Of a stretch of DNA of 38,075 nt, positions 1-38,075 are shown piece by piece (the first letter of the stretch is position 1; each line of letters opens with the position of its first letter). The stretch is taken from the NCBI GenBank assembly GCA_016194665.1, contig JACQBD010000136.1, forward strand, positions 1 to 38,075, read 5' to 3'. Source of the stretch: Gammaproteobacteria bacterium. Its GTDB lineage: Bacteria; Pseudomonadota; Gammaproteobacteria; Acidiferrobacterales; Sulfurifustaceae. A model generated the notes under the pieces. That model was given only the letters and a program-made list of their open reading frames with translations, was not told the DNA's origin and made no database searches. The position numbers were made by a program, and so were the translations under genes.

Positions 1-1037
1 CCGAAACCAGCGCCATTGGACCCACCCAAGCATTTATCAGGTGCAGTTCCGGCAGCGCAGCTATTAGTGGAGGCAACGAGATAGGATATTGGATTAGAAA
101 CAGCCGCAACGTCGGTGTAATTGATGCGTTGAACATCCAGCACGACTTTAGAAGTCGGAGTAGTTTTAAATGCCAAGCCCACCGTGGCCGTCGATGGAAC
201 GTCAAAATCACCGCCTTCTGCAAATAAGCCAGCGTATTTTTTGAACTTCTTCATGTTTACTTTGCTTTGGTATGACGCCCCTAACGCAACGGCTGGCGTA
301 ATTTGGCCTTGCCAACCTACTTTAAAACCAAAGCCGGTGGAATTGTCATAACCATTATCGGTAAGATTCGAAGAGTCTGTTGAATAGCCCCCAAAATTAG
401 CTAAGCCCAGAGCTTTAAAGCGTTGATACGCCAAGATGACACTCGCGCCGACAGCATTGTTGCTACCCACTTTCATTGCATAGGTAGGGGCGATAAAAAG
501 TTGAGCCAAATCTACACCCGAAGTACCGGCGCCATATGTTCCAGCAGTTGTCACAGCAACGCCTAGACCATTATTATGTTGAGCGGAACCTCCTTTATAT
601 TCGGTATTCATTCCCCCATTGCCATAAACACTAACGCCAAACGAGCTGTTGGCATCGAGCATTGTGTTGTAGCCAAATTGTGGAATGAGAAAATTTTCAT
701 TGTCACTGGTAATGCTTTGGGGACCAATTTCGAAAGGGCAAAGCGCACCGCACGCAAAACCATTTGGTACACCCGCTGTTCCTGTCGCGTCATATTTTCG
801 AATTGGCTTAAACCAAGATGCGCCGATATCCATTCGATTTCCAACCATCACCATGCCGGCTGGATTGGTTGCTGCCGCTAAACTGTCCTGGGACAAAGCC
901 ACACCGGCCCCTACAACACCCTGCTCTTTCATGCTATAGCCATGAGCAAAATAACCATTTGTTGCAAAGGCGCTCGGTGTCGCTACTACAGCCGCCGACA
1001 TCACCGCCCAGAGCATATTTCTTTTCATATTGACCAT
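1..1037 (-). CDS. FadL/OmpP1-family outer-membrane channel, 3' end beyond the window
   Basis: About 345 residues are visible and the frame stays open to base 1, so the C-terminus is missing. The ATG at 1037 is preceded by GGAGGA at ideal spacing; the in-frame ATG at 1028 is too far from it. The N-terminus is a signal peptide ending in SAFA. The segments after it (NGYFAHGYSMKEQGVVGAG, then AAATNPAGMV) are the typical start of FadL/OmpP1 long-chain fatty-acid or aromatic hydrocarbon channels. Near base 1 the protein reads INYTDVAAVSNP and later GGSNGAGFG, also typical of the family. By family knowledge this is a beta-barrel that passes hydrophobic compounds across the outer membrane. The substrate cannot be read from sequence. 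It is the last minus-strand gene at this edge, downstream of two tusA genes. Confidence 0.85.
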   Translation of the reverse strand, partial: MVNMKRNMLWAVMSAAVVATPSAFATNGYFAHGYSMKEQGVVGAGVALSQDSLAAATNPAGMVMVGNRMDIGASWFKPIRKYDATGTAGVPNGFACGALCPFEIGPQSITSDNENFLIPQFGYNTMLDANSSFGVSVYGNGGMNTEYKGGSAQHNNGLGVAVTTAGTYGAGTSGVDLAQLFIAPTYAMKVGSNNAVGASVILAYQRFKALGLANFGGYSTDSSNLTDNGYDNSTGFGFKVGWQGQITPAVALGASYQSKVNMKKFKKYAGLFAEGGDFDVPSTATVGLAFKTTPTSKVVLDVQRINYTDVAAVSNPISYLVASTNSCAAGTAPDKCLGGSNGAGF

Positions 1038-1156
1038 GTCTTCCTCCAAAAAGTAAAAAATTAAAGTGCTAAAGCTGATGCAGACCGTTGAAACGTGGGG
1101 ATTGAGCAAAAATCCTTGCCGGTTTATTCCTTAAAAATGAAAGCCCCGTTTTTAGA

Positions 1157-1184
1157 AGGACGCCTTTCGAGCGTCCTTTTTTTA
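1157..1184 (+). terminator. Rho-independent terminator-like hairpin
   Basis: A perfect 8-bp stem (AAGGACGC/GCGTCCTT) with a 7-nt loop is followed on the plus strand by seven T residues and a T-rich tail. The U-tract is on the plus strand, although the genes on both sides read on the minus strand. On the minus strand the hairpin is followed only by TTCTAAAAA, which would terminate weakly. Confidence 0.6.
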
Positions 1185-1221
1185 TTTTATTTTTTTACAA
1201 AAGTTTCTATCACGTAATACT

Positions 1222-1446
1222 TTATCCTTTCTTTAATAGAAAAGCGTACTCGCCATTCGATTCCGTAGACTCCAATAATTGATTGCCGGTTTGCTTAGCG
1301 AATGCTTCAAAGTCTTTCACCGAACCGGGGTCGGTTGCAAAAATCTTTAACGTCTGCCCACTGGTCAGCGTATTTAACGCTTTTTTAGCGCGCAGAATAG
1401 GGAGCGGACAATTCAGTCCGCGTGCATCGAGGTCTTGGTCAGCCAT
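1222..1446 (-). CDS. tusA: TusA-family sulfur carrier protein, copy 2
   Basis: A 74-residue protein of full family length. It carries the CPLP (CPxP) motif near residues 13-16, whose cysteine holds persulfide sulfur in TusA. The start has a clear GGAGAG site. It is the second gene of a tandem pair, differing from the upstream copy at 11 of 74 residues (about 85% identity), and the first 22 residues are identical. In sulfur oxidisers TusA passes sulfane sulfur between rhodanese/DsrE-type proteins and the Dsr or sHdr oxidation systems, and a sox cluster lies 2.4 kb away. It could instead serve tRNA thiolation, but duplication beside sulfur-oxidation genes favours the dissimilatory role. That role is inference. 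Confidence 0.93.
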   Translation of the reverse strand: MADQDLDARGLNCPLPILRAKKALNTLTSGQTLKIFATDPGSVKDFEAFAKQTGNQLLESTESNGEYAFLLKKG

Positions 1447-1519
1447 GTTCTCTCCTAAGTTTTTAACTAAAAAAATTTAAAATAATAATAATTATGTTTA
1501 ATTAGATCAATGTGGCGCT

Positions 1520-1744
1520 TTATGCCTTTTTCATTAAAAAAGTAAATTCACCATTTACTTCACCGGACTCGAGCAATTGATTTCCTGTTTGCTTGGCAAA
1601 AGCCTTGAAATCTCTTACCGAACCAGGATCGGTAGCGATAATGCGCAATGTTTGCCCGCTGGTCAATGTATTCAGTACTTTCTTGGCGCGCAAGATAGGA
1701 AGCGGGCAATTCAGTCCACGCGCATCGAGGTCTTGATCAGCCAT
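1520..1744 (-). CDS. tusA: TusA-family sulfur carrier protein, copy 1
   Basis: A 74-residue TusA-like protein with CPLP at residues 13-16. It is preceded by AAGGAGAG at good spacing. It is the promoter-proximal member of the tandem pair, with 75 bp separating its stop from the start of the next copy. The two copies share the N-terminus and the CPxP region exactly and differ mostly in conservative changes (A/V, K/R, F/I, Y/F) and near the C-terminus. This suggests a duplication kept by selection rather than a fresh copy. The likely role is as a cytoplasmic sulfur-transfer partner in sulfur oxidation; the exact partner is not in the window. Confidence 0.93.
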   Translation of the reverse strand: MADQDLDARGLNCPLPILRAKKVLNTLTSGQTLRIIATDPGSVRDFKAFAKQTGNQLLESGEVNGEFTFLMKKA

Positions 1745-2108
1745 TCTTTCTCTCCTTCGGATCGGATTGGATCAGTTAGCCAAATGAATCGAGGGTCGTT
1801 CATATACTATAGATTTCTAAATTAGGATTAAACAGGGTAATGTGCCTGGGCAATTTACGATCCCTGTTGGTCTTGGCCTTATTTCATGAATATTAGTCAT
1901 TTAAAACATAAATTTAGATAAAATTTTCAATAAATTTTAAATTATTTCGGGGCGTAAAAAAATGCAAACGTTGGCCATTCTCCGCGGTCCAACCCTTTCG
2001 AAATAAATCAAGATAGGCGCTATCCTTGAAATAACATTGGCGAATTATTTAGTAGCGAAATTACACTGTCTTTTCTGAATCGAGTTTTTTTCTCAAACGG
2101 GCAAAAAT
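1745..2108. other. Intergenic region between divergent tusA and bepA
   Basis: This 364-bp AT-rich gap lies between divergently transcribed genes, so it should hold promoters for both. I see no RNA gene, repeat or convincing long ORF. AT-rich tracts near 1800-1830 and 1900-1945 are plausible promoter locations, but no box can be assigned with confidence. Confidence 0.5.
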
Positions 2109-3560
2109 ATGCCGCAGGTGACGCGTCAGGCAATATGGGCCATGGGTCTCTTGTGCCTGCTCGGACAAAATCCAGTGCACGCCGGGAACATTAGTCTGCC
2201 GGATCTAGGCGATGAATCCTTAGCGGTTATTTCGCCCGCGCAGGAGCGAAAATTAGGCGAGGACTTAATGCGCCAATCGCGGCGCGCTTTGGCGTTCGTC
2301 GACGATCCCGAGCTCAACAGCTACATCCAATCGTTGGGACAAAAGCTGGTATCGCATGCCGATACCGCGCAACAAGATTTTCGATTTTTTATCATCGATA
2401 ATTCCGCGATTAATGCTTTCGCCGTGCCGGGCGGCTTCATCGGCGTGCATACCGGCCTTATCTTAGCCGCGCAAAATGAAGCGGAGTTGGCTTCGGTGTT
2501 GGCGCATGAAACAGCGCACATTACTCAACGACATATTCCAAGACTCATTACCGAATCGCAACGCACCTCGCTGCCGGCTATGGCGGCCATATTGGCTGGC
2601 ATCTTGCTCGCGAGCTCGGGGCACCAAGGAGGCGAGGCGGCGATCGCGTTAACCGGCGCCGCCGTGGCGCAAAAAGAAATTAATTACACGCGCAGCTTCG
2701 AAGAAGAAGCGGACCGTATTGGCATGCAAATCCTGGCGCGCTCTGGATTCGATCCGCGAGCCATGCCGGCTTTTTTCGAGCGCATGCAAAATCTTAATCG
2801 GGTTAACGAAACCAATCTTCCTGAATTTTTGCGCACCCATCCGGTTACTACGAATCGCATCGCCGACTCGCGCAATCGTGCCGAGCAACTTCCTTATCGC
2901 CAAGTGCGTGATGGCAGCGAATTCGAACATATGCGCGCAAAAATTCGCGCGCTGGCGCCTGGCAACCCGCAAGAAATCGCGCGCGGCTTCAAGGATGAAA
3001 TAGCGCAAGGCAAATTCCGTAACGCCGATGCGGAACGTTATGGCTATGTAGTGGCGTTACTGCGCGCCAATCAACTGGTCACGGCGCGCACCGAGGTGCA
3101 AAAACTATTGGCTCAATCTCCCAATAAACCGGCCTATCGCATTTTACAAGCGGAAGTCGAAATGGCGGCGCAAAATTACAAACAAGCACTCACACTGTAT
3201 GCCAATGCTTACGCCAAGGCGCCTTCCAATGCCATGCTCATGCGCTATTACGCCAACGCACTGCTTCAAACCAATCATTATCGGCAAGCAAAGGATTTGC
3301 TTAAATCGGCGCTCCAACAACAACCCGACGATCCCACGCTATATAAAATGTTGGCCGAAGCCGCGGGTGGCACGGGTGCCTCTTATGAGGCGCATCGCGC
3401 GCTGGCGGAATCTTATTATCTTAACGGCGACGCGCATGCGGCGCTGGAGCAATTACAATTGGCGGCGCGATTCACCGGCGACAATTTTTATTTGCAGTCG
3501 AGTCTGGAAGCAAGAATGGCGTCGATCAAGGACGACATCGCGCTCTATCAGAAAAAATAA
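2109..3560 (+). CDS. bepA: BepA/YfgC-like periplasmic M48 metalloprotease with TPR domain
   Basis: A 483-residue protein, the usual BepA length. It has a short signal peptide (about residues 1-25, cleavage near VHAG). The M48 peptidase domain carries the zinc motif HETAH at 133-137 and the third-ligand motif EEEAD at about 198-202. Tetratricopeptide-like helices fill the C-terminal half, from about residue 300. In E. coli BepA acts in the periplasm as chaperone and protease for LptD and BAM substrates. The ATG has no strong Shine-Dalgarno, but the signal peptide begins there. It stands alone, divergent from tusA. Family membership is certain; orthology to E. coli BepA is likely. Confidence 0.93.
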   Translation: MPQVTRQAIWAMGLLCLLGQNPVHAGNISLPDLGDESLAVISPAQERKLGEDLMRQSRRALAFVDDPELNSYIQSLGQKLVSHADTAQQDFRFFIIDNSAINAFAVPGGFIGVHTGLILAAQNEAELASVLAHETAHITQRHIPRLITESQRTSLPAMAAILAGILLASSGHQGGEAAIALTGAAVAQKEINYTRSFEEEADRIGMQILARSGFDPRAMPAFFERMQNLNRVNETNLPEFLRTHPVTTNRIADSRNRAEQLPYRQVRDGSEFEHMRAKIRALAPGNPQEIARGFKDEIAQGKFRNADAERYGYVVALLRANQLVTARTEVQKLLAQSPNKPAYRILQAEVEMAAQNYKQALTLYANAYAKAPSNAMLMRYYANALLQTNHYRQAKDLLKSALQQQPDDPTLYKMLAEAAGGTGASYEAHRALAESYYLNGDAHAALEQLQLAARFTGDNFYLQSSLEARMASIKDDIALYQKK

Positions 3561-3883
3561 TTGCGTAATTTAAGTCTTAAAAACCTGCTTTGTATGACAA
3601 TTAATTCTTCCCCCAATAGTTTGCAATTAAGGCGGAATAATTTTCCTAGCCGCAACGTCCATTCACTTTGCTACAAAAGCTAAAAATCCGATGGTTTTAA
3701 GCGTGTTTTTTAGCCTATCAAAACCTGGATGGTTTGATGGCTGGGGGCTTGCCATCCTGAACAAGATGGGTAATCCTGCTATTATTTCCATCTAATGCGT
3801 TATCGACGCATGCATGCAGGCGGCGAATGCGGGAGAGGCAGTCGCCAGGTGCTTTCGTTAAACACAGTACAGCAGGAGGAGCA
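3561..3883. other. Leader region upstream of soxX
   Basis: This 323-bp gap holds no gene I can support. An imperfect inverted repeat at 3717-3738 (ATCAAAACC and GGTTTGAT around TGGAT, with one base bulged) lies about 145 bp before soxX. It might be an operator, but this is weak. An in-frame ATG at 3827 would extend soxX by 19 residues, but these do not resemble a signal peptide. Confidence 0.4.
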
Positions 3884-4300
3884 ATGCAAAAAATGTTCAA
3901 GATCGTTGTAAAAATTAGTTTCGCCGCAACGTGGTTGGGAGTGGCTGCTTTTATGGCGCCTGCCGCATTCGCCGCCGGTGGCGAAGCACCGGATAGTAAA
4001 GTTTGCAACGACAAAGAAAATCCTCCCAAGGACGTCGTAACGCAGGGAGGATGCATCGTTATCGATCGCACCAAAGGCAACTGCAATGCGTGTCACCAAG
4101 TTCCTGGAATTATTTCGGGCGACATCGCAACCCGGTTTGAAAGCATGGCGCAACGTTGGCCCGATAAAGCCAAATTACGCGCACAGATTTTCGATGCTTC
4201 CAAGAACAATCCCATTACCGTGATGCCCCCGTTCGGCAAGAATCAAATTTTGACGTCGGATGAAATTGACAAAGTCGTGGAATTTATTTTGTCGCTGTAG
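3884..4300 (+). CDS. soxX: SoxX, monoheme c-type cytochrome of the thiosulfate-oxidising SoxAX complex
   Basis: A 138-residue protein from the ATG at 3884, which follows AGGAGGA closely. The signal peptide ends near residue 31 (AAFA). One heme motif, CNACH, lies at about 67-71, and a Met near 114 in VMPPFG is the expected distal ligand. SoxX pairs with SoxA in the periplasm to conjugate thiosulfate oxidatively to the SoxY cysteine. It is the first gene of soxXYZA, 77 bp before soxY. Length and motif order match compact SoxX proteins. The upstream ATG at 3827 was rejected because the extension precedes the signal peptide and lacks a ribosome-binding site. Confidence 0.95.
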   Translation: MQKMFKIVVKISFAATWLGVAAFMAPAAFAAGGEAPDSKVCNDKENPPKDVVTQGGCIVIDRTKGNCNACHQVPGIISGDIATRFESMAQRWPDKAKLRAQIFDASKNNPITVMPPFGKNQILTSDEIDKVVEFILSL

Positions 4301-4377
4301 CAACAATTTATTAATTAATTATTGCTCTACATGCGCAAGCCAATTTTTTTAACATTTAACTTGAGCGGAGGAACCCC

Positions 4378-4851
4378 GTGACTCAACCCCAACGCCGTAT
4401 CTTTCTCAAAGGCAGCCTCATGACCGCCCTTGCCGTTACCGCAGGCAGCGTCATTGGCTTCCGTCCCCAGTGGGCTGACGCCGCCGATTGGAACAAAGAC
4501 GCCTTTACCGCCAAAAAGATCGACGAAGCTATCACCGCCCTGTTCGGCACCGGCCAAATGACGCCCTCGGCCTCGGTCAAACTTAAGGCTCCGGCGCAGG
4601 CCGAGAACAGCGCCCAAGTTCAGATTCAAGTCAGCACCGATCTTCCGAACGTCGAAGCCATCGCTGTATTCGTTGAGAAAAATCCAAGTCCTCTGGTCGC
4701 GCACGCCAGCTTCAGCGGCGCCGAAGGTTTTTTCTCGGCGCGTATGAAAATGGCCCAAACCTCCGATGTCGTCGCCGTAGTGAAATCCGCCGGTAAGTTA
4801 TATACGGCGAAGCAAACGGTGAAGGTGACAGTGGGTGGTTGCGGCGGTTAA
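4378..4851 (+). CDS. soxY: SoxY, thiosulfate carrier protein
   Basis: A 157-residue protein beginning with GTG at 4378, preceded by GCGGAGGAA. The N-terminus carries a Tat signal (R6-R7 in QRRIFLKG, followed by a hydrophobic stretch to about residue 35). The C-terminus ends in GGCGG; Cys155 is the swinging-arm cysteine that carries the sulfur substrate through the Sox cycle. With SoxZ it forms the SoxYZ carrier, co-exported through the SoxY Tat signal. It sits between soxX and soxZ with 43 bp to soxZ. The terminal GGCGG motif makes the call certain. Confidence 0.98.
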   Translation: MTQPQRRIFLKGSLMTALAVTAGSVIGFRPQWADAADWNKDAFTAKKIDEAITALFGTGQMTPSASVKLKAPAQAENSAQVQIQVSTDLPNVEAIAVFVEKNPSPLVAHASFSGAEGFFSARMKMAQTSDVVAVVKSAGKLYTAKQTVKVTVGGCGG

Positions 4852-4894
4852 TGACGATTCTGGATTTAACGATTTAATTGTTGAGGAATAAATT

Positions 4895-5218
4895 ATGGCC
4901 ACAGACAAACAGACTAAAATCCGCACCAAGATCCAGGACGGCGTCACCGATGTCCTGGTGTTGGTGAGTCACCCAATGGAAACCGGTTTACGCGTTGACC
5001 CCAAGACAAAAGAAAAAGTGCCGGCGCACTTTATCCAAAAAGTTGTTTTCATGCTCAATGGCAAGGAAGTCGCCACCACCGATCTGGGCACCGCCGTCGC
5101 CAAAGACCCATTGATCGGCATTAAGCTCAAAGGCGCAAAAGCCGGTGATAAACTCAAGGTCACCTGGAGCGACAATAAAGGGGAGAGCGGCAGCGAGGAT
5201 CATACGATCGGTGGCTAA
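4895..5218 (+). CDS. soxZ: SoxZ, partner subunit of the SoxYZ sulfur carrier
   Basis: A 107-residue protein without signal peptide, as expected because SoxZ is exported as a complex with Tat-targeted SoxY. The beta-sandwich sequence contains the family landmarks SHPMETGLR near the N-terminus, FMLNGKEV in the middle and KVTWSDN near the end. A TGAGGAA site precedes the ATG. It lies between soxY and soxA (54 bp to soxA) in a compact operon. Length is typical for the family. Confidence 0.98.
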   Translation: MATDKQTKIRTKIQDGVTDVLVLVSHPMETGLRVDPKTKEKVPAHFIQKVVFMLNGKEVATTDLGTAVAKDPLIGIKLKGAKAGDKLKVTWSDNKGESGSEDHTIGG

Positions 5219-5272
5219 CACCGGCTTGCCGTTTCCGGTCTAGCATATAAAATTACAAATGGAGAAACCGCG

Positions 5273-6133
5273 ATGAAAAAAATATTTATTCTTTTAAGCA
5301 TTCTAAGCCTGGCCGCCGGCGTCATGCCCACGGCCATGGCCGATCCCGCCGCCGATCTTAAAAAGTTTCAGGATTATTTTAAGAAAAGATTTCCCACCGT
5401 TCCTTTCGATGAGTTTTCCAACGGCATGTATGCCTTGCCCGGTTTGGAAAGCTATCGCGATCAATGGATGCTTTATAACGAATTCCCGCCGTACGAATTA
5501 GGCCTGTCCTTGGGGAAAAAGGCCTGGGAAACTCCGTTTAAAAATGGCAAAACATTTGCCAGCTGTTTTAAAAACGGCGGCAAAAATATCGCCCAGGGCT
5601 ATCCGTATTGGGACGGAACCACGAATAAAGTTCGCACGGCGGAAATGGATCTCAACGACTGCCTAAAAAGAAACGGCGAATCCCCTTACGCCGATCTGGA
5701 TAAAGATTTGGAAGCGCGTGTACGCTTTGCCCAGTTGGTCGCCTATTTCTATTCCATGTCCGCGGGTCAGCGCCTTAAAATCGACGTATCCTCTCCGGGC
5801 GCGGTCAAGGCCTACGAAGACGGCAAGAAATTTTGGTGGCAACGCCGCGGTCAACTTAACTTTGCCTGCGCCAACTGCCATATGGACCTGGCGGGCAAAA
5901 ACTTGGGCGGCAACCAACCTTTAAGCGCCGCCTTAGGTCATACCACTGCGTGGCCGGCACAACGCTTGGAATGGGGCCGCTTGGAAACGATTCATTTCCG
6001 TTACATCACCTGTAACCAGCAAATTCGCGCTAAACCCATGAAACACGGCAGCGATATTTACAATAATCTGCAATTTTATGAAACCTACATGAGCAGCGGC
6101 CTACCATTAACCGCACCGGCCATGCGCAACTAA
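5273..6133 (+). CDS. soxA: SoxA, heme subunit of SoxAX (single-heme type)
   Basis: A 286-residue protein with a Sec signal peptide ending near residue 23 (AMA). One CxxCH heme motif is present (CANCH, 199-203). The N-terminal domain keeps Cys98 (ASCFKNGG) and Cys130 (NDCLK) but has no CxxCH, so it is of the single-heme SoxA type, and these two cysteines probably form a disulfide. Cys247 in YITCNQQIRAKP is the conserved persulfide heme-ligand cysteine of the active site. With SoxX it couples thiosulfate to SoxY Cys155. The spacing of 54 bp and the good GGAGA site place it at the end of the soxXYZA transcript, just before a strong terminator. Confidence 0.97.
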   Translation: MKKIFILLSILSLAAGVMPTAMADPAADLKKFQDYFKKRFPTVPFDEFSNGMYALPGLESYRDQWMLYNEFPPYELGLSLGKKAWETPFKNGKTFASCFKNGGKNIAQGYPYWDGTTNKVRTAEMDLNDCLKRNGESPYADLDKDLEARVRFAQLVAYFYSMSAGQRLKIDVSSPGAVKAYEDGKKFWWQRRGQLNFACANCHMDLAGKNLGGNQPLSAALGHTTAWPAQRLEWGRLETIHFRYITCNQQIRAKPMKHGSDIYNNLQFYETYMSSGLPLTAPAMRN

Positions 6134-6153
6134 GTAATCGCTAGATGACGAAC

Positions 6154-6189
6154 AAAACCCGGCATGCTGTACGCCGGGTTTTCTTTTTT
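6154..6189 (+). terminator. Rho-independent terminator after soxA
   Basis: A perfect 10-bp stem (AAAACCCGGC/GCCGGGTTTT) with a 9-nt loop is followed by TTTTCTTTTTT. It lies 20 bp after the soxA stop and separates soxXYZA from soxB, so soxB is probably transcribed separately or only by read-through. Confidence 0.9.
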
Positions 6190-6236
6190 GGCGTCTACTG
6201 AAGCGATAGATTAGAATTCGTTTTAGTTAAGGAATA

Positions 6237-6253
6237 GGATATCTCTGATATCC
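6237..6253. promoter_or_regulatory. Perfect palindrome in the soxB leader, candidate operator
   Basis: GGATATC-TCT-GATATCC is a perfect 7-bp inverted repeat with a 3-bp spacer. It ends 74 bp before the soxB ATG and lies after the soxA terminator. Position and symmetry suit a dimeric repressor or activator site. The regulator is unknown and no sox regulator gene is in the window. Confidence 0.4.
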
Positions 6254-6327
6254 GTCAGTTACATAGTCAAGTCAATTCTCTATTCGACATATTTCTCAAT
6301 CATCATTTCCGCTGACCTGGAGTTCAA

Positions 6328-8067
6328 ATGAGTCTTTCTCGACGCGAATTTTTGCAAATGCTCGCTGTGGGCGCCGCCGCCGGTCTGGTCGGCGATGATC
6401 TGATAAGCCGGCGCGCCATGGCCGCCGATAAAAATTCGAGCGCTCTTTATGATCTGCCGGCTTTCGGCAACGTAAGCTTATTGCACCTGACGGATTGTCA
6501 CGCGCAATTAATTCCCACTTATTTCCGCGAACCCAACATTAATATTGGGTTGGGTGGCGCCAAGGGGCGGCCGCCGCATCTCGTGGGCGAAGCATTGCTC
6601 AAACATTTCAATATCGCGCCCGGTTCCATCGAAGCGCATGCCTTTACTTATCTCGATTTCGAAGAAGCCGCGCGCCGTTACGGAAAAATCGGCGGATTCG
6701 CGCATATCGCCACGCTCGTGAAAAATCTGCGCGCCAGCCGTCCGGGGCGCACGCTGCTGCTCGATGGCGGCGATACCTGGCAAGGATCGGCGACTTCGCT
6801 TTGGACCAAAGGCCAAGACATGGTGGACGCGCAAAAATTACTCGGCGTTGAGATCATGACCGGCCATTGGGAGTTCACCTATGGCGCCGAGCGCGTCAAA
6901 GAAATCGTCGATAAAGATTTAAAAGCCAGCAACATTGAATTCCTGGCGCAGAATGTCAACGACGCTACCTGGGGCGATTTGATCTTTAAACCTTACGTCA
7001 TTCGCGAAATCAATAAAGTCCCGGTGGCCATTATCGGTCAGGCCTTCCCCTACACGCCAATCGCCAATCCGCGTTATCTGATTCCCGACTGGACCTTCGG
7101 CATCAACGACGACAACATGCAAAAGATGGTGAACCAAGTGCGCTCCAAGGGCGCGCAAGTGGTGGTGGTGTTGTCGCATAACGGCATGGACGTGGATCTT
7201 AAAATGGCGTCGCGCGTCACCGGCATCGACGCCATCCTTGGCGGGCATACGCACGATGGCGTGCCCGCGCCTTCGCTGGTCACCAACAAGTCCGGCAAGA
7301 CTTTAGTCATGAATTCGGGTTCGAACGGCAAATATTTGTCGGTCTTGGATCTTGAAGTTAAAGGCGGCAAGGTAACCGATTACCGTTATAAATTGTTACC
7401 GGTGTTTGCCAATTTAATTCCCGCGGATAAGGAAATGACGGCGTACATCGAAAAAGCGCGCGCGCCTTATCTCGGCAAGCTAACGGAAAAATTGGCGGTG
7501 TCCGACAGCCTGCTCTATCGACGCGGCAATTTCAACGGCACCTTCGATCAACTGATCATCGACGCCCTACTCGCGGTGCAAAACGCCGAGATCGCCTTCT
7601 CGCCTGGATTCCGCTGGGGCACGACTTTGTTGCCGGGCGATCCTATTTTGATGGAACACTTGATGGACCAAACCGCCATCACCTACGCCACCGCCACCGT
7701 GAATAACATCGCCGGCGATCAAATCAAAGTTATCATGGAAGATATCGCCGACAATTTATTTCACGCCGATCCTTATTATCAACAAGGCGGCGACATGGTG
7801 CGCGTCGGCGGCTTGCAATACACATTGGATCTGACGCAAACCCACGGCAAGCGCATCCAAAATGTGGTGGTGAACGGCAAACCTTTGCAAGCGAGCAAAA
7901 AATATAAAGTCGCCGGTTGGGCCAGCGTCCAACCCATCGAACCGGGTAAACCGGTATGGGATGTTGTCGCCGACTACCTGCGCGCCAAGAAAACCGTGCA
8001 CGTCGGCCGTCCTTATACGCCGCAGCTGAAGGGCGTGACGGGTAACCCGGGTTACGCTCCCATCTAA
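6328..8067 (+). CDS. soxB: SoxB, thiosulfohydrolase (dimanganese sulfate thiol esterase)
   Basis: A 579-residue protein with a Tat signal (SRREFLQML, R5-R6). The metallophosphoesterase fold shows TDCH (D56, H58), DGGDTWQGS, the SoxB-diagnostic GHWEFTYG, SHNGMD and GGHTHDG in order, followed by the C-terminal 5'-nucleotidase-like domain. SoxB hydrolyses sulfate off SoxY-bound S-sulfonates in the periplasm. It follows soxXYZA but beyond a terminator, with a 194-bp leader. Length and all motifs are those of full-length SoxB. soxCD is absent nearby, so the remaining sulfane sulfur would have to be removed by another route. Confidence 0.98.
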   Translation: MSLSRREFLQMLAVGAAAGLVGDDLISRRAMAADKNSSALYDLPAFGNVSLLHLTDCHAQLIPTYFREPNINIGLGGAKGRPPHLVGEALLKHFNIAPGSIEAHAFTYLDFEEAARRYGKIGGFAHIATLVKNLRASRPGRTLLLDGGDTWQGSATSLWTKGQDMVDAQKLLGVEIMTGHWEFTYGAERVKEIVDKDLKASNIEFLAQNVNDATWGDLIFKPYVIREINKVPVAIIGQAFPYTPIANPRYLIPDWTFGINDDNMQKMVNQVRSKGAQVVVVLSHNGMDVDLKMASRVTGIDAILGGHTHDGVPAPSLVTNKSGKTLVMNSGSNGKYLSVLDLEVKGGKVTDYRYKLLPVFANLIPADKEMTAYIEKARAPYLGKLTEKLAVSDSLLYRRGNFNGTFDQLIIDALLAVQNAEIAFSPGFRWGTTLLPGDPILMEHLMDQTAITYATATVNNIAGDQIKVIMEDIADNLFHADPYYQQGGDMVRVGGLQYTLDLTQTHGKRIQNVVVNGKPLQASKKYKVAGWASVQPIEPGKPVWDVVADYLRAKKTVHVGRPYTPQLKGVTGNPGYAPI

Positions 8068-8151
8068 GCGAGAAACGCGGTTCAAGACGTTGAGATAGAA
8101 CCCGCAAGCCTGTTGGCATAGGTCTTAGGGACCTCTAGAAATCCAAATTGA

Positions 8152-8237
8152 CGTCATTCCCGCGCAAGCGGGAATCCATAATTTACTGATTATCGCTGTC
8201 TCAAAATGCTTGGATTCCCGCTTGCGCGGGAATGACG
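8152..8237. repeat. dRS3-like inverted repeat pair (27-bp perfect arms)
   Basis: Two 27-bp arms, 8152-8178 and 8211-8237, are perfect reverse complements separated by 32 bp. Each arm contains an internal palindrome of the form ATTCCC-N8-GGGAAT, the pattern of the neisserial dRS3 repeat, also seen dispersed in other proteobacteria. Located between soxB and the phosphoribulokinase gene, it can fold into a very stable hairpin and may act as a terminator or mRNA-stabilising element. Confidence 0.85.
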
Positions 8238-8332
8238 GATCAATTGAGATTGCCTTAATATAAGAATGTGGTATCGATTTAACCGCCTGATGTAGAATGT
8301 GCGGCTTTTAGCATTTCGAGGAGAGAGTTTCG

Positions 8333-9229
8333 ATGTCCAAGAAGCACCCGATCATCGCCATCACCGGTTCGAGCGGCGCCGGCACCACCACCGTCAAACG
8401 CGCCTTCGAACATATTTTTCGGCGCGGACAAATTCAGCCGGTGATCGTGGAAGGCGACAGCTTTCACCGCTTCAATCGCGCGACCATGCGCGAAGCGATG
8501 AAAAAAGCCGAAACCGCCGGCAATCGAAATTTCAGCCACTTCGGTCCGGAAGCCAACCTGTTCGATGAAATCGAAAAACTTTTTAAGACTTACGGCGAGA
8601 CCGGCGTTGGCCAGAAACGCTATTACCTGCACAGCGACGGCGAAGCCGCGGAACACAACAGTCGCCTCAACACTAGCTTAAAAGCCGGCGAGTTCACGCC
8701 CTGGGAAAATATTCCCGCGGGCACCGACCTGATGTTCTATGAAGGCCTGCACGGCGGCGTCGTCGACGCCAAATCCGGCGCGGACGCGGCGCAATGGGTA
8801 GATTTGCTGGTCGGCGTCGTGCCCATCGTTAACTTGGAATGGATCCAAAAAATCCATCGCGATACCGCCGAACGCGGATATTCCGCAGAAGCCGTGGTCG
8901 ACACCATCCTGCGGCGCATGTACGACTACGTGCATTACATCACCCCGCAATTTTCGCGTACGCATGTCAATTTCCAGCGCGTGCCGGTGGTGGACACATC
9001 CAACCCCTTCATCGCGCGCGATATTCCCACGCCGGATGAGAGCTTGGTGGTGATTCATTTCAGTCGCCCCAAGAAGGTGGATTTTCCCTACCTGCTCAGC
9101 ATGATCCAAGGATCGTTCATGTCGCGTCCCAGCACCATCGTCGTACCTGGCGCAAAAATGGGTTTTGCCATGGAAATCATTCTCACGCCGATGATTTACG
9201 AATTGCTTGAAAATAAGAAGAAAGCTTAG
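8333..9229 (+). CDS. prkB: Phosphoribulokinase (proteobacterial type)
   Basis: A 298-residue protein of normal length for bacterial class I phosphoribulokinases. The P-loop is GSSGAGTTT at residues 12-20, followed by the family features VEGDSFHR and FYEGLHGG. It converts ribulose-5-phosphate and ATP into ribulose-1,5-bisphosphate, the substrate of RuBisCO, in the cytoplasm. A GAGGAGAG site precedes the ATG. It sits alone, away from RuBisCO genes, between the inverted-repeat element and an HD-GYP gene. With the sox genes it points to lithoautotrophy. Confidence 0.97.
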   Translation: MSKKHPIIAITGSSGAGTTTVKRAFEHIFRRGQIQPVIVEGDSFHRFNRATMREAMKKAETAGNRNFSHFGPEANLFDEIEKLFKTYGETGVGQKRYYLHSDGEAAEHNSRLNTSLKAGEFTPWENIPAGTDLMFYEGLHGGVVDAKSGADAAQWVDLLVGVVPIVNLEWIQKIHRDTAERGYSAEAVVDTILRRMYDYVHYITPQFSRTHVNFQRVPVVDTSNPFIARDIPTPDESLVVIHFSRPKKVDFPYLLSMIQGSFMSRPSTIVVPGAKMGFAMEIILTPMIYELLENKKKA

Positions 9230-9254
9230 TCCGGATTTGTCTTAGCTCACTAAC

Positions 9255-9272
9255 GCCCGCCGCGAGGCGGGC
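9255..9272 (+). terminator. GC-rich hairpin after prkB
   Basis: A perfect 7-bp stem (GCCCGCC/GGCGGGC) with a GCGA tetraloop lies 25 bp after the prkB stop and 24 bp before the next ATG. Only a loose T-rich stretch follows, so termination would be partial. Confidence 0.45.
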
Positions 9273-9296
9273 TCGCTGCTATTCTTATTTACAGTC

Positions 9297-10571
9297 ATGA
9301 AGAAGAAGCTTGCTGTCCAGGATTTACAGCTCGGCATGTATGTCTCGGAGCTCGATCGGCATTGGCTCGAGACCAGCTTTTTGTTTCAAGGTTTCGAAAT
9401 CGTTTCCGACGAACAAATCGAAGAACTCAAAAAATTTTGTAAGCACGTTTACATCGACACCGATCCCCGGCAAGACGGCGCCATGAAACCGCGGCCTGTC
9501 GTCCACGCTCCCAGGCCGGAAATCGCCAACGAAGATCGGCCTAAACGCAAAATTGAATTCAAAGAAGTCCTCGATCGATTCACGCCCGGCCATCGTCGTC
9601 CGCCGCGCTATCAAGACAGCAGCGTGCTCGAAGAGGAAATCAGTCACGCCAAGGCGATTGTCACCGAAACGCGCCAAACCGTTTACACCATCATGGATGA
9701 CGTGCGTCTCGGCCACAGCATTGACACCACCAGCGCCAAAAAAGTAGTCGCCGATATGGTGGATAGCGTCATTCGTAATCCGGATGCGCTCATGTGTCTC
9801 AACCAACTCAAACACAAGGACGAATACACCGCCCTGCATAGCTTGCGGGTGTGCGTGTTGGCCTTAGCCTTTGGCCGGCATCTGGATCTTACCAACGAAG
9901 AATTAAACTTGCTGGGCATGGGCGCTTTGTTGCACGACATCGGTAAGATGAAGGTCCCGCTGGACATTATCAACAAACCCGGGCGGCTGACGGAACAAGA
10001 ATTTGAGTTGATGAAAAGTCACGTGCCGCGCGGCGTGGAGATATTGGAACAAACCCACGGCATTCCATCACAAGCGATCGACGTCGCGCGTTTTCATCAC
10101 GAGCGCTACGCCGGCGCCGGTTACGCCATGGGCATGAAAGGCGAAAATATCGGATTGTTCGGTTCCATCGGCGCCATCGTCGATTGCTACGACGCCATCA
10201 CCTCCGATCGTTCCTATCATGTGGGCATGTCGGCGCACGATGCGCTCAAAAAAATGTATTCCTGGCGCGGCAAGGACTTTCAACCGCTGCTGGTCGAGCA
10301 ATTTATTCAATGCATGGGCATCTATCCGATCGGCAGCGTGGTCGAATTCAATAACGGCAGCATCGGCGTGGTCATATCGGTTAATCGTCTACGCCGTTTA
10401 AAACCCAAAGTGGCGCTGGTGCTCACTCCCGATAAAACACCGTTTTCACCGGTTAAAATCGTCGACCTCATGCATCAAGACGGCGCCGGCCAGGAATTGG
10501 AGATTCGCAAAGTGTTACCGCCGGGCGAACACGGTGTTATCCCCACGAAATATATTCCACTCGGCGCTTAA
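9297..10571 (+). CDS. DUF3391 + HD-GYP domain protein, cyclic-di-GMP phosphodiesterase-like
   Basis: A 424-residue protein. The N-terminal 100 or so residues match the DUF3391 region common in front of HD-GYP domains (KLAVQDLQLGMYVSELDRHW). The HD-GYP domain spans about 170-320: HSLRV at 181, HD at 213-214, then HHER at 267-270. The diagnostic GYP is GYA (275-277), and the usual D in ERxDG is Ala (RYAGAGYA). Metal ligands appear kept, so activity is possible, but the signature loop that contacts the dinucleotide and partner proteins is altered. The C-terminal 80 residues resemble the extension found in such proteins. No strong ribosome-binding site is seen. Confidence 0.88.
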   Translation: MKKKLAVQDLQLGMYVSELDRHWLETSFLFQGFEIVSDEQIEELKKFCKHVYIDTDPRQDGAMKPRPVVHAPRPEIANEDRPKRKIEFKEVLDRFTPGHRRPPRYQDSSVLEEEISHAKAIVTETRQTVYTIMDDVRLGHSIDTTSAKKVVADMVDSVIRNPDALMCLNQLKHKDEYTALHSLRVCVLALAFGRHLDLTNEELNLLGMGALLHDIGKMKVPLDIINKPGRLTEQEFELMKSHVPRGVEILEQTHGIPSQAIDVARFHHERYAGAGYAMGMKGENIGLFGSIGAIVDCYDAITSDRSYHVGMSAHDALKKMYSWRGKDFQPLLVEQFIQCMGIYPIGSVVEFNNGSIGVVISVNRLRRLKPKVALVLTPDKTPFSPVKIVDLMHQDGAGQELEIRKVLPPGEHGVIPTKYIPLGA

Positions 10572-10628
10572 CTTTTATTTTTTTCGCACCACGTATTCGC
10601 GCTGTATCATGTAAGTAAGCAATGCAAT

Positions 10629-13600
10629 CTACGCGACTTCTTTGGTAACGCGGCTAACTTCCTTTTCTCGCGCTGCGTCCGCTGCTTGTCCGCGCTCGAA
10701 GCGCGACAAAACTTCATAAACGCAGGGCACGACAAACAACGTCAGTAGCGTCGACACGACAACACCGCCAATAACCGCTAACGCCATGGGCACGCGCGTT
10801 TCGGCGCCGGGTCCGATGGCCAAAGCTAACGGCAAAGCCGCGGCAACGGTAGCGAATGAAGTCATCAAGATTGGACGCAACCGCACGGGGCAGGCTTCCA
10901 GCAACGCCGCGGGCACGCTCGCCGCGCCGCGCGCCCGAACCTGATTGGTGAAGTCAACCAGCAAAATGGAATTTTTCTTTACGATCCCCATCAGCAAGAT
11001 TAAACCGATGAAGCTATAAATATTAAGCGATTGACGCGAGATAAGCAGCGTCAGAAAGGCACCGGATATGCTGAAAGGCAGCGCCATCAGCACGGTAACC
11101 GGATGAATAAAACTGTTGAACTGCGAAGCCAGCACCATGTACGACACCACCAAGCCCAATACCAGCGCAAACAATAAATCGCTAAACGATTCTTTAAACG
11201 ACTGTGAGCCGCCGACAAACAGCGTGTGATAACCGCTCGGCAGCACCTGCTTGGCGATCTCTTGCGCCGTCGCTAAAGCTTTCTCCTGAGATTGACCGGT
11301 GGCGACATTGGCGAAGATTTTAATCGCGCGTTCGCGGTCGTAACGGTTGATTTGCGCCAGGCTCGGGCGCTCTTGCAGCTGAACCACTTCCGAAATCGGA
11401 ATTAACTCACCGCGATTATTACGCACCGACAAATTCTTAATCTGATCCGCGCGATCGCGATCTTGTTCTTGCAGACGCACGCGAATGTCGTAGCGATGTC
11501 CGCCGGATGAATATTGACCGGCAACCACGCCGCCCACCGTCGCATTCACTGTTTGCGAGATGGCGTTGATGCTCACGCCACGCTGTCCCGCCTTGACGCG
11601 GTCAGGAATAATCTGAATCTCCGGTTTGCCTTCCAGATAATCGCTGTCGGTGTCGCTGACCAAACCGGTGGCGTTGAGTTTATCGATGATCGTGCGCGAA
11701 TATTCGGCCAAGGTTTTCCAATCCGGTCCTTGAATGGAAAACTCCACGGGAAACCCGCGCGAAGCCGCGAATCCACGCAAGGAAAGATCTTGGATGGAAA
11801 CTTTCATATCGGGAATTTTTTTTAATTGCTTGCGCGATACATCCATCAATTCTTGCTGGCTTAATTCGTGGCCGAGCTGCGGATCGATGCCGCGTTGGCC
11901 GCGCGGTTTCATGCTGATGAACAGTATCCCCGAATTAACCACTCCGCCGCGGCCGAAACCGCCGACGGCGGAGAAGTAGCGTTGGACTTCCGGCCGGGCC
12001 GCGAAAAATTTCTCCGCCTCGAGAAATTTTGAGTTGGTAAACTCCATGGAAGAATCGACCGGCGTTTGTATGCGAATCACAAAGGTGCCCTGATCTTGGG
12101 CCGGCATCAGTTCCTTATCCAAATACTTTATCGTCATGAACGATAACGCGAAAAAAATCAAGGAACCGAAAATAACTTTCCAAGGATGCCGTAACGCCAT
12201 CTCCAACCACCGACGGTAAAACACAGCTACACGATGGAAAACAAAATCGGCGGCGCGGCCAATACGCGTGGTGCGTGCGCCGGCTTGGACGAACTGCGAT
12301 GAGCGCATCGGTGTCAACGTCAAGGCTTCGAGCAGGGACAACATTACCGCCACGGTCATGGTGATGCCGAACTGAAAAAAGAAATGGCCGATGACGCCGC
12401 GCATAAAAGCCACCGGCAAAAAGATTGCCACCACCGCCAAGGTCGCGGCTATCGCGGCAAAGGTAATTTGACGCGTTCCCTTGAGAGCCGCTTCCACCCG
12501 GCTTTCGCCCATCTCACGATGGCGCACGATATTTTCCAAAACCATGATAGCGTCGTCGACGACGATACCGATGGCGAGACTCAAGCCCAGCAGCGTGAAA
12601 GTGTTAAGCGTGAAACCGAAAAAATATAAAACGATGAAGGTGCCGATGATGGACGTCGGAATCGCCAAAATAACATTGAGCGTCGCGGTCCAACTTCCCA
12701 GAAACAGCCACACGACCAGCGAGGTAACCAGCGCCGACAAAACCAAGGTAAAATAAAATTCGTTTACCGAGTCCTCGATAAATTTTGTGGTATCGAAGTT
12801 AACCCGCAGTTTCATTCCTGCGGGAAGTTCTTGGCTGATGGCTTCCATGCGTTGCTTTACCGCATGCGCGACCATGACCGCGTTCGAACCGCGTTGTTTA
12901 CGGATGCCAATCCCCACCGCCGGATTGCCGTTGGCGCGGGAAATGCGGCGAATGTCGTCCAGACCGTCTTCGATCTGCGCTACTTGATTGAGGCGGATGC
13001 GCGTGTAAATCGGTTGACCGCCGCGCTGATTGATGACCAGATTGCCGAATTCTTGCGGCGACTTAACTTCGCCGAGCGTGCGCACGTCGTACTCTTTATT
13101 TCCGCTCGAGATTTGCCCCGCCGGCAATTCCGAGTGTTCATTTTGTATTGTGCTCAGAACATCGGTCACGGCCAGCTCGTATTTAGCGAGCTCGCGTCCC
13201 GACACCCAGACACGCAGGTTGGGATCGACATACCCGCCCAATAATATTTCGCCGACTCCGCCCAAGGTGGAAAATCTGTCTTTTAATACATCCTTGACGT
13301 ACTTCATGAGCTCGGCCGGTTTGTGACGGTCGCTACTCAAGGTCAACCACATGATCGGCTGATCTTCTGGATTGGTTTTACTGATGACAGGTGGATCGAT
13401 ATCTTTCGGCAGCAGCCGCTGCGCGGCGGAAACTTTGCTTTGCACGTCTTGCAATGCCTGAGAAATGTCGCGGCTCAGTTCGAATTCAACGGTAATGGTT
13501 GCCTGACCGAAATTCGACGTGGAAGACACATTACGCACGCCTTCCACCGTCATGACGGCGTCCTCCAAAACATCGACGACGTTAGTCTCGATGATTTCAG

Positions 13601-13766
13601 GAGCCGCGCCCGCATACGTAATGGAGACGGACACAACCGGAAAATCGACGTCGGGCAATTGGCTGATGCCCATGCGTGAGCCGGTGATCAAACCGAAAAT
13701 GATCAACGCCGCCATCAACATCCACGCAAAAACCGGACGGCGGACGGCAATCTCGGGAAGACTCAT
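10629..13766 (-). CDS. RND-family multidrug efflux transporter, HAE1 type
   Basis: A 1045-residue inner-membrane protein of full RND length. The N-terminal helix (RRPVFAWMLMAALIIFG), the proton-relay aspartates D404-D405 in TM4 (GIVVDDAIMVLENI) and the TM10 lysine in GIVKKNSILLVDF are present. The pattern is that of AcrB/MexB/MdtB proton-driven pumps exporting drugs, solvents or other amphiphiles. The start ATG overlaps the end of the upstream tolC-like gene by 4 bp (ATGA), so the two are translationally coupled. A membrane-fusion adaptor is not encoded beside them. The substrate cannot be inferred. It converges with the HD-GYP gene. Confidence 0.96.
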   Translation of the reverse strand: MSLPEIAVRRPVFAWMLMAALIIFGLITGSRMGISQLPDVDFPVVSVSITYAGAAPEIIETNVVDVLEDAVMTVEGVRNVSSTSNFGQATITVEFELSRDISQALQDVQSKVSAAQRLLPKDIDPPVISKTNPEDQPIMWLTLSSDRHKPAELMKYVKDVLKDRFSTLGGVGEILLGGYVDPNLRVWVSGRELAKYELAVTDVLSTIQNEHSELPAGQISSGNKEYDVRTLGEVKSPQEFGNLVINQRGGQPIYTRIRLNQVAQIEDGLDDIRRISRANGNPAVGIGIRKQRGSNAVMVAHAVKQRMEAISQELPAGMKLRVNFDTTKFIEDSVNEFYFTLVLSALVTSLVVWLFLGSWTATLNVILAIPTSIIGTFIVLYFFGFTLNTFTLLGLSLAIGIVVDDAIMVLENIVRHREMGESRVEAALKGTRQITFAAIAATLAVVAIFLPVAFMRGVIGHFFFQFGITMTVAVMLSLLEALTLTPMRSSQFVQAGARTTRIGRAADFVFHRVAVFYRRWLEMALRHPWKVIFGSLIFFALSFMTIKYLDKELMPAQDQGTFVIRIQTPVDSSMEFTNSKFLEAEKFFAARPEVQRYFSAVGGFGRGGVVNSGILFISMKPRGQRGIDPQLGHELSQQELMDVSRKQLKKIPDMKVSIQDLSLRGFAASRGFPVEFSIQGPDWKTLAEYSRTIIDKLNATGLVSDTDSDYLEGKPEIQIIPDRVKAGQRGVSINAISQTVNATVGGVVAGQYSSGGHRYDIRVRLQEQDRDRADQIKNLSVRNNRGELIPISEVVQLQERPSLAQINRYDRERAIKIFANVATGQSQEKALATAQEIAKQVLPSGYHTLFVGGSQSFKESFSDLLFALVLGLVVSYMVLASQFNSFIHPVTVLMALPFSISGAFLTLLISRQSLNIYSFIGLILLMGIVKKNSILLVDFTNQVRARGAASVPAALLEACPVRLRPILMTSFATVAAALPLALAIGPGAETRVPMALAVIGGVVVSTLLTLFVVPCVYEVLSRFERGQAADAAREKEVSRVTKEVA

Positions 13767-15049
13767 GGACCGGCCGCCTCCAACACGATTTTGCGTTCCA
13801 CGGTGGCGGCTTGCAGTTTTGCATAATCGAGCTTGGCGGTGTAACGCGCGCGGTCCAACGCGCGTTGATTTTCTTGGAACGCGGTCAGCGCTTGCAGCAC
13901 GTCGAGATTCGTCACCAAGCCCAGCCGGTATTCACGCCTCTGCGCGGCGTAATTATCTTTTGCCGCGGCGGTTGCCTTTTCTAAAGCCTGCAGCTGCGTC
14001 TGATCGAAAATAATATTTTGATAAAGCGAACGAATCTCCTGCTCGGCTTGACGCGTCACTTGACTGGCGCTGAGTTCCGCTTGCGTGCGCTGCGACAGCG
14101 CTTCGTTAACCTTCGATTGCAACAAGCCCCCGGAGTAAATCGGCACGGTCAACGCCAGCTGCACGTCCCAGGTGACATCTTTAAGGTTGCCGGTGCGCGC
14201 CAAATAACGGTTGGCGTTTAAATCCAAGGAAGGCCAATGCGCGCCGCGCGCCACCGACACATTTTCTTGCGCGGCGTTGACACGCGTTTGCGCCGCCTTA
14301 ATGTCAGGGCGCAAATTCAAGCGCGCCAAATATTCTTCCAGCGGCGCCAGGCTGGATGGCAAAGATTCGCTATCGTTTAACGTCGCACTGGATGTGAGTC
14401 CACTGAGAAAAGTAAACGCTTCCCGCGCATTTTGCAGCTGGCCGCGCAATTGTTCCACCTGCGCGCGTAAAGTGCCGATGGTGCTTTGCACGCTCAGCGT
14501 TTCACTGCTGCGCGAGCGGCCGATGCGCGCGCGGTCTTTCAGTTCGGACTCGCGCTCTACATTCTGCTTTATCTCTTCTTCCAAATTCTGCAAATCCTGC
14601 TGGATCGATAGAATGTTGAAAAAATTCTGCGCTACGTCCTTAAAGAGCTGAATGCGCGCATTCAGATAATCCTCATTTTGCGCGCCGAGCAATGCTTTGG
14701 TTTGCCGCAGGCCGGCAAATTCGCGAAAGCCGCGAAACAACGGTTGCGTCGCGCTTATCTTGGCCAAGGATTGACGGTTGGGCGAAATGGAAGTGCTGAA
14801 CTCACCCGCAGGCGTGGGATCCTGCCAGGTATAGGAAGCGGACGCATTGACGGTGGGAAGCAAAGTGGAATTCGCTTGGTGATAACGTTCTTCCGCTTGG
14901 CGGATCAGCTCGCTTTGTATCGCCACCACTTCACTGCGTTTTAACGCCGCGACAAAATATTCGTCCAACGTCAGCGCGTCATCGGCGACGGCGAGCTTAA
15001 TAGTTACCCAAAACGTGGCGCAGGCGAATGCTATAAATTTATACTTCAC
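13763..15049 (-). CDS. TolC-family outer-membrane efflux protein
   Basis: A 428-residue protein with a signal peptide (about residues 1-22, ending in LAVA). It has two outer-membrane-factor repeats rich in long helices, with landmarks such as ALKRSEVVAIQS near the N-terminus and a second repeat beginning at about residue 215. TolC-type trimers form the exit duct through the outer membrane and periplasm. It is the first gene of a two-gene operon with the RND pump (4-bp overlap). The usual middle component, an HlyD/AcrA adaptor, is missing. The 3' end and stop overlap the pump start. Confidence 0.93.
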   Translation of the reverse strand: MKYKFIAFACATFWVTIKLAVADDALTLDEYFVAALKRSEVVAIQSELIRQAEERYHQANSTLLPTVNASASYTWQDPTPAGEFSTSISPNRQSLAKISATQPLFRGFREFAGLRQTKALLGAQNEDYLNARIQLFKDVAQNFFNILSIQQDLQNLEEEIKQNVERESELKDRARIGRSRSSETLSVQSTIGTLRAQVEQLRGQLQNAREAFTFLSGLTSSATLNDSESLPSSLAPLEEYLARLNLRPDIKAAQTRVNAAQENVSVARGAHWPSLDLNANRYLARTGNLKDVTWDVQLALTVPIYSGGLLQSKVNEALSQRTQAELSASQVTRQAEQEIRSLYQNIIFDQTQLQALEKATAAAKDNYAAQRREYRLGLVTNLDVLQALTAFQENQRALDRARYTAKLDYAKLQAATVERKIVLEAAGP

Positions 15050-15410
15050 CCAAAGTTCCTTTAAATTCGTCCATCGAGCCGCAATATGCTTATCGATTCT
15101 GTCAATTTTTTAATTGCTTCAGTTAAATTAACCTGCGAGGCACTAGCATTGGGACGCGTTTTTGCCTTTTTTGTTCCAATAAAAATTGGCCTGTGGGTCA
15201 ATTGTATCCTGAGTAAACGTAATTTTAGCCATGCAAAGCAAACGAATAAGATGAATGTCGTGTTTAATCCGGCGCTGTAATAATCGGTGAATTCATGTCC
15301 TTTTGTGCAAACGAGCAGAATCGCGACCTTATATAACAACGCGGAAGGCAGAAATCAGACTCAAACCATAGATCAACGCTGGGAATCGATACAAATGAAA
15401 ACGTCGGTAT
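15050..15410. other. Intergenic region upstream of the tolC-like gene
   Basis: This 361-bp AT-rich region lies between the response-regulator stop and the tolC-like start, both on the minus strand. It should contain the efflux-operon promoter. A 92-codon open frame (15061-15339, minus) has no ribosome-binding site or recognisable domain, and I do not call it. No RNA gene or repeat is visible. Confidence 0.45.
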
Positions 15411-16340
15411 TTAATTTTCTGTATGTATGATTTTGTTGGCGGCGGCGGTGCGGGTTTCGACGCCGAGCTTGATATAAATATGTTCGAGGTGTTTATTAAC
15501 CGTACGCGGACTCATATTCAAGATGAGTCCGATATCGCGATTGGTTTTTCCTTTGGCCACCCAGAAAATAACCTCGGCTTCGCGCCGCGTTAGGTCGAAG
15601 GTCTCGGTCAACAGATCGATCGAAGGCCCCTGCAAAGTGTGTTCGTTGAACACCAGCATTTGCTGATCGCCGCTGGCGCAGGGGATGATGCGAATCGTTA
15701 AACGTTTACCGTCGCGTTGAATGACATACGGCGCGTGATTCAGCGGCAAAGATTCGCGCGATAAATTGAGTCCGTTCAACCAAGTGCGCAGTGTTTCCGG
15801 CAACAACATGGCTTCATCGATATCTTCGCCGAAATAATCCGTCAGCATGCGGCGCGCTTGTGAAGCAATAAGCGTGACGCGCGCATCGCGGTCGAAGATA
15901 ACGAAAATATCGCCGCCCAAATCGGCAGCGTTTTGAAATTGCTTGATGACGCGCGAACAATGCAAACGCGTGGCCACGCGCGCCAGCACTTCCTCGTTAC
16001 AAATCGGTTTGGTGACATAATCGATGGCGCCGACGTCAAAGCCTTTCACAATGTCCGCGGTGCCATCGAGCGCGGTCATAAAGATAATAGGAATGGTGCG
16101 CGTATCGTCATTATTTTTAAGCCGCCGGCAAGTTTCAAAGCCATCGATACCGGGCATGAGCACATCGAGCAAAATCAAATCCGGCATGATCAGCTTGAGC
16201 TGGTTGATGGCGCTGTAGCCGTCCATGGCCACCAAAACTTTATAGCCCACTTGATCGAGCGCATCCGATAGAAACGCCAGATTCGCCGGCGTGTCGTCGA
16301 CGATTAATATCGTGCCAAAATCATGCGCGTGCATATTCAT
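15411..16340 (-). CDS. Response regulator, REC + LuxR/FixJ-type HTH
   Basis: A 309-residue protein. The receiver domain occupies residues 10-125 with acidic pocket DD (15-16), phosphoacceptor D59 in DLILLDVLMPG, the T of FMTA and K of VTKP. A middle region of about 90 residues (around 140-240) resembles a small PAS-like module (GGDIFVIFDRDARV). The C-terminal LuxR helix-turn-helix reads LTRREAEVIFWVAKGKTNRD and continues to MSPRTVNKHLEHIYIKLGV. Its start overlaps the 3' end of the hybrid kinase gene by 20 bp, so they are a cognate pair. It lies in the divergon with urtABCDE-fmdAB and probably regulates that operon, which is inference from position. Confidence 0.93.
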   Translation of the reverse strand: MNMHAHDFGTILIVDDTPANLAFLSDALDQVGYKVLVAMDGYSAINQLKLIMPDLILLDVLMPGIDGFETCRRLKNNDDTRTIPIIFMTALDGTADIVKGFDVGAIDYVTKPICNEEVLARVATRLHCSRVIKQFQNAADLGGDIFVIFDRDARVTLIASQARRMLTDYFGEDIDEAMLLPETLRTWLNGLNLSRESLPLNHAPYVIQRDGKRLTIRIIPCASGDQQMLVFNEHTLQGPSIDLLTETFDLTRREAEVIFWVAKGKTNRDIGLILNMSPRTVNKHLEHIYIKLGVETRTAAANKIIHTEN

Positions 16341-17727
16341 TTTTCAATTTTGTGCCGAGCAATTCGGCTATCTCGTTTAAGCGGAATTCGTTAGCCAATT
16401 GCCGCAACAGCGTGGTGAACGGCAGGTAATGCTTATCGAGACTGGCGATTTGCTCGAGTTTTTCCAATAAGCCTTTCATGTAACCGATGCGCACCAACTT
16501 CATCAACTCGTCTAAGTGTTCGCTTGCGGGAAACAACATGCGTTGCGCTTCGCTGGTGCGTGCATCCACCGAATTGCCGGGGCTTTCATAAATCCATTCG
16601 AGCGACAACTGCGCCTTCAAGGCATCGAGCAAGTAATCGAGGCGTATCGGTTTGGAAATGAAATCGTTGCAACCCGCCAAGATACTTTTTTCATGCTCTT
16701 CATGAAAAGCATTCGCCGATACGACGATGATCACGGTGCTGCGTGTCTTGTTATCGGCACGCAGGCGCCGCGCGACTTCATGCCCGTCCATGCCGGGCAT
16801 GACCAAATCCATCAGCACCGCATCGGGCGTCAATAAATTCGCCTGCTGTAGACAACTGGCGCCGTCGACCATTTCAATTACTTGAAAGCCCAAGGGACTG
16901 AGCATGTCTACCAATAGAGCGCGATGCTCTGCCTGATCATCAACAATAAAAATCACGCGTTTGCGCCCACGATAGCCGATAACTGTATGGCGTACGCCGG
17001 ACAGCGCCGAGGCGTTGCGCAATTCCGGCAAACTTAGTTTTACCTGAAAGTTGCTGCCGACATGGACTGTGCTGGTGACCTTAAGTTCGCCTCCCATCAG
17101 TTCGCTCAACATGCGGCTGATGGTCAGACCTAAACCGGTGCCTTCCCCCTGACGTTCGATAGCGTTCGAACCGCGTTGGAACGGATGGAATATGCGCTCC
17201 AGATCCTGCGCCGGGATACCGACGCCCGTGTCCGTGATTTGGAAGCGCGCTTTTCCTTGCTCATAACCCACCGTGAAAACCACTTCGCCTTGATCGGTGA
17301 ATTTAATCGCGTTGCTTAGCAGGTTAATCAAAATTTGCCGCAAACGCTTGGCATCGACGCTGACCATCTTGGGCAACGGCGATAGCGCCTGATAATGAAA
17401 CGCGATGCGTTTATTTTCCGCTTGCAAGCGAAACATGCGTACGATCTGTTCGATAAACTCCGGAAATTGCACTTCGCCTTTCAACAATTTAATTTGTCCG
17501 GCCTCGGTGCGCGCCACGTCCAAAATATCGTTGATCAGCATTAATAAGTGCTGTCCGCTTTGTTGGATAATATGAATTGCCTGCTTGCGTCCCGTCGGAA
17601 TCGAAACGTCGTTTTGCAACAGCGGCTTGCTGCAGCTTGGCGTCGGTCTTTTGATGTTCTTCAATTTCCTGTTGCAACAGGCGCGTTTGTTTATTCGACT
17701 CTTCTTGCGCCACCAGCCGGCTTTCAT
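16321..17727 (-). pseudogene. Hybrid histidine kinase C-terminal part (HATPase + REC), severed from its sensor and lacking the H-box
   Basis: This frame encodes the end of a HisKA dimerisation helix (LLMLINDILDVARTEAGQ), then HATPase_c with N-box (LLSNAIKF), G1 (DTGVGIP) and G2 (GEGTGLGLTIS), then a receiver domain (IVDDQ..., MDLVMPGMDG, SKP) and a tail of about 90 residues. Kinase-like sequence begins only at about 17622 (LLQND). The preceding codons in this frame are out-of-frame readings of the coiled coil of the upstream ORF, so the nominal ATG at 17727 is probably not a real start. The phosphoacceptor segment (usually SHELRTPL about 14 residues before LLQ) is absent in all frames. It was once one gene with 17489-19714. 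If expressed it would lack autophosphorylation. Confidence 0.8.
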
Positions 17728-19714
17728 TGGTCAGCGTCAACCACCAAGTACCGATGCCGATCAACACCAGCAAGATCATAAAAGTTTTGGTGAGCGTGTC
17801 TTTTAAAACCAGCAAACCGTTTGGGTCCAATAAATTCGGCGTCAGGGTTTGCTGGAAATAGACGATGCCGAAGACCGCCGCGGTCAAGCCGGCGATAGCG
17901 ATGAAACGTAAAATAAAACTGCCGATGCGCGCGCGCAATTTAAACGAGTAGTGGCGCGGAACGAATACTTGCATCAGCGCGGAAAGCTGTTCGTGCAGAC
18001 TCGAACCGGTCTTACACGAATCGTGGCAACGCGCATCCAGCGTGCAACACAGCGAACAAATTGAGCCGTCGTAAGCGGGGCAATGCGCCATGTCTTCTTT
18101 TTCGAATTCGTGCTCGCAAATCACGCAACGCCTATTGGTAGCACTAAACACGCCGACCTCGCGCTGCGCAATGTAATATTTTCCTTTGGTCATGAAGGCG
18201 ATGATCGGCGCCAAAATAAACGCCAATACAAGCGCGATAAAGGGAGCGAAGGCTTGCGCCAATGGACCGAACACACCGGCATACGCGGTGATGGAAACGA
18301 TCGAGGCAACCAACATTGAGCCGACGCCGACGGGATTGACGTCATACAAATGCGCGCGCTTGAATTCGATATAAGGAGGACTGAGGCCGAGCGGTTTATT
18401 GACCACCAAATCCGCCACCAGCGCGCCGACCCAAGCGATGGCCACGTTGGAATAAATGCCCAGCACTTTTTCCAAAGCCCCGAAGATACCGAGCTCCATC
18501 AACATCACGGCGATGACGACGTTGAATACCAACCACACGACCCGCCCGGGATGACTGTGCGTGAGGCGCGAGAAAAAATTCGACCAGGCCAGTGAACCGG
18601 CGTAAGCGTTGGTCACGTTAATTTTTAATTGCGACACGACCACAAACAAAGTCGTCACCACTAAGATCACGCGCGGGTCGGAGAACACGTAACTAAATCC
18701 GACCAAATACATTTGCGTCGGTTCGCCGGCTTTATCGATGCCGATTTCATGTTGCAGCGCCAGGAAAGCCAGAAACGCGCCGCCCAAAAGTTTGGCTGCG
18801 CCCAACACGATCCAGCCGGGCCCGGACACCAACATCGCGCTCCACCACTTGACGCGATTCTCTTGCGTGCGCTCCGGTAGGAAACGCAGAAAATCGACTT
18901 GCTCGGCGATCTGCGTGATCAGCGAGAACGCCACCGTGGCCGCGGCGCCGAAAAGAAGTGGATTAAAACTAGCGCCGGACTCCGGTTTGCCGGCAAAGCT
19001 GGTGAGCTCGGAAAAAACCTGCGGATTTTTGTAAGCGATGAATATAAACGGCAACACCATCAATATCAGCCACAGCGGCTGGGTCCACAATTGCAAGCGG
19101 CTTAAGAACGTAACGCCGTGGGTGACGAAGGGAATGATCACCAACGAACTTAATATATATCCCACCGCTACCGGGATATCGAAATACAGTTCGATCACCA
19201 TCGACATGATCGCGGCTTCGAGCGCGAAGAATATAAAAGTAAACGACGCGTAGATCAGCGAGGTGATGGTCGAACCGATGTAGCCGAAGCCCGCGCCGCG
19301 CGTGAGCAGGTCCATGTCGATGTTATATTTCGATCCGTAGTAACCGATCGGCAAACTGGTGAGAAATATAATGATGCCGACAACCGTAATCGCCCAAAAC
19401 GCATTGGTGAAACCGTAGTTGATGGCGATGGAGCCACCGATGGCTTCCAGCGCCAGAAACGAAATCGCACCGAACGCGGTATTGGCCACGCGAAACTCCG
19501 ACCAGCGACGAAATGACCTTGGCGTATAGCGCAAGGCATAATCCTCGAGTGTTTCGGTGGCGACCCAGGTGTTGTAGTCCCGTCTGACTTTGATGATCCG
19601 TTGCGTGCCAGATGGCTGCATGGAATAGCTCGTCCCCGGGCGAGAAAGCGTTACCGGCATTGAATCCAACAGCACAACAAAGCAAGCTTTATGCCAGCGT
19701 TTTTCATTGCGCAA
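17489..19714 (-). CDS. NCS1-type transporter domain fused to sensor-kinase linker, truncated by frameshift/deletion
   Basis: Residues about 60-520 form a multi-helix NCS1 (nucleobase/allantoin/cation symporter) transporter domain. Landmarks include ALEAIGGSIAINYGFTNAFW, LLTRGAGFGYIGS and QLKINVTNAYAGSLAWSNFF. A cysteine-rich segment follows (CVIC, HCPAYDGSICSLCC, then RCHDSC; about 545-590), then two or three membrane helices and a coiled coil (EESNKQTRLLQQEIEEHQKT). After KLQQA, at about 17625, the frame departs from kinase sequence and runs 45 codons to a chance stop at 17489. Whole genes of this type are transporter-like sensors joined to a histidine kinase. In-frame ATGs at 19660 and 19621 are alternative starts; none has a strong ribosome-binding site. 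It is divergent from urtA. The transporter part could still act alone. Confidence 0.82.
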   Translation of the reverse strand: MRNEKRWHKACFVVLLDSMPVTLSRPGTSYSMQPSGTQRIIKVRRDYNTWVATETLEDYALRYTPRSFRRWSEFRVANTAFGAISFLALEAIGGSIAINYGFTNAFWAITVVGIIIFLTSLPIGYYGSKYNIDMDLLTRGAGFGYIGSTITSLIYASFTFIFFALEAAIMSMVIELYFDIPVAVGYILSSLVIIPFVTHGVTFLSRLQLWTQPLWLILMVLPFIFIAYKNPQVFSELTSFAGKPESGASFNPLLFGAAATVAFSLITQIAEQVDFLRFLPERTQENRVKWWSAMLVSGPGWIVLGAAKLLGGAFLAFLALQHEIGIDKAGEPTQMYLVGFSYVFSDPRVILVVTTLFVVVSQLKINVTNAYAGSLAWSNFFSRLTHSHPGRVVWLVFNVVIAVMLMELGIFGALEKVLGIYSNVAIAWVGALVADLVVNKPLGLSPPYIEFKRAHLYDVNPVGVGSMLVASIVSITAYAGVFGPLAQAFAPFIALVLAFILAPIIAFMTKGKYYIAQREVGVFSATNRRCVICEHEFEKEDMAHCPAYDGSICSLCCTLDARCHDSCKTGSSLHEQLSALMQVFVPRHYSFKLRARIGSFILRFIAIAGLTAAVFGIVYFQQTLTPNLLDPNGLLVLKDTLTKTFMILLVLIGIGTWWLTLTNESRLVAQEESNKQTRLLQQEIEEHQKTDAKLQQAAVAKRRFDSDGTQAGNSYYPTKRTALINADQRYFGRGAHRGRTN

Positions 19715-20075
19715 ACGCGGTCATGAAAAGTGGAAAATTCGCATCGTCTCAACGAGATACTGGCATTCTTGTTCGATGAGTCGTATTTAGTTTCCAGCGT
19801 CAATGCACCGGAATGAATCTTTCTTATTCTGCTTGCACCGTTTCAGCACTTAACCCAGAGAACGACTACCAAGTCGATTGCTATCCGCATCAGTCACGCG
19901 CAACAAAAAAATTTAATAATCTTTTTTTTTATTTTTTAACTTCATTTTATTTTTTCGTTGAGAAATTTTTTTCGTGCATCGTCACGCACGCAACGAATAC
20001 GTTAATTGACGTATTGGCCTGGCGTCCATCCGCGCGTCAAATGGAGACCGTCATAAATTACCCAGGAGTTAAAAC
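19715..20075. other. Divergent promoter region between the sensor gene and urtA
   Basis: A 361-bp region with a very T-rich tract (about 19917-19972) and a 20-bp palindrome at 19996-20015. It must carry the urt promoter on the plus strand and probably the sensor promoter on the minus strand. I looked for a sigma-54 -24/-12 element, plausible for nitrogen genes, and saw no convincing match. Confidence 0.5.
19996..20015. promoter_or_regulatory. 20-bp palindrome upstream of urtA, candidate regulator site
   Basis: AATACGT-TAATTG-ACGTATT is a perfect 7-bp inverted repeat with a 6-bp spacer, ending 60 bp before the urtA ATG. LuxR/FixJ-type regulators commonly bind about 20-bp dyads, and such a regulator is encoded in the divergent cluster. 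The link is inference. Confidence 0.45.
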
Positions 20076-21317
20076 ATGAGTACTGAAAGCCAGCACCGCA
20101 CCAGGCACACACGAATTTCAATTTTTATCATCGCTTCGTTTTTATGCATCGGCAGCTTGTTAACTTTTGCGCGCGTCGAGGCGGCCGGTCCACCGACTGC
20201 GCAAGTCAACACCACCGGCCTCGCCGTTACCGACACCACGGTGACCGTCGGCGACTTACATTCCGCCACCGGCACCATGGCCATCAGCGAGATTGGTTCG
20301 ATTCAAGCAGAGTTGTTGGCGATCGATCAGATCAATGCCGCGGGTGGGATACTCGGGCGTAAAATCGAAGTCATCAAAGAAGACGGCGCCAGCGATTGGC
20401 CGAACTTTGCCGAGAAGGCGCGCAAGCTATTGGTGAAGGACAAAGTGGCGGCGGTGTTTGGCTGTTGGACGTCGGCATCGCGCAAAGCGGTGTTGCCGGT
20501 TTTTGAAAAAGAAAATGGCTTGCTTTACTACCCGACCTTCTATGAAGGCTTGGAGCAATCCAAGAACGTCATCTATACCGGTCAAGAAGCCACGCAACAA
20601 ATTATTGCCGGACTTGATTGGGTCACCAAAACTAAAGGGGCCAAGACATTCTTTCTAATCGGTTCGGATTATATTTGGCCACGCACTTCGAACAAGATCG
20701 CGCGCAAACATATCGAGAACGTACTGCACGGCAAGGTCGTCGGCGAGGAATATTATCCACTCGGCACGACCAACTTCCGCTCACTTATTAATAAGGCCAA
20801 ACTCGCCAAGCCCGACGTGATTTACAGCATCGTCGTCGGTGGCAGCAATGTCTCGTGGTTCAAGCAGCTGAAGGCCGCGGATATCACGGGCGATAAGTGG
20901 ACGCTGCTGACGATCTCGACCACCGAGGATGAAGTAAAAGGCATCGGCGGTGAATCCGTGCTCAACTTTTACTCGGCGATGAAGTATTTCCAAACGCTGA
21001 AAAATCCCAATAACGAAAAGTTTGTCGCCGCCTTCAAGGCCAAGTACGGCGCTGATAGCGTTATCGGCGACGTCACGCAAGCGGCTTACCTCGGCCCGTG
21101 GTTGTGGAAAGCCGCGGTCGAAAAGGCCGGCAGTTTCGACGTCGATAAAGTCGTGGCCGCTTCGCCGGGCATCGAACTCAGCAGCGCACCGGAAGGTTAC
21201 GTGAAGGTTCACGCGAATCATCATCTATGGAGCAAGCTGCGTATCGGGCGCTGGCGTCGGCGCTGCTGTTGTGAAATTTACCGCTACCACCGTCGCAGGA
21301 GCGTTAATCATGGCTGA
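20076..21317 (+). CDS. urtA: UrtA-like periplasmic substrate-binding protein of a urea/amide ABC transporter
   Basis: A 413-residue protein with an N-terminal signal peptide (about residues 14-37). The family signatures are clear: TVTVGDLHSATGTMAISE, LVKDKVAAVFGCWTSASRKAVLPV and YYPTFYEGLEQSKNVIYTG. UrtA binds urea (or short amides in the related Fmd system) in the periplasm and delivers it to UrtBC. The start follows CCAGGAG. The last 20 or so residues, after LWSKLRIG, are an Arg/Cys-rich run unlike the usual UrtA ending, suggesting loss of the true C-terminus by a small indel or deletion. The stop overlaps the urtB start by 8 bp. Confidence 0.93.
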   Translation: MSTESQHRTRHTRISIFIIASFLCIGSLLTFARVEAAGPPTAQVNTTGLAVTDTTVTVGDLHSATGTMAISEIGSIQAELLAIDQINAAGGILGRKIEVIKEDGASDWPNFAEKARKLLVKDKVAAVFGCWTSASRKAVLPVFEKENGLLYYPTFYEGLEQSKNVIYTGQEATQQIIAGLDWVTKTKGAKTFFLIGSDYIWPRTSNKIARKHIENVLHGKVVGEEYYPLGTTNFRSLINKAKLAKPDVIYSIVVGGSNVSWFKQLKAADITGDKWTLLTISTTEDEVKGIGGESVLNFYSAMKYFQTLKNPNNEKFVAAFKAKYGADSVIGDVTQAAYLGPWLWKAAVEKAGSFDVDKVVAASPGIELSSAPEGYVKVHANHHLWSKLRIGRWRRRCCCEIYRYHRRRSVNHG

Positions 21318-22221
21318 GACTTCTACCCTGTTCACCACTTTGTTAATGCAAGGCTTCGCCGGCATGAGCCTCTTCAGCGTCTTGCTGCTGATGGCGCTGG
21401 GCCTGGCGATTATTTTCGGGCAGATGGGCGTGATCAACATGGCGCATGGCGAGTTCATGACCATCGGCGCCTACACGACTTACATCATGTCGACGTTTGC
21501 CGAAGCCCACGGTTTTATCAACCAATATTTTATTCTGGCCTTGATCGCGGCGTTTGCGATTGCCTTCGCCGCCGGTTATTTATTGGAATATCTTTTGATC
21601 CGGCGTTTATATAAACGTCCGCTCGATACGCTCCTGGCGACCTGGGGTGTCAGCCTGGTGATGCAGCAAGCTTTCCGCGAAATTTTTGGCGCGCGCGAGG
21701 TCAGCCCGGCACTTCCCGAATGGTTAACGGGTTCTTACCAACCGGCCCCTGGCATCGACCTGCCGGTGAGCGGCTTGATGGTGCTGGTGTTGATGCTGGT
21801 CGTCACCTTCGGCGTGTGGCTGATGATGTATCGCTCGCGCTGGGGCATACGCGTGCGCGCCACCACGCAGAACCGCGTGATCGCCGACGCCGTCGGCATC
21901 AACACCAAACGCGTGGACCGTATCACCTTCGCCCTGGGCTGCGGTCTGGCCGGCATCGCTGGCGCGGCGTTCACCACGATTGCTTCCACCGGCCCAACCA
22001 CCGGCAGTTTATTTATCGTCGATACCTTCTTAGTCGTGGTCTTCGGGGGCGCCGCCAGTTTATTCGGCACCATCGCCTCGGCGTTCACCATCGCGCAAGC
22101 GCAATCGGGATTGGAATTTCTCATGACCGGTTCGATGGCCAAAGTCATCACCTTGGTGAGCGTGGTGCTGATTCTAATGATGCGTCCGGAAGGTTTGTTT
22201 TCGGTCAAGGTACGTAAGTAA
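21310..22221 (+). CDS. urtB: UrtB-like urea/amide ABC transporter permease
   Basis: About 303 residues from the ATG at 21310, which has AGGAG 9 bp upstream. The frame is open further upstream to an ATG at 21271, but that lies inside urtA and lacks a ribosome-binding site. It is a branched-chain-amino-acid-type permease with about eight membrane helices and the landmarks GLAIIFGQMGVINMAHGEF near the N-terminus and RVDRITFALGCGLAGIAGAA in the coupling region. UrtB proteins are often longer because of an N-terminal extension; this one has only the permease core, as in related amide transporters. It pairs with UrtC in the inner membrane. Confidence 0.94.
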   Translation: MAETSTLFTTLLMQGFAGMSLFSVLLLMALGLAIIFGQMGVINMAHGEFMTIGAYTTYIMSTFAEAHGFINQYFILALIAAFAIAFAAGYLLEYLLIRRLYKRPLDTLLATWGVSLVMQQAFREIFGAREVSPALPEWLTGSYQPAPGIDLPVSGLMVLVLMLVVTFGVWLMMYRSRWGIRVRATTQNRVIADAVGINTKRVDRITFALGCGLAGIAGAAFTTIASTGPTTGSLFIVDTFLVVVFGGAASLFGTIASAFTIAQAQSGLEFLMTGSMAKVITLVSVVLILMMRPEGLFSVKVRK

Positions 22222-22241
22222 ATCCGAGGAGAAAAATACTC

Positions 22242-23393
22242 ATGCCAAAGAAACTACTTAGTCATTGGATAACAGCAAAGAATCGCTCTGACCTGATCAA
22301 CCTGGCTTTATTGGCTTTGTTGCTTCTGGTCGTGCTGCCATTGGCCTTGGATATTTTTCGTTTAAATCTGGTCGGCAAATATCTGACCTTCGCGTTTGTC
22401 GCGGTCGGGTTGGTGCTGTGCTGGGGCTATGGCGGCATTTTGAGTTTGGGTCAGGGAATTTTCTTCGGCCTCGGCGGTTATTGCATGGCGATGTTCTTAA
22501 AGCTCGAAGCTTCCGATCCCGTCAGCACCGCGATTCAATCCACGCCCGGCATTCCCGACTTCATGGATTGGAATCAGATCAAAGCGCTGCCGTGGTTCTG
22601 GGAACCTTTCCATAGCTTCAGTTTCACTTTAATAGCGGTGTTGATTTTGCCGACGCTGTTCGCTTATCTCATCGGCGTGGCCATGTTTAAACGTCGCGTC
22701 GGCGGTGTGTACTTCGCCATCATCACCCAGGCGATCGCACTGATCTTGACGGTGCTGATTGTCGGTCAGCAAGGTCTCACGGGCGGCATCAATGGTATTA
22801 CCGATCTCAAGACCTTGCTCGGTTGGGACATTCGCACCAACTCCGCGCGTTACATACTTTACTACATTAACGCGGCATTGCTGCTCGGCGGAATTGTTTT
22901 CAGTCGCTGGCTGCTATCGAGCAAACTCGGTTTGCTGCTGGTGGCGCTGCGCGACAAAGAAGAACGCGTACGCTTTTCCGGTTACGACGTAGCCAATCTC
23001 AAAATATTCACCTTCTGCGTGGCGGCACTGTTCTCCGCCGTCGGCGGCGCTATGTTTACGCTGCAAGTGGGATTCATGTCGCCCTCCTTTGTCGGCATCG
23101 TACCCTCGATCGAAATGGTGATATTCACCGCCGTCGGCGGACGCCTGTCCTTGATCGGCGCGGTCTACGGCGCGCTGTTAGTCAATTTTGGAAAATCCTA
23201 TTTCTCGGAAACCTTTGCGGACCTGTGGCTGTATCTGATGGGCGCCTTATTCATCGGCGTGGTGCTGTTCTTACCCAACGGCTTGGCGGGATTGTTCCGC
23301 GAGCCGCGGCAAACATGGTTGCTGATAAAGCATACCGCTCTGATGTTAGTGGCGAAGCTGCGACCCGCACGCTTGCGCCCCGAAGGCAAATAG
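22242..23393 (+). CDS. urtC: UrtC-like urea/amide ABC transporter permease
   Basis: A 383-residue LivM-type permease, full family length, with about ten hydrophobic segments. Landmarks are LCWGYGGILSLGQGIFFGLGGYCMAMFLKL, split across the first conserved loop (here about residues 65-95), GGINGITDL and the late FLPNGLAGLF. A GAGGAG site precedes the ATG, 20 bp after the urtB stop. It forms the inner-membrane channel with UrtB. The basic C-terminal tail is short. Confidence 0.95.
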   Translation: MPKKLLSHWITAKNRSDLINLALLALLLLVVLPLALDIFRLNLVGKYLTFAFVAVGLVLCWGYGGILSLGQGIFFGLGGYCMAMFLKLEASDPVSTAIQSTPGIPDFMDWNQIKALPWFWEPFHSFSFTLIAVLILPTLFAYLIGVAMFKRRVGGVYFAIITQAIALILTVLIVGQQGLTGGINGITDLKTLLGWDIRTNSARYILYYINAALLLGGIVFSRWLLSSKLGLLLVALRDKEERVRFSGYDVANLKIFTFCVAALFSAVGGAMFTLQVGFMSPSFVGIVPSIEMVIFTAVGGRLSLIGAVYGALLVNFGKSYFSETFADLWLYLMGALFIGVVLFLPNGLAGLFREPRQTWLLIKHTALMLVAKLRPARLRPEGK

Positions 23394-23409
23394 GCCAAAG
23401 GAGATCTAC

Positions 23410-24153
23410 ATGTTAAAGAAAGAAATATTGCTAGCGATCGAAGATCTCACCGTTTCCTTCGATGGTTTTCGCGCCGTCGATGCCGTCAACTTGTACGTCG
23501 ATAAAGGCGAAGTGCGCGTGATCATCGGCCCCAACGGCGCCGGTAAAACTACTTTGCTCGATTTGATTTGCGGCAAAACTCACGCCAGCTCGGGCACCAT
23601 CAAGTTCAAAAACATCGAGCTGCGGGATTTAGACGAACATCACATCGTGCGCGCCGGCGTGGGACGCAAGTTTCAAACCCCCTCGATTTACGAAGATCTC
23701 ACCGTCTACCAGAATCTGGAAGTCTCGTTTCCGCGCGGACGTAGCGCCTTCGGCAGTCTGTTTTTTAAACGCACGCAAGATGTCGTGGATCGCGTGCAAG
23801 AAATCGCCGCCGAAATTTTATTAACCGAGCAACTGCATCAGCTCGCTGGCCTACTCAGCCACGGACAAAAACAGTGGCTCGAGATCGGCATGCTGCTGAT
23901 CCAAAACCCGGAACTGTTAATGCTCGATGAACCGGTCGCGGGCATGAGCGTGCGCGAACGCCAACAAACCGCGGAACTGCTCAAACGCATCAGCGCCAAC
24001 CGCTCGGTGATCGTTATAGAACATGACATGGAATTCGTGCGCGCCATCGCGCACCGCGTGACCGTGCTGCATCAAGGACGGGTGCTGATGGAAGGAAGTA
24101 TGGACGCGGTGCAGGCCGACGAACGCGTCATCGAAGCTTATCTGGGACATTGA
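23410..24153 (+). CDS. urtD: UrtD-like ABC transporter ATPase
   Basis: A 247-residue LivG-type ATPase. Walker A is GPNGAGKTT at 40-48, the Q-loop lies near 89, the signature LSHGQ is at 149-153, Walker B (ELLMLDEP) at 168-175 and the H-loop His at about 205. The start follows AAAGGAG. It energises urea or amide import with UrtE. It lies 16 bp after urtC and 12 bp before urtE. All catalytic motifs are intact. Confidence 0.96.
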   Translation: MLKKEILLAIEDLTVSFDGFRAVDAVNLYVDKGEVRVIIGPNGAGKTTLLDLICGKTHASSGTIKFKNIELRDLDEHHIVRAGVGRKFQTPSIYEDLTVYQNLEVSFPRGRSAFGSLFFKRTQDVVDRVQEIAAEILLTEQLHQLAGLLSHGQKQWLEIGMLLIQNPELLMLDEPVAGMSVRERQQTAELLKRISANRSVIVIEHDMEFVRAIAHRVTVLHQGRVLMEGSMDAVQADERVIEAYLGH

Positions 24154-24165
24154 AGGAGAACCGCG

Positions 24166-24855
24166 ATGCTAGAAGTGCAAAATTTAAGCGTGAGCTACGG
24201 CCAAAGTAGCGTCATCGAATCCTTACAGCTGTCGATCGAAAAAAATGAAACGCTGGCGATTCTCGGGCGCAACGGCATGGGCAAATCCACACTGTTGCGG
24301 GCCTTGATCGGCATCCTGCCGGCGCGCACCGGCAAGATCAGCTTGAATGGAATGGAGCTGACCAAAAACGAAAGTCATGAGCGCGTGGCGCGTGGCTTGG
24401 CGTACGTGCCGCAAGGTCGCGGAATTTTTCCGAGCCTGACGGTGGAAGAAAATATTAAAACCGGGTTGGAAAACGCTAAAGACCATCGCGTGCCCGATGA
24501 AATCTATTCGCTGTTTCCGGTGCTCTACGAGATGCGTCGGCGCAAGGGCGGCAATCTTTCCGGCGGTCAGCAGCAGCAATTGGCCATCAGTCGCGCTTTG
24601 GTCAGTAATCCATCGGTACTGCTGTTGGATGAACCGACCGAAGGCATTCAGCCTTCCATTATTAAAGATCTGGCCAAGGCGCTGAATGAAATTAAACGTC
24701 TGCGCAAGATCGCCATCGTCGTATCTGAACAAGTGTTGAGCTTCGCGCTGGATGTCGCCGACCGCATTTTAATTATCGAAAAAGGCCGCATCGTTCATGA
24801 AAACCTGCGCGCCAACGTCGATGCCAAAAAGTTAAGCCAATATTTATCCGTCTAA
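24166..24855 (+). CDS. urtE: UrtE-like ABC transporter ATPase
   Basis: A 229-residue LivF-type ATPase. Walker A is GRNGMGKST at 34-42, the signature LSGGQ is at 131-135 and Walker B (VLLLDEP) begins at 151. The phrases YVPQGRGIFPSLTVEEN and DEPTEGIQPSII are characteristic of UrtE. In place of the usual H-loop His the sequence reads VVSEQVLSFAL, as commonly seen in UrtE proteins. GAAGGAGA precedes the ATG. It is the last transporter gene, 15 bp before fmdA. Confidence 0.96.
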   Translation: MLEVQNLSVSYGQSSVIESLQLSIEKNETLAILGRNGMGKSTLLRALIGILPARTGKISLNGMELTKNESHERVARGLAYVPQGRGIFPSLTVEENIKTGLENAKDHRVPDEIYSLFPVLYEMRRRKGGNLSGGQQQQLAISRALVSNPSVLLLDEPTEGIQPSIIKDLAKALNEIKRLRKIAIVVSEQVLSFALDVADRILIIEKGRIVHENLRANVDAKKLSQYLSV

Positions 24856-24870
24856 TCATAGGAGAAAGCC

Positions 24871-26097
24871 ATGCTTGAAACATTGATCAAAGTCGACGTG
24901 AATAAGGCGCCAGCGGATCAAGCCGGCATGATTCATAACCGCTGGCATCCGGATATCCCGATGGTCGCGACCGTGAAACCCGGCGCCGAGTTTCGTATCG
25001 AATGCATCGACTGGACCGGCGGCCAGATACAAAACGACAACTCGGCCACCGATATTCTTAAAGTCGATCTCACCAAGGTGCATTACCTCAGCGGTCCCAT
25101 CGGCGTCGACGGCGCCGAACCCGGCGATTTATTAGTCGTGGATATTCTCGATATCGGCACGCTCGCCGATTCCGATTGGGGGTTCACCGGAATTTTCGCC
25201 AAAAGCAACGGCGGCGGCTTCCTCACTGAACATTACCCCGAGGCGCGCAAAGCTTGCTGGGATTTTCACGGCATCTTCGCCACGTCGCGGCACATTCCCA
25301 ACGTGCAATTCGCCGGCATCATGCATCCCGGTTTAATTGGATGTCTGCCATCGGCCGAATTGCTGGCGAAATGGAATCAACGCGAACAAGCATTGGTGGC
25401 GACCGATCCTAACCGTGTGCCACCGCTGGCGGCCCTACCCTACGCCGATACTGCACTCATGGGTCGCATGAAGCCGGAACAAGCCAAAGAAGCCGCCAAG
25501 GTCGCGGCGCGCACCGTACCGCCGCGCGAGCACGGCGGCAATTGCGACATCAAAAATTTATCGCGCGGTTCGAAAGTGTATTTTCCGGTCTACGTCAAAG
25601 GCGGCGGCTTGTCGATGGGCGATATTCATTTCTCGCAAGGCGACGGCGAAATTACTTTTTGCGGCGCCATCGAGATGGCCGGCTGGCTGGAACTGCGCGT
25701 GTCGCTGATCAAGGACGGTGTAAAAAAATACGGCATCACCAATCCCATCTTCAAGCCCAGCCCCTTGGAACCGCGTTACTCGGATTATTTAATCTTCGAA
25801 GGAATTTCCGTGGACGAATCGGGCAAGCAACATTACTTGGACGCGCACGTTGCTTATCGGCGCGCCTGTTTAAACGCCATCGAATATTTAAAGAAATTCG
25901 GTTACAGCGGCGAACAAGCCTACGCCATCCTCGGCACCGCGCCGGTCGAAGGCCATATCAGCGGCATCGTCGATATTCCCAATGCGTGCGCGACGTTGTG
26001 GGTACCGACCGAAATTTTTGATTTTAATATTCGCCCGAATGAATCGGGACCGGTGAAGTACCTCACTGGAAAAACCGACCTGGCCACCGTGACATGA
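24871..26097 (+). CDS. fmdA: Formamidase / acetamidase (FmdA/AmdA family)
   Basis: A 408-residue cytoplasmic amidohydrolase of the FmdA_AmdA family, full length. Features include NRWHPDIPMVATVKPG near the N-terminus, ADSDWGFTG, PNVQFAGIMHPGLIGCLPS, the HGGNCDIKNL segment, and HFSQGDGEITFCGAIEM. Members hydrolyse formamide or short aliphatic amides to the acid and ammonia. AGGAGA precedes the ATG, 15 bp after urtE. Its position at the end of the transporter operon suggests that the imported substrate includes formamide or other short amides besides, or instead of, urea; no urease gene is in the window. Methylophilus methylotrophus has a comparable amide-urea transport and fmdAB arrangement. 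Confidence 0.95.
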   Translation: MLETLIKVDVNKAPADQAGMIHNRWHPDIPMVATVKPGAEFRIECIDWTGGQIQNDNSATDILKVDLTKVHYLSGPIGVDGAEPGDLLVVDILDIGTLADSDWGFTGIFAKSNGGGFLTEHYPEARKACWDFHGIFATSRHIPNVQFAGIMHPGLIGCLPSAELLAKWNQREQALVATDPNRVPPLAALPYADTALMGRMKPEQAKEAAKVAARTVPPREHGGNCDIKNLSRGSKVYFPVYVKGGGLSMGDIHFSQGDGEITFCGAIEMAGWLELRVSLIKDGVKKYGITNPIFKPSPLEPRYSDYLIFEGISVDESGKQHYLDAHVAYRRACLNAIEYLKKFGYSGEQAYAILGTAPVEGHISGIVDIPNACATLWVPTEIFDFNIRPNESGPVKYLTGKTDLATVT

Positions 26098-26160
26098 AGA
26101 TAAATCAGAATGCGATAGTTGAAAACCTTTTAGATCGTTTATTTTTGAGGAGCTAACACC

Positions 26161-26454
26161 ATGCCTATTTATGAATATCATTGTCCCAACTGTGGCGTTT
26201 TCTCCGATCTTACTGTGATGCAACAAGCGGCTAAACCGGCGCGCTGCCCCAGCTGTGGCGCGCTGGCGCCGCGCGTGCTTTCGGTACCGCGTTTAACCAC
26301 GCTGTCGCGCGCGCAGAAAATCGCCGGCGACCGAAACGAAAAAAGCGCGCATGAACCGACACGCGTGCGTCGTCAAACTTGCGCCACGGGAAATTGCGGA
26401 CACACACATCATCGGCGCTCGCCGGCACAACGGCCATGGATGCTCGGACACTAA
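26161..26454 (+). CDS. fmdB: FmdB-family zinc-ribbon regulatory protein
   Basis: A 97-residue protein. The N-terminal zinc ribbon reads PIYEYHCPNCG with the second CPSCG about 20 residues later, giving two CxxC knuckles. The C-terminus is basic, with a second Cys/His cluster (CATGNCGHTHH). FmdB proteins are putative regulators first described beside formamidase in methylotrophs; their biochemical role is unsettled. A TGAGGAG site precedes the ATG, 63 bp after fmdA, so it is probably the last gene of the operon. Confidence 0.9.
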   Translation: MPIYEYHCPNCGVFSDLTVMQQAAKPARCPSCGALAPRVLSVPRLTTLSRAQKIAGDRNEKSAHEPTRVRRQTCATGNCGHTHHRRSPAQRPWMLGH

Positions 26455-26617
26455 AAAATATTTTTGCACCAAAAAGGCAAACCTAACTCACTTATCGCAC
26501 AAATTGAGGGCGTGGTATTTTTAAGATTCATTAGCAATTCCAACACTTGTAAAAAGCCATACGCGCGATGTTCCAGCATGGCGCATGCATTTTTTCATTT
26601 AACGTTCAGGGTATCCG

Positions 26618-28108
26618 TTGCCGCAGAACGGTGGTACAAATAGACCACTTGAACGCAGTGCACACGGTCACATTGCCTTGAATCTACAAACCTACGACGC
26701 GCATAGTTTTTATGATGAGCTGATGCAAGCATCGGGGGCGCCGCGTGCGGGTGCGGAATTGTTGCTCGAGTGCATCGCGTCTTTGCGCAACGGCGAGCTG
26801 TCACGTTATCAGCGCGCTGCGGAGGCGGCGATGTATCGCATGGGCGTGACCTTCGCGGTCTACGGCGCCGCCGAAGGCACCGAGAAAATCATGCCCTTCG
26901 ACGTGATACCGCGCATCATCAACGCCAGCGAATGGCAACGCATCGAGCTGGGTCTTAAGCAACGCATCCACGCGCTGAATTTATTTATCGACGATATTTA
27001 TCACCAACAAAAAATTCTGCGCGACGGTATTGTGCCGCGCGACCTAATTCTTTCCGCAACCTCGTATCGTCCTCAATGTCAGGGTCTGAAAGTTCCGCGC
27101 GGTATCTGGTGCCACATTACCGGTACCGATCTAGTGCGCGATCGTGACGGGCAATTCTACGTGCTGGAAGATAACCTGCGTTGTCCTTCCGGCGTTTCCT
27201 ATGTGTTGGAAAATCGCCAAGTGCTCAAGCGTACTTTCCCCAAAGTATTCGAAGCTTCGCGCGTGCGCGCGGTCGATAATTATCCGAGTCATCTATTGGA
27301 AACGCTCGAATACCTGAGCCCTGATAGCGCGTCGCCGACAGCCGTGTTGCTCACTCCCGGCGTTTACAACTCGGCTTACTTCGAGCATTCGTTCCTGGCG
27401 CAGCAAATGGGCATCGAACTGGTCGAGGGCAAGGATTTAGTGGTGCTGAATGGATACGTGCATATGCGCACCACTCACGGATTGCGCCGCGTCGATGTCA
27501 TTTACCGCCGCATCGACGACGATTTTCTCGACCCGCGCGCGTTCCGCAGCGATTCCATGCTCGGCGTGCCAGGCCTCATGGAAGTTTATAGCGCCGGGCA
27601 CGTGGCCTTGGCGAATGCGCCGGGCGGCGGCGTAGCCGATGACAAGGCGGTCTACGCTTACGTTCCGAAAATTATTAAATATTATCTCGATGAAGAAATT
27701 ATCCTGCCGAATGTGCCGACGTATTTGTGCGCCGAAGAAAAAGAACGCGGTTATGTACTGGCGAATCTAGACCAACTGGTGGTGAAGGCGACCAACGAAT
27801 CCGGCGGTTACGGCATGCTCGTCGGACCGCACTCGACGGCGGCGCAGCGCGATGAATTCCGCAGCCGCATCAGCGCCAATCCGCGCAACTATATCGCCCA
27901 GCCGACGCTGTCCTTATCGCGCGCGCCGGTGTTGATCGACGATGACATCGAGGGCCGGCATGTCGATTTGCGTCCTTATATCTTGTACGGAAAAGATATC
28001 TATGTGATGCCGGGCGGGTTGACGCGCGTAGCGTTGAAAAAAAATTCGCTGGTGGTTAATTCCTCTCAAGGCGGCGGCAGCAAGGACACTTGGGTGTTGC
28101 AAGTATGA
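26618..28108 (+). CDS. Circularly permuted ATP-grasp protein of the Anbu operon
   Basis: A 496-residue protein of the circularly permuted ATP-grasp family (COG2308, DUF404/407). Landmarks are [10 protein letters not shown] near residues 73-82, [40 protein letters not shown] and [12 protein letters not shown]. Family members are predicted peptide ligases (amidoligases). The TTG at 26618 follows AGGG closely and is taken as the start; a later in-frame TTG at 26678 is possible. It is the first of four genes always found together with the Anbu peptidase: ATP-grasp, alpha-E, Anbu and transglutaminase. The substrate is unknown. Confidence 0.93.
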
Positions 28109-28121
28109 TGGATACCGCTAA

Positions 28122-29099
28122 ATGTTAAGCCGCGTTGCCAATTCGATTTATTGGATGAGCCGCTATTTAGAGCGCGCCGAAAACGTCGCGCGTTTCATCG
28201 AAGTGAATCTGCATCTCATGCTCGACACCGCCGCGCCCGAGGGCAACCAGTGGGAACCTTTGGTCAACACCACCGGCGATCACGCGTTGTTCACCAAACT
28301 CTGCGGCGTGCCGACTAAACAAAACGTACTGCAATTCCTCACCTTCGACCGTGACAATCCCAACTCAATTTTGTCATGCGTATGGAAGGCGCGCGAAAAC
28401 GCGCGCTCGATGCGCGAAATTATTTCCTCGGAAATGTGGGAGCAAGCCAACGAATTTTACCGCTTGGTCAAAAACGCCGTGGGCACCGACGCGCTCGACA
28501 ATCCGCACGACTTCTACACCCAAGTCAAAATGGCGAGCCATTTGTTCGACGGCATCGCCGACGCCACCATGTCACACGGGCAGGCCTGGCATTTTCTGCG
28601 CCTGGGGGAAATGCTCGAGCGCGCCGAGAAAACCTCACGGATTTTGGACGTGAAATACTTTATACTGCTGCCGGGCGTGCAACAGGTGGGCAGCACCATC
28701 GACAGCATTCAATGGGCGGCGTTGCTGCGTTCGGCGAGCGCATTCGAAATGTATCGCAAACATTATCGCCGCATTACACCCGGTAAAGTCGCCGACTTTT
28801 TGATTCTCAACAATCAATTTCCGCGCGCGGTGCGTTATTGTCTGGATCAGGCGCAAGAATCGCTGCGCGCCATCAGCGGTTCGCCGCCGGGTTTTCCCGG
28901 CAACGAGGCCGAGCGCCGCCTGGGGCGGTTGAGCGCGGAATTAAATTATGCGCAAATAGACGAAATTATTACCCACGGCCTGCACGAGTTCCTGGATAAT
29001 TTGCAGACAAAATTAAATCGAATCGACGATGCCATTTTTGATACCTTCTTCGCATTGCCCGCCAGCGTCAGCGAACCCAGCTATTCTCAAGCGCAATAA
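28122..29099 (+). CDS. Alpha-E domain protein (DUF403)
   Basis: A 325-residue all-helical protein of the COG2307 alpha-E family. It begins MLSRVANSIYWMSRYLERAENVARF, the strongly conserved family N-terminus, split here as MLSRVANSIYW and RYLERAENVARF. RSMREIISSEMWEQ and the later HFLRLGEMLERAEKTSR repeat the helical motif. Its function is unknown; it accompanies the ATP-grasp protein and may help it or its product. It begins 13 bp after the ATP-grasp stop in the Anbu-type operon. Confidence 0.94.
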   Translation: MLSRVANSIYWMSRYLERAENVARFIEVNLHLMLDTAAPEGNQWEPLVNTTGDHALFTKLCGVPTKQNVLQFLTFDRDNPNSILSCVWKARENARSMREIISSEMWEQANEFYRLVKNAVGTDALDNPHDFYTQVKMASHLFDGIADATMSHGQAWHFLRLGEMLERAEKTSRILDVKYFILLPGVQQVGSTIDSIQWAALLRSASAFEMYRKHYRRITPGKVADFLILNNQFPRAVRYCLDQAQESLRAISGSPPGFPGNEAERRLGRLSAELNYAQIDEIITHGLHEFLDNLQTKLNRIDDAIFDTFFALPASVSEPSYSQAQ

Positions 29100-29105
29100 T
29101 CTCTC

Positions 29106-29843
29106 ATGACTTTTTGCGTTGCGATCAAGATCGCAGACGGCCTGGTCGGCATCGCCGATACGCGCCTGACTTCCGGTTCGGTCCACACCACCGCGCGTAA
29201 AGTCACGGTGCATCAGAACGGACATCACTCCATGTTCTTGATGACCTCTGGGTTGCGCTCGGTGCGCGACAAGGCGCTGACCTATTTCGAGGAAGAACTG
29301 GAACAAGAGGGCAAAGTTTTCAATAAACTCTATCAAGCGGTCAACGCCTTTGCCACGCAGGTGCGCCGCGTGGCCGCGGAAGATAAAGAAGCGCTCGAAG
29401 CCGGCGGATTGGATTTTAATTTATTTTCAATCATCGGCGGCCAGCTGGAGAAAGATAAAGAACACAAGCTGTATTTGCTTTACCCGCAAGGCAATTGGGT
29501 CGAGATCACGGAATCCTCACCTTACGTTTTGATCGGTGAGACTTCTTACGGCAAACCGATACTCGATCGCGTGTTGCGTTTTAATTCCGACATGGAAACC
29601 GCGCTTAAGGTGGCGTACTTGGCTTTCGATTCGACGCGCATCAGCGCCGTCGACGTCGGCTTTCCCATCGACGTGGTGCTATACCGCCGCGACTCCTTCA
29701 AGATTGCGCAGCACGGTTACGACCGCGAAGACCTGCAACATCTGCCGCAGTGGTGGCAAGATCGGCTGCGCGCCTCGGTCGAAGAATTGCCCAACGAATG
29801 GGTGCATCAAGCCTTGGCCAAGCTGCCGGATCGCGATCGCTAA
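29106..29843 (+). CDS. Anbu, proteasome-like N-terminal-nucleophile peptidase
   Basis: A 245-residue protein of the Anbu (ancestral beta subunit) family. It begins M-T-F-C-V-A-I-K-I; removal of Met would expose Thr as the nucleophile expected for proteasome-beta folds. ADTRLTSGSVHTTARKV supplies the Asp and Lys of the active site. The ending of about 35 residues after YDREDLQHLPQWWQ is typical of Anbu. It lies 6 bp after the alpha-E gene and overlaps the start of the next gene by one base (TAATG). Known Anbu assemblies are ring-like or helical; their physiological substrate remains unknown. Confidence 0.92.
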   Translation: MTFCVAIKIADGLVGIADTRLTSGSVHTTARKVTVHQNGHHSMFLMTSGLRSVRDKALTYFEEELEQEGKVFNKLYQAVNAFATQVRRVAAEDKEALEAGGLDFNLFSIIGGQLEKDKEHKLYLLYPQGNWVEITESSPYVLIGETSYGKPILDRVLRFNSDMETALKVAYLAFDSTRISAVDVGFPIDVVLYRRDSFKIAQHGYDREDLQHLPQWWQDRLRASVEELPNEWVHQALAKLPDRDR

Positions 29844-30688
29844 TGCGCTTAGCGATCGAACATCGTACCGAGTATCGTTATTCGCGCGCGGTGTTTCTCG
29901 AACCCTTAACGCTGCGTTTGCGGCCGCGTTGCGATATCACACAAAGCCTGCATTCCTATAATATTGTCATGGATCCAAAACCCAGCGGCATCGGCCAGTG
30001 TGTCGATCTCGACGGCAACAGCAGCCACACCGTTTGGTTCGACGGACTGCACGAGCGCCTGCATATCAGCGTGTCCGCAACGGTGCAAACGCATAGACAC
30101 GATCCCTTCGATTTTTTGATTACCGATGCTGCGGCTTCGATCTTGCCCGTGGTTTACGCGCAACGTTTACGTCCGGCGCTAAACCAATATCTCGAACGCT
30201 CACAGACCGATGCATCGGTCAGTGCATTTGCCGCGACGATTCAAACCGAGACAGATGGCGGCACCGTGCGGTTTTTAACGGTACTGGCCGAACGCATCCG
30301 CGCCAGCTTTCAATATTCGGTGCGCGAACAAGGCGACGCCTGGGCGCCGCGCGAGACGCTGGAAAGAAAATTCGGCGCTTGTCGGGATTTTGCCATGCTG
30401 TACGTTGACGCCTGCCGCTGCGTCGGTATCGCCGCGCGTTTTGTCAGCGGCTATTGTTACGCTGAAGCAGCGTCGGAATATCATCTGCATGCCTGGGCCG
30501 AAGCCTATCTGCCCGGCGCCGGTTGGCGCGGCTTCGATCCCAGCGAAGGCCTGGCCGTGGCCGAGCGCCACGTTGCCCTCGCCACCGGCCGCAACGCCGA
30601 AGACGCCAGTCCTTTGTTTGGACTATTTCGCGGCGACGCTACGCCCGCGCTCACAACCTTGGTGTCGATTAATAAACTGCCGGATTGA
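29843..30688 (+). CDS. Transglutaminase-like cysteine peptidase of the Anbu operon
   Basis: A 281-residue protein with the N-terminal beta domain typical of the family (MRLAIEHRTEYRYSRAV) and the transglutaminase core. The catalytic triad is visible as C180 (KFGACRDFA), H216 (HLHAWAE) and D232 (GFDPSEG). An ATG at 29750 in the same frame would place 31 extra residues inside the anbu gene; the TAATG junction at 29843 is the better start. It is the last gene of the four-gene cluster. The predicted role is as a peptidase or transglutaminase acting on the ATP-grasp product; this is inference from operon association. Confidence 0.94.
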   Translation: MRLAIEHRTEYRYSRAVFLEPLTLRLRPRCDITQSLHSYNIVMDPKPSGIGQCVDLDGNSSHTVWFDGLHERLHISVSATVQTHRHDPFDFLITDAAASILPVVYAQRLRPALNQYLERSQTDASVSAFAATIQTETDGGTVRFLTVLAERIRASFQYSVREQGDAWAPRETLERKFGACRDFAMLYVDACRCVGIAARFVSGYCYAEAASEYHLHAWAEAYLPGAGWRGFDPSEGLAVAERHVALATGRNAEDASPLFGLFRGDATPALTTLVSINKLPD

Positions 30689-30743
30689 ATTGGCGACGAG
30701 CAACAGCACCATGCAAGGCGCTGTTCGAATAACAAAAAGAATT

Positions 30744-30788
30744 TGGTGGGCCGCGCAAGAATCGAACTTGCGACAAACTGATTAAAAG
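30744..30788 (-). repeat. Partial tRNA-Lys copy (3' 45 nt), candidate attachment site
   Basis: This stretch matches the 3' part of the complete tRNA-Lys at 32305-32380, from the anticodon loop through T-arm, acceptor strand and CCA, at 43 of 45 positions and in the same orientation. The 5' half is absent. A 3' tRNA fragment repeated downstream of an intact tRNA gene is the classic trace of site-specific integration. The repeat-to-repeat distance is 1561 bp. Confidence 0.85.
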
Positions 30789-30951
30789 GACGAGCGTAAT
30801 CTAAAACCTTAGTTAAAATCGACACACTGCAGCACCCACTGTTTTGCGAGGTCTACGAAAAACTGCGTGAATCTATGTTGTCAAAGTATGAATTGCAAAG
30901 TCCCATCGATCCAACATAAAAATAAATCGGATTTACTTCCCGAGTGGTTGC

Positions 30952-31392
30952 TCAATTTTCTGGCAGAAGTGGCAACACCACCGCTGCCGCGCGCACCAAC
31001 TCCGTCGCCTCAATAAGACTCTGCAACAAGTTCGCGTCGGCGTCGAAATGCCCTTCGTACTCGGCGACGTTGCGTATCTCGTGCGCCTTGGCCAGCACGC
31101 GCCAGACGCTGGCGGGCAATCCCAGCGTATGCGGTAGCGCTTGAAACACCAAATAGCGGTTGTCCGAACGATAACCGTGCCAGCGCAGCGCCGCCAGCGA
31201 GAATGAATGCGCAGCGTTGTAAGCTAGATCGAATCGGCTCGACAGGGCGAGACTCCCGTTGCGAGCATCCGCTAGCCGCTCGGTTCCGGAAGTCAGCAGT
31301 CCCTTGATCTCGCTCGGCGTGCCGGTCTCTGCTTTCAGCTTGCCTATACGCGCGAGATTGGCAAGCTCCTTGGATTTCTCAGCCAATGTCAT
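30952..31392 (-). CDS. HEPN-domain-like protein, putative toxin partner
   Basis: A 146-residue helical protein. The central part (about 53-115: RFDLAYNAAHSFSLAALR, then AKAHEIRNVAEYEGH) has the look of a HEPN domain, with R107-N108 and Y112/H115 near the usual RNxxxH position. The motif is not a canonical Rx4-6H, so RNase activity is uncertain. The gene overlaps the 3' end of the nucleotidyltransferase gene by 14 bp and is the second gene of a two-gene operon. HEPN/MNT pairs are widespread toxin-antitoxin modules in which the NTase AMPylates the HEPN toxin. The pairing and size fit; the activity is inference. Confidence 0.7.
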   Translation of the reverse strand: MTLAEKSKELANLARIGKLKAETGTPSEIKGLLTSGTERLADARNGSLALSSRFDLAYNAAHSFSLAALRWHGYRSDNRYLVFQALPHTLGLPASVWRVLAKAHEIRNVAEYEGHFDADANLLQSLIEATELVRAAAVVLPLLPEN

Positions 31393-32041
31393 CCTCCGTT
31401 CCGATGAGGAATATCTTAGGTTGCGCGGCCACTTTCACCACGAAGGCATTACCTTCCTTGCGCTTCCTGCGCCAGTTTGTCGAGGTATAAACCGTTGGAT
31501 TAATCGTGCGCCCAAGCTTCGCTTCCGCAGATTGCAGCGCAGCAAACACGTCCGCGTACTCCACGCTTTCCGAGAGCACCAGCACATCGATATCGCTAGC
31601 GGCGGTGTCGCTGCGCTTGGCAACCGAGCCGTATACGAACGCAGCCGTTATGCGCTGCGTCAACGGCGCCAAGGCTTTTCGTAGTGGTTCAGCCAACCCG
31701 ACTGTCTTTTGCACGATAGCGCAAAACTCGGCAAAGATCGGTGACTTCGGATTAGCTTGATAATGCTTCTGCGTCCCGACACGCGTGACCGTCACCAAAC
31801 CGCTGTCCGCCAGCCGCGCTAGCTCGCGCTGCACAGCACCGGAACCGCCACCGGCAAGCTTGATCAGTTCCGTTGCAAAGAAGCTACGCTCCGGCTGACC
31901 GAACAAATATGCCACCACCCGTTGCTGGATGGTTGAAAACAGCGCTTCGGCCAAGCTGGTTCGCTTTGGTATCTTATGCGGCCGGGGTTTCGCTTTCGTG
32001 CCCATATTGGGTATGTTAATGCCCATATTGGGCATGTTCAA
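31379..32041 (-). CDS. Winged-helix + MNT-type nucleotidyltransferase, putative antitoxin/autoregulator
   Basis: Residues about 30-100 form a winged helix (SFFATELIKLAGGGSGAVQR, then LVTVTRVGTQKHYQAN). Residues about 130-210 form a minimal nucleotidyltransferase with VYGS (137-139) and DID (150-152), the GS-x10-DxD signature. The third carboxylate usually seen later is not obvious (RTINPTVYT). The frame opens with TTG at 32041; the first 14 residues (NMPNMGINIPNMG) are encoded by tandem operator-like repeats, so the functional start may be an ATG at 32035, 32026 or 32005. None has a clear ribosome-binding site. It probably represses its own operon and modifies the HEPN partner. Confidence 0.82.
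   Translation of the reverse strand: MNMPNMGINIPNMGTKAKPRPHKIPKRTSLAEALFSTIQQRVVAYLFGQPERSFFATELIKLAGGGSGAVQRELARLADSGLVTVTRVGTQKHYQANPKSPIFAEFCAIVQKTVGLAEPLRKALAPLTQRITAAFVYGSVAKRSDTAASDIDVLVLSESVEYADVFAALQSAEAKLGRTINPTVYTSTNWRRKRKEGNAFVVKVAAQPKIFLIGTEDDIG
32000..32038. promoter_or_regulatory. Tandem dyad repeats at the 5' end of the NTase gene, candidate operator
   Basis: Two 18-bp direct repeats, 32000-32017 and 32021-32038, differ at one base and are spaced 21 bp apart, close to two helical turns. Each contains the dyad GCCCA-TAT-TGGG(C/T). They overlap the annotated start of a winged-helix protein, an arrangement that fits autorepression. Confidence 0.6.
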
Positions 32042-32255
32042 GCCGATGTGCTTATTTTCGCTTTTTTTCGATATCTAATTCCGCCGTCTGCTTTGCGAGA
32101 TCACGCCTTGCATCGCTGCCCGTAGCTCCCGTTCAGACTTGGCCATGTTCAATCTCGTCTTTGAAATACGCGGTATACGGCGCAATACATTATCAAGAAT
32201 TAGCGAAGGCACCGAGCAATAAGTAGCTGATACGTCAAAGGAGTATGTCAGGAGA

Positions 32256-32277
32256 GGCTTTTGATGATACAAAAGCC
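32256..32277 (-). other. Hairpin just downstream of tRNA-Lys
   Basis: A perfect 8-bp stem (GGCTTTTG/CAAAAGCC) with a 6-nt loop lies 28 bp beyond the tRNA 3' end. No U-tract follows on either strand. It may assist tRNA 3' processing or termination. Confidence 0.35.
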
Positions 32278-32304
32278 GCTGACGAAAGTGTTTAGTATTA
32301 GTAA

Positions 32305-32380
32305 TGGTGGGCCGTGCAAGAATCGAACTTGCGACAAACTGGTTAAAAGCCAGCTGCTCTACCGACTGAGCTAACGGCCC
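32305..32380 (-). tRNA. tRNA-Lys (anticodon TTT)
   Basis: A 76-nt complete cloverleaf with encoded CCA. The acceptor stem GGGCCGT pairs with ACGGCCC, the D stem is GCTC/GAGC, and the anticodon stem GCTGG/CCAGT frames the loop CTTTTAA (anticodon TTT). The T-arm is GCAAG-TTCGATT-CTTGC and the discriminator base is A. It lies between the yedE-like gene terminator and the NTase/HEPN island, and its 3' 45 nt are repeated at 30744-30788. Confidence 0.98.
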
Positions 32381-32393
32381 GTGCTTGGCAGGG

Positions 32394-32429
32394 AAAAACG
32401 GGAGGCGGCATTATCCTGAGGCCACCTCC
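32394..32429 (-). terminator. Rho-independent terminator after the YedE-type gene
   Basis: On the minus strand, GGAGGTGGC and GCCGCCTCC form a 9-bp stem (one G-T pair) with an 11-nt loop, followed by CGTTTTT. It lies 47 bp after the stop of the transporter gene and 14 bp before the tRNA-Lys 5' end. Confidence 0.8.
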
Positions 32430-32475
32430 CCCTGTCAAACAAAACCAGTCTTGAATCTACATAAAAAACTATGGT

Positions 32476-33618
32476 CTAGAGCTTGCTCGCCGACGGCATT
32501 AAACGCATGTCGGCCAGGGCCATGCGCAGGGCGCGCAGGAAACCTTGTTCGTCTAGCAGATAATACTGGGCTTTCATCGTCAGCGCCGAGCCGAAGATGA
32601 TGGCGCTGAGCGTCATGACTGAGCCTAGCGCCAAGGTCGACATGCCGGTCACGCCTTGGCCGATGGTGCAGCCCAAAGACAACACGCCGCCGAAACCCAT
32701 GAGCATGGCGCCGATGATGTGCGCGATCATGTCACCGCGCGTGCTGAAGGTTTCAATACGGAAATTTCCAGACATCACCGAATAGAGAAACGAACCCAGG
32801 ATAATCCCAAACACTGCGGCGATACCGAAGTTGATCGTCGAACCGGTAAAGGTCATGAGATAATTCAGAGTTTCTCCCACCGGTGAAACAAAAGTATACG
32901 ACTCGAGACGCACCGGCTCGAATTCATCGAAACCGAGTTTGCCAGTCACATACCAACCGGCCACCACACACAAACCGATGCTGAGCCCGGCAAACCAATT
33001 GCGAAAGCTCTTGAGGAAATCGATGCTCGCCAACGCAAAAACAATAAACCCGAGACCGGCGACGGCCGCGACTATCTGTTGCAACATTTTCATGTCGGCG
33101 ATGCCGATCGCCGCTTGAATAAACGTGGCGATACCCTGATCCGGAATGTTGCGCGTGGTCAAATCGACATTGGTCACTTCGATGCCGTTGATGCGCACCG
33201 GCGCAAATAATCCGCGCAAGGTCATGTAGGCGGTCAAACCCAGCACCAACATCACCACCAAGGATTTTAAATTGCCGCTGCCGACACGCACCAGCGTGCG
33301 CTGACCGCAGCCGCTGCCCAAGGTCATGCCGATGCCAAACAGAAATCCGCCGAGTAAATATCCCAGCCAACTGAAGTTGGATGTCAGGTAAATAGATTTA
33401 TTGAGATCGATATAACCGAGCGCTTGCAACGATTGCGCGCCGACGATGGCCACGCCGATGGCCAGAAACCACGCGCGCAGACGATTCTTATCACCCATGT
33501 TCACCCAGTCGCTGACCGCGCCCATGGTGCAAAAATTCGTCATGTTGGCAATCGCGCCAAACACGATGGCTATTAGAAATCCCCACAACGCTACATTTTG
33601 TACATTCGTCAGTTCCAT
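32476..33618 (-). CDS. YeeE/YedE-family sulfur-compound (thiosulfate) transporter
   Basis: A 380-residue polytopic membrane protein of the YeeE/YedE family, made of two internally similar halves. Conserved cysteines lie in the expected loops: C30 (NFCTMGAVSDW), C104 (GSGCGQRTL) and C317 (LGCTIGQGVTG). In YeeE these relay thiosulfate through the membrane by transient S-H-S contacts. It has its own terminator downstream and stands upstream of tRNA-Lys. Given the sox and tusA genes, a role in thiosulfate or sulfane-sulfur uptake for oxidation or assimilation is likely. GGAGG precedes the ATG at 33618. Confidence 0.92.
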   Translation of the reverse strand: MELTNVQNVALWGFLIAIVFGAIANMTNFCTMGAVSDWVNMGDKNRLRAWFLAIGVAIVGAQSLQALGYIDLNKSIYLTSNFSWLGYLLGGFLFGIGMTLGSGCGQRTLVRVGSGNLKSLVVMLVLGLTAYMTLRGLFAPVRINGIEVTNVDLTTRNIPDQGIATFIQAAIGIADMKMLQQIVAAVAGLGFIVFALASIDFLKSFRNWFAGLSIGLCVVAGWYVTGKLGFDEFEPVRLESYTFVSPVGETLNYLMTFTGSTINFGIAAVFGIILGSFLYSVMSGNFRIETFSTRGDMIAHIIGAMLMGFGGVLSLGCTIGQGVTGMSTLALGSVMTLSAIIFGSALTMKAQYYLLDEQGFLRALRMALADMRLMPSASKL

Positions 33619-33801
33619 AAAACCTCCGCGAACGAAAAAAATAATAGAAAACCAATAAACATAACTGCGTCAGACGCTGATTTTGAGAATTTTATTCCTC
33701 AGAAATATCGCTAAAGCGAGAACGGGCCTTAAATACGTGGAATGTTACTTAGAAGGATAGCGCAAGATCGTCAATTTTCGATAACGCCGATAAAAAAGAA
33801 A

Positions 33802-34491
33802 TCACCGATAAATCGTGGGATCGACGACCTCGGCTTCGCTAAAACCCTGGGCTCGCAAACGGCAAGCGTCGCAATGGCCGCAAGCCTTGCCGGCGGCGTC
33901 CGGCGCATAACACGACACAGTGAGAGCATAGTCCACGCCCAGGCGCAAACCGGTGCGGATAATTTCATGTTTATGCAAATGCATCAACGGCGCATACACG
34001 TGAAAACCGCTGCCTTCCACGCCGCTACGCGTAGCGAGATTCGCCAGCTGTTCGAAGCTGCGAATAAATTCCGGGCGGCAATCCGGATAGCCCGAATAGT
34101 CGACGGCGTTGGCGCCGATATAAATTTCCGTTGCGCCCAAAACTTCAGCCCATGCCAGTGCGATTGAAAGAAATACCGTATTGCGCGCCGGCACATAAGT
34201 AATCGGAATACCGATCGATGATGTCTGCGGAATCGGAATCGATTTGTCCGTCAGCGCCGATCCTCCCATCCAGCCGATATCGAGATTCACCACGCGATGT
34301 TCCGTCGCCGCCAGCGCCTGGGCTACGCGGCGCGCGGCTTGCAACTCCACGCGATGGCGTTGACCGTAATCGAAAGTGAGCGCATAACACGCCGCGCCGC
34401 TGGCCGCCGCCAAGGCCAGCACCGTGGCGGAATCCAAACCGCCCGAGAGCAACACCACCGATTTCTGCGTATTGTTAATGTCCGCGGGCAT
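33802..34491 (-). CDS. queC: QueC, 7-cyano-7-deazaguanine synthase
   Basis: A 229-residue protein. The PP-loop [12 protein letters not shown] lies at about 16-27 and the zinc site near the C-terminus shows CYAPD followed by [11 protein letters not shown] (four Cys ligands). It converts 7-carboxy-7-deazaguanine to preQ0 in queuosine biosynthesis, using ATP and ammonia. Its start overlaps the queE end by 17 bp, so it is translationally coupled to queE. All motifs are intact and the length is typical. Confidence 0.97.
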
Positions 34492-35170
34492 CGTGCCAAA
34501 GTATTTTGTGTAATTGAATCTGCAAACGCACCGGCAAACGATCTTGCAATATCCACTCGGCCAAATCGGTTGGGTTCAATTGGCCATGGCAAGGAGAAAA
34601 TAATACTTCGCAAACTTGATCCAACTTATATTCCGCGAATTTCGCGCGGCTCCATTCATAATCGCTGCGATCGCAAATGACAAATTTAATTTGATCCTTG
34701 TGCGTCAGCTTAGCGATATTGCTGTAAAGATTTTTTTGTTCCTCGCCCGAGCCGGGTGTCTTTAAGTCCATGACGATGCTCACGCGCGCATCGATGCCGC
34801 TCACGTCCAAGGCGCCGCTGGTTTCGAGCGACACTTGATAGGCTTGTTCGCTCAAGCGCGCCAGCAAATCGCGGCACGGACGTTGCGCCAAGGGCTCGCC
34901 GCCGGTGACCGTGACATAACGCGGCGCGAACTCGGCGACGCGCTGCAATATGTCATCCATCGCCAGCCATTGGCCGCCGTAGAATGCATATTCCGTATCG
35001 CAATAACCGCAACGCAGGGGACAGCCCGTCAGGCGAATGAAAACCGTGGGGAAACCCACGGTGCGCGCTTCGCCTTGCAAGGAGAAGAAAATTTCCGTAA
35101 TGCGCAAGCGATCCGCGCCGGGCGCACCCAGTGCTGTATCGCGGGTTTGTATTTTTGGCGCAGTGGTCAT
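34475..35170 (-). CDS. queE: QueE, 7-carboxy-7-deazaguanine synthase
   Basis: A 231-residue radical-SAM enzyme. The cluster motif is CPLRCGYC (CX3CX2C) after [21 protein letters not shown], with that segment split around residue 40; VTGGEPLAQ follows as the SAM-binding GGE motif. It converts 6-carboxy-tetrahydropterin to 7-carboxy-7-deazaguanine. The N-terminal 20 residues are variable and the true start could be slightly downstream. It is followed by queC and lies 121 bp after cpoB on the same strand, an order common in proteobacteria. Confidence 0.96.
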
Positions 35171-35291
35171 ACGAATGAAAAGCCGTCGGAAAGATCTGAA
35201 TGATACTCTTAACTAAAACAAAAGCGTTGTGTTGCAGCGCTTCGCTTGGTGGGGGTTACGCAAAAAGCGCTAACTTCCAGCCCAGGGTCTA

Positions 35292-36107
35292 TCAGCGCCC
35301 TTCTTTCTTCATCTTCGCCAGGCGTTGCTCGGCCGATTTCGCCGCCGGCGTGCCGCTATACGATGCAATCACTTGATTCAAATTTGAACGCGCCTTAGCC
35401 CATTCACCGAGCTCATAATGGCTGTAACCGATCTTCAGCAATATGTCCGCGGCTTTGGGAGTTTTGGGATTTTCTCTGATAGCTTTAGTAAATTCATCCA
35501 CCGCCTGGCGGAAATTACGCATGACATAATAAGTTTCGCCCAGCCAGTAGCGTGCGTTGTCGCGCAAAGTACTTTGCGGATATTTTGCCAGGAAATCGCG
35601 AAAGCCCTTGGCGGCGCGATCGTAGCTACCTTTCTTTAAAAAATTAATCGCCGTGTCGTAATCTTGCTGCTCTTGCGGCGTCACCGTTGTGGAGTTAACT
35701 GCCGGCGGCGGCACCGCCGCTGCCGGAGCCACTTCCGTCGGCGCGCCTGCAGGAGACGCGGAGGCGCCGCGTTGTTCCAAATCGCGTACACGCTTGTCGA
35801 TATCCGCCAACAACTGGCGCTGACTGGACTTCAAACGCTCGATTTCATTGGCTTGAATCTCCACTTGGCCGCGAAGATTGCGTACTTCGGTTTGCAAGGT
35901 TTCCAATTGTTGCAGCAAATCGGTAAGCGCCTCGCGCGCCGGCGCCGGAGCGGCCGACGACGCGGATCCGCCGCCCATTTCAATCACGGGCGGGAGTTTA
36001 GAACGCTCGCCACCCGCATCCGCGGCATACACGGCCGGCGTGAGCAGGCTCGCGATTAACGCGACGCCGGCTCCGCCGCCGAACCACGGCCAACACCGTA
36101 AGGTCAT
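35292..36107 (-). CDS. cpoB: CpoB/YbgF, periplasmic TPR protein of the Tol-Pal system
   Basis: A 271-residue protein. The signal peptide ends near VYAADA (about residue 28). A coiled-coil trimerisation region follows (about 60-112: LLQQLETLQTEVRNLRGQ, then RVRDLEQRG), then a Pro/Ala-rich linker, and three C-terminal tetratricopeptide repeats beginning with YDTAINFLKKGSYDRA. CpoB coordinates outer-membrane constriction with peptidoglycan synthesis. It starts 6 bp after the pal stop, so it is in the tolB-pal-cpoB operon. Confidence 0.95.
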   Translation of the reverse strand: MTLRCWPWFGGGAGVALIASLLTPAVYAADAGGERSKLPPVIEMGGGSASSAAPAPAREALTDLLQQLETLQTEVRNLRGQVEIQANEIERLKSSQRQLLADIDKRVRDLEQRGASASPAGAPTEVAPAAAVPPPAVNSTTVTPQEQQDYDTAINFLKKGSYDRAAKGFRDFLAKYPQSTLRDNARYWLGETYYVMRNFRQAVDEFTKAIRENPKTPKAADILLKIGYSHYELGEWAKARSNLNQVIASYSGTPAAKSAEQRLAKMKKEGR

Positions 36108-36113
36108 GGATGA

Positions 36114-36629
36114 TTAGTAAGAAATTTCCACGCGCCGATTTTGTCGCCAGCAGGATTCATTGTGTTCCTGGCACAACGGTTTTTCTTCACCGTAGGAAAC
36201 AATTTTAATGCGGTTGCCGGCAACGCCCAGTACTTTCATCATGCGTTCCACGGCTTGTGCGCGGCGCTCGCCGAGCGCCAAGTTATATTCGCGCGTGCCG
36301 CGTTCGTCGCCATTGCCTTCCAAGGTAACCTTGGTTTGCGAATTGGCCAGCTGGCCGGCGTGCGCTTCGATAATCGCGCGCGCGTCATCGTCGATGGAGC
36401 TGCTATCGAAGGCAAAATAAACCCGGCGCTGCGAAAGCAATTCGGCGTTTTTCTGGCCTTTGAGCGCGGTTCCGGATGCGCCCGATTTATCGGTGGAAGG
36501 CGCTGTCTCGGCGCCCGCGCCTTTTCCTCCGCCGTCGGACGTTGTCGGGGATTTTGCCTTGTCACTGGCACAGCCGCCGAGTGCGAGGGCAAGTAACAAC
36601 GATACGGCAAGGTGTTTCCAATTTTTCAT
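36114..36629 (-). CDS. pal: Pal, peptidoglycan-associated lipoprotein
   Basis: A 171-residue lipoprotein from the ATG at 36629, which follows AGGAG with 7-bp spacing. A longer frame to 36728 would run inside tolB and was rejected. The lipobox LGGC gives the acylated Cys near residue 21. The C-terminal OmpA-like domain has VYFAFDSSSID, the LEGNGDERGTREYN peptidoglycan-binding loop and GERRAQAV. It anchors the outer membrane to the cell wall and binds TolB. It sits 4 bp after tolB. Confidence 0.97.
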   Translation of the reverse strand: MKNWKHLAVSLLLALALGGCASDKAKSPTTSDGGGKGAGAETAPSTDKSGASGTALKGQKNAELLSQRRVYFAFDSSSIDDDARAIIEAHAGQLANSQTKVTLEGNGDERGTREYNLALGERRAQAVERMMKVLGVAGNRIKIVSYGEEKPLCQEHNESCWRQNRRVEISY

Positions 36630-36633
36630 AAAC

Positions 36634-37929
36634 TCACTCCTTATATTGAAGATCACGGTTATAGGGCGACCATACAGGTTCACGAACATCGCCTTCCTCG
36701 AACTTAAAAAGTTGACGCACACGGCCATCGGCTGAAACCGAAGCTAACACGCCCCGGCCGCGCACCTCGGTGGCGTAGATAATCATACGCCCATTCGGTG
36801 CAAAACTGGGCGACTCATCCAGCGAAGTCTCGGTCAATACTTGCATCGCGTGGCTGTCGAGTTGCTGCACGGCGATGCGATAATTGCCTTGCTGGCGACT
36901 GACATACACGATCGACTTGCCGTTGGCCGCGTACGACGCACGTGCATTGTAATCGCCGTCGAATGTTAAACGCTCTGCGGCTCCACCGGAAGCACTGACG
37001 CGATAAATTTGTGGCGATCCGGCGCGGTCCGAGGTAAAAATCACGAAGCGCCCATCCGGCGACCACGACGGCTCGGTATCGATAGCGGCATCCGTGGTTA
37101 AACGCGTCAGTTCGCGAGTATCCATGCGCATGACATAAATTTCGGGATTGCCGTCACGCGATAAGGTTAACGCCAAACGCCGGCCGTCCGGCGACCACGC
37201 CGGGGCGCTGTTGATGCCGCGGAATTCGGCGATCAATTCGCGTTTGCCGTCCATAATATTCTGGATGTAAACCTTTGAACGCTTGTCCTCGAACGAGACA
37301 TACGCCAAGCGCAAGCCGTCCGGCGCCCACGCCGGCGACATGAGCGGTTCGACCGCGCGCACTACCGTCTGCGAATTGAAACCGTCGGAATCGGCCACTT
37401 GCAATTTATACACCGGCTTGGAGCGCGCTGCTTCTTCGCGCGTGATGTAAGCGATGCGTGTGTTAAACGCACCCGGCTCGCCGGTCAACTTTTCATAAAT
37501 CACGTCGCTGATTTGATGCGCCACCGAGCGCAGCAAATCGGCGCTGACGGTGTAACGAAAGCCGGCCAGCTGGGTTTCTTTAAAAACGTCATACACGCGG
37601 AACTGCACCTGGAATTTTCCCGCTCCCGCGGAGCGCACGCTGCCGATGACCAAGGCCTCGGCCTTAAGCAGGCGCCAATCCTTGTACACCACGTCTTTCT
37701 CGTCGTGCGGCATGGAAATAAAATCTTTACGCGACAATATGGCAAACCGACCGCTGCGCGCCAAATCCGCTTCCACCACCTCGGAAACATTTTGCGCCGC
37801 CGCCGGCCCTTCCCAACTAAACGGCACGATGGCGATGGGGATACCGGTATCCACGCCGCGGGTAATCTCAATGGTTAAAACCGCGTGCGCGCCGACCGAC
37901 CAAATCATGCCGATCGCGATCAACAGCAT
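36634..37929 (-). CDS. tolB: TolB, periplasmic beta-propeller protein of the Tol-Pal system
   Basis: About 431 residues from the ATG at 37929. The N-terminus is a signal peptide ending GAHA, then VLTIEITRGVDTGIPIAIVPF, the conserved TolB start. A domain of about 130 residues precedes a beta-propeller with repeated motifs such as SPAWAPDGLRLAYVS, APAWSPDGRRLAL and EPSWSPDGRFVIFTSDR. It acts with Pal and TolA in outer-membrane constriction. The frame remains open upstream to the window edge and carries about 48 codons that are not typical of tolB, so the annotated start is chosen at the signal peptide. No Shine-Dalgarno is seen. Confidence 0.94.
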   Translation of the reverse strand: MLLIAIGMIWSVGAHAVLTIEITRGVDTGIPIAIVPFSWEGPAAAQNVSEVVEADLARSGRFAILSRKDFISMPHDEKDVVYKDWRLLKAEALVIGSVRSAGAGKFQVQFRVYDVFKETQLAGFRYTVSADLLRSVAHQISDVIYEKLTGEPGAFNTRIAYITREEAARSKPVYKLQVADSDGFNSQTVVRAVEPLMSPAWAPDGLRLAYVSFEDKRSKVYIQNIMDGKRELIAEFRGINSAPAWSPDGRRLALTLSRDGNPEIYVMRMDTRELTRLTTDAAIDTEPSWSPDGRFVIFTSDRAGSPQIYRVSASGGAAERLTFDGDYNARASYAANGKSIVYVSRQQGNYRIAVQQLDSHAMQVLTETSLDESPSFAPNGRMIIYATEVRGRGVLASVSADGRVRQLFKFEEGDVREPVWSPYNRDLQYKE

Positions 37930-38075
37930 CAGCCGTGTGAAGCCGACGGAGAGCCCGGACTGCAGCAGCAGCTGATTGAGATTGATCAGCGGCAGCCGGT
38001 AGTCGCCGCCACTGGTGAGGCCACGTTCGCGCCGCAGCTGCACCAGCACGCTTTCGCGATCCGGCTTGTCTTCCA
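37930..38075 (-). other. Open frame fused in phase to the 5' side of tolB, not tolA-like
   Basis: The reading frame of tolB stays open to the window edge. The residues upstream of the tolB signal peptide (for example ESVLVQLRRERG and INLNQLLLQSGLSVGF) do not resemble the TolA C-terminus. They are reminiscent of the segment before the first membrane helix of TadB/T2SF pilus-assembly proteins. GC content and CTG/CGG use look higher than in tolB. It may be the start of an unrelated gene, a fusion, or an assembly junction. Confidence 0.4.

Follow-up and report, generated by a model that had tools for sequence, protein, structure and literature searches.

Fusions of a transporter to a histidine kinase are few, and the element that couples the two parts is, to our knowledge, poorly understood. 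The SLC5/STAC kinases CbrA, CrbS and RpuS carry a LeuT-fold transporter joined to the kinase via a cytoplasmic element, which in CbrA is the four-helix STAC domain, reportedly defined in a 2015 paper. In Ks-Amt5 the reported fusion partner of the histidine kinase is an ammonium transporter (PMC5764959). The fmdCABDEF operon of Methylophilus methylotrophus is reported to encode both a formamidase and a system that imports urea and short amides (PMC10781810). No fusion of an NCS1 transporter to a kinase was found among the matches listed in the open literature, papers on formamidase and urea transport included.

The locus described here lies in a window of 38,075 nucleotides from the draft genome of a Gammaproteobacteria bacterium (197 contigs, 82% complete), and its features are given in Table 1. 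An ORF on the minus strand (17489-19714, TTG start, homologues pointing to a start near 19621) encodes in turn a polytopic part, the strings CVIC, HCPAYDGSICSLCC and RCHDSC, two further helices and a coiled coil; transporter, cysteine cluster and both extra helices are present between about 19621 and 17626. Its 24 relatives in named genomes, at 46-64% identity, are far above chance. A contaminant contig is ruled out by both flanks, which are collinear with same-genus genomes; the locus itself is absent from the same-genus genomes searched. On the opposite strand, encoded divergently, UrtA scores 490.1 bits against a cutoff of 492.75 and covers positions 1-341 of the 361 in its profile.

Table 1. 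Features of the sensor locus and the divergent operon, in window coordinates.
Feature	Positions	Strand	Evidence and remarks
LuxR-type response regulator, receiver and GerE HTH	15411..16340	-	Pfam; kept next to fused homologues
Remaining part of hybrid kinase, read in a different frame: end of HisKA, HATPase_c, receiver domain	16321..17598	-	Pfam
Lesion at kinase junction	17600..17640	-	DNA alignment with L048; three-frame translation; HisKA match from profile position 33
Pair of additional transmembrane helices, then coiled coil toward kinase	17626..17944	-	Model helices 591-624 and 631-690
Family-specific 8-Cys module, CxxC-x11-CP-x6-CSLCC-x5-CxxxC, Cys residues 530-567	18014..18127	-	29-row alignment A1; 369-genome search
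NCS1-fold transporter domain (modelled), 12-helix core	18179..19621	-	AlphaFold model; VIA-align; alignment of 29 homologues; start codon likely near 19621, ORF opens 19714
Candidate operator 62 bp upstream of urtA: 16-bp palindrome TACGTTAATTGACGTA	19998..20013		Motif common to divergent regions; genome-wide scan
urtA, urea ABC transporter binding protein, altered C-terminus	20076..21317	+	NCBIfam TIGR03407; DNA alignment with L048
urtBCDE	21271..24855	+	NCBIfam TIGR03409, 03408, 03411, 03410, all above cutoff
fmdA, formamidase	24871..26097	+	NCBIfam NF045496, 778.8 bits, cutoff 500

The sensor region, as modelled by AlphaFold, is the NCS1 version of the LeuT fold and stands well above other LeuT-fold entries. 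VIA-align ranks CodB first (Z 33.0, rmsd 3.5 over 398 aligned residues, 17% identity), followed by structures of Mhp1 (Z 28.2, 27.4 and 24.9; best rmsd 4.1 over 428 aligned, 14% identity); the next family reaches a Z of 23.0 and the SLC5-type entry 5nva one of 21.6. The NCS1-type transporter proposed in the initial annotation is thus upheld by fold, as is its parallel to CbrA with a different transporter family, though none of the 29 members matched a Pfam model at an E-value of 0.01. The NCBIfam cytosine permease model reaches the window transporter with an E-value of 4.1e-6 but only 25.8 bits against a cutoff of 326, and the transporter had no match among PDB sequences by phmmer or by profile search. 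An SLC5 origin was set aside on its lower rank by fold, a LeuT fold being shared by both families and not in itself excluding SLC5. The equivalents of CodB Arg216 and Tyr285, which are reported to stay constant as diversity grows (PMC9379551), are R277 and Y371, invariant in all 48 alignment rows. The CodB Na2 side chains T278/T279 correspond to K364/I365 in 48/48 rows, an assignment that comes from one low-identity alignment; these side chains are reportedly not universal in NCS1 transporters, fungal FurE being an H+ symporter. The stacking Phe204 of CodB corresponds to Leu265 in 46 of 48 rows, a replacement that would be compatible with a small non-aromatic ligand.

The conserved cysteine cluster of the initial annotation, placed between the transporter and the last helices, was confirmed on both counts: two more helices follow it, and all eight cysteines are invariant in the 29 homologues of alignment A1, whose rows were chosen without motif selection. 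A further alignment, A2, holds 46 rows picked by a cysteine regular expression, so its cysteine invariance adds nothing to A1; one homologue, L064, keeps just four of the eight. All 20 module matches at E<1e-20 across 369 genomes belong to this transporter family. The stand-alone transporters end soon after the module, 6-19 residues beyond it where this was counted, and the two-helix hairpin that follows it in fused homologues is absent from them. The idea that the module was a connector for the fusion did not survive this comparison; a fusion-specific linker is ruled out by stand-alone forms that stop just past the module. Since the module also terminates stand-alone transporters and strong matches in the 369 genomes are confined to the family, it belongs to the transporter itself and did not originate as a fusion joint.

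What this module does bears on a different reading of the whole protein, in which it would be a redox or iron-sulfur sensor, the transporter mainly a membrane anchor, and the kinase a reader of metal or redox state and not of substrate. The eight invariant cysteines, a CC pair among them, fit such a role, as does the result of Foldseek with the AlphaFold model of the module alone (pLDDT 74), whose top entries are weak matches to cross-brace zinc fingers of the RING/PHD/FYVE type, with E-values of at least 0.47. The module is, however, equally conserved on kinase-free stand-alone transporters, the NCS1 core residues match the cysteines in conservation in the 29-homologue alignment, and the genomic context is one of amide and urea metabolism; we regard this reading as very unlikely. 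The module profile matched C2H2 fingers and rubredoxins among PDB sequences, mostly around the first CxxC.

The initial annotation described one protein in which transporter and kinase are fused. This holds for intact relatives such as L005, L020 and L048, where HisKA, HATPase and receiver domains all lie in one frame, but not for the window itself. There the transporter ORF stops after an out-of-frame tail of about 45 residues, with no run-on into the kinase, and by Pfam and three-frame translation the HATPase and receiver domains lie in a different frame (ORF 16321-17727). DNA alignment with L048 shows about 100 nt absent at the junction, the SHELR-P phospho-acceptor box included, and the Pfam HisKA match is limited to positions 33-66. 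Taking a hybrid kinase to comprise a HisKA phospho-acceptor histidine, a HATPase and a receiver, the window copy is not one, its box being missing and its frame broken. Of 44 fused ORFs uncut by a contig end, 41 have a histidine box that fits a motif of our own, the misses being the window, L061 and L062; L061 still has a Pfam HisKA match. A programmed frameshift is ruled out because the phospho-acceptor box itself is absent. Since box and frame are both lost, the window copy, on the sequence as assembled, cannot signal.

Whether this loss belongs to the organism or to the assembly is evenly balanced in our estimation: an assembly error in an intact gene, leaving the organism with a working sensor, has about an even chance and is compatible with the explanation that we favour below. 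The draft state of the genome speaks for such an error, as do local losses in two adjacent genes (the C-terminus of the neighbouring UrtA is likewise altered in the DNA alignment with L048), short repeated strings beside both junctions in the printed sequence, and the scores of FmdA and UrtB-E above their model cutoffs; with the locus absent from same-genus genomes, however, there is no independent copy to compare.

Intact fused relatives are widespread, Klebsiella plasmids included. In the tree the fused and stand-alone forms are separated by a single change (support 100/97), and a survey of the class (369 genomes) finds the transporter in 17 besides the window's own. The loci of the 24-relative search were found with short conserved peptides, Nitrospirillum and Okeania being over-represented; left out of the locus counts were L023, which is cut, L027 and L028, near-copies of L066, and L100, which is without the transporter. 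The whole locus is present on 341 plasmid records at a coverage of at least 80%, nearly all from Klebsiella, and the plasmid loci analysed here are six hand-picked matches; the plasmid sensor next to the urea transport genes bears generic database names (ATP-binding protein, ArcB).

The association with urt and fmd genes claimed initially stands for those fused forms that have a receiver domain and, beside the kinase, a LuxR-type regulator, a gene that fused homologues keep in this position: urt, formamidase or urease genes adjoin in 24 of these 29 loci. It does not extend to eight loci with a cyanobacterial-type kinase or to the PAS-type pair L061/L062, near which no urt or fmd genes were found. 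In the class survey urt/fmdA or urease genes lie near the transporter in 11 of the 17 genomes, and where transporter and FmdA are both present they are within 10 kb (5/5). Some loci add FmdB and a porin with a match to ExtI, itself reported as about 19% identical to FmdC (PMC5877670). The Urt homologues of Nitrospirillum, G411, G065 and G104 could serve another solute, their identity to those of the window being just 36-56%.

Gene neighbourhood also bears on the ligand. The NCS1 module might sense another nitrogenous compound (a nucleobase, hydantoin, allantoin or guanidine derivative) as a general organic-nitrogen cue, the urt and formamidase genes being merely co-regulated. Characterised NCS1 members are reported to transport nucleobases and hydantoins (PMC9379551) and one of them metformin (PMC13390362), a Streptomyces homologue is annotated in the database as an allantoin permease, and the cyanobacterial-type kinases lie away from urt and fmd. 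Against this, 11 of 13 loci with stand-alone relatives also have fmdA, amiE/amiF or urease: the transporter adjoins fmdA in cyanobacteria and in members of the order and the class to which the window belongs, lies between amiE and amiF in Aneurinibacillus and sits inside a urease operon in G333. The annotated neighbours of these relatives included neither purine nor hydantoin genes. With Leu265 also standing where CodB has its aromatic Phe204, this reading appears unlikely.

A 16-bp palindrome with the consensus TACGTCA-N2-TGACGTA precedes the uptake and hydrolysis operons at many loci. Among the 29 loci with a hybrid kinase and LuxR regulator it is found in 12 at up to one mismatch and in 17 at up to two, and is absent or weak (at least three mismatches) in 12; none of 21 loci without the LuxR regulator carries it, and single-nucleotide shuffles give an expectation of zero at up to one mismatch. 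The motif was discovered in 12 intergenic stretches, which are thus training data and whose edges were set by us, for some loci from approximate gene edges; seven loci at up to two mismatches lie outside this set (L017, L051, L056, L058, L060, L066 and L101). L056 and L005 each have one additional two-mismatch site, G226 a second site 105 bp before a detached fmdA, and in L020 the palindrome lies before amiF. A genome-wide scan of nine genomes found sites in seven, in six of which all copies are at this locus; G411 and G036 have no site at up to one mismatch genome-wide. In the window's own genome another copy of the palindrome lies on contig C166. Among 20 relatives that were scanned, two hold one chance site each; G027, also among the 20, carries the system and has no palindrome.

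The fold, the conservation, the exclusivity of the module, the one-split tree, the gene order, the palindrome and the lesion are the observations from which we consider it probable that intact members are transceptor kinases that sense urea or short amides and induce their uptake and hydrolysis, a judgement that covers the mechanism, the origin and the loss in the window together. The divergent NCS1-fold module would bind, and perhaps carry, urea or a short amide, formamide for instance. The cytoplasmic 8-Cys tail, whose fold is probably stabilised by zinc, would pack under the transporter and relay the transporter's conformational state to HisKA along the two-helix hairpin and the coiled coil. 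We infer a phosphorelay from the histidine to the receiver domain and, probably through a separate Hpt protein, to the LuxR regulator, which on TACGTCA-N2-TGACGTA would control, presumably by induction, the divergent operon of urtABCDE with fmdA or amiF. Its origin would be one event of joining or separation between a kinase and a stand-alone amide/urea permease that already had its cysteine tail. More tentatively, and with somewhat less than an even chance of being right, the stand-alone forms may be a so far unrecognised permease family for urea and short amides, with the 8-Cys module as a built-in gate and members in Cyanobacteriota, Pseudomonadota, Bacillota and probably Actinomycetota. 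On a single occasion this family would have given rise to a transceptor kinase; along the kinase lineage, helix 1 changes (D89 to L/I/C, F/Q90 to E) would have tuned or abolished transport, and the gate would have turned into the signal relay. The same Cys-tailed transporter occurs both with and without the kinase, in some cases next to each other, and the step from permease to sensor is thus testable by comparison.

The family shares with the SLC5/STAC kinases its overall design, and K364, aligned with CodB T278, recalls the lysine K196 reported in the Na2 region of CbrA (PMC13022988); it differs in being closest to NCS1 by fold, in presenting the 8-Cys module and two-helix hairpin where CbrA has STAC, and in its adjacent LuxR regulator and urea/amide genes. 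Like Ks-Amt5 it appears to be a transporter turned into a nitrogen-source sensor, drawn from another transporter family; the available text of PMC5764959 describes neither a cysteine module nor an adjacent uptake operon for Ks-Amt5. To CodB and Mhp1 it is tied by fold and by the match of the CodB arginine and tyrosine, and set apart by low identity, the lack of a Pfam match and the substitutions at the Na2 and stacking positions. AmsS of Acinetobacter, with 14 helices, a hybrid kinase and a LuxR regulator (PMC10112286), looks similar, but the accessible part of its description mentions neither urea nor SLC5. The fmdCABDEF operon resembles those loci here that have FmdB and the ExtI-match porin, although the portion of PMC10781810 at hand names no membrane sensor for it. 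Klebsiella ST307 plasmids are reported to carry a urea transport system with UrtA, UrtB, UrtC and AmiF (PMC5506382, PMC13060141), the same kind of gene set, urt with amiF, that the plasmid locus L095 has; unlike the family here, these descriptions, in the passages available, name no divergent kinase-regulator pair. Our analysis thus puts forward a candidate sensor and a candidate operator for urea/amide operons, the Klebsiella plasmid urea transport locus among them.

The transporter kinase family beside the urea and amide genes most likely consists of transceptor kinases that respond to urea or short amides and switch on the uptake and hydrolysis of these compounds; the specimen in the window is broken. 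The minus-strand ORF 17489-19714 encodes a 741-residue reading whose final ~45 residues are out of frame, while the kinase catalytic and receiver domains (Pfam) lie downstream in a different frame, in ORF 16321-17727. DNA alignment of the junction with a homologous locus (L048) reveals ~100 nt to be missing, among them the SHELR-P box that holds the phospho-acceptor histidine. The neighbouring UrtA also has an altered C-terminus when aligned with L048, its TIGR03407 match covering profile positions 1-341 of 361. At 82% completeness the genome is a draft assembly split over 197 contigs, and the junction lesion may represent either gene decay or an assembly error. At 21240-21310 the window has both a shorter UrtA C-terminus and a shorter urtA-urtB gap than L048.

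Parts of the 741-residue reading of the window
Feature	Residues	Strand	Evidence
Transporter core	50-512	minus	alignment and AlphaFold model
Eight cysteines	530-567	minus	alignment and model
Two helices and coiled coil	591-690	minus	alignment and model

Window positions 1229-10567 and 32304-37902 match two stretches 1.9 kb apart in a single-contig genome of the same genus (G004), and three further genomes of the genus (G001, G006, G007) are collinear with the window flanks where those parts are present. By this comparison some 21.7 kb (10568-32303), including the transporter kinase locus, is additional DNA in this genome. A tRNA-Lys gene (32305-32380) marks the end of the insert, and positions 30744-30788 duplicate 45 bp of the 3′ end of that gene at 96%. 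Since the transporter kinase was not found in the eight same-genus genomes searched, the locus was probably gained. The insert also carries, directly behind fmdA (26618-30688), clustered genes for circularly permuted ATP-grasp, Alpha-E, proteasome-like and transglutaminase proteins and, at 10629-15049, an efflux pump of the RND type together with an outer membrane factor, adjoining the two-component genes.

No Pfam family was identified for the transporter ORF at E 0.001, nor for 29 homologues at 0.01, and NCBIfam returned a sub-threshold cytosine permease match to the window ORF. An AlphaFold model of the window protein built from 29 sequences (mean pLDDT 77) compares best with CodB (Z 33.0) and Mhp1 (Z 28.2), the next family scoring 23.0. 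In an alignment with E. coli CodB, the constant CodB residues Arg216 and Tyr285 (PMC9379551) fall on R277 and Y371, both of which are unchanged in all 48 rows. In this low-identity alignment the two Na2 threonines of CodB become K364 and I365, again in 48/48 rows, and Phe204 becomes L265 in 46/48. As an NCS1 protein the transporter represents a divergent clade: it has the fold, the sequence models yield at most a sub-threshold match, and in that alignment the Na2 side chains are replaced. On the strength of this low-identity alignment, a small non-aromatic ligand and either a carrier without sodium coupling or a sensor would fit.

All eight cysteines are invariant in the 29 aligned homologues, which were chosen without the motif. 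A module profile run against 369 genomes gave 20 matches at E < 1e-20, all within the transporter family, followed by a degenerate copy in the same family (G333, E 3e-6, four cysteines remaining) and five others at E 8.8e-4 or worse, taken as noise. Stand-alone transporters end 6-19 residues past the module. Given this confinement and these ends, the module is part of the transporter. Folded alone (AlphaFold, pLDDT 74) it shows a weak likeness to RING, PHD and FYVE fingers (E ≥ 0.47); zinc as its ligand is a guess. One stand-alone transporter (L064, 9088-10710), which has urease accessory genes on one side and a nickel transporter on the other, keeps only four of the eight cysteines.

A 49-row tree, with 38 transporters fused to a kinase, 10 stand-alone and 1 cut, separates the two forms by a single change with support 100/97, and none of 500 shuffles gave so low a number of changes. 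Both occur in Cyanobacteriota and in Pseudomonadota (taking the window's class as the latter); Bacillota on this tree present the stand-alone form only. In some genomes (G027, G036, G042, G317 and Methylovirgula) both forms share one locus. In the first helix, residue 89 is aspartate in 10/10 stand-alone proteins as against L, I or C in 38/38 fused ones, and residue 90 is F/Q in the former and E in the latter.

Among the 369 genomes surveyed for the class, 17 besides that of the window contain the transporter at E ≤ 1e-30. The fetched stretch contains urt and/or fmdA in eight (G193, G303, G317, G411, G226, G126, G065, G104) and urease genes near the transporter in three (G162, G333, G094); none of these genes was seen in the stretches of six (G088, G183, G108, G294, G252, G192), that of G108 being a 5.7-kb contig. 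FmdA was found in 19 genomes besides that of the window, and it coincides with the transporter in five against 0.9 expected (17 × 19/368), at a distance of at most 10 kb in all five. Across all fetched loci encoding a hybrid kinase and a LuxR regulator, 24/29 carry urt, fmdA or urease genes, five of the 24 being closely related Nitrospirillum; such genes were not found in L050, L056, L057 and L059, and L022 has weak urt-like matches only. Kiloniellaceae-type kinases (L013, L016, L019) have fmdA in 3/3 and share a neighbouring regulator, OmpR-like in L016. Of 13 stand-alone forms, 11 lie near fmdA, amiE/amiF or urease genes, the exceptions being L067, a 149-residue piece, and L098. None of these genes lies near the cyanobacterial-type kinases (eight loci, one of them G088 from the window's class) or the L061/L062 pair, of which L061 has PAS domains. 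Five loci of the set (L058, 8897-10156, and relatives) share a porin whose match is ExtI-like and which may resemble FmdC.

Eight-base words of a 16-bp palindrome, TACGTCA-N2-TGACGTA, occur in 7/12 divergent intergenic stretches (maximum 4 in 100 shuffles). A scan of 54 loci (1.0 Mb) located it in 12/29 hybrid kinase and LuxR regulator loci with at most one mismatch and in 17/29 with at most two, and in 0/21 loci lacking the LuxR regulator; shuffles gave 0 at ≤1 mismatch and 4.6 at exactly 2. One copy precedes amiF in L020, and a second copy in L054 (G226) lies 105 bp before a detached fmdA. Genome-wide, at ≤1 mismatch, it is present in 7/9 genomes, and in G193, G303, G226, G108, G104 and G317 every site falls at the transporter kinase locus. 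The window's genome has one at 19998-20013 and another on contig C166; among 20 relatives searched, two have one each, neither known as a carrier of the system. We read the palindrome as a candidate operator of the LuxR regulator.

The transporter part is matched in 525 of 72,556 plasmid records, including 342 from Klebsiella and 78 from Sinorhizobium. A K. pneumoniae IncFIB/IncFII plasmid carries amiF-urtEDCBA followed by the kinase and its regulator in divergent orientation; this 10.4-kb stretch is at least 80% covered in 341 records and matched to any extent in 375, 372 of them at ≥99% identity. The kinase-regulator part is matched in 6/5,426 E. coli genomes. In database records the sensor goes under names such as ATP-binding protein, hybrid sensor kinase, response regulator and ArcB. 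For ST307/CG307, two papers (PMC5506382, PMC13060141) speak of a urea transport system and name UrtA, UrtB, UrtC and AmiF for it; the term ‘histidine kinase’ was not found in the available text of the latter, nor ‘sensor’ and ‘regulator’ in that of the former.

Ks-Amt5 lost transport on becoming a sensor, according to the available part of its description (PMC5764959), and by analogy the fused transporter may likewise be without transport. The lysine near the Na2 site here, K364, recalls K196, placed near the Na2 site of CbrA in the accessible part of that report (PMC13022988). The present system would work in a manner like that of CbrA, but is not assigned to the CbrA family.
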